Shown here one piece after another: positions 1-48,994 of a stretch of 48,994 nt of DNA. The stretch spans positions 1-48,994 of the forward strand of contig JAJDVY010000018.1 of NCBI GenBank assembly GCA_022825885.1, in the 5' to 3' direction. The notes under the pieces were generated by a model. The model worked only from the letters and a program-made list of their open reading frames with translations. It did no database searches and was not told where the DNA came from. The position numbers were made by a program, and so were the translations under genes. Within the stretch, counting starts at the first letter, position 1. Each line of letters starts with the position of its first letter. Source of the stretch: Nitrospirales bacterium (lineage in GTDB: Bacteria > Nitrospirota > Nitrospiria > Nitrospirales > UBA8639).

Positions 1-61
1 TCGTCGGGAACATTTCAGTGAGTTGGAAGAGGCTGAGGGTGGTCGCAACACGCTTTCTCAT
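1..61 (-). CDS. 5' end of an unidentified gene, cut by the window edge
   Basis: Reading leftwards, an ATG (59-61) follows an AAGGAG ribosome binding site at a good distance and opens a frame that runs off the window after 20 codons. The start reads MRKRVATTLSLFQ: a basic n-region followed by a few hydrophobic residues, which could begin a signal peptide. A consensus-like promoter lies just upstream on the same strand. Too little is visible to name a family. The gene would be transcribed in the same direction as the polyprenyl synthase gene behind it. Confidence 0.5.
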   Translation of the reverse strand, partial: MRKRVATTLSLFQLTEMFPT

Positions 62-92
62 CTGGTACACTCCTTTCTTGATATGAAAGGCA

Positions 93-121
93 GTCTAACA
101 GAGGGAAAATAGTTTTGTCAA
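93..121 (-). promoter_or_regulatory. sigma70-type promoter for the minus-strand gene at the left edge
   Basis: On the minus strand, TTGACA (116-121) is separated by exactly 17 bases from TTAGAC (93-98). The -35 is perfect and the -10 is fair. It sits about 35 bases before the ATG at 61, leaving a short leader with an AAGGAG site. Assigned by motif only. Confidence 0.5.
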
Positions 122-215
122 GTTAAAAGGATAATTCCCCTCCGTTTGTCACGACTTCATGAGTGGCCGTTTTCGTATCAATGCCGGAAAAGAGGCTCAC
201 GCCCGTTAAACGGCG

Positions 216-1223
216 TCAGCAATCCCGGTTGACCATGTAATCGGTGACGACGATGAGGGCGCGTTTGGGGGTGGAATCGTCAAACGTGGTGAGATTCGAG
301 AGTGCGGCATCGATGTATTCACGGGAACGGATCCGGGTGTAGCTCAGGGAGCCGTGTTCGTGCATGGATGCGGTGAGCCGGAGCAAATCAGCCTCCTCGA
401 CGGCGTCGCGTTCAATTTTGGCGACCATACGCTCTCGTTCGTCAGTCGACAGACGCGGCAAGATATGGATAAGGGGCAGAGTGACCATTCCTTGCATCAA
501 GTCCTGCCCGAGGGTTTTCCCGAGGTTCTGTTCATTGGCCGTATAATCGAGCCAGTCGTCGGCCAATTGAAAAGCAATGCCCACGTTCAAGCCGAAACGA
601 TACAACTCTTCTGCTTGCAGGGAAGAGACGCCGCCCATCAGGCCGCCCACCTTACACGCGGCCGCCAACAAGGCGCCGGTCTTGTATTCGACGATTCGCA
701 GATATTCCGCTTCGGATAATAGCGGTTGCCGGTTAGCGCACAGTTGAAGAATTTCTCCTTCCGCCAGTCGTTTGCAGGCCAGGGCCATGGCATCATTCAC
801 GTCGTGATTCTTGAACTCGGCGATGTGGTGCATGGCTCGAGAGTAGAGGTAATCTCCCGCCAGGATACTGGCCCGGTTGCCCCAAATACGTCGAGCCGTC
901 GGTCGTCCCCGGCGAAGCGCCGCTTCATCCAGCACGTCGTCGTGGAGCAGGGTCGCCGTATGGATGAACTCGATGAGGCTGCCGAGAACCAGGTCGTCCT
1001 TGGGGGTATAGCCCGAAAGCCGGGAGCAGAGGCTCAACAGGAGCGGGCGAATGCGTTTGCCGCCTCCATCCAGAATGTGGGCGGCAATTTCATTGATGAG
1101 CGGAGCTTCGGAATTGAGGTTCCGGCGAATGTGTGATTCGATTTCTTCGATGTCCGGACGATACAGCTCCCAGACTTCATCCATCGTGAGGGACCCATGA
1201 ATGGCTGGTTGTGCGCCGCCCAT
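216..1223 (-). CDS. ispB: polyprenyl diphosphate synthase (trans-isoprenyl diphosphate synthase family)
   Basis: This cytosolic enzyme condenses isopentenyl diphosphate onto an allylic diphosphate to make the long prenyl chain of quinones (menaquinone is likely in this lineage). Both aspartate-rich Mg-binding motifs are present: DDVLD at residues 95-99, followed by the usual RRGRPTARR stretch, and DDWLD at 222-226. GGGKRIRP near the N-terminus is the isopentenyl-diphosphate binding motif. The length of 335 residues is normal. The start at 1223 is chosen because AGGA lies 8 bases upstream; an ATG at 1184 (MDEVWELYRP) is the main alternative, and a longer in-frame extension to 1286 is unlikely. 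Chain length (hepta-, octa- or nona-prenyl) cannot be read from sequence, so the symbol is by family only. Confidence 0.88.
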   Translation of the reverse strand: MGGAQPAIHGSLTMDEVWELYRPDIEEIESHIRRNLNSEAPLINEIAAHILDGGGKRIRPLLLSLCSRLSGYTPKDDLVLGSLIEFIHTATLLHDDVLDEAALRRGRPTARRIWGNRASILAGDYLYSRAMHHIAEFKNHDVNDAMALACKRLAEGEILQLCANRQPLLSEAEYLRIVEYKTGALLAAACKVGGLMGGVSSLQAEELYRFGLNVGIAFQLADDWLDYTANEQNLGKTLGQDLMQGMVTLPLIHILPRLSTDERERMVAKIERDAVEEADLLRLTASMHEHGSLSYTRIRSREYIDAALSNLTTFDDSTPKRALIVVTDYMVNRDC

Positions 1224-1504
1224 TTCAGCGATCCTATGGGAGGGTCCGGTCTTTGTCAAGGCAGTGAGGGCGCACGGTTCGCGCAATTTTGGCGCAGGCC
1301 GTCACCGTCACCAACGTCCCGATGACCTGCGCGGTGTGGAGCCGTCATGCGGGCAGAATAGCCGTGCATTGGCACATCTGCCCATTCACGGGGCGAAATC
1401 GACCGTTGATTGAAGACAGCTTGCGACCTGCGGAGCGGGAACGGACAATCCGTCGCCGATGGTCGGGGTGAAGATGGCAAGCCCCTTCGGGACGTTTCGC
1501 CCGC
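1224..1504. other. divergent intergenic region, no feature recognised
   Basis: About 280 bases lie between the minus-strand polyprenyl synthase and the plus-strand autotransporter. Short open frames occur on both strands but have no credible start signals or recognisable products. No tRNA, clear promoter or terminator was found. Divergent promoters for the two flanking genes must lie here, but neither is consensus-like. Confidence 0.5.
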
Positions 1505-4500
1505 ATGACCCAATTGACCCAATTTCAGGATCGATTGCCGAACCCAAGGACACCTGTCATGATGCGTCAGCACCGAAAGGTATTGCGGCTACCCCCCCCC
1601 CGATTGTCTCACGCTGAATCCGCTGAACGCCGTGCCGGACGAGGCGTGTACTGGATGGGCCTCCTCGTTGTCTGGAGTCTCACCCTCCTGAATGCCCCGG
1701 CTTGGGGCCAGACACCCACGGCGACGATCACACCCACAGGCCCCGTTTCCCTGGCAGAAGCTGGCACCGCGCAGGCCTTCACCGTCACCGTGGCCAACAT
1801 CCCTCAGGACATCACGGGGGGCGTGGGGGTGATCGAGTTCAAAATGAGCACGGTGGCCCCGGGGGAGTTCGCGAATGAATTCAAGCTCTATACCAGCAAC
1901 CCGGACACCGATACCGCGGCGCAGCCCGTGACCTTACTGAGCGCCATTAATGCTGACTATCCTGAGATTTATTATATCCAGTGGAATACGACCACCTTTG
2001 CTCAAATTCCGGCCTCGGGAACATTCAATTACTGGATTCAGGTCCCGGACGATGGGTCCTTCTTCGATGCCATGGGGGCCATCGAGGCAAGGTTTCTGGT
2101 TCGTAGAAGAGGAACCCTAGCCGGTGTGATTCCCAACCTTGTAGCCAGCAACACCCTGACCTTTGAGGTCGTCGACGCCCCCCTGCCCGCACCCGATGCC
2201 GTACCCACGGCCCCGGCCACCCTCACGGCCACCGCAGGGGATGGGCAAGTGGAGTTGAGTTGGGCCGCCCCGGATCTCACCAGCGGGAACTCCAACCGCC
2301 TCAACGACGCGCAGATCACGACATACCAATACCGGCAGCGCCCGGACGGCGGTGCTTGGACCTCGTGGACGGACATCCCGAACAGCGGCTTTGGGCAGGC
2401 CCACGGCACCCACTACCGGGTGACCGGCCTGACCAACGACGCGCCCTACACCTTTGAACTGCGCGCAGTGAACGATTACGGCGGAATGGGCCAGGGCACG
2501 GGGCCGGCCTCCACGGTCACGAGCACCCCTGGGGCCCGGCCCCTGGCCCCGCCGACGGGATTACGGGCCACGGCCGGCAATGGCTACGTCGTGCTGGAAT
2601 GGGCCCATCCGCAGAACCCGGCCATCAGCGGCTATGACTGGCAGGTACGCGAAGCGGGCGAGCCCTTCGGGGCTTGGACCCGGGTGCCGGTCGATCCGCA
2701 CCTCACCCGGGTCTGGGTCCGGGACCTGACCAACGACGTGACCTACACCTATCGGCTGCGGGTGCGGGACGTGGACGGGCGGATCAGCCTGCCCACGGCG
2801 GTCACGGTCACACCCCGGGCGGCCCCACCGCTGCCCATCGCGTTAACAGTCAGTCTGGCATCGCGGCAGGTGGGGCAACGGCTGAGGGACGTCATCACGC
2901 TCCAGTGGGATCGACCCGACGACATCGACAGTCTGACCCACTACGACTATCAGTACCGGACGGGGAGGGCGGTATATGGGCCGTGGACCCAGATCCGGGG
3001 ACGTGATAGCGCGCACTGCACTGGGTCGACGGGGGGCATCTGCAGCGACCCGCCCTACGTGTCTCGTACGTCGGGCACGATCACGCATCATCTCGCCAGT
3101 CTGCCCGGGGACGGGGTCGATCTGGAGCCCGGGGTCACCTACACGTTCCGGCTGCGGGCACACAACGAAGCGGGCACGACCCTCTCCGCCCCGGCCACAA
3201 TCACGTTCGTGCCGACGGGTGAGATCGTGGGCCGTGCCCCACCCAAACTGACGATTACGGGGGTGCGGTATTCGTGGGTGCCTTCGCGTTCTGGGGTAAC
3301 CGCGGCGGACCGGCGGCCTAACTTCACCTTTGCCCGGCCGGCGACCAGTGAGTACGGGGTGCTGACGTATGAGTACAGCATCGACGGAGGGCGCACTTGG
3401 TATGCGGACCTGGCGGACGACCCCACGTACGTGGAAGGCGCGGACTATGCCCATCAGGTCCGGGCCGTCTCCCCGATGGGACCGGGGCCCGCCTCCGACC
3501 CGGTGCAGGCCCGCTACTTGTCGCGGGCTGAAGGGCCAGCGTCCATCGACGCGACCCGGGTGGCCTATGACGCCACAACCCGGCGGCTCACCCTGCACTG
3601 GCCGGCGTCCACCAATCCCTACGTGGTGGAACGGCACTACGGGAGCGAGCGCGTCGTGCTGGCCCCGGACGTGACCCGCTACACCCTCCCCCAGCCCGTG
3701 GCCGTGGGCGAGGAGGTCGATATCACGCTCCGGGAATGTGTCGGGCTACCCCGGAGCGCCGACCGCCAGCAGAATTGCCTGGCGGCCTTTCGGAGATCCA
3801 CCTTCTACACCGTGGGCACCCCCCACCAGCCGCAGGGCCTGCGGGGCACACCGGGGAACGGCGTCGTCCGGCTCACCTGGCTCGATCCGGAGGATCCCGG
3901 CATCACCGACTATGAATATCAGGTCCAGACGAGTCGGAGCACGCCGCTGAGTAGTGCCTGGCGTTCGATCTCCGGCGAGGCCACCACCACGGATTACGTC
4001 GTCCGGAACCTGACCAACTATCAAGTGCACCGCCTGTGGCTGCGGGCGGTAAATGCGCAGGGCCCCAGTGCGTCCACGCGGGCCGTCGTGGTCACCCCGC
4101 AGCCGGCGGGCATCCCGGCACCCCCGGCGAACCTCCAGAGCACCGTGGTCAACGATGGGCGCGTGGCGGTGTGGGCGGACCCCGGGGATCGGAGCCTCAC
4201 CCATTACGAGTACCGGCACCTGCAGGGGACCACCTGTCGCAGCAGTCTCCCCTGGGAGACCACGTGGCGGCGTCTCTCCCTCCCGCCGTCGCGCCAGGGG
4301 TATCACCGGGTCTACCTGACCCCCGCGGGGTGCGGCTTTCAATTGCGGGCGGTGAATGCGCAGGGGCCTAGTCTCCCCAAAATTCCCACCCCTTTTCCAG
4401 TCCACGTCGCCACCCCCACGGGGTTCGCGATCACCCCGGGTCCGGCGCAGCTCACGCTCACCTGGGACGAGCCGTGGCGCGAATTGGTAGAGGGCTACCG

Positions 4501-7471
4501 CTACACCCTGGACGGCGGGACCACGTGGGTGGATATTCCCGACAGCGGCCCTACCGCCACCGGTACGCTCTCCCGGTACACCCTCACGGGGCTCACCAAC
4601 GGGCAGGCCTACCCCGTGTCGCTGCAAGCGGTGAACTTCCGGGGGAGCAGTGCCCCCACGGCGGCGGTCACGGCCACCCCGCGGGCCGTGGCTCCCCGAG
4701 CCCCCACGGGCGTGCGCGTCACCTCCGCCTGGACGGAGGACGCAGCCCAGCTCACCTGGGCCGACCCGGGCGATCCCAGTCTGACGGACTATCAGGTGCA
4801 ACAGAACGGCGGCCCGTGGACCACTATCCCCAACAGTGACGCCACCACCGTCACGCATACCGTGACGGGCCTCACGCCAGGGACCACGTACCGGTTTGCC
4901 GTGCGCGCGAGGAATGCCCAGGGCGCGAGTCCGGCCAGTGCGCCGGTCACCCTGGTGGCCGGGGAAGCGGGCGAGACCACCGGCTTCACCGTCACGCCGG
5001 GGAACGGTCAAGTGACGCTGAGGTGGACCGACCCGAGTGGACCCGGCGTCACGGGCTATGCGTATCAACAGGATGGCGGGCCCTGGACCGCGATCACGGG
5101 CGCGCCCCCGTACGTCCTCACCGGCCTGACCAACAACCGGGTGTATACCGTTGCCCTGCGGAGCCGGACGCCCCACGGGCCGGGGCCGGCCACGGCCCCC
5201 GTCACGGTCACCCCGGTCCACCCGGATGCCCCGCCGCGAATCCGCGTGGTCTCCGTCGAGCCGACCAATAGAAGTGCCTTCCTCCTGCCGCTCGGGAGTC
5301 TCCATCTGTGGTGGGAAGCGGGCGACACGCTTGACCAGCCCATCGACTTCTACCAATACCGGCAGAGCGAGGATGCCGGTCGGACGTGGGGCGCCTGGAC
5401 CCCGATGCCCGACAGCACGCCCGGCATCTTTAGCCTCACCGTCCGCACCCTCTCCTACGTCATCAGTGGCCTGCGCGACAACCAGGCCTACACGTATCAA
5501 GTGCGCGGCGTGAACGATCACGACGGGAACGGCCAGCCGGATTACGGCCCGGCCTCCCTGGCCGTCACAGGCACCACCCGGGTCTGCGCAGGCGCCACCT
5601 GCGCCCCGAGCCCAGGCACCACCCCCGGCGGCACGGGCGGGACGGGCGACGGCACCGGCAGCGGCTCTGGCCGTGACCCGGCGGACCCCACGGACCCCGC
5701 TAATGCCGCCCCGGTGGTCACCCAGCCCCTCCCGGCCCAGACCCTGCCCGCGGGCACCACCAGTGCCCCGCTGGCCTTGGGCACCTACTTCCGGGACCCC
5801 GACGGCGACCCCCTGACCTATACCGCCGTGGCCCAAACTCCGACCGTGGTCACGGCCACCCTCACCGGGGCGCAGCTCACCCTCACCGGGATCACCCCAG
5901 GCACCACCACTGTAACCGTCACCGCCCAGGACCCCGCCGGGGCCACCGGACAGCAAGCCGTCACGGTGACCGTCACCCAGGCGGACACCGCGCGGATTCA
6001 AGCCCGGCTGCGCCGGGTGACCCGGGAAGTGCTCTCCAAACAGGCCTTAGCCCTGAGTGACCGCACCACACAAGCCATCGGCACCCGCCTGGCCACCCTG
6101 GGCCAGGCGGAGCCGGAAGCGGCCCGCTATCGGCTCGGGGGCGCCACCAGCCTGGCCGAGGCCGTGCGCGGGCACCTGCCCCTGACCAACACCACGCCTC
6201 CCCCGCCCCCCGCCACCCCGTCTGGGGGCCCCCGGGCGGATACGACGCGGCCCCTGGCCGTGAACCTGCGGGACACCCTCGGACAGTCCGCGTTTGTGCT
6301 GCCCCTGCGGGCCGCAGCCGAGGCTGCGGGCGTCACCGGGCTCACCCTGTGGGGTGAAGGCGGCTATACCCGCCTGACCGGAGACCTGACCGGGGGCCTG
6401 GACTGGCAGGGGGATTTGTTCAGTCTGCACGTGGGCGCGGACGTCCACCTCAACCCCACCCTGCTGGGCGGTGTGGCCTTGAGCTACAGCGATGGGCGCA
6501 CCAGCTACACCGAATCCACCACCGGCCCGGCCGTGACGGGGGACGCGGACACCTGGCTGATGCAGTTGACTCCCTATCTGGGCTGGCAAGCCCCGGACCG
6601 GGCGCGGGGGCTGTGGGGCACCATGGGCTATGGCTGGGGCCAGCTTGAAGTCCGGGATGCCGCCCTGGACGATGACCCGGACGCAGCCACCCAAACCAGT
6701 ACCTTGAGCCTGCGGCATGCGGCCCTGGGCGGGCATTGGGGCCTGCTGCAGCAAACCGGGACCGACGGGACCACCACGCTGAAGGCCAAAAGTGAAGCGG
6801 CCCTGGTGCAGGTGGCCCTGACCGAGGAAGATACCTACTTGGATGATGACACCATCAATGCAGGGCGGCTGCGGCTGGTGCTGGAAGGCCGGTACGAGCA
6901 AGCCCTGGAAGCCGGGGCGCACTGGAGCCCGTTTGTGGAACTGGGGGTGCGCTATGATCTGGGGGATGGTACGAGTGTCGGGGCCGGGGTGGAAGTGGGG
7001 GGCGGGGTCCACTATGCGGTCCCGGCCCTGGGGCTGACCCTGGAAGTGCGGGGCCGGGGCCTGCTGGGCCATGGGGCCTACCGGGAATACGGGGCCAGCG
7101 GTCTGATCCGGGTGGACCCCAGGCGGGACGGGCAGGGCTTGGCGCTCAGCCTGACGCCCACCTACGGACAGGCGGCCAGCGGGGTGCAGCAGCTCTGGAC
7201 CAACCCGGCCGTGCCGGGGGCCGCCGGGCCGCAGGCCCCCCCGGGGCAGGTGACCGCGGACGTAGGCTATGGGCTGCGGCTGCCGGGGACCCTGGGGCTC
7301 GTCACGCCCTACGGTGGGACCACGCTGGGGCCGCTGGCGCGCTACCGGCTGGGGAGTCGCTGGCGTCACCCCTCGGGACTTCAGCTCAGCCTGGAAGGCA
7401 CCCGGCAGGCCCCGACGGGGCGGCAGCCCGTGAACCAGGGCGTGCGGCTGCAAGCGGAGTGGCGCTTCTGA
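1505..7471 (+). CDS. giant fibronectin type III-repeat autotransporter (type Va-like surface protein)
   Basis: A 1988-residue secreted surface protein. An N-terminal signal sequence (hydrophobic core at about 51-66, cleavage near WGQTP) is followed by a beta-rich domain, then about eleven FN3-like repeats (about 236-1360). These show recurring W-x-D/P, YxYQ-x-GG-W and GLTNxxxYT-x-x-LRAVN patterns. Next come a Gly/Thr/Asp linker, a cadherin/He_PIG-like domain with FRDPDGDPLTY (about 1399-1490), a short helical stretch, and a C-terminal autotransporter beta-barrel (about 1594-1988) ending in Phe, as outer-membrane proteins do. Adhesion or cell-cell contact is the usual role of this architecture; that is inference. 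The gene is markedly GC-richer than its neighbours, hence the many long antisense frames. The start is uncertain: ATG 1505, ATG 1559/1562 or ATG 1655. A 10-C tract lies between the first and last of these. Confidence 0.85.
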   Translation: MTQLTQFQDRLPNPRTPVMMRQHRKVLRLPPPRLSHAESAERRAGRGVYWMGLLVVWSLTLLNAPAWGQTPTATITPTGPVSLAEAGTAQAFTVTVANIPQDITGGVGVIEFKMSTVAPGEFANEFKLYTSNPDTDTAAQPVTLLSAINADYPEIYYIQWNTTTFAQIPASGTFNYWIQVPDDGSFFDAMGAIEARFLVRRRGTLAGVIPNLVASNTLTFEVVDAPLPAPDAVPTAPATLTATAGDGQVELSWAAPDLTSGNSNRLNDAQITTYQYRQRPDGGAWTSWTDIPNSGFGQAHGTHYRVTGLTNDAPYTFELRAVNDYGGMGQGTGPASTVTSTPGARPLAPPTGLRATAGNGYVVLEWAHPQNPAISGYDWQVREAGEPFGAWTRVPVDPHLTRVWVRDLTNDVTYTYRLRVRDVDGRISLPTAVTVTPRAAPPLPIALTVSLASRQVGQRLRDVITLQWDRPDDIDSLTHYDYQYRTGRAVYGPWTQIRGRDSAHCTGSTGGICSDPPYVSRTSGTITHHLASLPGDGVDLEPGVTYTFRLRAHNEAGTTLSAPATITFVPTGEIVGRAPPKLTITGVRYSWVPSRSGVTAADRRPNFTFARPATSEYGVLTYEYSIDGGRTWYADLADDPTYVEGADYAHQVRAVSPMGPGPASDPVQARYLSRAEGPASIDATRVAYDATTRRLTLHWPASTNPYVVERHYGSERVVLAPDVTRYTLPQPVAVGEEVDITLRECVGLPRSADRQQNCLAAFRRSTFYTVGTPHQPQGLRGTPGNGVVRLTWLDPEDPGITDYEYQVQTSRSTPLSSAWRSISGEATTTDYVVRNLTNYQVHRLWLRAVNAQGPSASTRAVVVTPQPAGIPAPPANLQSTVVNDGRVAVWADPGDRSLTHYEYRHLQGTTCRSSLPWETTWRRLSLPPSRQGYHRVYLTPAGCGFQLRAVNAQGPSLPKIPTPFPVHVATPTGFAITPGPAQLTLTWDEPWRELVEGYRYTLDGGTTWVDIPDSGPTATGTLSRYTLTGLTNGQAYPVSLQAVNFRGSSAPTAAVTATPRAVAPRAPTGVRVTSAWTEDAAQLTWADPGDPSLTDYQVQQNGGPWTTIPNSDATTVTHTVTGLTPGTTYRFAVRARNAQGASPASAPVTLVAGEAGETTGFTVTPGNGQVTLRWTDPSGPGVTGYAYQQDGGPWTAITGAPPYVLTGLTNNRVYTVALRSRTPHGPGPATAPVTVTPVHPDAPPRIRVVSVEPTNRSAFLLPLGSLHLWWEAGDTLDQPIDFYQYRQSEDAGRTWGAWTPMPDSTPGIFSLTVRTLSYVISGLRDNQAYTYQVRGVNDHDGNGQPDYGPASLAVTGTTRVCAGATCAPSPGTTPGGTGGTGDGTGSGSGRDPADPTDPANAAPVVTQPLPAQTLPAGTTSAPLALGTYFRDPDGDPLTYTAVAQTPTVVTATLTGAQLTLTGITPGTTTVTVTAQDPAGATGQQAVTVTVTQADTARIQARLRRVTREVLSKQALALSDRTTQAIGTRLATLGQAEPEAARYRLGGATSLAEAVRGHLPLTNTTPPPPPATPSGGPRADTTRPLAVNLRDTLGQSAFVLPLRAAAEAAGVTGLTLWGEGGYTRLTGDLTGGLDWQGDLFSLHVGADVHLNPTLLGGVALSYSDGRTSYTESTTGPAVTGDADTWLMQLTPYLGWQAPDRARGLWGTMGYGWGQLEVRDAALDDDPDAATQTSTLSLRHAALGGHWGLLQQTGTDGTTTLKAKSEAALVQVALTEEDTYLDDDTINAGRLRLVLEGRYEQALEAGAHWSPFVELGVRYDLGDGTSVGAGVEVGGGVHYAVPALGLTLEVRGRGLLGHGAYREYGASGLIRVDPRRDGQGLALSLTPTYGQAASGVQQLWTNPAVPGAAGPQAPPGQVTADVGYGLRLPGTLGLVTPYGGTTLGPLARYRLGSRWRHPSGLQLSLEGTRQAPTGRQPVNQGVRLQAEWRF
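1592..1601. repeat. homopolymeric tract of ten C within the 5' coding region of the autotransporter
   Basis: Ten consecutive C bases encode the Pro-Pro-Pro of LRLPPPRLSH, before the signal-peptide core. Poly-C tracts of this length in surface-protein genes are classic slipped-strand (phase-variation) sites in other bacteria. Whether this one switches expression depends on the true start: if translation begins at ATG 1655, the tract is in the leader. Confidence 0.6.
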
Positions 7472-7523
7472 GGGGGCCGCCGATGGCCCGAGACGACCAG
7501 CCGGTGCGGGCCGTCCTGTCCGA

Positions 7524-7598
7524 TTTTGTACAGTTTGTCAAGTTTTGTACATGTTGTACAATATGTACATGTTGTACGTTTTGTACAATTTTGTCACA
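7524..7598. repeat. AT-rich array of about eight 9-bp units, consensus near TGTTGTACA
   Basis: Directly downstream of the autotransporter gene, units of 9 to 11 bases repeat with slight variation (TTTTGTACA, GTTTGTCAA, GTTTTGTACA, TGTTGTACA, ATATGTACA, TGTTGTACG, TTTTGTACA, ATTTTGTCACA). TGTACA is itself palindromic, so the array is a row of near-dyads. It is strikingly AT-rich against its surroundings. It could be a protein-binding cluster (iteron- or operator-like) or a simple tandem repeat; nothing decides between these. Confidence 0.6.
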
Positions 7599-7627
7599 TT
7601 GCGTCAAAAACAACGGAAGCCCCACGA

Positions 7628-7663
7628 CCCTGGATGCCCGATCAAGCCGGGCATGACGGAAGG
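7628..7663. repeat. REP-like palindromic repeat, copy 1
   Basis: The unit CCTGG-ATGCCCG-loop-CGGGCAT-GACGGAAGG contains a perfect 7-bp stem (ATGCCCG/CGGGCAT). Related units with the same CCCTGGAT left end and GATGACGGAAGG right end but different stems recur at 8081-8117 and 30678-30717. The family resembles small interspersed palindromes that are common in environmental bacteria. Confidence 0.6.
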
Positions 7664-7758
7664 AGCAATGGCAACGGCCCGGTCCTGGTGCCTGCGGGCG
7701 GGGCTGCGTTCCGGTCCCGTCCATTTCATATGGGGGCGAGGACTGTCTGAGCGTAGCG

Positions 7759-7865
7759 CTTGTCCTGCTTGTCCTGAGCGTAGCCGAAGGAAGCGGAGCG
7801 AAGGAACTCTCAATCAGCGACCGACTCCCTACAAAAAACAGATTCTTCACTGCGTTCAGAATGAC
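7759..7865. repeat. composite of small interspersed repeats
   Basis: Two recognisable units lie here. CTTGTCCTGAGCGTAGCCGA (within 7759-7806) resembles the CTTGTCCTGAGCCTGTCGAA unit at 8236-8259. The second, TTCTTCACTGCGTTCAGAAT at 7844-7863, is another widespread short repeat. Open frames across this stretch are repeat-derived and show no gene-like properties. Confidence 0.5.
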
Positions 7866-7943
7866 AACCTTCGGTTTTTCTGGGGGCCCCGCCCGGGCGC
7901 CCCTGGTTTTGGGTCCTTTTGCCGAAACAAAAGGACCTCGTCG

Positions 7944-8050
7944 TGCGGGGCCGAAACCCCGCAGGAGAAAAGAAAGGAAGGGCGGGCACCCAGGCCCGCC
8001 CCTACACACAGACACCATGAGCCTGTAGGGGACGACCTGCGTGTCGTCCC
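7944..8050. repeat. three consecutive hairpin repeats
   Basis: Three perfect stems occur in 107 bases: TGCGGGG/CCCCGCA (7944-7963), GGGCGGGC/GCCCGCCC (7980-8001, 6-base loop) and GGGACGAC/GTCGTCCC (8029-8050, 6-base loop). The last two carry the flanking CCCCTAC and GTAGGGG ends typical of a widespread interspersed repeat family, and they face each other. No T-tract follows any of them, so they are not ordinary terminators. Confidence 0.55.
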
Positions 8051-8080
8051 GCGTCTTTCCAAATAACGACCCCCCCCAGA

Positions 8081-8260
8081 CCCTGGATCCCTGCTTGGAG
8101 CCGGGGATGACGGAAGGCTGGATCCCCGATCTGGGCTTGTCCTTGACACTTTTTTCCGTATCCAATAGATTTCTTTCTTGTCTCCGTTTCTCTTTCAAAG
8201 TTCTTCTTCGTGTCATGAGCCGGACATCATGACCGGCTTGTCCTGAGCCTGTCGAAGGAT
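8081..8260. repeat. REP-like palindromic repeat copy 2, a truncated copy, and a further short repeat
   Basis: A CCCTGGAT...GATGACGGAAGG unit (8081-8117) is followed directly by a left-end fragment (CTGGATCCCCGAT, 8118-8130). The last 30 bases (about 8234-8260) carry the CTTGTCCTGAGCCTGTCGAA repeat seen in variant form near 7775. Between 7472 and 8325 no protein gene is supported, so the 850-base gap before gltB is essentially a repeat depot. Confidence 0.55.
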
Positions 8261-8325
8261 GCGGCGGGATTGAGAAACCATGCAATCCCCGGCTTGTGGC
8301 GAGCCGTTTACGAGGAATGTCCCTG

Positions 8326-11300
8326 ATGAATAATCAACGACTCTCATACGGACTGCCTCCCAAACAGGGGCTCTATGACCCGCGGTTTGAAAAGGACGGG
8401 TGCGGCATCGGTTTTGTCGTCAACATCAAAGGGCACCGGTCCCACACCATCATTGAACAATCACTGGACGTCTTGAAGAATCTGTCCCATCGCGGCGCAC
8501 AGGGGTGCGATCCCTGTACGGGCGACGGCGCGGGGATTCTGCTGCAAATTTCTCACGAATTTTTCCGCCGGGCCTGCCAGGACGCCGGGCTGCACTTACC
8601 CGAGTCGGGCGGCTATGGAGTGGGGATGGTGTTCCTGCCGCAGGATGAGCCGCTTCGCCGGCAATGTGAACGCCTCTTTGAATCCATCGTCCTCGAAGAA
8701 GGGCTGCGATTCTTGGGATGGCGGGACGTCCCGGTGAAGCTGGAATACGTCGGCACTCTGGCACAGCGGACCCTGCCCCACATCCGGCAATTTTTCATCG
8801 CCCGCGATATCCTGAACGAAGCCCAGTTCGAGCGGAAGTTGTACGTCGTCCGGAAACGGATTGCCCGGGCGATTCGCGAGTCCGCGTTGGTGGAACGCGG
8901 GCGCGTGTATATGTGCAGCCTCTCCGCCAACACCATCGTCTATAAGGGCATGTTGCTGCCTGAACAACTCGGCGTGTTTTTCCCGGATCTGACTGATTCC
9001 AGCATGGTCTCGGCCATGGGGCTCGTACATGCCCGCTTCAGTACGAATACCTTCCCCACGTGGTCGTTGGCGCACCCGTACCGGTACGTTGTGCACAACG
9101 GTGAAATCAATACGTTGCGCGGGAACGTCAATTGGATGCGGGCGCGGCAAGGGCGCCTGGCGTCCGACCTGTTCGGTGACGATCTCAAAAAACTGTATCC
9201 CATCGTGTATGAGGAACAGAGCGATTCGGCGTGTCTGGATAACGCGGTTGAATTTCTCGTGATGGCCGGCCGGTCCCTGCCGCATGCCATGATGATGTTG
9301 ATTCCCGAACCGTGGGTCGGCAACCCGCACATGGATTTGAACCGGCGGGGCTTCTATGAATATCACGCCGCGATGATGGAACCCTGGGACGGCCCCGCGT
9401 CCGTGGCGTTTACTGACGGCAAACTGATCGGCGCCACGTTGGACCGGAACGGGTTGCGGCCCTGCCGGTACCAGGTGACCACGGACGATCTGGTCGTCTT
9501 GGCGTCCGAGGCCGGGGTCTTGCCCGCCGAGGCGAAAAACATTCGTGAAAAAGGCCGTCTGCAACCGGGTCGTATGTTCCTGGTCGACACGGTCCAAGGC
9601 CGTATTATCGACGATGAGGAAATCAAGGCGGAAATGGTGGGGCGCCAGCCCTATCGATCCTGGGTGACCCAGTACCGGGTGTCGCTGGATGAACTGCCGG
9701 AGCCGTTAAGCGTGCCGCAACCGGATCACCCGACCCTTCGCCAGCGGCAGCAGGTGTTCGGCTATACCATCGAGGAAATCAAGATGGTGCTGTCGCCAAT
9801 GGGGATCAACGGCGAAGAGCCCGTGTCGTCCATGGGCACGGACACCCCCTTGGCGGTGTTGTCCAACCGGCCGCAACTGTTGCCCAAATATTTCAAACAA
9901 CTCTTTGCCCAGGTGACGAACCCCCCGATCGATCCCATTCGGGAACAGTTGGTCATGTCGCTGGTCACGAACATCGGACCGAAACCCAACCTGACGGCCG
10001 AAACCCCGGAGGCTTGTCGCCGGATCAAGGTTCAGCAGCCGATCGTCACGAACGCGCAATTGCAAAAGATCCGGGAGATCGAAGATCCTCACTTCGTCAG
10101 CAAGACGTTGCCTCTCTTGTTCCGCGTGGCCGACGGGCCAGACGGGTTGGGGACAGCCGTGGATCAACTGTGCCGGGAGGCGTCCAGGGCCATCAAGCAG
10201 GGCTTCAAGTTCTTGATTCTGAGTGATCGCGGGGTGAACGAGGAATGGGCGGCGATTCCCAGTCTCTTGGGGATTTCCGCGGTCCACCATCATCTGGTAC
10301 GCGAGGCGACGCGCACGGAAGTCGGCCTGATCCTGGAGACCGGCGAACCGCGGGACACGCATCATTTTGCCTGTCTGATCGGATACGGCGCCGGCGTGGT
10401 GAATCCGTACCTCGTGTTTGAAACCTACAAGGACCTGGAGCGCGAAGGCTATTTGCCGGAAGGCATCGACGCGGAAACCGCGTCGGGCAAATTCATCAAA
10501 GCCATCAACAAGGGCCTGCTCAAAATCTTTTCCAAAATGGGCATTTCCACGGTACAGTCTTATTGCGGTGCGCAGATTTTCGAAGCCGTCGGGCTGCACG
10601 AGGAACTCGTGAAACGGTATTTCACTGGCACGCCCTCACGCATTCAGGGCATGGGCATGCGGGAAATTGCCGAAGAAGCCTTGCGGCGTCACCGTGTGGC
10701 GTATGAACCGGTTCCCATTCGGCAGTTGGATTTCGGCAGCGAGATCCATTACCGCATCCAGGGTGAACACCATAATTGGAACCCGGAAACCATCTCTACG
10801 TTGCAGCACGCGACCCGCACCAATGATGCCGGCATCTACGACACCTATGCCCAACTGGTGAACGACGAAACCCAGCGCCGGTCGAATTTGCGGGGGCTGT
10901 TTGATTTTAAATCCCTGCCGGATCCCTTGCCGTTGGAGGAAGTGGAGCCTGCGAGTGAGATCGTGAAGCGGTTCACCACCGGTGCGATGTCGTATGGGGC
11001 TATCAGCAAGGAATCCCATGAAACGCTGGCGATCGCGATGAACCGGATCGGCGCCAAGAGCAACACGGGTGAGGGCGGCGAAGACGCGGAACGCTTTCTT
11101 CCCTTGCCCAACGGCGATTCCAAGAATTCGTACATCAAGCAGGTGGCCTCCGGGCGGTTCGGGGTGACGGCCCATTACCTCGTCAACGCCAAGGAACTCC
11201 AAATCAAGATGGCGCAGGGGGCCAAACCCGGAGAAGGGGGCCAATTGCCCGGGCATAAGGTGGACGACGTCATCGCCAAAATGCGGTTTTCAACGCCAGG

Positions 11301-12876
11301 CGTGGGCCTCATTTCGCCGCCGCCGCATCACGACATTTATTCGATCGAAGACTTGGCGCAGCTCATTTTCGATTTGAAAAACTCGAATCCCGGCGCGGAC
11401 GTGTCCGTGAAGCTGGTCTCGGAAGTCGGCGTGGGTACGGTGGCCGCCGGAGTGTCCAAGGCGCATGCCGACAAGGTGTTGATCAGCGGTGATTCCGGGG
11501 GCACGGGGGCCTCGCCCTTGTCGTCCATCAAATCCGCGGGGATTCCCTGGGAACTCGGTCTGGCGGAGACCCATCAAACTCTCGTACTCAACGACCTGCG
11601 GGGACGCATCAAAGTCGAAACCGACGGACAGATGAAAACCGGTCGCGATGTCGTGGTCGCCGCGTTGCTCGGGGCCGAAGAATTCGGTTTTTCCACCGCG
11701 CCGTTGATTGTCGAAGGCTGTATCATGATGCGGAAATGTCATCTCAACACGTGTCCGGTGGGCATCGCGACCCAGGACCCCGAACTCCGCAGACGGTTTG
11801 CCGGCCAACCGGACCACGTGGTGAATTTCTTCTTTTTTGTGGCGGAAGAAGTGCGACAATTGATGGCCCAACTCGGGTTCCGGTCTTTCCCGGAGATGAT
11901 CGGACGTACCGACAAATTGAAAGTGCAAAAAGCCCTTGACCATTGGAAAGCGAGCGGCCTGGATCTCTCGGCCCTGTTGTGGAGTCCGGACGTCGGGTCG
12001 GAGGTGGCGACGTACAACGTCCAGCCGCAGGACCACGGTTTGGACAAGGTCATGGACGTGAAATTGGTGCAACTGTGTGAGCCGGCCATCGAGCGACGGG
12101 AAAAGGTCACGCTGGACCTGTCGATCCGTAATACCGACCGGACCACCGGCACGATCCTGTCCAGTCGAATCGCAGGGAAATACGGGGAAGAAGGGTTGCC
12201 CGCGGATACCATTACCATCAATTTCAAGGGGTCGGCCGGCCAGTCCTTCGGTGCGTTTTTGAGCAAAGGCATCACGCTCAATCTCGAAGGCGAGTCCAAC
12301 GATTACCTGGGGAAGGGGCTTTCCGGCGGTAAGATCATCGTGACCCCGCCACGGGGCGTCACGTTCGAACCCGAACGCACCATCCTGATCGGCAATACGT
12401 CACTCTATGGGGCCACGCGCGGAGAGTGTTATTTCTACGGGATGGCCGGTGAACGGTTTGCGGTGAGAAACAGCGGGGTTCGCACGGTGATCGAGGGAAC
12501 CGGTGATCACGGGTGTGAGTATATGACGGGGGGCGTGGTCGTGGTGCTGGGCGGCACCGGTCGAAACTTCGCCGCGGGCATGTCGGGTGGTGAAGCCTAC
12601 GTCTGGAATGAAGACGGAAAATTCGAATCCCGGTGCAATCTCGGGATGGTGGAATTGGAACGGGTCGTGGAGCCGGAAGACGTGCAAACCCTGAAGACCC
12701 TGATCGAGAATCACTCGCGCTATACGGGTAGCCGCAAGGCCCGGATGATTTTGGACTCCTGGCCGATGATGCTTGGCCACTTCGTCAAGGTGATGCCGCT
12801 GGATTACAAGCGGGTCCTTGCGGAACGCAAGGCGGCGTTGAAAAAAAGCACCTATGAGGCGGTGGCGCATGGCTGA
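8326..12876 (+). CDS. gltB: glutamate synthase large subunit
   Basis: Makes glutamate from 2-oxoglutarate and glutamine-derived ammonia in nitrogen assimilation; cytosolic. The 1516-residue length and domain order fit the family: an Ntn-type glutaminase domain whose nucleophile is Cys26 (GCGIGF, exposed after removal of a short propeptide), a central domain, an FMN-binding synthase domain with GEGGED and GDSGGTGASP, a 3Fe-4S site at Cys1132, Cys1138 and Cys1143 (CIMMRKCHLNTCPVG), and the C-terminal GXGXG beta-helix. ATG 8326 is chosen because GAGGA lies 9 bases upstream; frames extending to GTG 8296 lack such a site. It overlaps gltD by 8 bases, so the two are translationally coupled. Confidence 0.96.
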   Translation: MNNQRLSYGLPPKQGLYDPRFEKDGCGIGFVVNIKGHRSHTIIEQSLDVLKNLSHRGAQGCDPCTGDGAGILLQISHEFFRRACQDAGLHLPESGGYGVGMVFLPQDEPLRRQCERLFESIVLEEGLRFLGWRDVPVKLEYVGTLAQRTLPHIRQFFIARDILNEAQFERKLYVVRKRIARAIRESALVERGRVYMCSLSANTIVYKGMLLPEQLGVFFPDLTDSSMVSAMGLVHARFSTNTFPTWSLAHPYRYVVHNGEINTLRGNVNWMRARQGRLASDLFGDDLKKLYPIVYEEQSDSACLDNAVEFLVMAGRSLPHAMMMLIPEPWVGNPHMDLNRRGFYEYHAAMMEPWDGPASVAFTDGKLIGATLDRNGLRPCRYQVTTDDLVVLASEAGVLPAEAKNIREKGRLQPGRMFLVDTVQGRIIDDEEIKAEMVGRQPYRSWVTQYRVSLDELPEPLSVPQPDHPTLRQRQQVFGYTIEEIKMVLSPMGINGEEPVSSMGTDTPLAVLSNRPQLLPKYFKQLFAQVTNPPIDPIREQLVMSLVTNIGPKPNLTAETPEACRRIKVQQPIVTNAQLQKIREIEDPHFVSKTLPLLFRVADGPDGLGTAVDQLCREASRAIKQGFKFLILSDRGVNEEWAAIPSLLGISAVHHHLVREATRTEVGLILETGEPRDTHHFACLIGYGAGVVNPYLVFETYKDLEREGYLPEGIDAETASGKFIKAINKGLLKIFSKMGISTVQSYCGAQIFEAVGLHEELVKRYFTGTPSRIQGMGMREIAEEALRRHRVAYEPVPIRQLDFGSEIHYRIQGEHHNWNPETISTLQHATRTNDAGIYDTYAQLVNDETQRRSNLRGLFDFKSLPDPLPLEEVEPASEIVKRFTTGAMSYGAISKESHETLAIAMNRIGAKSNTGEGGEDAERFLPLPNGDSKNSYIKQVASGRFGVTAHYLVNAKELQIKMAQGAKPGEGGQLPGHKVDDVIAKMRFSTPGVGLISPPPHHDIYSIEDLAQLIFDLKNSNPGADVSVKLVSEVGVGTVAAGVSKAHADKVLISGDSGGTGASPLSSIKSAGIPWELGLAETHQTLVLNDLRGRIKVETDGQMKTGRDVVVAALLGAEEFGFSTAPLIVEGCIMMRKCHLNTCPVGIATQDPELRRRFAGQPDHVVNFFFFVAEEVRQLMAQLGFRSFPEMIGRTDKLKVQKALDHWKASGLDLSALLWSPDVGSEVATYNVQPQDHGLDKVMDVKLVQLCEPAIERREKVTLDLSIRNTDRTTGTILSSRIAGKYGEEGLPADTITINFKGSAGQSFGAFLSKGITLNLEGESNDYLGKGLSGGKIIVTPPRGVTFEPERTILIGNTSLYGATRGECYFYGMAGERFAVRNSGVRTVIEGTGDHGCEYMTGGVVVVLGGTGRNFAAGMSGGEAYVWNEDGKFESRCNLGMVELERVVEPEDVQTLKTLIENHSRYTGSRKARMILDSWPMMLGHFVKVMPLDYKRVLAERKAALKKSTYEAVAHG

Positions 12877-14314
12877 TCCCCGGGGGTTCATGAACGTGGC
12901 GAGGGAAACGCCGGCCCGGCGTTCGGTCGAACTTCGGGTGTTGGATTGGAAGGAAATGTACGAACCGTTTCCCGAGGAGAAACTGCGTAACCAGGGCGGA
13001 CGATGCATGGATTGCGGCGTGCCGTTTTGCCAGAGTCACAACGGATGTCCGGTTATCAACCTGATCCCCGAGTGGAACGATATGGTGCATCGCGGCCGGT
13101 GGAAGGATGCCCTCAAGGCGCTCCATTCGACGAATAATTTTCCCGAATTCACCGGTCGGTTGTGTCCGGCGCCGTGCGAGTCGGCCTGCGTGCTGGGGAT
13201 CAATGCCGACCCCGTTTCCATCCGCGTCATCGAATGGAACATCATTGATCGCGGGTTTGATGAACACTGGATCGAGCCGGTTCTGCCGGTCGCCAAAACA
13301 GGTAAAACCGTCGCGGTCGTCGGGTCGGGTCCCGCAGGTTTGGCCGCGGCCCAACAGTTGGCCCGAGCCGGACACAGTGTCACCGTGTATGAAAAAGCGG
13401 ACCGTATCGGCGGGTTGCTGCGTTACGGCATTCCGGACTTCAAAATGGAAAAGTGGGTGATCGACCGGAGGCTGGACCAGATGATCGCGGAAGGCGTGAG
13501 ATTTGAACCCAACGTGAACGTCGGCGAGGATGTCACGGCGGACGACCTCGCCGGCCGGTTTGATGCGGTGTGTCTGGCGCTGGGCGCCGAGCAGCCGCGT
13601 GATTTGCCGGTGCCCGGTCGTGACTTGGACGGGGTCCACTTTGCCATGGACTATCTCACCCAACAGAATAAGGTGAATGCGGGCGACGGCCTGCCGGTCG
13701 AGCCGATTACCGCAAAGGACAAGCGGGTGGTGATTATCGGCGGCGGTGACACTGGTTCGGACTGTTTGGGAACGGCGCATCGCCAGGGATGCCGGTCCGT
13801 GCATCAGTTCGAATTGTTGCCGGAACCGCCTCCTCAGCGGGCGGATTCTACGCCGTGGCCCTTGTGGCCCATGCAGCTTCGCACCTCCCACGCCCATGAG
13901 GAAGGCTGCGACCGCCAATGGAGCGTCTCCACCACGAAGTTCTCGGGCGACAATGCCCGTGTACGCACACTCCACGCTCATCGGGTTTCGTTTCAGGGTG
14001 GAACATTTACCCCGGTCCCCGGAACGGAATTCGAGATGGGCGTCGATTTGGTGCTCTTGGCCATGGGCTTTACCGGACCCGTCAAAAACGGCTTGCTCGA
14101 TAGCCTGGGCGTCGAGTACGACGCGCGAGGGAACGTGGCGGTGGACGGAAATTTCATGAGCAGCCAAGAAGGGATTTTCGCCGCCGGAGATGCGAAACGC
14201 GGCGCCTCGCTCATCGTCTGGGCCATTGCAGAAGGCCGCAAGGCTGCAACCGGAATCGATACCTACCTGAGAGCCGGAAACAGCCTGTCGACTGCCTCCC
14301 GTTCACGTGCGTGA
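12869..14314 (+). CDS. gltD: glutamate synthase small subunit
   Basis: The FAD- and NAD(P)H-binding partner of GltB passes electrons through two 4Fe-4S clusters to the large subunit. The N-terminus has the cluster cysteines (CMDCGVPFC, then CPAPCESAC). The FAD dinucleotide-binding motif is VVGSGPAGLAAAQ and the second nucleotide-binding motif is IIGGGDTGSD. GIFAAGDAKRGASL near the C-terminus is the usual FAD-contact segment. At 481 residues it is full length. ATG 12869 starts inside the last codons of gltB; an in-frame ATG at 12854 is possible but less well spaced. A short gap follows before a convergent lipoprotein gene. Confidence 0.95.
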   Translation: MADPRGFMNVARETPARRSVELRVLDWKEMYEPFPEEKLRNQGGRCMDCGVPFCQSHNGCPVINLIPEWNDMVHRGRWKDALKALHSTNNFPEFTGRLCPAPCESACVLGINADPVSIRVIEWNIIDRGFDEHWIEPVLPVAKTGKTVAVVGSGPAGLAAAQQLARAGHSVTVYEKADRIGGLLRYGIPDFKMEKWVIDRRLDQMIAEGVRFEPNVNVGEDVTADDLAGRFDAVCLALGAEQPRDLPVPGRDLDGVHFAMDYLTQQNKVNAGDGLPVEPITAKDKRVVIIGGGDTGSDCLGTAHRQGCRSVHQFELLPEPPPQRADSTPWPLWPMQLRTSHAHEEGCDRQWSVSTTKFSGDNARVRTLHAHRVSFQGGTFTPVPGTEFEMGVDLVLLAMGFTGPVKNGLLDSLGVEYDARGNVAVDGNFMSSQEGIFAAGDAKRGASLIVWAIAEGRKAATGIDTYLRAGNSLSTASRSRA

Positions 14315-14373
14315 TTCTCTCCGGGGTCGTTGGCGATGTTCATGCCGATGACGTGTACGCGCAGAGCTTTGGA

Positions 14374-15354
14374 TCAGGAAATTTCGGAGTCATTCTCCGG
14401 TGGTGCGTGAATGTCCTTGGCCGGTGTCTTCTGTTCCGGAGGATCGAGAATTTGCCGGATGGCCTGGATTAATCGACGTTCGATGAGCGCGACTTCGTCG
14501 GCGCCCACCTTGATGATGGTTCCTCCCGGGGTGATCTCTTCATACTCGGCTTTGACCTTCAGCGCGGTCTGGCTGTCGGGTTGGGCCTCCAATTCCATCA
14601 GGTACTGGTTCCGGTAACCGGGCAACTCGATCGAGGGTGAGGGTGAGGTTTTGCGTTCAGTGATGAACACCGATTTTTTGTCGGTCTCCATTTTTAACAT
14701 CAACGTGTAGCCATTGTTCGCCAAGGCCTGCAACGCGGCGTTGGTCACGTCCGACATGTTGTGGAACAGTGTCTGCGCCTTCACCGTTTGGTTGTTGATT
14801 TGCAGGGATTCCCGAAAACGGTCCCGTAGCTTGCGCAGCCACTGGGCGTCATTTTTGAATTTTTGACCGTCCGTCTGCAATTTTTGATTTTCTTGGGTTA
14901 AGGCTGCGATCTGTTGGATGAAGTTCTGTTTTTCGCCGGAGAGGTCTTGCCCGGTTTGTTGCGCAAGTTCGAGTTGTTTGCGGAGTTTTTTGGTCTCCAC
15001 TTGCAGCTTGCGGTTTTTGTTGGTGATGGCCGCGACTTGTTGCAGCAGGTTTTGTTTTTCAGTGGAGAGTCCTTGCCCGGTCTGTTGTGCGAGTTCGAGT
15101 CGTTTCCCAAATTCGTCCTCGTTCGCTCGAAGTTCCTGGTTGAGCCGGTCGATCTGTTCCTGCAGGACCCGGTTTCCTTCCTGAAGAGTCGTCATCATGC
15201 TTTCTTGCTTGACGATTCGTTCTTTGAGTTGGTCGTTTTCCTCGATCAGGGGCGTGTTGTCGGGAGGGCACCCGGTCAACAGGACGAAGCTGATAAGGGA
15301 GATTCGGATCAGGTGGTGGCGTCGTATGGGAATGACTGACTGTTCAAGTATCAC
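14374..15354 (-). CDS. coiled-coil lipoprotein of unknown function
   Basis: A 326-residue protein with a lipoprotein signal (basic n-region, hydrophobic stretch, lipobox LLTGC at about residue 29), a long coiled coil (about 38-170), and a compact alpha/beta C-terminal domain (about 190-300) with alternating hydrophobics. Within the coil a 42-residue unit, exactly six heptads, occurs twice (LELAQQTGQGLSTEKQN and LELAQQTGQDLSGEKQN starts), visible at DNA level as similar blocks 126 bases apart. The likely location is the periplasmic face of a membrane. The start is a GTG at 15354 with no strong ribosome site. It is convergent with gltD. Family not recognised; the C-terminal part may be a BamC-like domain, but that is only a resemblance. 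Confidence 0.75.
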   Translation of the reverse strand: MILEQSVIPIRRHHLIRISLISFVLLTGCPPDNTPLIEENDQLKERIVKQESMMTTLQEGNRVLQEQIDRLNQELRANEDEFGKRLELAQQTGQGLSTEKQNLLQQVAAITNKNRKLQVETKKLRKQLELAQQTGQDLSGEKQNFIQQIAALTQENQKLQTDGQKFKNDAQWLRKLRDRFRESLQINNQTVKAQTLFHNMSDVTNAALQALANNGYTLMLKMETDKKSVFITERKTSPSPSIELPGYRNQYLMELEAQPDSQTALKVKAEYEEITPGGTIIKVGADEVALIERRLIQAIRQILDPPEQKTPAKDIHAPPENDSEIS

Positions 15355-15555
15355 AACGGGGTCCCCGTGGGCGCTTTCTTGAAAGAGAACGTGTTACACT
15401 TCACTGCGAAACCCGATCTCGTTTTTTGATTGTAGGTTTCTTCAAGAATGAATGCAAATCCAAGCCCGGTTCTCTCAGGTTGCGGCATCGTCATATTCCG
15501 GCGCGGTCTTCATCCCACGGGACGTTGGCCGGGATCAAGACGGGGAAGCTGACTC
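15355..15555. other. divergent intergenic region, no clear element
   Basis: About 200 bases separate the minus-strand lipoprotein gene from the plus-strand MBL hydrolase gene. Promoters for both should lie here. No consensus-like -35/-10 pair or stable hairpin stands out. Confidence 0.4.
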
Positions 15556-16194
15556 GTGCAGTCTATCATTCACAAAACGTTTGCCGTTCCTCCCCTCGGA
15601 TGTAATTGTTCCATTTTAGGGGACCCGGAATCCCACGAGGCGGTTATTGTCGATCCGGGCGGGAATCCCGAGCAACTATTGGATGAGGTACGGCGTCTTG
15701 GCCTGACGGTTGTGCGTATCCTGCACACCCATGCCCATTTCGATCATTTCCTGGCATCCGGAGACATGCAAAGAGCCACACGGGTGCCTCTCTGTCTGCA
15801 CCCCGATGATGAACGGTTGTGGAAGATGCTCGACGTGCAATGCCGGGCGTTCGGGGTGCCGTATCTCCCCGCACCGGATCCGGATTGTTGGATTCAGGAT
15901 GGGGAGACGCTGTCGTTCGGGAGTGTCTCCGGGCAGGCGTTGCATACTCCTGGGCACACCCCGGGGTCCCTCTGTTTCTATTTTGCCGGCCAGCAGTTGC
16001 TTCTTTCGGGCGATACCCTGTTTCGCGGTGGTATCGGGCGAACGGATTTGTGGGGCGGCGACGCGCGCGCCATCCAGTTTTCGATTCGGGAGCGACTGTT
16101 TTCCCTAGACCCCGACACCAGCGTCATGCCGGGGCACGGACCGGCGACGCAGATCGGACTTGAACAGGAATCCAATCCGTTTGTGGGGCGATAA
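15556..16194 (+). CDS. MBL-fold metallo-hydrolase (glyoxalase II-like)
   Basis: A 212-residue cytosolic hydrolase of the metallo-beta-lactamase fold. All metal-site signatures are present: THAHFDH near residue 55, HTPGHTPGSL near 138, SGDTLFRGGIGR near 158, and PGHGP near the C-terminus. The size and the GGIGRTDL loop fit the small glyoxalase II-like subgroup, which often acts on thioesters such as hydroxyacyl-glutathione or related thiols. The substrate cannot be told from sequence. It starts at a GTG with a GGGGAAG site 9 bases upstream and has no signal peptide. Confidence 0.88.
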   Translation: MQSIIHKTFAVPPLGCNCSILGDPESHEAVIVDPGGNPEQLLDEVRRLGLTVVRILHTHAHFDHFLASGDMQRATRVPLCLHPDDERLWKMLDVQCRAFGVPYLPAPDPDCWIQDGETLSFGSVSGQALHTPGHTPGSLCFYFAGQQLLLSGDTLFRGGIGRTDLWGGDARAIQFSIRERLFSLDPDTSVMPGHGPATQIGLEQESNPFVGR

Positions 16195-16212
16195 AGGTCA
16201 AAAGAGCCAGTC

Positions 16213-16404
16213 ATGCGACGTCTCCTTCAACGGGTCATTCTTCTTGTCGGATGTTCGGCAATCACTGTTGTTCAGGTTCACGCGCAATCCCCGTCCCCTT
16301 CGGGACTCCCATCTTTGTCGACGAAGCCTTGCTGGGAAAACGCCGAGAGTCGCAACGGCCCCAAGATTCGCAGGTCGAGTTGTGACGTTACGGTTCCACC
16401 ATGA
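16213..16404 (+). CDS. possible small secreted protein or frameshifted remnant
   Basis: A 63-codon frame starts 18 bases after the MBL gene and begins with a convincing signal-peptide-like stretch (MRRLLQRVILLVGCSAITVV, then HAQ). After about residue 28 the composition becomes unlikely. In the -1 frame an alternative tail (IPVPFGTPIFVDEALLGKRR) reads sensibly to a TGA at about 16383. This suggests either a single-base frameshift in a small secreted protein gene or chance. The 3' end overlaps the convergent PKD-protein gene. Confidence 0.28.
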   Translation: MRRLLQRVILLVGCSAITVVQVHAQSPSPSGLPSLSTKPCWENAESRNGPKIRRSSCDVTVPP

Positions 16405-17419
16405 TATCGACAACGGCAGGGTCGCTGTCGGCTCCTTGCACGTCCGTGACCCTGAGGGTGAAACGAAAGAGCCGGGGCTCCACCACGAACGGCGCGAAAA
16501 ACCGGGCTTTTTCCGAATCAGGATCGAGCAGGGCGATCCGGCTGCCTCGAACTTGCGCCCATGAGTACTTGAGAGAACCGCCTTCCGGGTCGTAGCTTTT
16601 GAGGCCGTTGAGGACGACCCGTTCGCCCGAATACACGTTCTGCGTCGGACCCGGGGCGGCCATGGGGGGCTGGTTCGGGTCCGTATTGACTTCCACGAGG
16701 ACGTCGAGTTTCCGTTTGACTCCGCCATTGTTGACGGTCACGGTTGTGGCGCCGTTCCCGACCAGCCGAAGACGTCCGTTTTTGTTGATGGTGATCACGG
16801 ATTCATCGTCCACGTGGTAGGTTGTCCCAGCGGCGGCGCTGTGAATCGACCGCGTCGTGCCGTCCGAATACCGGCCTACGACGGGCAGGTCGATATCCTT
16901 CCCCAGAAAATCCAATTGATCATAGACCCGAACCGCGCTCGCACGTCCGAACTTTAAGGGTTTGTCCGTTTCAAAATCGATTTCTTCCAACGATCCATGG
17001 GGTTGGATGAGGAGGAGCGTCTCGTCGAAGACCGCCCAATCTTCGTCGTCGGCCTGCCGGTTTTCCTGTTCGGCAACGGCCAACAGGCGAAAGAGCCCCG
17101 TTGCCGCTTGTGGCGGTCGCAGGTTCGCTCCGAACGGCGGGTCGGTCACGACGCCGGCTAACTTCTCATCCACGAATGCCTTGAGCATGTCTTCCCGCTC
17201 CTCGTACCAATAGAACCGGACTTTCGTCACTCCCGTGACGGTCCCGACGTCGATGACAACGGATACGTCTTGGTTGGACGGGTGGCTGCTGCCGTTCTTG
17301 GGCTGTACGATGGAAAACGCCCCGGCTTCCGGCAGCAGGTTCGCAACAGGCAGGGCAAAGGAGAAGAGCAGGCTCAGAGCAACAAAGAGGAGAAAAGTCA
17401 TGGCTGCCGTCTTACGCAC
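16388..17419 (-). CDS. secreted PKD/Ig-like domain protein
   Basis: A 343-residue exported protein. It has a signal peptide (MTFLLFVALSLLFSFALPVA region), then an Ig-like beta domain, then a Big_2-like segment (VVGRYSDGTTRSI...SVITINKNGRLRLVGNGATTVTV, about 190-245), and a C-terminal PKD domain (GERVVLNGLKSYDPEGGSLKYSW, about 270-343). Such proteins sit on the cell surface or in the periplasm and mediate binding; the partner is unknown. The GTG at 17419 or the ATG at 17401 could be the start. The gene is convergent with the MBL hydrolase and divergent from the cupredoxin at 17728. Confidence 0.78.
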   Translation of the reverse strand: MRKTAAMTFLLFVALSLLFSFALPVANLLPEAGAFSIVQPKNGSSHPSNQDVSVVIDVGTVTGVTKVRFYWYEEREDMLKAFVDEKLAGVVTDPPFGANLRPPQAATGLFRLLAVAEQENRQADDEDWAVFDETLLLIQPHGSLEEIDFETDKPLKFGRASAVRVYDQLDFLGKDIDLPVVGRYSDGTTRSIHSAAAGTTYHVDDESVITINKNGRLRLVGNGATTVTVNNGGVKRKLDVLVEVNTDPNQPPMAAPGPTQNVYSGERVVLNGLKSYDPEGGSLKYSWAQVRGSRIALLDPDSEKARFFAPFVVEPRLFRFTLRVTDVQGADSDPAVVDIMVEP

Positions 17420-17669
17420 GACTGTCGACCAAGTAGGGCTCCACTCTACCTTTGGAAAAGATCACGATGCAAGGAAAAAGTCGATCTTCAGGGAGCGGGA
17501 ACCGGACCATTGCCCGGCTTATTTCCTTGTCCTCACTATTCTGCTATATTCCGCTCAACATGCACCCTAAAAACAGCCTTGCGTCCTATGGCGGCATATG
17601 CTATAAGTCGGATTCACCGTGCAGCAAAATGGTGCAGACAAGTGGGTTTTTTAGAAAACGTGAGTGGCC

Positions 17670-17698
17670 TTGAGGTTTTAGCGCGGCACTTTTTATTA
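17670..17698 (+). promoter_or_regulatory. candidate promoter of the cupredoxin gene
   Basis: TTGAGG (17670-17675) and TTATTA (17693-17698) are 17 bases apart, with the following AT-rich leader carrying an AGGAGG site before ATG 17728. Both hexamers deviate from consensus. The rest of the 310-base divergent gap (17420-17727) shows no other clear element. Confidence 0.4.
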
Positions 17699-17727
17699 AC
17701 GTCATTTTTATAGTGAGGAGGTAGGCA

Positions 17728-18222
17728 ATGCACAAGGTGCTTCTATCCGTCCTTTTCAGTCTCATTCTGGTGGCAGCCGGTTCTTCAGTCGCCCTGGCCT
17801 TGCAGTCCGGTGGCGCGATGGTAGGCGACCTTGAAACCGGGTCCATTGTTGGTCAACCCTTTACAAGTCTCGACGTCGATCTTGAATACACGGCCTTAAT
17901 GATCGGCGGAAAGAAAGTCTGGTATCCCGGAACCGCGATTCTCGATCTGAGAAATCAGGGCACTGGAGGTCGGAGAGGTCAACCCGTCCTGATCAAGGTT
18001 ACCAATGCCTTGGATGGCGACCATGGGTTCAACCTGTCGGCCGATTCGGCTTTCGCCGGTCCCACCTCGTTGCAGGTCAAAATTGTTTTGAAGGCCGGGG
18101 AAACGAAGTATATCGGTGTTCCCATGAGCGACCTGACGTACGTCACCGCTTCCGGGAACTTGAAGGTGAAATGCCAGCTTCATGCTGCGCACCTCGGTTC
18201 CAACCTTGTGGTCTTGAAGTAA
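17728..18222 (+). CDS. small periplasmic cupredoxin-like protein
   Basis: A 164-residue protein with a clear signal peptide (MHKVLLSVLFSLILVAAG...ALA) and one cupredoxin fold. The copper site can be read as His99 (DHGFN) plus Cys149-x2-His152-x2-His155 (CQLHAAH). This is a type-1-like loop with His where azurin-type proteins have Met, so the site may be of unusual geometry or bind another metal state. A periplasmic electron carrier or copper carrier is the likely role; that is inference. The ribosome site AGGAGG is strong. The gene is monocistronic: its own promoter lies upstream and a strong bidirectional terminator follows. Confidence 0.8.
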   Translation: MHKVLLSVLFSLILVAAGSSVALALQSGGAMVGDLETGSIVGQPFTSLDVDLEYTALMIGGKKVWYPGTAILDLRNQGTGGRRGQPVLIKVTNALDGDHGFNLSADSAFAGPTSLQVKIVLKAGETKYIGVPMSDLTYVTASGNLKVKCQLHAAHLGSNLVVLK

Positions 18223-18241
18223 AAGCGAAAAGCTTGTGTGT

Positions 18242-18281
18242 AAAAAAGCCCCGTTCCCTGTTCAGGGGAACGGGGCTTTTT
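18242..18281. terminator. bidirectional rho-independent terminator
   Basis: A GC-rich stem (GCCCCGTTCCC paired with GGGAACGGGGC) is flanked by A6 on the left and T5 on the right, so it can work on both strands. It lies between the convergent cupredoxin gene and the minus-strand small secreted protein gene. Confidence 0.9.
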
Positions 18282-18299
18282 GTCGTCTGAGTCCAGTCC

Positions 18300-18647
18300 T
18301 TATACTTCTTCTTCGTCAGGGCCGCAGTCGATGTCTGCATTGAGGGGAATGTTTTGAGCCGCAAGGATCTGCCCATCGAGGAACAGCAGTAAAAACCTGT
18401 TTTCCGTTGGCGTTGCTCCATCCTTTTCCGTGATGAAGGTATTGATGTCGATGATGGTTTCCCGTTGCGTTTCTCTTTTGCTGTTGTTCACCACCCAATG
18501 ATAGTGACTGGCCTGGGGGAAGAGGTTGGCGACAAAATGATCGATCGTGATGGGCATGACCGCGGACGACGCACCCGTTGAAATTGAGAACGAGAGGGCT
18601 AGGGCCATGCCTGCGATGAAGAAAATCCTGAGCGTTTTTTGATTCAT
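18300..18647 (-). CDS. small secreted protein of unknown function
   Basis: A 115-residue protein with a signal peptide (MNQKTLRIFFIAGMALALSF...SSA). The mature part, about 85 residues, contains PITIDHFVANLFPQASHYHWVV, a short beta-rich region with FLLLFLDGQILAAQ, and an acidic tail DCGPDEEEV. The start at 18647 is set by AGGAGG 7 bases upstream; the frame is open for 20 more codons, but without a site. Family not recognised. Its position beyond a shared terminator from the cupredoxin gene suggests no more than chance linkage. Confidence 0.72.
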   Translation of the reverse strand: MNQKTLRIFFIAGMALALSFSISTGASSAVMPITIDHFVANLFPQASHYHWVVNNSKRETQRETIIDINTFITEKDGATPTENRFLLLFLDGQILAAQNIPLNADIDCGPDEEEV

Positions 18648-18883
18648 GGCAAAATCCTCCTGATCGAAGGTGAAAGGGAGGCGGTTTGAGAAGTCTGTAT
18701 CAGACACTATAAATTATATAGGCCAAATGGTAAATGGTATGAGTTTCCGTGAGACAATGGAATGGCCCGGCGACACATGCGATAGCTAAAGACACGGGAT
18801 TTCTGCGCCTGCCCTGAGTACAGGAGAAGTGTTCGCAGGAATGAAGCGGAAGACAAGGAAGGAACATCAAAGACCAGGGCCAT

Positions 18884-19390
18884 ATGGGTGCTAAAAAGAC
18901 ACGTGCGGTGGATGCCCCGTTGACTCCGAACAGGAAGCGCATCCTGTTTCTGGTGCTCATGTCGTTGTTGTTGATTTCCGGGGCGTTGTTGTTTAATGCC
19001 CCGAAAGGAACGGAGGTCATCGAAGTCCGGTTCCCCAACGGCGCCAATCTTCAGGCGGAGGTGGCTGAGACTCCGGAAAAGTTGTTGTTCGGGTTGGCGT
19101 TTCGAGAATCGCTGCCGGATGACCACGGAATGCTATTGCTGTTCGAAGAGTCCGGTCTGCATAAAGTCTGGACGAAACAGTACCAGTTCAACGTGGATCT
19201 GATCTGGGTGAATGAAAGCAAACACGTGGTTCATATCGTCAAAGCCGCGGTTCCCTGTGCGAGCGATCCCTGTGAGTGGTATGGGCCGCCCGCCGAACGG
19301 GCTCGGTATCTGATTGAAGCAAACAGCGGATTTGTGGATCGGGCCGAAGTGGCGTTGGGGCAGGAACTCGTCTTTGCCTTGCGGATGTAA
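18884..19390 (+). CDS. DUF192 family membrane-anchored protein
   Basis: A 168-residue protein with one N-terminal transmembrane segment (about 19-37) and a DUF192 domain (about 50-168). The domain shows the family pattern EVAETPEKLLFGLAFRESLPDDHGMLLLF, followed by the VDLIWVN and VVHIVKAAVPC strands. DUF192 proteins are exported beta-rich domains of unknown biochemical role. The domain should face the periplasm. It appears to lead a co-directional run of four genes to 21002. Confidence 0.85.
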   Translation: MGAKKTRAVDAPLTPNRKRILFLVLMSLLLISGALLFNAPKGTEVIEVRFPNGANLQAEVAETPEKLLFGLAFRESLPDDHGMLLLFEESGLHKVWTKQYQFNVDLIWVNESKHVVHIVKAAVPCASDPCEWYGPPAERARYLIEANSGFVDRAEVALGQELVFALRM

Positions 19391-19449
19391 ACGATCCGAA
19401 AGGATACCGGCGGGGCACGTCTTGGTCGCCGGGACGGCATGAGAACATC

Positions 19450-19785
19450 ATGAACTCTTCATCACCCGACAGGTTTGTGCGAATCGGCAAGGTTGAAGAT
19501 GTGCCGCCTGGAGCCTCGAAAGCCGTCAAGGTCAACGGCAAGACCATTGCGCTGTTCAACGTGTCCGGGACGTTTTTTGCGATCAACAATATCTGCCCGC
19601 ATCAGGGTGGGCCGCTCCATAAGGGCAAGTTGAAAGGATACGTGGTAGGATGTCCCTGGCATGATCTCCAATTTGACGTGCGGAACGGGTTCGGGACGGA
19701 TGGCGGTGGGCAATGCGTCGCGACCTATGACGTGCAGGTTCGGGATGGTGAGATTTTCGTCAGTTCCGCGTGCAGGGAATTATAG
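19450..19785 (+). CDS. Rieske-type [2Fe-2S] ferredoxin
   Basis: A 111-residue cytosolic electron carrier of the small NirD/biphenyl-dioxygenase-ferredoxin type. The cluster ligands are Cys49 and His51 (CPH) and Cys68 and His71 (CPWH), in the order C-x-H...C-x2-H. The spacing and the GGPLHKGKL segment are typical, and there is no signal or membrane segment. Partner unknown: no oxygenase or nitrite reductase large subunit is adjacent. It follows the DUF192 gene by 60 bases and precedes the chagasin-like gene by 18. Confidence 0.9.
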   Translation: MNSSSPDRFVRIGKVEDVPPGASKAVKVNGKTIALFNVSGTFFAINNICPHQGGPLHKGKLKGYVVGCPWHDLQFDVRNGFGTDGGGQCVATYDVQVRDGEIFVSSACREL

Positions 19786-19803
19786 GGTGAACCGTAACCG
19801 GGA

Positions 19804-20130
19804 ATGGACAGCCTGATGGATGCACAAGAATCTGATAGTCAACCATTGTATGGGACGGTCGGTGTGCCGTTGACCGTCAACCTGTGGGAGGATCGCACGC
19901 GGGGCGAGCAGTGGGTGCCTGCGTATGATCCGACACAACTCGTGCTGACGGCGGATGAGTTCCTCCGGACCACCAGCAATAACGCGGTGGATTCGGGTAA
20001 GCGTCAGTTCGAATTCGAGCCGCTCCAAGCCGGGACGCACCGGTTGGAGTTTCAGAAACGGATGGCCTGGAAATTTACGGCTGAAGCCCGGCGTGTGTTC
20101 CTGGTCCACGTGCACGAGCCGGGTTCATAA
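19804..20130 (+). CDS. small protein resembling chagasin-type (I42) protease inhibitors
   Basis: A 108-residue soluble protein without signal peptide. The pattern VGVPLTVNLWEDRTRGEQWVP, then FEPLQAGTHRLEFQKRMAWK and VFLVHV matches the beta-sandwich layout of chagasin/I42 cysteine-protease inhibitors (W after the first loop, a strand G-x-H-x-L-x-F, then a basic-aromatic loop). The canonical NPTTG loop is absent, so inhibition is uncertain. It lies between a Rieske ferredoxin and an aminotransferase and is probably cotranscribed with them. Confidence 0.6.
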   Translation: MDSLMDAQESDSQPLYGTVGVPLTVNLWEDRTRGEQWVPAYDPTQLVLTADEFLRTTSNNAVDSGKRQFEFEPLQAGTHRLEFQKRMAWKFTAEARRVFLVHVHEPGS

Positions 20131-20144
20131 CGTTTGTTGTTCTC

Positions 20145-21002
20145 ATGCCCAATATCGCATACGTCAACGGGCAGTTTTTTCCTCTTGAACAGGCGACCAT
20201 CCCGATTGAAGATCGGGGGTTCCAATTCGGCGACGGCGTGTACGAAGTGATCCGCACGTATGGAGGGGTTCCGTTCCGGCTGCATGATCACCTCTTACGA
20301 TTGCAGTCGAGCGCCAGGGCCGTTTCCATATCGGTCCCGCTCTCCGCAACCGAATGGGAAGCGTTGATCCAAGAAGGCGTGCAACGGAGCCGGCATGCCG
20401 AATGTCTGGTGTACATCCAGTTGACCCGTGGCGTGGCTCCGAGAGCCCACCTCTTTCCGAATCCGTCGAAGCCCACCGTCGTGATAACGTTTCGAGGAAT
20501 TGTCAGGACCGACGGCGTTCTTGTACGGGAAGGCGTTCCGGCCGTCATCCTGCCTGATCTCCGGTGGGGCAGGTGCTCGGTGAAGAGTTTGAATTTGCTG
20601 GCCAATGTCCTGGCCAAACAGGAAGCACACGATGCCGGGGCCAGAGAAGCGATTCTGGTGAAGGACGGGTTGGTCACGGAAGGCTGCTCCAGCAACGTGT
20701 GTCTGGTCAGGGACGGGACCATCATCACGCCCCCGCTGAGCGATCAGTTGCTGGCCGGCGTCACCCGGGCCGTGGTGCTGGAGTTGGCGAGAAAAGCCGG
20801 GATCGTTGTGGATGAACGGGAGGTTCCCCAAGAGGAATTGGCCCGTGTTGATGAGCTGTTTTTGATCGGGACAACCATCGAGGTGTTGCCCGTTTCCAGG
20901 CTGAACAACGTTCCGGTTGGCGGACGAATTCCGGGACCGGTGACTCAAGTAGTGAGCGATGCCTTTCGGCGGTGTCTTCTGTCCGAAACGGGCCAGGAGT
21001 AA
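20145..21002 (+). CDS. dat: class IV PLP-dependent aminotransferase, D-amino-acid type
   Basis: A 285-residue cytosolic enzyme of the D-alanine/branched-chain aminotransferase fold. Catalytic Lys147 lies in VKSLNLLANVLAKQEA, a segment very close to D-alanine aminotransferases. The PLP-phosphate contact GLVTEGCSSNVCLV and the N-terminal GFQFGDGVYEVIRTYGG are also present. D-amino-acid transaminase activity (D-alanine plus 2-oxoglutarate to pyruvate plus D-glutamate) is the best guess; branched-chain or aminodeoxychorismate lyase activity cannot be excluded. It is the last gene of the run that begins at 18884. Confidence 0.85.
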   Translation: MPNIAYVNGQFFPLEQATIPIEDRGFQFGDGVYEVIRTYGGVPFRLHDHLLRLQSSARAVSISVPLSATEWEALIQEGVQRSRHAECLVYIQLTRGVAPRAHLFPNPSKPTVVITFRGIVRTDGVLVREGVPAVILPDLRWGRCSVKSLNLLANVLAKQEAHDAGAREAILVKDGLVTEGCSSNVCLVRDGTIITPPLSDQLLAGVTRAVVLELARKAGIVVDEREVPQEELARVDELFLIGTTIEVLPVSRLNNVPVGGRIPGPVTQVVSDAFRRCLLSETGQE

Positions 21003-21049
21003 GAGCCCCCCCACGTCTTTCATCATTTTTTCTCAGGATCAGTCACCCT

Positions 21050-21078
21050 TGACACCTCTGGCTTGTTTTCAGTAATTT
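21050..21078 (+). promoter_or_regulatory. sigma70-type promoter of the multicopper oxidase gene
   Basis: TTGACA (21050-21055) and TAATTT (21073-21078) are exactly 17 bases apart. The leader of about 90 bases is AT-rich and ends in an AAGGAGG site before ATG 21175. Confidence 0.6.
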
Positions 21079-21174
21079 TTCTTTTTTGATTTGTGAGCAG
21101 ACTGGGACTAAAGCATACTAGAGCATAATTTTCCTGCCTGGAGACCAAGTTTACTTTCTGAAGGAGGCGGTTCC

Positions 21175-24100
21175 ATGTTTCATTTTAACCCTGTATCCAT
21201 GAAGCGATTTGCTTTTCCGGCAGTGGGAAGCATGTTGGCCGTGGCGTGCTTTGTGCTTCCTCTTGCCAACGCTGAATCCGACGTTTCCGATTCAGCCGCA
21301 GTGATCCAAACCTCGGGAATGAATCACCAGTCCCCCGCTTGGGCCGAACGCCTCAAAGGGCAGACCATTATTGAGAATGCCCAGGAGGGGAGAGCCGAGC
21401 GCGCCGCACTTGTTGAAAAGCAGCATGAGCGTTTGATGCAGCAAATGCAGGAGGAAATGGCCGATTCCAACACCGGCGGTTTCAACACCATGTCCATGAT
21501 GCATCAATACGGTGCGGGCAAGGGCAACTACTTGTTGGCTTCCGACGGCGATATCGAACCGGTGGCCATGACGGGCGGCGGAAAATGCCCGGCCACGGCT
21601 CCCGTGAAGCATTATGATATTTCCGCGATCAACGTGGAAATCACGTTGAATCAATGGCTGGATTATTATCCCGGCTACATGTACGTGCTGACGGAGAATA
21701 TCGAGAACGTCCGGGAAGAGGAAGCCAAAAACGCGGAAGCGCGCGAAGAAGAGGGGCACCACAATCCCGGCGGGGTGAAGAACGGGATCCAGGGGCAGTA
21801 CATTCAACCTCTGGTGATTCGCGGCAACCAGGGTGATTGCGTGAGAGTCACGCTCCGGAACCAGTTGGAATTCGGCGAGGACGTGAGTCTTCACGTCAAC
21901 GGGTCCAGCATGGTGGTCAGCAAGACCGGTCAACCGGCGACGACGACGAACCCTGACGCCATTGCGTATGGCCCCGACGAAGAATGCGAAGAGAATTGTG
22001 AGTCCACGCCCGTGGAAATGGAATGGTTTATCCATCCCGATACCCAGGAAGGCGGGCGGCAGTTCCACAGTTACAGCAATGACCGTGAGTTGACGGTGAT
22101 GGGTCTGTTCGGGGTGTTTGTGGTGGAACCGGCCGGATCAACGTATTTGGACCCGCTGGGGACTGGTCCGGCTACGGATATGCCGAGTGGCTGGCAAGCC
22201 ATGATTCAGAACGGCATGGGTCCGGATTTCCGGGAATTTGTGTTGATTTATCATGAAGTGGGTGACGAAGCGTTCAGGCCGGTCAACAAGCATGGCGACT
22301 TCCTGCCGCAACGTGATCCGTTGACCGATGCCTACCGGCCGGGAGCCCGGGCGTTGAACTACCGGAGCGAACCGTTCGGTATCAACAACATGCACGTTCA
22401 ACATGAGTACTTCGGCTTTGAAGATGAATCCATGGCCTATAGTTCCTATACCTTCGGCGATGCCGGTCCTACGATCCCCCGGAGTTATCTTGGCGATCCC
22501 GCCAAATATCGGTTGGTTCACGGCGGGTCGGAAGTCTTCCATTCCCATCATCCGCACGGCGGAGCCATCCGTTGGACCCGGAGCCCTCGGGCGGTTGATC
22601 AGATGCCGATGTGGCACAAGGGACAGAACGGGCCCGTGAAGTATCCGCTGATTCGTGCGAAGACGGATCGCGTGGACGTGGAAGTGATCGGGCCGTCCGA
22701 AGCATTGGATCTGGAGACCGAATGCGGGTCGGGGCTCTGTCAATATCTGGCCGGTGACTTCCTGTTCCATTGTCACGTGGCGCACCATTACGTGGCCGGC
22801 ATGTGGGGGTACTGGCGGGTTTACAATACGCTGCAAGTGCCCGGTATCCAGAACGACGTGATGGCTCCTCTCCGTGAGTTGCCGGATCGTGTCGGGCGTA
22901 TTGCCAGGCCGGTGACCTCCGACCAATTGGTCGGCACCACCGTGAATTGGTTCGGGACGAAGTTCAACCTGGTTGATAACAGCCAAAAAACCGATTGGAA
23001 CGCCGAGCCGGCCGTGGTTCGGATTTATGATTGGGTTGAAATGCAGTTGCCGACCCGTGGACTTCCCGGTCATACGGAAGACGAGATCGGCCAACTCAAG
23101 TCGTATGACGCCACCGTGATCGATTGGGTCTGGGAGGGCGAGCGTGCGATGAGTGAAAAAGAAAGCACGACCGAGAATCCCAAATACCATCCGGAATGGC
23201 AGGGTTATGAAGCCGGGAAACGCAGGCCCATCTGGTTCGAGCCGACGACGGGGAAAGTCGCGTGGCCGTGGCTGACTCCTCACTTTGGCAAACGCGTGCC
23301 GTTCTCTCCGGACCGGAATCCGGCCCCGTGGCTGGAAATGATCCATCTGGATGAAGACGGCCAGCCGTCCGTGAAGCCGGCGAAGCCTGGTGAAAACGGG
23401 CGCTGGAGCCTCTGTCCGGACCGGGCGGGTTCCCAGGAGTACAATATCCACTTCATCAAGCTTCCGATCGAGTTGTCCGCGGCCCAAGGCGATCAACCGG
23501 CCGTGGTCGATCCGAACGGATTGTTGTATGTGGTGCACGACGAAGAGGAAGCGATCCGGAACAATAATGATTTGAAGGTCCCCTTGGTCTTCCGCGCCAA
23601 TATCTATGATTGTATGGATTGGATGTTGACCAGTGAATGGCTGGACGACGACTTTACGAATTTTCAGTCGTCCAAGATCAATACACACTTCCATTTCGTG
23701 CAATTTGATAATCAGGCGTCCGATGGGGTGATTTCAGGATTTTCATATGAGCAGTCCATGCGGCCCTTTACCCAATTCGAGAAGAAATCGGACAAAGGGT
23801 TGCCGGTTCCCATGAATGCCAAATTCACTAAGGCGGCCGGTAAGGGTGACCGAACCATTCATGTAACGAACGCCGAGCAGTACCACGTCGGTACGGTCAT
23901 TCTCGTCGGCGCGGATAACGTGAGCGGTTCGGAAGTGAAGCGTATCGTTGCCATCGGGAGTTCCGGCGGTTCCTCCTCGGCGGGTGGCGCGAGCGGTGGC
24001 ATGTATACGGTCAACCCCGGAGATACTCTTGGGGCAATCGCGACGCAGCATGGTACCGACGTGGCGACGTTGGTCAGTATGAACGGTCTGGCGAACGCCA

Positions 24101-26313
24101 ATGTGCTGAGCGTCGGACAACAACTGCAAGTGCCCGGTGGCGGCGGTGAAGCAGCGGCACCGAGTGGTGGGGCGCAGACCCTGACCTTCAAAACCCCGTT
24201 GGAGAACGATCATCCGGTCGGGGACATCGTGACCGTGGAATTCGTGCGGCAACGCTTCTGGGCGGATGCCGACGTGGGTTCCGTGTTCTGTCATGATCAT
24301 GCGTTCGGTGGGACCACGTGGCCTCACGGCGCGGTGTGTTCGTTCCTGATCGAGCCGTTCGGGTCGACGTGGCATGATCCGGCAACCGGTGAAGCCAAAC
24401 GGACCGGTCCGGTGATGGACATTCACACGGTCGAGCCCGTCGGGTATGGGGTCAGCGGAAGTTTCCGTGAATTGATGGTTCAAATCATGGATACGGTTCC
24501 GCATACGGTCAATGTGGTGACGGCCGGGAATCCTCCCGGACAACCCGTGGAAGTGGCGTTGGAAGCCGGGCGAACCGTGTCTTTCCAAATGCCGCCGAAC
24601 GAAATGATCAAGATGACGCCGATGCCGTTCCTTAACGGAGGGACGCATACCACGGGTGGGGCCTTGAATTTCCGGGCCGAACCCTTTGCGCAACGGTTGG
24701 CCAACAACCCGGAAACCTCGCAGTTGTTCAGCAGTGGCACGCACGGGGATCCGAGTACGGTCACGTTGCGGGCGTACTTGGGTGATTCCATCGTCTTCAG
24801 GCTGATTGACGTGACGATGAATGAAAGTAACGTCTTCACGGTGTCCGGTCATAACTTCCTGACCGAGCGTTATGCCGGTGACGCCAACCGGAAGAATTCC
24901 ATTCACATCGGCATTGCTGAACGGTATGATTTGGTCGTACCGCAGGCTGGTGGGACGAGACTCCAGCCAGGCGATTACATGTATTTCAACGGCCGGAGTT
25001 CGAAGCTGTCCGAAGGCTCGTGGGGGTTGATTCGGGTTCTGGATAAGGAAGTACCGGACTTGAAGCCGTTGCCGAATGCGGCATACGGCGGGCCTGGCAT
25101 CAAGAAGCCGTTGCCGGTATGTCCGGCCGATGCCCCGGTGAAGAATTTCAACGTCGTGGCCATTGATTATCCGCAAATGGCGTTCAATCCCAACGTGGAA
25201 GAAGCCATCGAAGTGGACTTTGAACGGACGATCGAAGTGAAGAATCCGGATGCCAAGATCTACGTCCTGGAAGAAGAAGTGGCCAAGGTATCCGGAGAAT
25301 TCCAGCCCATGCCGCTGACCTTGCGGGCCAACGTGGGTGATTGTCTCAAGGTGAAACTGACCAACAAGATGAAAGAGGGCCGGGCTTCATTCTCGGCGTT
25401 CTCCCTGGCGTTCGATCCCAAGGATTCTCAAGGGGTGAACTTGGGCAACAATCCCGGTGATCAAACCGTGGCTCCCGGAGAAAGCCGGACCTATACCTAT
25501 TATGCTGATCCGGCCGTCGGGGAAACGCAATCCCTGGTGTGGGATTGGGGCAACGTGGCCATGAACCCGCGGAACGGGTTGTTCGGCGGGATCGTGATCG
25601 GTCCCAAGGGCTCCCAGTATCGCGATCCGAAGACCGGGGCCGACATTTCCGAGAAGAACAGTTGGGCCGCCGACGTGATTGTCGACCGGACGGTTCCCGG
25701 AAATGAGCATCGGGCCAATTATCGTGACGTGGCCCTGTACTTCCAGGATGAAGACAATATTATCGGCACCAGTTTTATGCCGTACGTTCAAAATGTGGCC
25801 GGATTGGTCGGCGTCAATTACCGGAACGAACCGTATCTGTATCGTGAGGAACAAGGGTGCTCATTAGGACGGATGTTCCAACCCTGTAACGTCGATGAAC
25901 CGAATGAACCGGCCACGCCGATTATCGAGGCCCATGCGGGTGACCCGGTCCGGATTCACGTATTCGGAGCCAGTAATGAGCAAAACGGGATGTTCACGCT
26001 GGAAAAACATGAATGGCCCATCGAGCCGTTTATGGAAGGGGCCGATCACATCAGCGTTGTGGAATTTTCCGGGTCCGAGGGGATCGACGCGTTTGTTTCT
26101 TCGGCCGGTGGCCCGTATTCCATGCCTGGCGATTACGTGTACAGCAATGCACGCTTGCCGTATTCCCAGTCCGGGCAATGGGGATATTTCCGCGTGCTAT
26201 CCAAGAATGATCAACGAATCCTCCCGCTCAGCGGGGCTTCCCCCGGAGTCAAGGAAGCCAAAGAAGGTCAATCTGAACAAGGTAGTGTTCGACCGATCTC
26301 GTTCAAGCCATAA
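21175..26313 (+). CDS. MnxG-like large multicopper oxidase with an embedded LysM domain
   Basis: A 1712-residue exported protein with a signal peptide (1-33), a short helical region (60-100), then serial cupredoxin domains. The four His-x-His motifs of a trinuclear copper centre can be read: HSH (456-458, in HSHHPHGG), HCH (532-534), HFH (838-840) and HDH (1040-1042). HCHVAHHYVAGM (532-543) also supplies the type-1 ligands Cys533, His538 and Met543. A LysM domain (about 943-988, YTVNPGDTLGAIA...VLSVGQQLQVP), flanked by Ser/Gly/Ala linkers, interrupts the fold between the third and fourth motifs. A C-terminal cupredoxin pair (from about 1313) repeats the N-terminal pattern (CPxxAPVKxxxxxAI) but without histidine ligands. 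MnxG-type enzymes oxidise Mn(II); the substrate here is unknown. The gene has its own promoter and terminator. Confidence 0.88.
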   Translation: MFHFNPVSMKRFAFPAVGSMLAVACFVLPLANAESDVSDSAAVIQTSGMNHQSPAWAERLKGQTIIENAQEGRAERAALVEKQHERLMQQMQEEMADSNTGGFNTMSMMHQYGAGKGNYLLASDGDIEPVAMTGGGKCPATAPVKHYDISAINVEITLNQWLDYYPGYMYVLTENIENVREEEAKNAEAREEEGHHNPGGVKNGIQGQYIQPLVIRGNQGDCVRVTLRNQLEFGEDVSLHVNGSSMVVSKTGQPATTTNPDAIAYGPDEECEENCESTPVEMEWFIHPDTQEGGRQFHSYSNDRELTVMGLFGVFVVEPAGSTYLDPLGTGPATDMPSGWQAMIQNGMGPDFREFVLIYHEVGDEAFRPVNKHGDFLPQRDPLTDAYRPGARALNYRSEPFGINNMHVQHEYFGFEDESMAYSSYTFGDAGPTIPRSYLGDPAKYRLVHGGSEVFHSHHPHGGAIRWTRSPRAVDQMPMWHKGQNGPVKYPLIRAKTDRVDVEVIGPSEALDLETECGSGLCQYLAGDFLFHCHVAHHYVAGMWGYWRVYNTLQVPGIQNDVMAPLRELPDRVGRIARPVTSDQLVGTTVNWFGTKFNLVDNSQKTDWNAEPAVVRIYDWVEMQLPTRGLPGHTEDEIGQLKSYDATVIDWVWEGERAMSEKESTTENPKYHPEWQGYEAGKRRPIWFEPTTGKVAWPWLTPHFGKRVPFSPDRNPAPWLEMIHLDEDGQPSVKPAKPGENGRWSLCPDRAGSQEYNIHFIKLPIELSAAQGDQPAVVDPNGLLYVVHDEEEAIRNNNDLKVPLVFRANIYDCMDWMLTSEWLDDDFTNFQSSKINTHFHFVQFDNQASDGVISGFSYEQSMRPFTQFEKKSDKGLPVPMNAKFTKAAGKGDRTIHVTNAEQYHVGTVILVGADNVSGSEVKRIVAIGSSGGSSSAGGASGGMYTVNPGDTLGAIATQHGTDVATLVSMNGLANANVLSVGQQLQVPGGGGEAAAPSGGAQTLTFKTPLENDHPVGDIVTVEFVRQRFWADADVGSVFCHDHAFGGTTWPHGAVCSFLIEPFGSTWHDPATGEAKRTGPVMDIHTVEPVGYGVSGSFRELMVQIMDTVPHTVNVVTAGNPPGQPVEVALEAGRTVSFQMPPNEMIKMTPMPFLNGGTHTTGGALNFRAEPFAQRLANNPETSQLFSSGTHGDPSTVTLRAYLGDSIVFRLIDVTMNESNVFTVSGHNFLTERYAGDANRKNSIHIGIAERYDLVVPQAGGTRLQPGDYMYFNGRSSKLSEGSWGLIRVLDKEVPDLKPLPNAAYGGPGIKKPLPVCPADAPVKNFNVVAIDYPQMAFNPNVEEAIEVDFERTIEVKNPDAKIYVLEEEVAKVSGEFQPMPLTLRANVGDCLKVKLTNKMKEGRASFSAFSLAFDPKDSQGVNLGNNPGDQTVAPGESRTYTYYADPAVGETQSLVWDWGNVAMNPRNGLFGGIVIGPKGSQYRDPKTGADISEKNSWAADVIVDRTVPGNEHRANYRDVALYFQDEDNIIGTSFMPYVQNVAGLVGVNYRNEPYLYREEQGCSLGRMFQPCNVDEPNEPATPIIEAHAGDPVRIHVFGASNEQNGMFTLEKHEWPIEPFMEGADHISVVEFSGSEGIDAFVSSAGGPYSMPGDYVYSNARLPYSQSGQWGYFRVLSKNDQRILPLSGASPGVKEAKEGQSEQGSVRPISFKP

Positions 26314-26346
26314 CGCGGGGTTGGGTACGAGGATATCTGGAAAGGG

Positions 26347-26380
26347 CGGGGAAGCCGGTGTCGGCTTCCCCGTTTTTTTT
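26347..26380 (+). terminator. rho-independent terminator after the multicopper oxidase gene
   Basis: A perfect 11-bp stem (CGGGGAAGCCG with CGGCTTCCCCG) with a GTGT tetraloop is followed by eight T. This makes the oxidase a monocistronic unit, so the cupredoxin genes downstream need their own promoter. Confidence 0.95.
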
Positions 26381-26451
26381 CCGTGATCATTGATCGCTCG
26401 CATACATTTTCCGTATGCCAAGGTATTGATCGAGGGTAAAGGGAGGCATTC

Positions 26452-27363
26452 ATGGCAGTGCGGACGTGGACGTTGTGCCTGGTCTTGGGGGTGTTCGTGT
26501 CTTCAGGATGGGCGTATGAGGAGATATTGGTCACAAACGGGGGGACCATCAAGGGGCACGTGACGATCACCGGTGACACCCCGAGACCCATGGCCTTCAA
26601 TCTGGTGACGATCCCGGACGCGGTCTATTGCGGTCGTATTTCCACGGGCACGGGGTGGCGGATCGTGGAGGATTTCATCATCGGGGAGGATGGCGGCCTG
26701 AAAGATGCGGTCGTGATGCTCAACGGGATTGAACAAGGGAAGCGGTTCGAGGTGCCCAACGTGTTGATCGAAGCCATGGATTGCGATTTCCTGCCATTCG
26801 TGAACGTGTTGCGCGACCAGGATGAAATCACCGTGATCAACATGGATCCCGTTGAACATGATATCCAGGGGTACGAAACCGCGCGGGTGCGGGGCGCGAG
26901 GGTCTTGTTCAATCGACCGTTACCCATGAATGCGTTTCACAAGGTCCTTGGCATGTTGCACAGCCATCAGCATTTGCCGGGCAAGCCCATGATTCAAAAA
27001 GTGCATCTCAGGAAGGGCCGCAATATTTTTGTCATGCAATGCGGGTTTCATCCATACATGTTCTCCTGGGGCGTGGTGGTCAAAAATCCCTATTACGCGA
27101 TTACCAAGGAAGACGGACGTTTCGACCTGACGGACGTGCCTCCGGGTGAATATACGTTGACGGTCTGGCACGCCGGCATGAAAAAATATCTGGAGCAGAA
27201 GATTGCCGTTCCTGCCGACGCCACGGTTATGCATGATTTCCAATATGAAGCCGTGAAGGGCCGAAGAAGCGTCCATGAAATGCAGGAGAATCCCCACTTC
27301 GGTTTGGAGTTGCTCGGGGAGGGCGTAGAAATTATTCCGTCGGTCAGGCTGCAGAAGCCCTGA
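26452..27363 (+). CDS. secreted cupredoxin fused to a carboxypeptidase-regulatory-like domain (paralog 1)
   Basis: A 303-residue exported protein: signal peptide (1-18), an N-terminal beta domain (GTIKGHVTITGD), a cupredoxin-like core and a C-terminal CarboxypepD_reg-like domain (GRFDLTDVPPGEYTLTVWH, about 220-265). Type-1 copper ligands can be proposed as His136 (VEHDIQ), Cys197, His200 and Met203 (CGFHPYM, C-x2-H-x2-M). A periplasmic or surface copper protein for electron transfer is inferred. GGGAGG precedes the ATG. It is followed at 15 bases by a close paralog, and a third lies at 33005. The position directly after the multicopper oxidase suggests a shared pathway. Confidence 0.82.
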   Translation: MAVRTWTLCLVLGVFVSSGWAYEEILVTNGGTIKGHVTITGDTPRPMAFNLVTIPDAVYCGRISTGTGWRIVEDFIIGEDGGLKDAVVMLNGIEQGKRFEVPNVLIEAMDCDFLPFVNVLRDQDEITVINMDPVEHDIQGYETARVRGARVLFNRPLPMNAFHKVLGMLHSHQHLPGKPMIQKVHLRKGRNIFVMQCGFHPYMFSWGVVVKNPYYAITKEDGRFDLTDVPPGEYTLTVWHAGMKKYLEQKIAVPADATVMHDFQYEAVKGRRSVHEMQENPHFGLELLGEGVEIIPSVRLQKP

Positions 27364-27378
27364 CGACTCGGAGTGTCG

Positions 27379-28281
27379 ATGAAAGCTTTTCTGAGCACCG
27401 GCTTGTGCCTGATCCTTTCGGCGTCCCCCGTATGGGGCTATGCCGTGAAAGAAATTGCCGATGGCGGAATCGTCCAAGGGACGGTCACCCTTTCCGGAAA
27501 GGTGCCGGACCCCAAGGCGTATAACCTGGTCATTTTCCCTGACCCCGAATACTGTGGGCGCATCTCCAACGGGAACGGGTGGCGACTCCTGCGTGATTTT
27601 CTGGTGAACGAGCAAGGGCAGGTGAGGAACGTCGTCGTGTTGTTGGAAGGTGTGACGGAGGGCAAACCGTTTGCTCTTTCCGTTCCGAGAGTCGAAGCGA
27701 GGGATTGCCGGTTTTCACCCTTCACGACCGTCGTGCGTAGCGGACATGGCATCGAAGTGGTGAACATGGATCCCGTGATGCATGATATTCAGGCCTACGA
27801 GACCTCAACGGCCATGGGGACACGGGTGTTGTTCAATTCACCGCTGCCCTTCAATCATCGGCATCGACGAGGCGATCTGCATGCGACCCATGACCATAGA
27901 CCCGGGGAGTCGTTGGTCCGGCAATTCCAGTTGAGCAAGAAACGCCGGACGTTCGTCATGCAATGCGGGTTTCACGCGTACATGGAAAGCTGGGCCATTG
28001 CCGTGGATAATCCTTACTACGTGCTGACCGATGAGAACGGACGGTTTTCCATCAAGGACGTGCCGCCCGGGACGTATGATCTCCGGGCGTGGCATCCCGG
28101 CATCAAGCAGGTCATGAAGAAGCCGGTGACGATCGAGCCCGGCGCGAATCTGACGATCGATTTCCAATTGCCTTCGCCGGGAAGACGAAAAACCGCGCTC
28201 ACGGTCCGGACGCCTCCCCGATTCACTCCCGCGGCGTTGGGCCGGGAATTTACGATCGAACCTGTTCTCGAGCGCCAGTAG
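27379..28281 (+). CDS. secreted cupredoxin fused to a carboxypeptidase-regulatory-like domain (paralog 2)
   Basis: A 300-residue tandem paralog of the preceding gene; CGRIS, the MDPVxHDIQ segment and MQCGFH are shared. The signal peptide (MKAFLSTGLCLILSASPVWG) is clear. Proposed copper ligands are His135, Cys196, His199 and Met202 (CGFHAYM). The C-terminal domain has GRFSIKDVPPGTYDLRAWHP. ATG 27379 is preferred over GTG 27373 because GGAG lies 5 bases before it. The stop codon falls inside a perfect 28-bp palindrome. Same operon as paralog 1. Confidence 0.82.
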   Translation: MKAFLSTGLCLILSASPVWGYAVKEIADGGIVQGTVTLSGKVPDPKAYNLVIFPDPEYCGRISNGNGWRLLRDFLVNEQGQVRNVVVLLEGVTEGKPFALSVPRVEARDCRFSPFTTVVRSGHGIEVVNMDPVMHDIQAYETSTAMGTRVLFNSPLPFNHRHRRGDLHATHDHRPGESLVRQFQLSKKRRTFVMQCGFHAYMESWAIAVDNPYYVLTDENGRFSIKDVPPGTYDLRAWHPGIKQVMKKPVTIEPGANLTIDFQLPSPGRRKTALTVRTPPRFTPAALGREFTIEPVLERQ

Positions 28282-28305
28282 GGAACAACGATCGTTGTTC
28301 CCTAC
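28278..28305. repeat. perfect 28-bp palindrome over a stop codon
   Basis: From GTAGGGAACAACGA at the left to its exact complement at the right, every base pairs across the centre at 28291/28292. The TAG stop of the preceding gene (28279-28281) is part of it. There is no T-tract. The GTAGGG...CCCTAC ends match the interspersed hairpin repeats around 7980-8050, and a second GTAGGGAC...TGTCC element follows at 28333-28358, so these are likely repeat insertions rather than an operator. Confidence 0.75.
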
Positions 28306-28376
28306 CGTTTGGCAGGATGATGTGCATCCAATGTAGGGACACCCCCCTGTGGCTGTCCGTCGGTTTCATTGTGGTC

Positions 28377-29030
28377 ATGGTTTTCCGTTCAACCCGGTCC
28401 GGGTGGTCGCGTCTCCTTCCCGTTTTCCTGCTCTCGTTTATTCTTATGTCCTTTTCCGGGTCTTTCGCTTCCGATGTCGGCGTTCCGGCGTCGCGAAACG
28501 TGGATGAGTTGGAATTTTCAGCCCGTCTGACGTGGCGGACCAATGGAAAGACCTCACGTGCTCAATTGTTCGTCAAAGGGGATCGTTACCGGATCGAACA
28601 TCGAGGAGGGGTTAAAACGGATATGGGCTATGCCACGGTCACGATCATCCGTCTGGACAAACAACAGGTGTGGTACATTCTTTCCCAACGCCGTTTGGTG
28701 ATGGCGGTTCCATTGACCCTGGATTATGTGCTTCCCCTGGCGGTGACGTTGGACGGGGAGATCTCCCGGTCCCTGATCGGCGATGCCATGGTCGGCGATC
28801 AGGAGGCCACGTTGTACGAAGTGGTGGTGGACCGTTACGAACGCCGGGAGACGTATTATCAATGGGTCGATGCCGCGCGGCAGTTGTTGTTAAAACTCGT
28901 GAGTCTGGATCGGGATTGGTCCGTGGAATATGAGCGGGTCGTGCTCTCGAAACAGCCTGAGTATTTTTTTGAAACGCCATTGGGGTATCGAATGTTCCAA
29001 GCCACCGAAAAACAGGCGGATGAAGGGTAA
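28377..29030 (+). CDS. exported LolA-like/DUF4412-like protein
   Basis: A 217-residue protein with a signal peptide (MVFRSTRSGWSRLLPVFLL onward). The mature part is a run of beta strands of the lipoprotein-carrier type: FSARLTWRTNGKTSRAQLFVKGDRYRIEHRG, then TVTIIRLDKQQVWYILSQRRL, and further strands. It resembles the LolA/LolB-like half-barrel, so lipid or lipoprotein binding in the periplasm is plausible, but no family is certain. ATG 28377 is chosen because earlier in-frame starts (28317, 28320) lie in repeat-derived sequence. The stop is directly followed by the next ATG. Confidence 0.65.
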   Translation: MVFRSTRSGWSRLLPVFLLSFILMSFSGSFASDVGVPASRNVDELEFSARLTWRTNGKTSRAQLFVKGDRYRIEHRGGVKTDMGYATVTIIRLDKQQVWYILSQRRLVMAVPLTLDYVLPLAVTLDGEISRSLIGDAMVGDQEATLYEVVVDRYERRETYYQWVDAARQLLLKLVSLDRDWSVEYERVVLSKQPEYFFETPLGYRMFQATEKQADEG

Positions 29031-30389
29031 ATGGCTATGACGGTTCTGAAATGGACGGCAGCTTTCGCGGGTGTCGTTTGTTGTGTCCTGATGGTTGCAG
29101 GGTCCGTTGCGGGGAAAACGTCTCCCGAAGAGCAGTTGGGTCTGGCCAAACAGGCGTTCGAGCGGGGCGATTTTCAGAAGACCCTGGAACTTGTTGAGCC
29201 CCTCCTCGACGACGCGCAATGGCGGCGGTCGTCCTCCCGGCTCAAGATGATGGGTTTGGTGCGGCTCGGTAAAACCGCCGAAGGCATCAATGCCTATGAG
29301 GCATTCGTCAAGGCGAACGGAAAGGATGAAGGGCTGCTTCGTGAACTCGCCGTCCAGAGTATTCTGCCCTTCCGGTCGGATATGCGCGAACAGGTGAGAG
29401 GGGCGGCTTATTCGGCGTTGAAGGAAATTCCGTCCGATGAGGTGGTCCCGTATTTTCAGGATGGGCTCAGTGACGGATCGGGCATGATTCGGGTATTGGT
29501 TGCCGAGGGTATGGGCAAGTTGCCGGCAGGGCGACAATCAGACGGCTTTCGCAACGCGCTCAAGGATAAGGCGGGCCTAGTCAGGGTCACGGTCTTGAAG
29601 GCTTTAGGCCGATGGGGAGATCCCGGGTCCGTTTCCCTGATTGTCCCGTTGTTGAAGGATGAGCACCGGGTTGTGCAGGTTGCCGCGGCCGCGGCCCTGT
29701 ATCGGCTCGGGCAGAAAGAACACTGGCAGACTGTGGCCCAGGCGACCAACGTGCCGGAAGGCTATGAACGAGGAGGGGCGCTGCGAATGCTCGGCGAAAT
29801 CGGGGACCCCAAGGGCTTGCCGCTTCTCAAACAGGGGCTTCGTGATAAACAGCCGTCGATTCGCGCGGCGGCAGCCGCTTCGCTGGGAAAACTCGGTTCA
29901 GCCGAAGGCGTTCCTTCCCTGATCAAGGCGCTTGCCGACCCTGTCCCGGCCGTCCGAAGCGTGGCCGCCGTGACGTTGGGGAAGTTGAGGGCTGAACGGG
30001 CGATCTCCCCTTTGACCCGGGCTTTGCAGGATCGCAATATGGGCGTGCGGGCCGCAGCCGTTGCGGGTTTGCTCCAATTGAGCAGCCCGTTCAGCGTCGT
30101 AGCCGGAGCCGTGCGAGAATTGATGGGACAACAGAATCCGGGCCTGCGTTCTTCCGTGGCGAAAGCATTGGGACATGGCCGTGCCCGCGACGTGACCGGG
30201 CCCTTGCTGCTCCTGCTCAACGATCCCGTGCCAAAACCGCGTATTTCCGCGGCCAGATCTTTGGGCAGAGTCGGTGGGCAAGAACTGATCCCTCGTCTCA
30301 AACCGCTCATGAAAGATCAGAACGAAGCCGTCCGCGCCACGGCAGCCGGAGCCATTGTGCGTCTCCTCTCGGCTTCGCCCGAGACCTGA
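29031..30389 (+). CDS. exported HEAT-repeat protein
   Basis: A 452-residue protein with a signal peptide (about 1-28), a TPR-like N-terminal portion (about 30-95: EEQLGLAKQAFERGDFQKTLELVEPLL), and PBS-lyase-type HEAT repeats to the end (VRAAAVAGLLQL, IRAAAAASLGKLGS, VRSVAAVTLGKLRA and similar, each about 31 residues, around ten units). These are protein-protein scaffolds. ATG 29031 abuts the stop of the preceding gene; ATG 29037 would fit AAGGG better. Part of the operon after the cupredoxin pair; likely a periplasmic scaffold for the copper proteins, which is inference. Confidence 0.82.
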   Translation: MAMTVLKWTAAFAGVVCCVLMVAGSVAGKTSPEEQLGLAKQAFERGDFQKTLELVEPLLDDAQWRRSSSRLKMMGLVRLGKTAEGINAYEAFVKANGKDEGLLRELAVQSILPFRSDMREQVRGAAYSALKEIPSDEVVPYFQDGLSDGSGMIRVLVAEGMGKLPAGRQSDGFRNALKDKAGLVRVTVLKALGRWGDPGSVSLIVPLLKDEHRVVQVAAAAALYRLGQKEHWQTVAQATNVPEGYERGGALRMLGEIGDPKGLPLLKQGLRDKQPSIRAAAAASLGKLGSAEGVPSLIKALADPVPAVRSVAAVTLGKLRAERAISPLTRALQDRNMGVRAAAVAGLLQLSSPFSVVAGAVRELMGQQNPGLRSSVAKALGHGRARDVTGPLLLLLNDPVPKPRISAARSLGRVGGQELIPRLKPLMKDQNEAVRATAAGAIVRLLSASPET

Positions 30390-30546
30390 CGCCCCAGGCG
30401 TCTTGACGGCTCAATGTTCCATTGAGTGGGCGACGACCTTTCTCTAGAATAACGGCCATGACGCATTTCGGCCTTCGTTGTTTTCAAATTCCACGGTTCA
30501 TCCGTCACTTGAGACGAAAACATCAGACGGTACCCCGAACCCGTCA

Positions 30547-30770
30547 TTGGTATAAAAAGAGATACCAATACCTCAAGTCTCTCATTCCCGACGTTTGTCC
30601 CCGACCTGATCGGGGATCGAGGCAATTTATGGGAATCCAGTGTCGTTCGTCTTCACGAACAAAGGAAAAAGAAAAAACCCTGGATCCTCGATTAACAATG
30701 TCGAGGATGACAGAAGGAGAAGGCGGGAGGATGACGGAAGGAGAAGGCGGGAATGACGGAAGGGGGCAGT
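30547..30770. repeat. cluster of palindromic and tandem repeats upstream of and into the DUF255 gene
   Basis: In order: a TTGGTAT/ATACCAA hairpin (30547-30568); nested inverted repeats with ATTCCC (30584) and GGGAAT (30631) around TCCCCGACCTGATCGGGGA (30598-30616); a REP-like unit with stem ATCCTCGA/TCGAGGAT (30678-30717); and about two and a half copies of a 24-bp tandem unit carrying GAGGATGACGGAAGG (about 30704-30766). The last block resembles the right end of the REP-like unit, apparently amplified. Confidence 0.65.
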
Positions 30771-32710
30771 GGCATGGTAAGTTGGCTGCAAGTCTGCACG
30801 GGAGATTCTTCGGTATATGGCTAGTGGGCTTCCTCTTGCTTTCAACGCCTGTAGCCGCAGGTGAGCAACTCGTTGCCTCATCCCCGGCCGTTCATTGGGC
30901 GGCATGGGGAGCCGAGGCTTTTGAGCGTGCGCAAGCGGAAGACAAGCTGATCCTGCTCGATCTGACGGCCATCTGGTGTCATGCCTGTCACGTGATGGAT
31001 GAGACGGCATACGTCGATCCCGCGGTGGTCGAATTCCTGAATGCCGGATTCATCCCGGTTAGGGTTGATACCGATCAGCGTCCGGATATTGCGGCCCGGT
31101 ATAAACACGGTGGGTGGCCGACTACCAGCGTCCTGCTTCCTTCCGGGGAAATTCTCTTCCAGGCGAATGCGTTGTCTCCTGATGCCATGCTCGAAGTGTT
31201 GCGTACGTCTGATGCCTTTTACCGGGAAAACAGGCGGGGTATGGCTGAACGGGTCGCCCAGGTCTGGGAACGGGTCGCATCGGCGCAACGGGCAAGCCGT
31301 CAGCCTCAGGGGCGCATTTACCCGGAGATGTTGCCGCAAATCCTTGCAATGATGAAGCTGGAGTATGACCCCGTGTCCGGCGGGTTCCGGGACGCTCCGA
31401 AATTTTTTGAGCCCGCGGCCATTGCCTTGGCTTTTTCCCATCATTTTTGGTATCGGGATTCGGAGTGGCGGCAAATGGCGTTGTTTACCCTGGATCAGCA
31501 GTTGAAACTCCATGATCCGGTCTGGGGCGGGTTTTTTCGTTATGCCGAGGCAGCGGATTGGTCCCATCCGCATTATGAGAAGTTACTTTCCATCCAGGCG
31601 ACCAACCTGCTCAATTATCTGGAGGCCTATCAGGTTACGGGCCTGCCGCAGTACCGCGAGGTGGTTGAAGAAACCATGCGGTACGTGGAGCGGTTTCTAT
31701 CAGACCGGGACCGTGGCGGCTTTTATGCCAGTCAGGATTCCGATGTTCGATACGTCGGGCGTTCAGGTCGCGACGTCACGGGTCGCGAGTTTTTTGCCTT
31801 GGACGAATCACAAAGACTGGCGGTCGGCATTCCCTTTGTGGACCGGACAATGCTGACCGACTCGAATGCCCTCATGATCAAGGCTTCTCTCAGGGTTTCA
31901 CAGGTTCTGGGAAACATGCAGGCTCGGGAGTTTGCCCTCAAGACCCTCCGCCGGTTGTACAAGGAACGTTATCAACCCGGCCGTGGCTTGGCGCATCTTC
32001 TTCATGATGGGTATCCCGGGGAGTTCGGGTTGCTCGCCGACCAGGTCTTTTTTGCGGACGCGTTGCTCGAAGCCTTTTTGAGTACCGGATCGTCCCATTA
32101 TCTGAAACAGGCTCAAACCGTCATCGAGGATGTCATCCGTTTATTTGAAGACAGCCGGGCAGGGGGGTATTTCGACCGGACGCCGTCTGCTTCCTCGTTG
32201 GGATTGTTGAAATTTCCTCAAAAGGATCTCCCTGTCAACGCCGCGTTGTCCCAGGTCTTTTCCGACTTGTTTTACCTGACCCAAAATCCGCGATACCGGG
32301 AAAAGGCGGAGCATATTCTCCGAATGATTCTGGATGCCGGTTCTCTGCCGGTTGCCCGGACGGGTCTTGCGCTTCACCGGTTCCTGTACTATCCCGTTCA
32401 TATTGTGGTGGTGGGTGAAAAGTCTGAGGTTATGGCCCGGGATCTCTTTGACCGCAGCCTGGCTATGTACGCTCCCGGGAAACTGGTCCGGTTTTTGGAT
32501 CCCCGCGTTGATTCCCTGTCCATCGGCGAGGTTACCTTTCCCGACGTGACCGGCCCGGTTGCCTATGTATGCACGGATCGATTGTGCTCCAGCCCGATTG
32601 CGCAGGCCGAAGAGTTGCCGGACCGTTTCCAGGAAATGTTGACGGCACTCACTGAGGCGCGGAAACCTTTTTCGACGAGGCATGGCACACCTTCTTCAAG
32701 TGCCCGTTAA
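30731..32710 (+). CDS. exported thioredoxin-domain protein of the YyaL/DUF255 family
   Basis: About 659 residues: a hydrophobic export signal (FFGIWLVGFLLLSTPVAAG, about 28-46), a thioredoxin-like N-terminal domain whose active-site-like motif WCHACH has Cys83 and Cys86, and a long alpha/alpha barrel like that of N-acylglucosamine 2-epimerases. Cytosolic YyaL proteins normally have WCHWCH and no signal, so export is notable. The precise reaction is unknown. The start is unclear: ATG 30731 lies inside a 24-bp tandem repeat, and TTG 30782 just before the hydrophobic stretch is a good alternative. A 340-base gap separates it from the HEAT gene. Confidence 0.78.
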   Translation: MTEGEGGNDGRGQWHGKLAASLHGRFFGIWLVGFLLLSTPVAAGEQLVASSPAVHWAAWGAEAFERAQAEDKLILLDLTAIWCHACHVMDETAYVDPAVVEFLNAGFIPVRVDTDQRPDIAARYKHGGWPTTSVLLPSGEILFQANALSPDAMLEVLRTSDAFYRENRRGMAERVAQVWERVASAQRASRQPQGRIYPEMLPQILAMMKLEYDPVSGGFRDAPKFFEPAAIALAFSHHFWYRDSEWRQMALFTLDQQLKLHDPVWGGFFRYAEAADWSHPHYEKLLSIQATNLLNYLEAYQVTGLPQYREVVEETMRYVERFLSDRDRGGFYASQDSDVRYVGRSGRDVTGREFFALDESQRLAVGIPFVDRTMLTDSNALMIKASLRVSQVLGNMQAREFALKTLRRLYKERYQPGRGLAHLLHDGYPGEFGLLADQVFFADALLEAFLSTGSSHYLKQAQTVIEDVIRLFEDSRAGGYFDRTPSASSLGLLKFPQKDLPVNAALSQVFSDLFYLTQNPRYREKAEHILRMILDAGSLPVARTGLALHRFLYYPVHIVVVGEKSEVMARDLFDRSLAMYAPGKLVRFLDPRVDSLSIGEVTFPDVTGPVAYVCTDRLCSSPIAQAEELPDRFQEMLTALTEARKPFSTRHGTPSSSAR

Positions 32711-32839
32711 TTCGTTGTTTTGTAGAATCGTGGCGGTGAGATGTCGGCAAACAAAAATGGCTGCATGGGCTTTCCGCGTCCGTTCCCTTAAGCCGGTTTA
32801 CGGCTTGCTGCCAGAGGTCGTCACTCCCAAGCGGTTGAC

Positions 32840-32868
32840 TTGACACCCTCAATACAGGTTGTTATAAA
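32840..32868 (+). promoter_or_regulatory. near-consensus sigma70 promoter of the third cupredoxin paralog
   Basis: TTGACA (32840-32845), a 17-base spacer, and TATAAA (32863-32868) form one of the strongest promoters visible in the window. A leader of about 130 bases then leads to a CAGGAGGAAT ribosome site and ATG 33005. The remaining bases of the gap from 32711 show no gene. Confidence 0.75.
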
Positions 32869-33004
32869 GAAAAATTGTTGCGCGAAAGAAGATTCGAGGA
32901 ATTTCTCGCCTGTTGTTTGAATTTAAGGCGGACCGGGAGCTGAAATCCGTCAGGTTTTTCCCCCCGACTCGGACAACACTTATTCTCAACCAGGAGGAAT
33001 ATCT

Positions 33005-33799
33005 ATGAGGACTCGTCAGTTGCTTACTTTGTCTGTTTTCCTTGGTGGGTTGCTGGTTGCAATGCCACTGATTGCTCAGGCCGGCGGAACGATCAAGGGG
33101 AAAGTCATGTATTCCGGCAAACCCGTTGCGGCAAAAGAATTTGCTTTTTCCAAATTTCCCAATCCGGCCTTCTGTAAACAAAATCCCAGTAAAAAAGGGG
33201 ATGATACGCGTTTATTGAAAGAAGTCGAAGTGGACGGAAACAAAGGGCTCAAGAATGCGATCGTGTCGGTTCGCGGCATTAAGGACAAAGGCTTTAAGGC
33301 GACGCCGAACGTGATTGCCAAGTTGTGTGAGTTCCTGCCCTTTACCGGCGTGTTGGTGAACAAAGGGAACTTCATCGTGGAAAATACCGATGCGGACCCC
33401 AATGACCCCAAGTCCAAGGAAGGGGTTTTGCACAACCCCCATAGCTTCGACGTGCTCGGTGCGAAATCCTCGACCCTGTTCAACATCGGTTTGGCCAAGA
33501 AAGGCGACAAGCTGGACAAGAAAATCAAGATGCGCATGGCCAGGAAAGGTTCCGTTCTCCGGTTGCAATGTGACCAGCACGAATTCATGCAAGCCTGGTT
33601 CCTGCCCGTGAGCAACGGTCATTTCGGCGTGTCCGGTGGCGACGGGTCCTTTGAGATTAAGGATGTCCCCGCGGGCAAGCACAAAGTTCTGGCTTGGCAC
33701 CCGGTGGCCGGCAACGTGACTGCGGAAGTGGAAGTCAAGGACGGCGCGACCGTGGAAGCCAACTTCGACATCAAGAAGAAAAACAAGTTCAAAATGTAA
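33005..33799 (+). CDS. secreted cupredoxin-like protein, lysine-rich (paralog 3)
   Basis: A 264-residue exported protein with a signal peptide (to about residue 27, AQA). It shares the layout of the pair at 26452 and 27379: GTIKGKVMYSG at the N-terminus, a cupredoxin-like core, and a C-terminal GSFEIKDVPAGKHKVLAWHP domain. Copper ligands are proposed as His143 or His146 (LHNPHSFD) with Cys189, His192 and Met195 (CDQHEFM). It is far more lysine-rich than its paralogs (tail KKKNKFKM), giving a strongly basic protein that could dock acidic cytochromes. It sits alone between a strong promoter and a strong terminator, so it is probably abundant. Confidence 0.82.
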   Translation: MRTRQLLTLSVFLGGLLVAMPLIAQAGGTIKGKVMYSGKPVAAKEFAFSKFPNPAFCKQNPSKKGDDTRLLKEVEVDGNKGLKNAIVSVRGIKDKGFKATPNVIAKLCEFLPFTGVLVNKGNFIVENTDADPNDPKSKEGVLHNPHSFDVLGAKSSTLFNIGLAKKGDKLDKKIKMRMARKGSVLRLQCDQHEFMQAWFLPVSNGHFGVSGGDGSFEIKDVPAGKHKVLAWHPVAGNVTAEVEVKDGATVEANFDIKKKNKFKM

Positions 33800-33826
33800 G
33801 CACCTTCTTTTGTTTTTGCAGAGTGG

Positions 33827-33862
33827 AAAGGGCGGCAACGGTTGATCGTTGCCGCCCTTTTT
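33827..33862 (+). terminator. rho-independent terminator after the third cupredoxin paralog
   Basis: A 14-bp stem (AAAGGGCGGCAACG against CGTTGCCGCCCTTT) with a 6-base loop is followed by T residues. It defines the preceding gene as a single-gene transcript. Confidence 0.93.
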
Positions 33863-33920
33863 GCTTTGTGCTTGTTCTTGCGTTTGCGGCTTCCAGCCCG
33901 TTACTATTTCAGGAGATTGT

Positions 33921-33955
33921 CCTCTCCTGTTTGGGAGAGGGCCAGGGTGAGGGAA
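33921..33955. repeat. small hairpin repeat (CCTCTCC/GGAGAGG)
   Basis: CCTCTCC, a TGTTT loop and GGGAGAGG form a 7-bp stem, followed by GCCAGGGTGAGGG. This is a commonly seen interspersed repeat type. Its purine-rich right end abuts the AAAGGAT ribosome site of the methyltransferase gene. Confidence 0.5.
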
Positions 33956-33962
33956 AGGATCT

Positions 33963-34955
33963 GTGGTGTCTCGGGAGCTCTCTCTCGCAGAAATATTTCA
34001 AATCGGGTATTACTGGGAGACGAAAATTCTCCTCACGGCCATCAAGCTGGACCTTTTTTCAGCCTTGGATGGCCGTTCCGATTCTGCCTCTGACTTAGCC
34101 CATCGGTTATCTCTCGATGAACGGGCGTTGAGCCTTCTTTTGCACGCGTTGGTCGCCATGCGGGTCATGACGAAAGATGAGGACCGTTTTGCGAACACCG
34201 GCGTCGCCCGGAAACACCTGGTAAAAGTCAGCCCGGACTACGTCGGGCACCTTCTGGTGCTTCACGATTCAGAATGGACGAATTGGGGGAAATTGGAAGA
34301 GGCGATCCGAACCGGCGTGTCTCCGGTTCACCGGCACGTGTTTGAGACCGATCCGGAAATGGGCGCCAACGTGTTGGCGGTGTTGGATCGGATCGGCCGG
34401 GGGAGCGGGGTCACCTTGGCGAAGGTGCTGCAATTGGATGGCGTGGAATGCATGCTGGACGTTGGCGGGGGAGCCGGGACGAACGCGATAGCCTTTTGCC
34501 GGGAGTCCCCAGGGCTCAGGGCCACGGTCTTTGATCTGCCGTCGACACTTCAAGTGACCGAACGGTCGATCAAGGAAGCCGGGCTGGAGGATCGGATTGC
34601 CGTCATGCCCGGCAATTTCAATACGGATTCCCTGGGCGGGCGTTATGATCTGGTGCTCCTGTCCGACGTGCTTCATTACCAGGACGCGCGAGCGAATGCC
34701 GCATTGGTGCATAAGGCCTTTGCGCATCTCACGGACGCGGGCCGGTTGGTGATCAAGGATCGGTTTTTGGATCCGGATCGAACGAGTCCGGCTTGGACCA
34801 CGGCGTTTGCCGTGCATATTCTGGTCAATACGGAAGAGGGGCAGTGCTTCACGACTCAGGAGGCCATGGAGTGGATGACCCGGGCAGGCTTTGTTTCCGT
34901 CACGGAACTGGAACCACGGGCGATTGTTCAGGGAATCAAATCAGGAGAGAATTAA
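33963..34955 (+). CDS. SAM-dependent O-methyltransferase-like protein (CrtF/BchU type)
   Basis: A 330-residue protein with an N-terminal winged-helix dimerisation domain (about 10-95) and a C-terminal Rossmann methyltransferase domain. SAM motif I is DVGGGAGTNA from about residue 166, followed by VFDLPSTLQVTERSI, and then VLLSDVLHYQDARANAALVHKAF. This is the methyltransf_2 layout shared by hydroxyneurosporene methyltransferases, BchU and acetylserotonin methyltransferases. The substrate is unknown. The start is a GTG with AAAGGA 3 bases before it. It abuts the DUF420 gene (stop TAA then ATG), suggesting cotranscription. Confidence 0.82.
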   Translation: MVSRELSLAEIFQIGYYWETKILLTAIKLDLFSALDGRSDSASDLAHRLSLDERALSLLLHALVAMRVMTKDEDRFANTGVARKHLVKVSPDYVGHLLVLHDSEWTNWGKLEEAIRTGVSPVHRHVFETDPEMGANVLAVLDRIGRGSGVTLAKVLQLDGVECMLDVGGGAGTNAIAFCRESPGLRATVFDLPSTLQVTERSIKEAGLEDRIAVMPGNFNTDSLGGRYDLVLLSDVLHYQDARANAALVHKAFAHLTDAGRLVIKDRFLDPDRTSPAWTTAFAVHILVNTEEGQCFTTQEAMEWMTRAGFVSVTELEPRAIVQGIKSGEN

Positions 34956-35672
34956 ATGGCTGAATGGTTACGAGAGCCGGGGTTTGTGGGGACGCATGCC
35001 ACCATGGGGGCCGATGTCAGTCAGTTGATGGCCACGTTGTTCACCGTGTTGTTTATCGTCGGGTGGCTCCAGGCCAAAAAGAGTCACGCGAGCGGGCATC
35101 ATTGGTTGATGCTCGGCGGCATGATTGCCATGCTGGCATTTTTCGTCAGTTATTATTTGTTTCGCCAGCTCGGCGTGTTGGCCTTTGAAGGGAAAGAAGG
35201 GTTCGGCGGATCGCAGGCATTGTATGACAACGTGTTTGTTCCGCTTTTGACTTTTCACATTCTCCTGGTCGTGATCGGATTGATCATGGCCATTTACATG
35301 ATTGTCCTGGGATTTCGCTCTCAGACGTTTATCAACGGCCAACGTCTGTTACGTGAGGCCGTCCTGCAAACCACCGGAAAGAAAATAGCCGTCATGTTCG
35401 GTGGAGTGACGGCGCTCGTGTTGCTGCTGTTTTTCAGTCGCGTGGCTGCCAGCGGGTTTTCCATGGGGAAATTCGGCGTGTATCTCGGACTCCTTATCCT
35501 TCTTGCTCTTGTGTTCGGCATTGAGGTGGCCATCCAGCGCCTGTGGCCGAATGGGGCGCGACGGCACCGGGTCCTGGGCCGGTTTACCATGGTGGTGTAT
35601 TGTGTGTTGTTCCTGACCGGCAGTATTACCTATACCATGCTCTATATTTTGTATCCCGGACGAATCGGGTAA
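34956..35672 (+). CDS. DUF420 family membrane protein
   Basis: A 238-residue polytopic protein with about six transmembrane helices. Conserved His residues occur in HATMG, HASGHHWLM and FHILLVVIGLIMAIYM, and RRHRVLGRFT lies before the last helix. DUF420 (YozB-like) proteins are often linked to heme-copper oxidase biogenesis genes, and the location just upstream of a bd-like oxidase fits a role in oxidase assembly or heme handling; the exact function is unknown. A GGAG site precedes the ATG, which directly follows the methyltransferase stop. Confidence 0.8.
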   Translation: MAEWLREPGFVGTHATMGADVSQLMATLFTVLFIVGWLQAKKSHASGHHWLMLGGMIAMLAFFVSYYLFRQLGVLAFEGKEGFGGSQALYDNVFVPLLTFHILLVVIGLIMAIYMIVLGFRSQTFINGQRLLREAVLQTTGKKIAVMFGGVTALVLLLFFSRVAASGFSMGKFGVYLGLLILLALVFGIEVAIQRLWPNGARRHRVLGRFTMVVYCVLFLTGSITYTMLYILYPGRIG

Positions 35673-35679
35673 TCTTGTG

Positions 35680-36159
35680 ATGCACTGCGCCTGTGGTTCG
35701 GATTTTCGATGTGAGGTCATCGAGGAATGGGATGACGCTCATATCTTTGTTCTTTATGGCTGTGAACGGTGCGGGGTTCGTGTGGGAATCGAGACAGATC
35801 ATCGAAAAGGAGGCGTATTGTTCGACCGTCCGGTCTGGACGGATGATGCCCGGCATCGGTTGGACCGGCTACCGCCGTACGTGGAGCCTCTTGTCCGGCA
35901 AGAAGTGGAAGACTATGCGAAACGAAACGGTATTGCCGTGGTCTCGATTGACGTCATGATGGAAGCCGGGAACCAGGGGATGGTGTCCTGGCATCCCGAT
36001 GCGAAGTGTCGTTTGTCCCGCGTTCCGGGACCGGTCCGCGCGATGGCTCGTGTGGAGTTGGAGCGTACGGCGCAAGACAGAGGCCTCTCCGAGGTCACGG
36101 TGGAGTTGATGGAGGAAATCAAGGCCCGCTATTTCGGCATGACAGCCCCGCGGTCGTAA
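35680..36159 (+). CDS. protein with two PCP_red domains and an N-terminal CxC/CxxC element
   Basis: A 159-residue soluble protein. The N-terminal 45 residues have CACG and CERCG, a possible zinc or cluster site. Two copies of the PCP_red helix bundle follow: VWTDDARHRLDRLPPYVEPL (about 55-100) and SWHPDAKCRLSRVPGPVRAM (about 108-155). The domain is named from the C-terminus of the light-independent protochlorophyllide reductase subunit BchB but is widespread outside phototrophs, with unknown function. GTG 35677 and ATG 35680 are equally possible starts. It follows DUF420 by a few bases. Confidence 0.75.
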   Translation: MHCACGSDFRCEVIEEWDDAHIFVLYGCERCGVRVGIETDHRKGGVLFDRPVWTDDARHRLDRLPPYVEPLVRQEVEDYAKRNGIAVVSIDVMMEAGNQGMVSWHPDAKCRLSRVPGPVRAMARVELERTAQDRGLSEVTVELMEEIKARYFGMTAPRS

Positions 36160-36191
36160 CGCGCGCAAACCGTTTTCGTGCCGGCAAAATT

Positions 36192-36285
36192 CTACCTCCC
36201 CTCCCCCCTCCTTACAAAGGAGAGGAATCAGTGGGAAAGGCTCGTCGCTTCCTTCCCTTTGTAAGAGGAAGGAAGGGTGGGGTAG
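36192..36285. repeat. 94-bp imperfect inverted repeat (MITE-like)
   Basis: The left arm begins CTACCTCCCCTCCCC and reaches CTTACAAAGG; the right arm runs CCTTTGTAAG to GGTGGGGTAG, pairing with the left arm over most of its length. It fills the gap between the PCP_red gene and the next membrane protein. The open frame that crosses it is not a plausible coding extension. Confidence 0.6.
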
Positions 36286-36368
36286 AGGGACAGACAAAGA
36301 GGGTGGGCTACCGGTGGGCTATTTTCATACCGGATCAATGTGAGGTTTCCGTCCTTCGAGAAATTCCG

Positions 36369-37457
36369 ATGCTGCATCGACTGGCACTCCGGGTGATTCC
36401 TCAATTGAACGCGACCGTCACGGAACGCGACGTTCGAAGGCGGAAGCGTTGGGTGATGCTCGCCCCGGGGTTTGTGGCGTTCGTCCTCTATCGTCTCTTG
36501 AAGGACATACTGCCTTTATCCGATCCGTTGGTGTTGTTGGCGTTCAGCGGCCTCCTTTCGACGGCCACTGCGTATTGGGCGTATGCGATGGGATGCGCCG
36601 AGTCGTATGAACGGATTTACCGAACCCATCGTGCCGGACGGCTTTTCTGGGTCGGCGGCTGGATCGGGTTTGTCTACGGTGTGCAGCTTTCGTTGTTGGT
36701 GTTGGCGATTCTGGCCCTCTTTGTCGATTACAATTTTCTGGTTCATCCCGAAGGGCCAGCCATGATGGCCCTGATTATCCCCTGCACATCAGTCACTCGT
36801 GACGCTTTTGAAATCGGGCACGTGGTCCGGATGGAATCCCAAGGCGTACGGATGGTAACGTTTCCCGATGGCGGGTCGTTTCGCGAGTTGCTGCAGCGCG
36901 ACTTTCGCCATCTGGCCCGATGGGTGGGTATGGGTCTCGTGGCCGGCGGGTCAATCGCGGTCCTGTTACGACTCGGCTGGACCGGCAACGTGGGGGAAAT
37001 CGGTCCGGCGATCCTGGTGTGTATCGTGGCAGCGTGTTGTGCCCATGGGGCCTTTTTGTCCGGGAAACGTCCTCTCGATAACTTCCCTGATCGCTTCAAA
37101 ATAGAGTCGTGGTGGGAGGCCTGCAGGTTTTGGACGTGGCCGTGTTTGACTTTTGCATTCACTTACTATTTAGTGCAATTTGGCCTTCTTATGTTTGTCT
37201 TGCGGATTGAGGAGGCGGTTCTGTTCGTTCATTTGGCGGTCGCTGGTGTGACTGCGGGGATGATGGCGGGGTATGGCTATTTCTTGGGTGCCCGGGTATT
37301 CGTGGAGGCGCAAACACAAGGCAGTATCTCCGAAGGGTTGAAACGTTGTCCGTTCGTGATGGAAATTTTAGCCAAAGCCGGATGGGTCACGTCAGGACCG
37401 AAGACCGATCCCGTGGACATCAGGCAGGGAGAACCCTCGCGAGAGATGCTTTCATGA
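36369..37457 (+). CDS. polytopic membrane protein of unknown function
   Basis: A 362-residue membrane protein with about seven or eight hydrophobic segments (PGFVAFVLYRLL, LLAFSGLLSTATAYWAYAMG, WIGFVYGVQLSLLVLAIL, and more towards the C-terminus), and a central soluble loop (about 145-190) containing TRDAFEIGHVVRMESQG. Family not recognised. The frame is open much further upstream, but that part crosses a repeat, so ATG 36369 is taken as the start. The stop overlaps the start of the bd-like oxidase (ATGA), so the two are translationally coupled; an assembly or accessory role is inferred. Confidence 0.7.
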   Translation: MLHRLALRVIPQLNATVTERDVRRRKRWVMLAPGFVAFVLYRLLKDILPLSDPLVLLAFSGLLSTATAYWAYAMGCAESYERIYRTHRAGRLFWVGGWIGFVYGVQLSLLVLAILALFVDYNFLVHPEGPAMMALIIPCTSVTRDAFEIGHVVRMESQGVRMVTFPDGGSFRELLQRDFRHLARWVGMGLVAGGSIAVLLRLGWTGNVGEIGPAILVCIVAACCAHGAFLSGKRPLDNFPDRFKIESWWEACRFWTWPCLTFAFTYYLVQFGLLMFVLRIEEAVLFVHLAVAGVTAGMMAGYGYFLGARVFVEAQTQGSISEGLKRCPFVMEILAKAGWVTSGPKTDPVDIRQGEPSREMLS

Positions 37458-39301
37458 AACTCGGCCTGTCTATTTTCCTGTTGTGCGTCTTGGGTTGCGT
37501 GTGGGCCGCACCGATGACGGGGTGGGCCGGTCAGGAATCCCCTGCTCCGACCCGGGACGTTTATTATCAGACGAACGGAATCCCTCAGGGCCCTCCGGCC
37601 ACAGAAACCGGATCCACCTACCCGCAGTGGCAACCGCTCAATAACCGGATCATCATCTGGCTTGTCACGCAGCAGCACACCTATTTCGGCGGGTTTGTTC
37701 TGGCCCTGCCGTTGTTTGCGTTTCTCCTGGAATTTTTTGGTCTCACGCGTCGTGATCCGCAGGCCGCCCAACGCTACGACGGCCTGGGCCGCGACATTCT
37801 TCGCGTTGGAGTGGTCTCGCTCTCGGTCACGGCCCTGCTTGGCAGCGTCATGCTTGGAGCGTTCGTGACGTTCTATCCCGTGTTCATGACCTACATGGGA
37901 TCCACGTTCAAACAGATGATGCCGCTGTATGCCGCGGTGTTTTTAGGGGAATCCTTCCTCCTGGTTCTGTACTACTACAGTTGGGACCGTCTGGCCCGGG
38001 GTGCCGGGAAATGGGTGCACCTGTCGATCGGGGTGGTTGCGAACGCCATGGGCGTGATGTTGCTGCTGTTGGCCAATGCCTGGGCGTCGTTTATGATGGC
38101 CCCCGCGGGGGTCAACGCCGAAGGACAGTTTTTGGGAAATATCTGGCATTTGTTGCATTCGCCGTTATGGAACCCCCTGAATGCTCATCGGTTTCTGGCG
38201 GATATCATGTCCGGGGGCGCCGTGGTCGTGGCCTATGCGGCGTACCGGTTCTTGAAGACCCGGGGCCAGGAGGAGCGGGCCTATTACGATTGGGTGGGGT
38301 ACGTGTTCATCGTCGTGGTGGTATGTGCCTTACTCCCCATGCCCTTTGCCGGGTACTGGCTGATGCGTTCCGTGTTCGAGTTTCGTCAGGAGATGGGCAT
38401 GACCATGATGGGCGGGTTGTTGTCCTGGCTGTTCGTCGTTCAGGCCACCACCATCGGCGCACTGTTTCTCGGTATCAATTATTACATCTGGCAGTCACTG
38501 GGACGGTTGCGTGATGGTGAACGGTATCATCCCTATTTTAAATTCATTCTCGGGGGATTGATGGTGTCATTTCTGGTCTGGTTCACGCCCCATACCATTG
38601 CCATGACCCCCAGCGAAATGAAAGCCATGGGCGCTGCCCAACATCCGGTCATCGGACAATTCGGCGTGATGTCGGCCAAAAACGGCGCCGTGAACGTCAT
38701 GATTTGTCTGACCACTTTGAGCTACCTGTTATATCGGCGTGCCAACCGGGTCATTGCCGTGCCGTGGGCGGCGGCGGGAAATGTGGCGATCGGGGCGCTG
38801 TTTGTCACGGGTGTGGCCAATATCGTCTGGGTCTCGGTTTACGGGTTTTTCATTCCTGCCCACGTTCGGGTGGGCCTGTCCATTCCGCAGGGGGCGACCA
38901 CGGCGACGGTTTTGCTCGGAGGGTTGCTGATCAATCATTTTCTGTTGAAGGGGAGCGAGGTTCGAGGTCCCATCCAATGGGGCCGGATATCCGTCCGAGG
39001 GATGGTGGCGTTGTTTGGGGTTGCTGCGACGTTTTCCTGGGTAATGGGGTTGATGGGGTATATCCGGTCGGCCGGCCGGTTGGGATGGCACGTGAATGAA
39101 CTTATGGCGGACGTGTCCCCATGGGCCTTTACCCCCGCCATCACGTTTGCGGCCAAAATGGTAACCATCAATATGGTGCTGTTTTGGGCTTCGGTGTTTT
39201 TCATGTTTTGGCTGGCCACCAGGGACCGGTCGGCCGTTGTGGAAAAGGATGCCCCGAGTATGTCGTTTGTGCAGGCGTTCTCAAGAGAGGAGTCCGTATG
39301 A
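37454..39301 (+). CDS. cytochrome bd-like oxidase subunit (paralog 1)
   Basis: A 615-residue membrane protein with an N-terminal signal-like segment, an extracytoplasmic stretch (RDVYYQTNG) and about fourteen hydrophobic helices. It resembles CydA only distantly: NAWASFMMAPAGV parallels the CydA N-x-W-M-x-x-P-x-G segment. Histidines shared with the paralog at 42792 occur in QQHTYFGG (His75), NIWHLLH, PLNAHR, FTPHTIAMTP, AQHPV and WHVNE, and are heme or metal ligand candidates. This family is known from Nitrospira, where it has been proposed as a terminal oxidase. There is no cydB nearby. It starts at the ATGA overlap with the upstream gene and overlaps the DUF3047 gene by the same device. Confidence 0.82.
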   Translation: MKLGLSIFLLCVLGCVWAAPMTGWAGQESPAPTRDVYYQTNGIPQGPPATETGSTYPQWQPLNNRIIIWLVTQQHTYFGGFVLALPLFAFLLEFFGLTRRDPQAAQRYDGLGRDILRVGVVSLSVTALLGSVMLGAFVTFYPVFMTYMGSTFKQMMPLYAAVFLGESFLLVLYYYSWDRLARGAGKWVHLSIGVVANAMGVMLLLLANAWASFMMAPAGVNAEGQFLGNIWHLLHSPLWNPLNAHRFLADIMSGGAVVVAYAAYRFLKTRGQEERAYYDWVGYVFIVVVVCALLPMPFAGYWLMRSVFEFRQEMGMTMMGGLLSWLFVVQATTIGALFLGINYYIWQSLGRLRDGERYHPYFKFILGGLMVSFLVWFTPHTIAMTPSEMKAMGAAQHPVIGQFGVMSAKNGAVNVMICLTTLSYLLYRRANRVIAVPWAAAGNVAIGALFVTGVANIVWVSVYGFFIPAHVRVGLSIPQGATTATVLLGGLLINHFLLKGSEVRGPIQWGRISVRGMVALFGVAATFSWVMGLMGYIRSAGRLGWHVNELMADVSPWAFTPAITFAAKMVTINMVLFWASVFFMFWLATRDRSAVVEKDAPSMSFVQAFSREESV

Positions 39302-39933
39302 GGACGGGAAGAATCCTCTTTACGTGTTTTGCCCTGTTTGCGTTCTGTGCTCCCATGACGAGTGGAACGGCTTTTTCGCAGACGGTGACGCTCGAAAACT
39401 TCAAAAACCCTGATGGTGAGCAATTCCCGAAAGGATGGGACGGGTCACGAAGTACGATCACCGCAAGAGAAGCCTACGCCATTCACCGGCAAGGGGACGC
39501 TGCGTTCCTGAAAGGCAAGGGCGCGAACCAGCGGGTCTATACCAAGAACGTCGATTGGGATCCTCGAACCCACCCTATTCTCAAGTGGCGGTGGCGCCTG
39601 CACGTCGTCCCGGAGAAGGCTGAATTCCTTGCGGCGGTCTTTGCGAATCTGGATACGGATTTGCTGTTTATTCCGGTCTCCACGAAGTACGTCTGGAGCG
39701 GCACGAAACCCAAAGGGTCGGTCACGGACGGCGGCATGTTCGGCGCAGCCGAGGTCGTGGTTCGTTCGGGCGTGCAACCGGTGGGTGAATGGGTGGAAGA
39801 AGAGGTGAACGCGTACAGGGACTTCAAGGAGATTCATCAACATGAACCGGCCGAGCGGGCGTGGGGTATTTCACTACAAAGCGGCCCAGGCGTGGAAATT
39901 GATTTCGGTTCGATCGAGGTGCGGGCGGAGTAA
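39298..39933 (+). CDS. exported DUF3047 family protein
   Basis: A 211-residue secreted protein with a signal peptide (to about residue 29, FSQ). The beta-rich mature part has [21 protein letters not shown] and [22 protein letters not shown], the pattern of DUF3047, a family of exported proteins of unknown role. ATG 39298 overlaps the oxidase stop (ATGA), which marks it as the last member of a translationally coupled trio. It could be a periplasmic accessory of the oxidase. Confidence 0.8.
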
Positions 39934-39983
39934 CGCCTGGTACCCGTATAGCGAAAAGGAGATCTTCGATTTCTAAAGGAACC

Positions 39984-40319
39984 ATGATAGACGTGCTCCT
40001 TGGCGTAGGGGTCATGGGAACGGTCGGGGTGCTCATCGGCATTCTCCTGGGTGGCTCCTTTTTCTATTTCGCGGCAGGGCTCGGAGTCATTTTAGGTATC
40101 GGGATTGGTCTTATTGGCGGACGCCGGTTTTTTCTCGGCATTTTTGTCGGAACATTTTTGGGGGGAGCGATGGCTTGGGCCGTTTCCGGTCCTGAAAATA
40201 TTACGGTCGGTGCGGGGTCCGGCGCGGCGATGGGCGGATTTTTGGGGATTTGGGTTTCCATGTTGATTGACGTGTTTTGGCGGAAACAGGTGCAGACTTC
40301 TTCCGACCATGAAGCGTAA
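39984..40319 (+). CDS. small glycine-rich membrane protein
   Basis: A 111-residue protein with about four hydrophobic helices rich in GxxxG and GxG patterns ([47 protein letters not shown]). There is a short charged tail. Family not recognised. AAAGGAACC precedes the ATG. It lies 50 bases after DUF3047 and 50 before the first SUMF1-fold gene and may belong to either transcript. Confidence 0.65.
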
Positions 40320-40369
40320 GGCCGGCACGGGTCGCGGAGACGGTTGAACGTTTATCGGGGATCTGGGTT

Positions 40370-41284
40370 ATGGAAAATCGCGGGGTGCTCATCGGCTCCA
40401 TCATCTTTGTGTTTGCCTCGTTCATTCTGATGATGGTGATGCTGATTTACGAAACGTATAAGGGACAACAGGAGTTGGACCGGCTGGTTTCGAAGTCACA
40501 GACGACCAATCCCCGTGTTATCGCTCCGGTGAAAGTCCAGGACTTTTCGATGTATCGGACGCTGGTCGGAAACGAAGGGCGTGAGATGGTCGAAATCCCT
40601 GAAGGACCGTTTACCATGGGGAATGATCAGGGGGATCCTGATGAAGCGCCGGCTCATCCGGTGTACGTGCGGACGTATTTCATCGATTTGAAGGAAGTCA
40701 CTCAGTCGGAATACGCGCGTTTCGTCAAGATGACCAAGCGGGAGCAACCCCAAGTTCCGGTTTTCGAAGAAGACATTGCCAAACTCGTCGACCCGGATTT
40801 TCCCGTTGTGGGGATTGGCTGGAACGATGCCTTTGGTTATTGCCGGTGGGCAGGGAAACGTTTGCCGACCGAAGCCGAATGGGAGAAGGCCGCTCGTGGT
40901 GAAGGGCGGCGACTCTACCCCTGGGGGAGTGAATTCAGTGACATGGTTTCCAATATTGACGGGGAAGAAGACGGGTTCAAATATTTGTCGCCGGTCGGGT
41001 CTTTTGAAGGCGGGCGGAGTCCGTATGGGGTCTATGATATGACGGGCAACGTGGCCGAATGGGTGGCAGATACCTATGACGCCGAATATTATCAACATTC
41101 GCCATTTCGCGATCCTCCCGGTCCGGACAGTACGGAATTCAAGGTCATTCGTGGTGGGACTTGGCGTGATTCCAAACTCAACGCGAGATTGACCAAACGG
41201 TTTTCAGCCAAAATGTGGCGAACCGACGCGACGATCGGGTTCCGTTGTGCCCAGGACGTCGAGGCCGTCGAACAAGTACCCTGA
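40370..41284 (+). CDS. membrane-anchored SUMF1/FGE-fold protein (paralog 1)
   Basis: A 304-residue protein with an N-terminal transmembrane anchor (about 6-27) and an FGE-sulfatase (C-type-lectin-like) domain (about 75-298). Signatures: MVEIPEGPFTMGND, VGIGWNDAFGYCRWAGKRLPTEAEWEKAARG, YPWG, GNVAEWV, VIRGGTW and IGFRC. The cysteine pair that performs formylglycine formation is missing: the segment reads RGGTWRDSKLNARLTKR. It is therefore probably not a sulfatase activator; non-catalytic or EgtB/PvdO-like roles are alternatives. It faces the periplasm and precedes a paralog by 36 bases. Confidence 0.88.
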   Translation: MENRGVLIGSIIFVFASFILMMVMLIYETYKGQQELDRLVSKSQTTNPRVIAPVKVQDFSMYRTLVGNEGREMVEIPEGPFTMGNDQGDPDEAPAHPVYVRTYFIDLKEVTQSEYARFVKMTKREQPQVPVFEEDIAKLVDPDFPVVGIGWNDAFGYCRWAGKRLPTEAEWEKAARGEGRRLYPWGSEFSDMVSNIDGEEDGFKYLSPVGSFEGGRSPYGVYDMTGNVAEWVADTYDAEYYQHSPFRDPPGPDSTEFKVIRGGTWRDSKLNARLTKRFSAKMWRTDATIGFRCAQDVEAVEQVP

Positions 41285-41320
41285 CGGTGCCGGAGCGAGG
41301 GCTATCGAGGTTGCGCTGTC

Positions 41321-42235
41321 ATGGACGGGAGATTGAAACTGATCCTGCTTGCCGTGATTTTATTCATGGTGGGCATGCCGGTGTCGGGCATTCTGCGCGG
41401 GACTAAGGCTCCTCCGCCTGACCCCGAGCTTGCGGAGGTCGTCAAACCCGTTCAGGCAACCGACGCTTCCCGGGCAGACTCATCCCAACCGATTATCCGT
41501 GAAGACATGGTATTCATTCCGTCGGGCGAGTTCGTTCAGGGGACCAGCCAGGGCGGGTTCAATGAACGCCCCGAACGTCTCGTGATCCTTGACGGATTTT
41601 GGATTGACCGGTACGAGGTCACGAACCACCACTATATCGAGTTTGTGGAGCAGACCGGTCATCGGAAACCGGGTCCTCCGTCCCGTTATGCCAAACGGCT
41701 GGCCCAATTACGGGGGGCCAATCAGCCGGTTGCCTACGTTTCCTGGCATGATGCCGATGCGTATTGCAAATGGAAGGGTAAACGCCTTCCCAGGGAAGCG
41801 GAATGGGAAAAAGCCATGCGAGGGATAGACGGCCGGTTATGGCCGTGGGGAAACTCTCCAAGAATCCATAAAGCCAATCTTGGAGGAGTGGAGGATGGCT
41901 ATGAAGCCACGGCGTCCGTTGGCTCATTTCCATTGGACCGAAGCCCGTATGGCGTACATGATGGCTTTGGAAACCTGATGGAATGGACCCAGAATTGGTA
42001 CGAAGAGCAAGCCCGAGAGCCCAATGATCCCCAACCCGAAGAAGCCAATTTTGCCGACCGCGGTGGGTATAAGACCTTACGCGGCGCCGGGTATACCAGT
42101 TATGGCAACGATTTGAGGATTACGGCCCGAAGTTTTATGGTTCCCGACTTTCGGGACGAAACCATTGGCTTTCGTTGTGTGTCGTCGGAGAAAAAAACAC
42201 CGGCCAGCCCGCTGGCTGCCGCTACAGGGGAATAG
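41321..42235 (+). CDS. membrane-anchored SUMF1/FGE-fold protein (paralog 2)
   Basis: A 304-residue tandem paralog of the preceding gene with its own N-terminal anchor (LKLILLAVILFMVGMP). The domain has MVFIPSGEFVQGTSQGG, VAYVSWHDADAYCKWKGKRLPREAEWEKAMRG, WPWG, LMEWTQ, RGAGYTSYGNDLRITARS and IGFRC. The FGE catalytic cysteines are again absent. Similar SUMF1-fold proteins occur near respiratory genes in several bacteria; a structural or assembly role for the neighbouring oxidases is inferred only from position. Confidence 0.87.
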   Translation: MDGRLKLILLAVILFMVGMPVSGILRGTKAPPPDPELAEVVKPVQATDASRADSSQPIIREDMVFIPSGEFVQGTSQGGFNERPERLVILDGFWIDRYEVTNHHYIEFVEQTGHRKPGPPSRYAKRLAQLRGANQPVAYVSWHDADAYCKWKGKRLPREAEWEKAMRGIDGRLWPWGNSPRIHKANLGGVEDGYEATASVGSFPLDRSPYGVHDGFGNLMEWTQNWYEEQAREPNDPQPEEANFADRGGYKTLRGAGYTSYGNDLRITARSFMVPDFRDETIGFRCVSSEKKTPASPLAAATGE

Positions 42236-42241
42236 CAAAGG

Positions 42242-42346
42242 CTAGAGAAAGTCGAAGTAATACAGGATCAAAAAGACAGCCAAAAGAATATTGACAACCA
42301 TTCCGGCCAACACTATAATGTCGAACAATTTTGCATTATTGCGCAT
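42242..42346 (-). CDS. 34-residue single-span membrane protein
   Basis: On the minus strand, ATG 42346 with GGAAAG three bases upstream opens a frame for MRNNAKLFDIIVLAGMVVNI and a further LLAVFLILYYFDFL, ending in TAG seven bases from the stop of the convergent SUMF1 gene. It has one hydrophobic helix and a basic N-terminus. A TTGACA-containing promoter lies upstream on the same strand. Small subunits of cytochrome bd (CydX-like) and cbb3 oxidases look similar in size, but no homology is claimed. Confidence 0.5.
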   Translation of the reverse strand: MRNNAKLFDIIVLAGMVVNILLAVFLILYYFDFL

Positions 42347-42376
42347 TGTCTTTCCATATTCATGAACAGTGGTTGT

Positions 42377-42406
42377 TGAGTATCACATCTCGAAGAAATG
42401 TGTCAA
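42377..42406 (-). promoter_or_regulatory. candidate promoter of the 34-residue protein gene
   Basis: On the minus strand, TTGACA (42401-42406) is 18 bases from TACTCA (42377-42382). It abuts the plus-strand -10 candidate at 42410, so the two divergent promoters would compete for space. Confidence 0.45.
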
Positions 42407-42409
42407 GAG

Positions 42410-42415
42410 TATAAT
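42410..42415 (+). promoter_or_regulatory. TATAAT -10 element of the second oxidase operon
   Basis: A perfect TATAAT lies 34 bases before ATG 42450. The corresponding -35 position (around 42387-42392) has no good match, so activation by a regulator, or a start elsewhere, is possible. Confidence 0.4.
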
Positions 42416-42449
42416 TTATTAAGGTCAAACATCTAGAAGGAAAATTGAG

Positions 42450-42563
42450 ATGGCAAAAAGTGATCCACTTGAAATTAAGCTGGGCAAGGCGATTTTTTAT
42501 GTAACCTGCGCCGTGAGCTTGTGGTTTTTTTATTGGTTTGCCGGCATCCAGTGTCCTTGTTGA
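42450..42563 (+). CDS. 37-residue single-span membrane protein
   Basis: ATG 42450 with AGAAGGAAAA upstream encodes MAKSDPLEIKLGKAIFYVTC followed by AVSLWFFYWFAGIQCPC. A charged N-terminus precedes one aromatic-rich helix (about 14-32), and the C-terminal CPC motif is distinctive. First gene of a run with the 38-residue protein and the bd-like oxidase; probably a small subunit or assembly factor of that oxidase, by position. Confidence 0.62.
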   Translation: MAKSDPLEIKLGKAIFYVTCAVSLWFFYWFAGIQCPC

Positions 42564-42590
42564 AAAAAGAACTGAAGGGGAGGAGTTTAT

Positions 42591-42707
42591 ATGCAGACCG
42601 TTCTGTACCTCATCATTTCGATCGTGATTTCCGTGGCATACTTTCAGTTCATCGACTGGGTTCTGATGGATATGCAGGGGTTGGATTATTTCTACATTCT
42701 GAGGTAA
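42591..42707 (+). CDS. 38-residue single-span membrane protein
   Basis: ATG 42591 follows a strong GGGGAGGAG site and encodes MQTVLYLIISIVISVAYFQF then IDWVLMDMQGLDYFYILR. One helix spans about residues 3-22; the short C-terminal tail is amphipathic and aromatic. It lies 27 bases after the 37-residue gene and 84 bases before the oxidase. Size and position recall CydX/CcoQ-type small subunits; no sequence family is recognised. Confidence 0.65.
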   Translation: MQTVLYLIISIVISVAYFQFIDWVLMDMQGLDYFYILR

Positions 42708-42791
42708 GCAGCATCAGTCGTCTTTCTGAAAATCATAACGATAGAGGATTATTGTTCTTTGAATAATTTCAAAGAAAGAAGGAGGTTGGTC

Positions 42792-44756
42792 ATGGGTCGC
42801 CTCACAAGTGGACGGACCGGGAAGAAATTTCTGGCGGTCACTGGTCTTTTTGTAATGGGGGTCATGTTGTTGCTCCCGGTTTTTGTGGCACTGCCGGCTT
42901 TGGCTGGTGGGGGTGCTCCCGCAGCAGGCGGGCCACCTCCGGATGTCGTAGCCGCCCAAGAAGCCGAAGGCGCGGAAGGTGAAGAAGAGAAAGTCGAAAT
43001 CGGCAGAGATGTCTACTACAAAACAGAGGGTCCGGTCGTGGGTGCGCCGGCTCCCAAAACTCAGGATACGCCGGAATTTTATCCTCGATACAACTTCGAA
43101 AGCCGGGTTCTTCTCTGGGTTGCCAACCAGCAGCATCTGTATTATGGCAGTTTTGTGTTGGCCGTCCCGATTTTTTGTATGTGTATCGAGTTTGCCGGGT
43201 TGGTGAGTAAGGACAAGGCGATGGCCAAGAAATACGACCAATTGGCCTATGACTTCATCAAAATCAGCTTGACTGCATACTCGCTGACGGCCATTCTCGG
43301 GGGCATTCTCATTTTCACCTTTCTGACGTTGTATCCCGCTTTCTTTGGTTATCTGTCCAGTATTTTCCGCCCGGTGATGCATATTTATGCCTTGATGTTC
43401 GTGGCGGAAAGTGGAACCCTCTACATCTATTACTACGGATGGGACAAGATGAAAGAGGGGATGCTGAAATGGCTGCACGCCAGCATGTCCGTGGTGCTGA
43501 ACGTGATCGGGACGGTGCTGATGTTCCTGGCCAATTCCTGGATCGGTTTCATGATGTCGCCCGCGGGTGTCGATGAGCAGGGTCGGTATCTTGGAAATAT
43601 CTGGCACGTCTTGCATACGGCCCTTTGGAATCCCTTGAATGTGCACCGGATTCTCGGGAATATGGCTTTCGGCGGTGGTGTGGTGGCGGCATATGCCGCG
43701 TACCGGTTCTTGTCGGCGAAGAATGATGAGGAGCGTGCCCATTACGATTGGATGGGGTATATCGCAATGGCGCTCGGGGTTGCCTTCCTGATTCCCTTGC
43801 CGTTTGCGGGTTACTGGCTCATGCGCGAAGTGTATGCCTATCGTCAGCAGATGGGTATTACCTTGATGGGTGGATTGCTGGCTTGGTTGTTCATTATTCA
43901 GGCCACGATGATCGGCATCCTTTTCCTGACGACGAACTACTACCTCTGGCAAGCACTTGGACGAATGACTGGAGGTGAGCGGTTCCAGCGCTATATTAAG
44001 TACTTTGTGTTTATTCTGGTCGTGGGCCTATTGGTCTTTATTACTCCCCATACGATCGTCATGACTCCCGCTGAATTGAAAGCCATGGGTGGTCAGCAGC
44101 ATCCGGTGTTGGGGAATTATGGTGTGATGTCGGCTAAAAACGGTGGCATTAATGCGATCATCATGACCACGATCGCGAGTTTCATATGGTATCAACGCGG
44201 CAACAGGGTGCCGGCTGTAAAGTGGGCGAAGTTCGGCAATATCTTCCTGATAACGTTCTTTGTGGTGGCCCATTTGAATAATATCTGGGTGGCCTGTTAC
44301 GGGTACTTTATCCCTGCGAACGTTCGAATTGGTCTCTCGGTTCCGCAGGTCGCTGGTACTCTATCGTGCCTGTTCATCGGTTCGGCCTTGAACCTGGCCA
44401 TGTTGAAGCAGTCCCGGGAACTCGGTCCGATCCGTTGGGGTCAGATCGCACCGCGTTCACAGTATGCCCTGATTATGCTGGCAACGGCCTTTACCTGGAT
44501 GATGGGACTGATGGGATATATCCGGTCGTCCGTGAGGTTGTTCTGGCACGTCAATGAGATTATGCGTGACAATTCGCCATGGGCGTACACGCATACCATT
44601 GGTTTTGGGGCTAACGTGATCTCATTTAACGTGTTGTTCTTCTGGATCACGATCATGTTTGTCTTTTGGCTTGGGGCGCTGGGAGCCAAGAAAGCGCCCG
44701 TGCCTGCGACGCAACCCGTTCCGGGGGCCGCGCCGCAACCTGTCACTGGTCATTAA
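42792..44756 (+). CDS. cytochrome bd-like oxidase subunit (paralog 2)
   Basis: A 654-residue membrane protein clearly paralogous to the gene at 37454 (shared DVYYKTEG, QQHLYYGSFVLA, MSPAGV, NIWHVLH, PLNVHR, FAGYWLMR, ITPHTIVMTP, QQHPV, VMSAKNGG, GYIRS, WHVNE). An N-terminal signal or anchor (about 14-36) and an acidic extracytoplasmic stretch (AEGAEGEEEKVEIGRD) precede about fourteen helices. His115 in QQH is a likely heme ligand. A terminal oxidase without CydB is inferred, as proposed for Nitrospira relatives. ATG 42792 has AAGGAGG 6 bases upstream; a TTG 33 bases earlier is less likely. It heads the cytochrome c genes that follow. Confidence 0.84.
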   Translation: MGRLTSGRTGKKFLAVTGLFVMGVMLLLPVFVALPALAGGGAPAAGGPPPDVVAAQEAEGAEGEEEKVEIGRDVYYKTEGPVVGAPAPKTQDTPEFYPRYNFESRVLLWVANQQHLYYGSFVLAVPIFCMCIEFAGLVSKDKAMAKKYDQLAYDFIKISLTAYSLTAILGGILIFTFLTLYPAFFGYLSSIFRPVMHIYALMFVAESGTLYIYYYGWDKMKEGMLKWLHASMSVVLNVIGTVLMFLANSWIGFMMSPAGVDEQGRYLGNIWHVLHTALWNPLNVHRILGNMAFGGGVVAAYAAYRFLSAKNDEERAHYDWMGYIAMALGVAFLIPLPFAGYWLMREVYAYRQQMGITLMGGLLAWLFIIQATMIGILFLTTNYYLWQALGRMTGGERFQRYIKYFVFILVVGLLVFITPHTIVMTPAELKAMGGQQHPVLGNYGVMSAKNGGINAIIMTTIASFIWYQRGNRVPAVKWAKFGNIFLITFFVVAHLNNIWVACYGYFIPANVRIGLSVPQVAGTLSCLFIGSALNLAMLKQSRELGPIRWGQIAPRSQYALIMLATAFTWMMGLMGYIRSSVRLFWHVNEIMRDNSPWAYTHTIGFGANVISFNVLFFWITIMFVFWLGALGAKKAPVPATQPVPGAAPQPVTGH

Positions 44757-44786
44757 TCATTAACTTTGCATGAAATACGTGATGAT

Positions 44787-44820
44787 GAGGCTATCCTGGT
44801 CTAACGGTCAGGGTAGCCTC
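44787..44820 (+). terminator. stem-loop between oxidase and diheme cytochrome genes
   Basis: GAGGCTATCCTG pairs with CAGGGTAGCCTC (12 bp with one G-U pair) around a 10-base loop, followed only by ATTT. The T-tract is too short for a strong terminator, and the GTG start of the next gene is just 18 bases away. An attenuator or an mRNA-stability element that sets the ratio of oxidase to cytochrome is possible. Confidence 0.5.
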
Positions 44821-44837
44821 ATTTGTGGAGGGGCAAG

Positions 44838-46157
44838 GTGGTTGAATTAATTACGGAAGCAATCTCGATTGGATGGCCGGCATTCGCCTTTTTGATAGGG
44901 CTGCTCTTTTATTTTCAAGCCAAAGCGACCGATCCCGTTCAAAAAAAGAATGTCACGTTCAAGACGTTTATCGGTATGCTGTGCGCACTCATGGCTTTTA
45001 TCGCCATTGCGAATTACAAGAATAATTTCTATGGAGAGAGTCGTCTGCTGCCGGTTTCGTTGGTGATGATTACATGTCTGGCCTACATCATGGGTATCTA
45101 TTTCACCAATATCGGGGCACTCATGAAAATCGGAGGCTTTATGTTTTTCGTAGCCGCGGCTTTGTCCGGGTACGGGAACTGGTTGCCTCAAGTCGAAGGT
45201 GGCTTTCCGCCGCCGGAAGTCAAGTTGGACTTCCAGAGCATGACGGCCCAGCAATTGGGCGATGAGGGTGAAAAAATTATTTTTGGCGGCCTCGGCCAAA
45301 GTAAGGTGCAGGGTGCGATCGGGAAAGGCCAGTGTCCCCTGTGTCATGGATTCAACCAGGGCTTTCTGAGTGAACGGGCCCCGAACTTGTGGGATGTTCC
45401 GGCTCGTGCCGAAGAGCGGTTGAAACACGAAAAATATCATATGAATGATCCCGGATCTCGGGATACCGCACAAAAAGAAGCCTTTGAGGGTTCAGGGACG
45501 GCCACGAACGGTCAGGAATATATCGCCGAGTCGCACGCTTGTCCGAGTTGTTTTGTCGTGCCGGGGTTTGGGGTGAAAGGAACGAACGATAAGGAAAGCC
45601 CCATGCCTAAAATTCACAAGCCACCGATTTCACTGACCCTAGGTGAATTGGCGGCCGTGGATACGTGGCTGTACGTTCGGGAAGGGAAAGAGGCGCCGAC
45701 GTATGAAGAGATTCAGGCGTCGTATGAAAAATTCATTCCCGAAGCTGACCGGCCTCAGGCGAGTGCCGACGGGGATGAAGGTGCTGCTGGTGGTGTGTTG
45801 GCAACCGGAGAAGAGCCAATCACGGACCTCTTCATGAAAGCCGGGTGTCCGGCCTGTCATACGATTCCGGGGATTGAAGGGGCAACCGGAAAGGTCGGTC
45901 CCTTGTTGATGGAAGGCAGTAATGCTCCCAAGCGATTGAAGGACCCGGGGTATGCAGGCCATGCCACGTCAGCCCGTGAATACATTACCGAGTCGATCTT
46001 GAATCCCAGTATGTACGTGGTGAAGGATTTCCCGGACAACCAGATGCCGAAAGATTTTGGTCTGAAGCTCAGTGCGGGAGCCGTGAACAAAATCGTGGAT
46101 TATCTGTCCAGCTTGAAAGAAGGGCAGGATTTACCGGTATTGGAAGATTTTAATTAA
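44838..46157 (+). CDS. membrane-bound diheme cytochrome c
   Basis: A 439-residue protein with four N-terminal transmembrane helices (to about residue 115) and two cytochrome c domains on the periplasmic side. Heme sites: CPLCH (Cys166, Cys169, His170) and CPACH (Cys337, Cys340, His341). Likely Met ligands are in ESPMP and NQMP. An extra CPSC pair (Cys235, Cys238) lies in the first domain, where the second domain has ILNPSMYVV, so it is an insertion-like pair and not a heme motif. GTG 44838, with GGAGGGG upstream, is the chosen start. It probably delivers electrons to the upstream bd-like oxidase. Confidence 0.82.
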   Translation: MVELITEAISIGWPAFAFLIGLLFYFQAKATDPVQKKNVTFKTFIGMLCALMAFIAIANYKNNFYGESRLLPVSLVMITCLAYIMGIYFTNIGALMKIGGFMFFVAAALSGYGNWLPQVEGGFPPPEVKLDFQSMTAQQLGDEGEKIIFGGLGQSKVQGAIGKGQCPLCHGFNQGFLSERAPNLWDVPARAEERLKHEKYHMNDPGSRDTAQKEAFEGSGTATNGQEYIAESHACPSCFVVPGFGVKGTNDKESPMPKIHKPPISLTLGELAAVDTWLYVREGKEAPTYEEIQASYEKFIPEADRPQASADGDEGAAGGVLATGEEPITDLFMKAGCPACHTIPGIEGATGKVGPLLMEGSNAPKRLKDPGYAGHATSAREYITESILNPSMYVVKDFPDNQMPKDFGLKLSAGAVNKIVDYLSSLKEGQDLPVLEDFN

Positions 46158-46197
46158 TCCTGAAACTCTGTGATTCAGAAAACAGGAGTTTAATACG

Positions 46198-47163
46198 ATG
46201 ACCTGGTTAAAGTTAGTCGAAGGCTACATGCCGATGCAGATGATTTCGGAGTTAGCCGGTTCGATTCTCATCTTTGCGCTGGCGAACTGGGCGCTGAATC
46301 GGGCGGGCATGGGGATTCCCAAGTTCTGGGCGGGAGTGGGCGTGTGGATCTACATCCAATTGTATTTGAAATACCGCATATATCCGCCGATTCCGTTCAG
46401 TGTGCGGGCGATCTACGGGACGGTCTCGGCCTGTGGGATTTTCATGTGGGTATCGGGGTCGGAAGACGCATGGCAGGAATTCAAGCGGCCGGTGATGAAC
46501 GTGATGGACGGGATCAGCGGGTTTCACAAAGCGGTGCGCACGGTGGCGTTGATTGTGATTCCCCTGGCGTTGGGCGGGTTTGCGTACACGTCGTTTTTAC
46601 CGAGTTTTGAAGAACCCATCGAATTACGGACGGTGCATCCGGCGCCGCCGGCCACCACGAAAGTGCATGGCAAGACCTTTGTGTTGCAGGTGGTGGAAAA
46701 TCCCTATCGGGTGAACAACGAGGGGAAATACGATCAGGCCTACACGGATGCGCGGATCGTGGAGCAGGCCATGGGGCGGTTGATGAAAGACGTGAATGAC
46801 CCGAATTACAACCCGTGGGATCCGAACGCGGAAGGCTACACCAAATACGTGCGGGAAGGGGGCGAGATCTTCTTTCAGAACTGCCACTTCTGCCACGGGG
46901 ACAACCTGAACGGGCGGGGGTTATGGGCGTACGCCTTCAACCCGATTCCGGCGAACTTCACGGACGCGGGAACGATTGCGCAGTTGCAGGAAACGTTTGT
47001 ATTCTGGCGGGTCTCGAAAGGCGGGATTGGGCTGCCGGGCGAAGGGTTCCCGTGGGCGTCGGTGATGCCGCCGTGGGAACAGCACCTGACGGTGGATGAA
47101 ATCTGGAAAGTGGTGATGTTCGAATACTGGCACACGGGCTACTATCCCCGGACCTGGGATTAA
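46198..47163 (+). CDS. membrane-anchored monoheme cytochrome c
   Basis: A 321-residue protein with about four N-terminal helices (MISELAGSILIFALANWALN region to GGFAYTSFLP, about residue 140), a linker, and a C-terminal cytochrome c domain with CHFCHG (Cys229, Cys232, His233); MPPWEQHL near residue 291 offers the Met ligand. An AACAGGAG site precedes the ATG. It sits directly upstream of the NxrC-like gene, and its codon third positions are noticeably more GC-rich than in the genes before it. A membrane electron relay between NXR-type gamma subunits and the oxidase is inferred. Confidence 0.83.
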   Translation: MTWLKLVEGYMPMQMISELAGSILIFALANWALNRAGMGIPKFWAGVGVWIYIQLYLKYRIYPPIPFSVRAIYGTVSACGIFMWVSGSEDAWQEFKRPVMNVMDGISGFHKAVRTVALIVIPLALGGFAYTSFLPSFEEPIELRTVHPAPPATTKVHGKTFVLQVVENPYRVNNEGKYDQAYTDARIVEQAMGRLMKDVNDPNYNPWDPNAEGYTKYVREGGEIFFQNCHFCHGDNLNGRGLWAYAFNPIPANFTDAGTIAQLQETFVFWRVSKGGIGLPGEGFPWASVMPPWEQHLTVDEIWKVVMFEYWHTGYYPRTWD

Positions 47164-47185
47164 GCGGAAGGAGCGGAGACGAGCC

Positions 47186-48994
47186 ATGAGCAAGAGCAGC
47201 GATGGAAGGAACTGGGCCCGGTGGGGCGTGTGTCTGAGCGTGAGTGTTCTGCTGGGGTTGGGGCTCCCCCTGAGTAGCGGAGCCCAGGAAGACCTCCCCG
47301 ACGGGTTCAAACAGCAAGGCCTGCCGTCGCCCCCGGCGGCGGACCAGATCGAAGCGGGCAAGCGGGTGTACTTTACGAAATGCGTGTGGTGTCACGGAGT
47401 GGAAGGCGCCGGGGACGGGCCGGGGGCGGTACGGTTATGGCCCCGGCCGCGGAACTTCAACGCGGGCACCTTCAAAATCCGGCATACGGCCAGCGGGCAG
47501 TTGCCCCTGATCGATCTGGACCTGCTGCAAACAGTCACGCACGGATTGCCGGGGTCGGCCATGCCGTCCTGGGAAGGCATTCTCACCGAACAGCAACGGC
47601 AGGACGTGCTGGCCTTCGTGACCACGCAACTGGTGCAGGACCGGTCCTGGCAGGACGAAGAATTCGAAGAACTGTTTGTGTTGCAATTGGACCAACTCAC
47701 CCCGAAACCGAACACGCCGGAATCCATCAAGCGGGGATCGGAATTGGTGGTGGAGAAGAAATGCATCGAATGTCACGGGCTGGAAGGCCGGGGCGACGGG
47801 AACGCGTTCAACCTCAAGGACGATTGGGGCTTCAGCATCCAACCGGCGGACTGGCACAAATGCTGGAACTTCCGGGGGAGCCGGCAGGATCCGTACAACG
47901 TGCGGAACATCTTCCGGACCTTCTCCACCGGGCTGAACGGGACGCCGATGCCCTCGTTTGCGGACAATACCAGCGTGGACGAGCGGTGGGACATTGCCAA
48001 CTACGTCAATGCGCTGTGTGAGCGGGAGCAAGAGATCCCCGCGCCGCAAGGGACCGTGAGCGAGGACACGGCGCAAGCGTTCGCCACGGCGCCCCCCTTA
48101 CCCATCGACCCCTTGACGGACAAACCCAAAAGTAATTTCGTGATCCCATCGAAGTTCGTGGCAGGCGACCTCCCCACGGACGAGCATGACGAGCGCTGGA
48201 AGCTGATCCCCCGGCGGTGGCTGGCCATGGGGGGGCAGATCACGCACAAACCCCGGAACTTCGTGAACCGGATCGACGACATGTGGGTGCAAGCCCTGTA
48301 TAACGAGACGCACATCGAATTCCTGTTCCGCTGGGATGACCGGACCAAGAGTATTCAGGAAGACGAGGTGGACTGGGACCCCACGGAAGTGAACCTGGGC
48401 GACTATGGCGTGGAGGAACAGGCCCCGCAGGGGACGACGTTTGCCGAAGACCCGTTCCATCAGGAATCCATTGCGGCCAAACAAAAAGACGGCTATGCGG
48501 TGTACAACGACGGCGTGGCGTTTCAATTCCCGGTGAAATGGCAGGAGTTGCCGGCGCCGCGGAAGCCCCGGTACTTCTGGGGGGACGAGCGGTTTGCCGT
48601 GGATTTGACGAAATGGACGGCGGATGGGACCCTGGGCGTGTATGAAGGTACGGGCTGGGATCAGGACCTGACCGAGCTGGACTTCCAGGAGGAAGTGGAG
48701 GTCGTGAAAGCGGAGTGGGCCAACGGTCGCTGGACCGTGATCATCAGGCGGCCGATCAAAGGCGACTACGAAGAAGTGGCGTACCTGGAAGCGGGGAAAT
48801 ACATCCCGATGGTGTTTTTTGCCTGGGACGGACACAATGGGGACGTGGGGCGGAAGATGGCGGTGTCGGCCTTCTATTATCTGGTGATGGAGCCGCAGAT
48901 TCCCCTCACCACGTACGTGTATCCGGGCTTGATCACGGTGGGCATTGTGATTATCGAAGGCTGGGTGTTGGGCCGCCGCGCCAACCGGCGCAAG
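47186..48994 (+). CDS. nxrC: nitrite oxidoreductase gamma-subunit-like protein (3' end cut by window)
   Basis: At least 603 residues, no stop before the window end. A signal peptide (to about Ala33) precedes two cytochrome c domains, CVWCH (Cys66, Cys69, His70) and CIECH (Cys193, Cys196, His197). An ethylbenzene-dehydrogenase-like heme b domain follows (about 280-575: RRWLAMGGQITHKPRNF, VQALYNETHIEFLFRWDD, VAFQFPVKW, RWTVIIRRPIKG). A C-terminal membrane helix (VYPGLITVGIVIIEGWVLG) and basic tail are at the edge, so little is missing. In Nitrospira, NxrC candidates of this type pass nitrite electrons from NxrAB to the respiratory chain. GGAAGGAG lies upstream of ATG 47186. NxrA/NxrB are not in view, and gamma subunits of other DMSO-reductase-family enzymes are an alternative. 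Confidence 0.78.
   Translation, partial: MSKSSDGRNWARWGVCLSVSVLLGLGLPLSSGAQEDLPDGFKQQGLPSPPAADQIEAGKRVYFTKCVWCHGVEGAGDGPGAVRLWPRPRNFNAGTFKIRHTASGQLPLIDLDLLQTVTHGLPGSAMPSWEGILTEQQRQDVLAFVTTQLVQDRSWQDEEFEELFVLQLDQLTPKPNTPESIKRGSELVVEKKCIECHGLEGRGDGNAFNLKDDWGFSIQPADWHKCWNFRGSRQDPYNVRNIFRTFSTGLNGTPMPSFADNTSVDERWDIANYVNALCEREQEIPAPQGTVSEDTAQAFATAPPLPIDPLTDKPKSNFVIPSKFVAGDLPTDEHDERWKLIPRRWLAMGGQITHKPRNFVNRIDDMWVQALYNETHIEFLFRWDDRTKSIQEDEVDWDPTEVNLGDYGVEEQAPQGTTFAEDPFHQESIAAKQKDGYAVYNDGVAFQFPVKWQELPAPRKPRYFWGDERFAVDLTKWTADGTLGVYEGTGWDQDLTELDFQEEVEVVKAEWANGRWTVIIRRPIKGDYEEVAYLEAGKYIPMVFFAWDGHNGDVGRKMAVSAFYYLVMEPQIPLTTYVYPGLITVGIVIIEGWVLGRRANRRK

Follow-up and report, generated by a model that had tools for sequence, protein, structure and literature searches.

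Hybrid cupredoxins encoded beside a giant MnxG-like oxidase and a cytochrome bd-like complex are candidate electron carriers in Nitrospirales

Three genes encoding hybrid cupredoxins (CupI, CupII and CupIII) were analysed in a 48,994-nucleotide stretch of DNA from a Nitrospirales bacterium (the window). Since all three keep their place beside a giant MnxG-like multicopper oxidase and respiratory genes, they are good candidates for little-known soluble carriers of nitrite-oxidising Nitrospira and relatives. We consider it probable that they are type-1 electron carriers, CupI and CupII serving the oxidase and CupIII serving a cytochrome bd-like complex. The inserted-domain architecture of these proteins, the history of their genes in two modules and their persistence where no nitrite oxidoreductase (NXR) was detected are described here as new.

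The original prediction described three exported proteins with Cys-x2-His-x2-Met copper loops. The open reading frames and loops (CGFHPYM in CupI, CGFHAYM in CupII and CDQHEFM in CupIII) are all present, and the fourth, upstream His ligand was located in each protein (Table 1). Across the 80 named loci, part of the loop conservation follows from the method, since Cys-x2-His-x2-Met was itself in the scan pattern. The ligands were therefore recounted outside the pattern-scan loci; all four type-1 ligands (His plus Cys-x2-His-x2-Met) were invariant in 81 of 81 representatives. An extra His-rich loop bearing HxH was found in 93 of 146 CupI/II-type proteins and in none of 104 CupIII proteins; about a third of the oxidase-linked members do not have it. 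Mature CupIII is highly basic, as had been predicted (computed pI 9.6, charge +14); the computed pI values of mature CupI and CupII were 6.3 and 9.2. CupIII proteins formed a distinct clade (20/20 monophyletic, support 0.94) with at least 54% identity across families f1-f3, apart from a single exception at 44%. Their identity to CupI/II was 24-30%; together with the separate clade, this ruled out a recent tandem family for the three genes.

AlphaFold models indicated that the plastocyanin/amicyanin-like domain sits within a split carboxypeptidase-D (CPD) regulatory domain (pLDDT 89 for the CupIII AF2 model). The regulatory-like domain proposed earlier is thus present, split by the inserted cupredoxin instead of purely C-terminal. 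The predicted models of CupIII (residues 97-203) and CupI (101-211) have the cupredoxin Greek-key fold, with VIA-align Z scores of ~10 to plastocyanins. The CupIII model matched 1qmu with a Z of 12.1 and an rmsd of 1.8 over 79 aligned residues spanning model positions 29 to 259. As 56 residues are available after the insert, the regulatory domain has to be supplied from both sides of the cupredoxin. Matches to PF13620 scored above the cut-off of 32.3 bits for CupI (36.5) and CupII (47.5) and below it for CupIII (21.0). Joining the N- and C-terminal pieces made the match modestly wider for CupI and CupIII and no wider for CupII; because this gain is small, it is the fold match that carries the insertion claim. 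As modelled, a complete CarboxypepD_reg domain is built by the segments flanking the insert. A PDB sequence search with CupIII as sole query gave no useful match, and no clear match was found between solved cupredoxins and the Cup sequences (best E 0.26).

By predicted fold and ligands, the Cup proteins are type-1 copper proteins, from which we infer that they bind copper. They share with amicyanin and plastocyanin the cupredoxin fold, the His and Cys-x2-His-x2-Met ligands and the amicyanin loop spacing. Unlike these proteins, the Cup cupredoxin is inserted in a regulatory-type domain and is accompanied by two additional invariant cysteines (C57 and C108 in CupIII). The same layout and ligands (HN ... 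CDAHGWM) were found in Rhizobiales proteins annotated as 'Carboxypeptidase regulatory-like domain-containing protein' (e.g. WP_237143596.1), which are ~25-32% identical to the Cups. These alphaproteobacterial relatives are encoded near SCO and cbb3-type oxidase genes, not near a giant oxidase, and one member lies between two cytochromes c. No paper combining a cupredoxin with a carboxypeptidase regulatory-like domain was found, which is weak evidence of novelty since most subscription papers lay outside the search.

Table 1 Features of the window
Feature	Position	Strand	Details
Single-domain cupredoxin-like protein	17728-18222	+	H99, C149-x2-H152-x2-H155
Large exported MnxG-like multicopper oxidase	21175-26313	+	1712 aa; LysM at residues 944-987
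CupI, exported cupredoxin inserted in CPD-regulatory domain (predicted)	26452-27363	+	303 aa; ligands H136, C197, H200, M203
CupII, CupI paralogue	27379-28281	+	300 aa; ligands H135, C196, H199, M202
Inverted repeat/hairpin at CupII end	28279-28306	+	fold of 28275-28315, z -6.4
Exported protein, no assigned family	28314-29030	+	syntenic
Exported HEAT-repeat protein	29031-30389	+	PF13646 1.5e-50; syntenic
Exported DUF255 (DsbH-type thioredoxin) protein	30752-32710 (putative start)	+	PF03190 3e-28; synteny
CupIII promoter	32840-32868	+	TTGACA-N17-TATAAA; 0.06 matches expected in whole window
CupIII, basic hybrid cupredoxin, distinct clade	33005-33799	+	264 aa; ligands H143, C189, H192, M195
Intrinsic terminator 3' of CupIII	33820-33867	+	-34.9 kcal/mol, z -7.2
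O-methyltransferase-like protein	33963-34955	+	PF00891; 3' of CupIII in 50/54 named loci
DUF420 membrane protein	34956-35672	+	PF04238; syntenic in 50/54 named loci
First cytochrome bd-like (CydA-like) protein	37460-39301	+	PF01654 1e-18
Two SUMF1/FGE-domain proteins	40370-42235	+	first PF03781; second by homology and synteny
Second cytochrome bd-like protein	42759-44756	+	PF01654; synteny
Two membrane cytochromes c	44823-47163 (44823-46157; 46198-47163)	+	PF00034/PF13442; synteny
Diheme cytochrome c and EB_dh protein, alt_NxrC_2-like	47186-48994	+	PF00034, PF09459; open at contig end

In the MnxEFG system of Bacillus, the small copper proteins MnxE and MnxF are encoded beside MnxG. MnxG (PDB 9bxa) is likewise a large multicopper oxidase, of 1227 residues compared with 1712 in the window, and the window oxidase matched it in four aligned stretches (E 4e-73). 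The T1/T3 motif HCHVAHHYVAGM (pattern HCHxxxHxxxxM) was found at residues 532-543 and HxH pairs at residues 456/458, 838/840 and 1040/1042; the copper-site His and Cys of the motif and the three pairs were invariant in 60 of 60 homologues. Unlike MnxEFG, the window family has hybrid cupredoxins as neighbours and, in some members (21/60), a LysM domain (Pfam 3e-14 in the window). The oxidase scored 113.6 bits against a cut-off of 3100 for NF041487, the NCBIfam equivalog for MnxG; by sequence, it is a relative of MnxG, not MnxG itself.

The gene neighbourhood survey showed that linkage is conserved; the loss of linkage that would have refuted the original prediction was not seen. Across Nitrospirales, the order MnxG-like oxidase, CupI/CupII, HEAT protein, CupIII and bd-like genes was kept. 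In a deeper, mostly class-level set, the oxidase and Cup genes were linked in 18 of 26 loci (0.23 expected), always on the same strand. These deeper relatives carry two separate modules, one made of the oxidase with CupI/II and the other of CupIII beside two SUMF1 genes, a bd-like oxidase corresponding to the second bd-like protein of the window and two cytochromes c. Because CupI/II track the oxidase and CupIII tracks the bd-like/cytochrome complex where the blocks lie apart, the genes do not form a single system. Linkage, ligand invariance and the predicted fold strongly support the proposal of a conserved periplasmic set of copper proteins for electron transfer associated with the oxidase, as two modules instead of one.

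The source genome encodes an NxrA-like protein of 1145 aa on another contig, with a partial TIGR03479 match below the cut-off. One genome has a second oxidase-CupI pair between two NxrA copies, and in three others such a second pair is found near NxrA. NxrA was not found in 11 class-level relatives carrying the module, and NXR was also missed in some Nitrospirales assemblies. Occurrence of the oxidase-Cup module in class-level and f4 genomes without detected NxrA weakened a role restricted to NXR.

CupIII has its own near-consensus promoter, kept in 16 of 16 aligned loci (window included) in the form CTTGACAC...TGnTATAnA, with one change in a few loci; a stricter TATAAT rule missed it. Both this promoter and the strong terminator agreed with the original prediction. 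Codon bias, examined for signs that CupIII is highly expressed, revealed nothing distinctive. The O-methyltransferase-like gene was seen in synteny with CupIII in Nitrospirales. Among the genes between CupII and CupIII, the HEAT-repeat and DUF255 calls were confirmed by Pfam; in several loci of families f3 and f2, the DUF255 gene was not found at the corresponding position. The label 'LolA-like' for the gene at 28314 was dropped, its single Pfam match being a sub-threshold one to LptF/G. The protein at 17728 remains single-domain and cupredoxin-like; its Cys-x2-His-x2-His motif, without Met, is not an ordinary type-1 site. It was linked to the oxidase solely in family f1 loci. A 9-homologue profile search of the PDB found no cupredoxin for it and did not confirm a likeness to nitrosocyanin.

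The window only partly escapes description, contrary to the earlier view that no described system fitted it. Its bd-like oxidase, two cytochromes c and NxrC-like protein lie together at 37.4-49.0 kb, a content agreeing with the alt_nxrC_2/bd-like cluster of N. moscoviensis, whose genes rank in the top 40 by transcription in that species (Mundinger et al. 2019, PMC6606698). For Nitrospina and Nitrospira, Luecker et al. 2013 (PMC3578206) describe a set of nitrite-oxidation genes that includes cupredoxin-like proteins, a bd-like oxidase, cytochromes c of the mono- and diheme types and an MnxG-like oxidase. With the Nitrospina/Nitrospira/Kuenenia set and the N. moscoviensis cluster, taken together, the window shares a bd-like oxidase, mono-/diheme cytochromes c, an EB_dh/NxrC-like protein and cupredoxin-like proteins; the MnxG-like oxidase is common to the window, Nitrospina and Nitrospira. 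The text of both papers gives neither a domain architecture for the cupredoxin-like proteins nor a two-module split, and the window Cups are likened to the two proteins of those papers by description, not equated as families.

We propose that CupI, CupII and CupIII act as exported blue-copper one-electron carriers, in which the CPD regulatory domain around the amicyanin/plastocyanin-like insert would provide a scaffold or a platform for docking. CupI/II would be redox partners of the adjoining oxidase, electrons most likely passing to its type-1 copper, and the oxidase would then reduce O2 at its trinuclear centre. CupIII, a basic protein expressed separately and probably at a high level, would be the carrier that serves the complex of bd-like oxidase, cytochrome c and EB_dh protein, and this complex would take electrons from nitrite oxidation in Nitrospirales. 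Gene neighbourhood suggests these partners and is no proof of interaction or direction. Counting against this reading, a recent comparative study assigned NXR-to-oxidase transfer to cytochrome c (PMC12342949), and the His-rich HxH loop of many CupI/II-type proteins would also fit copper delivery.

Copper delivery is the basis of the best-placed alternative, in which CupI/II are accessories that supply the giant oxidase with copper or stabilise it, by analogy with what MnxE/F or CutF may do for their oxidases, and CupIII may in a similar way insert metal into the bd-like complex. The HxH loop, the direct, co-directional adjacency of CupI/II to the oxidase in 18 of 26 deeper loci and the SCO copper-chaperone genes near alphaproteobacterial relatives are all consistent with it. 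A complete set of type-1 ligands together with a loop of amicyanin length typically points to electron transfer. The invariance of this set in the Cups, the oxidase-linked members without the HxH loop and the alphaproteobacterial member flanked by two cytochromes c argue against an accessory role, which we regard as rather doubtful.

Alternatively, the oxidase and CupI/II might form a path for oxidation of Mn(II) (or Fe/Cu), the Cups passing metal-derived electrons to the respiratory chain with energy conserved. Homology to MnxG and occurrence of the module in same-class genomes without detected NxrA fit this idea, as does the implication of Nitrospira in sand-filter Mn removal (PMC12070406). 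Manganitrophaceae also encode two novel multicopper oxidases, and for these to support lithotrophy a carrier in the periplasm would be required (Yu and Leadbetter, PMC9040806). However, the intact trinuclear centre lets the oxidase hand electrons directly to O2, and these nitrifier families have yet to be shown to oxidise Mn (PMC11995701); we find this path unlikely. Equally improbable in our view is a protective role, in which the oxidase guards against reactive oxygen by making Mn(III) or consuming O2 and the Cups simply feed it electrons, taking no part in energy metabolism. Luecker et al. proposed such protection on the grounds that superoxide dismutase and catalase are missing from N. gracilis and that the anammox bacterium Kuenenia does not have the oxidase gene (PMC3578206), but it leaves the association of CupIII with the bd-like complex unexplained.

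A bolder version of the carrier reading would make CupIII the main soluble carrier from NXR to the bd-like terminal oxidase in Nitrospirales, replacing or beside cytochrome c, and CupI/II with the giant oxidase an older, NXR-independent, class-wide redox module giving metal-oxidising members the periplasmic acceptor that energy conservation by their oxidase would require. We hold out little expectation that both parts are correct.

The electron route from NXR to the terminal oxidase in Nitrospira is still open in the field, as is the question of what the giant MnxG-like oxidase does in nitrifiers (PMC3578206, PMC11995701). The three Cup proteins are concrete, conserved and expressible candidates that make both questions testable. 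The inserted-domain architecture also provides diagnostic residues for proteins now annotated merely as 'carboxypeptidase regulatory-like', those of Rhizobiales included.

Inspection of the sequence together with domain calls agreed with the original prediction on where the three Cup genes, the copper loops in them and the neighbouring genes lie. The source genome is a 2.38 Mb draft, of which the window is one contig (48,994 bases). Nitrospira/Nitrospirales assemblies, including bin75 and SB0677, are the closest relatives that have a name, isolate UBA8639 being more distant; the family is thus probably UBA8639. Read by eye, CupI, CupII and CupIII all start with an N-terminal export-type sequence. 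Residues invariant in an alignment of 26 Cup members included G32, P52, C57, C108, N127, D129, H143, C189, H192 and M195, and G214, P222, G224, W231 and H232 in the regulatory domain (CupIII numbering). The four copper ligands and two other cysteines were also invariant in 81 divergent representatives, drawn from loci other than those found by the copper-motif pattern.

Features of the window discussed in the text
Feature	Position	Strand
Exported protein, 1988 aa	1505-7471	
Cupredoxin-like protein	17728-18222	
Giant MnxG-like multicopper oxidase, 1712 aa	21175-26313	+
CupI	26452-27363	+
CupII	27379-28281	+
CupIII promoter, TTGACA-N17-TATAAA	32840-32868	
CupIII	33005-33799	+
CupIII terminator	33820-33867	
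Cytochrome bd-like complex genes	37.4-49.0 kb	
Second near-perfect promoter, TTGACA-N17-TATAAT	42291-42319	
Diheme cytochrome c fused to ethylbenzene-dehydrogenase-like domain	47186-48994	

AlphaFold2 models had a mean pLDDT of 89 for CupIII and 81.5 for CupI. Structure comparison superposed residues 97-203 of the CupIII model on plastocyanin and amicyanin (Z about 9-10.5), and the model matched the carboxypeptidase-D regulatory domain with a Z of 12.1, 79 residues being aligned between positions 29 and 259. Because only 56 residues of this range come after the cupredoxin, the first strands of the regulatory domain must precede it. In the predicted model, the cupredoxin of CupIII is an insertion within the regulatory domain, and the CupI model agrees with this layout. 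The regulatory-like domain expected at the C-terminus is therefore present, but split. When the outer pieces were joined, the PF13620 score rose only slightly and the match grew wider in CupI and CupIII, though not in CupII; the insertion claim therefore rests on the fold.

Genes for the CupIII family and the oxidase were carried by 58 of 60 relatives. The order oxidase, CupI, CupII, unnamed exported protein, HEAT, (DUF255), CupIII, methyltransferase, DUF420, two small genes and bd-like held across three families, with some losses. Counted over named loci whose flank was sufficient, CupIII had the methyltransferase and DUF420 genes downstream in 50/54 and the oxidase upstream in 27/39, although 20-kb loci may cut the oxidase off. 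The linkage proposed between oxidase and Cup genes also held in a deeper set of 14 genomes, of which 11 belong to the class but not to the order and 3 to family f4: 18 of 26 oxidase loci had a same-strand Cup gene no more than 2.5 kb away, against 0.23 expected, the remainder being mostly on cut contigs. In the class-level genomes CupIII was located away from the oxidase block, and in several of them it adjoined a pair of SUMF1 genes, one bd-like gene and a pair of cytochromes c (loci L194 and L204, and partly L209, L197 and L207). The window is therefore the junction of two older modules. Class-level loci L200, L202 and L210 have CupIII orthologues with no bd-like genes nearby; the CupIII module is therefore not universal. 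A sixth Cup-family member of genome G000, a short form with a CDRHDFM loop (L009, G000:C43:42000-55000, 8141-8950), adjoins a Phenol_MetA_deg-like protein, with no oxidase nearby.

CupIII has its own promoter, as predicted, with a pattern kept in 16/16 aligned loci from several genera amid largely diverged DNA. Together with the terminator, this indicates that CupIII is probably transcribed alone and strongly. The second promoter precedes the second bd-like gene by about 440 bp.

The giant oxidase is related to MnxG (PDB 9bxa, E 4e-73) and scores far under the MnxG equivalog cut-off. It has one complete copper-motif set, with His and Cys invariant in 60/60 homologues, and a LysM between its halves, found in 21 of the 60, window protein included. 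An O2-reducing multicopper enzyme held near the cell wall, whatever its substrate, is a reasonable reading of this sequence. The neighbouring cupredoxin-like protein, whose conservation next to the oxidase is limited to family f1 loci, has an invariant His99 and Cys-x2-His-x2-His, without Met, and is a candidate for an unusual copper site. The 1988-aa protein contains many fibronectin-type repeats, and by eye its C-terminus resembles the outer-membrane autotransporter type.

Some relatives have a second oxidase-CupI pair, which at L051 (G030:C1:2932000-2951999) is flanked by two NxrA copies, all on one strand, and at L061 lies near an NxrA copy; in those relatives this links the oxidase module with nitrite oxidation. 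The window genome encodes NxrA on another contig. A search of 15 genomes, 11 class-level and 4 from f4, found NxrA in none, which suggests that the Cup/oxidase module does not depend on nitrite oxidoreductase (NXR); several Nitrospirales drafts lack NXR too, and absence in any single draft is therefore weak evidence.

Collectively, the evidence favours blue-copper carriers, with CupI and CupII serving the giant oxidase and CupIII the bd-like complex. Alphaproteobacterial Cup relatives have terminal oxidase and SCO genes nearby or are flanked by cytochromes c, and lend independent support to a respiratory role. Delivery of copper to the oxidases by the Cup proteins is the main rival, favoured by a His-rich HxH loop that most CupI/II-type proteins carry and CupIII never does.

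The prediction that the system matches no described one stood in part. Luecker et al. 2013 (PMC3578206) list cupredoxin-like proteins, a bd-like oxidase, cytochromes c and an MnxG-like oxidase. They suggest that copper carriers could stand in for heme carriers, and the role they propose for the MnxG-like oxidase is ROS defence via Mn(III). The bd-like block matches in gene content the N. moscoviensis cluster of Mundinger et al. 2019 (PMC6606698), and its fusion protein, which reaches the contig end, resembles alt_NxrC_2 of that organism. A description of the inserted-cupredoxin architecture was not found in the literature searched, the coverage of which was incomplete. UBA8639 is among the nitrifiers in which MnxG-type genes have been recorded, function not being demonstrated there (PMC11995701). 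Yu and Leadbetter 2022 (PMC9040806) noted two novel multicopper oxidases in Manganitrophaceae, whose lithotrophic use would require a periplasmic carrier. The components were known in part, but specific tests can be built on the domain architecture, the history of two modules and the promoter conservation.
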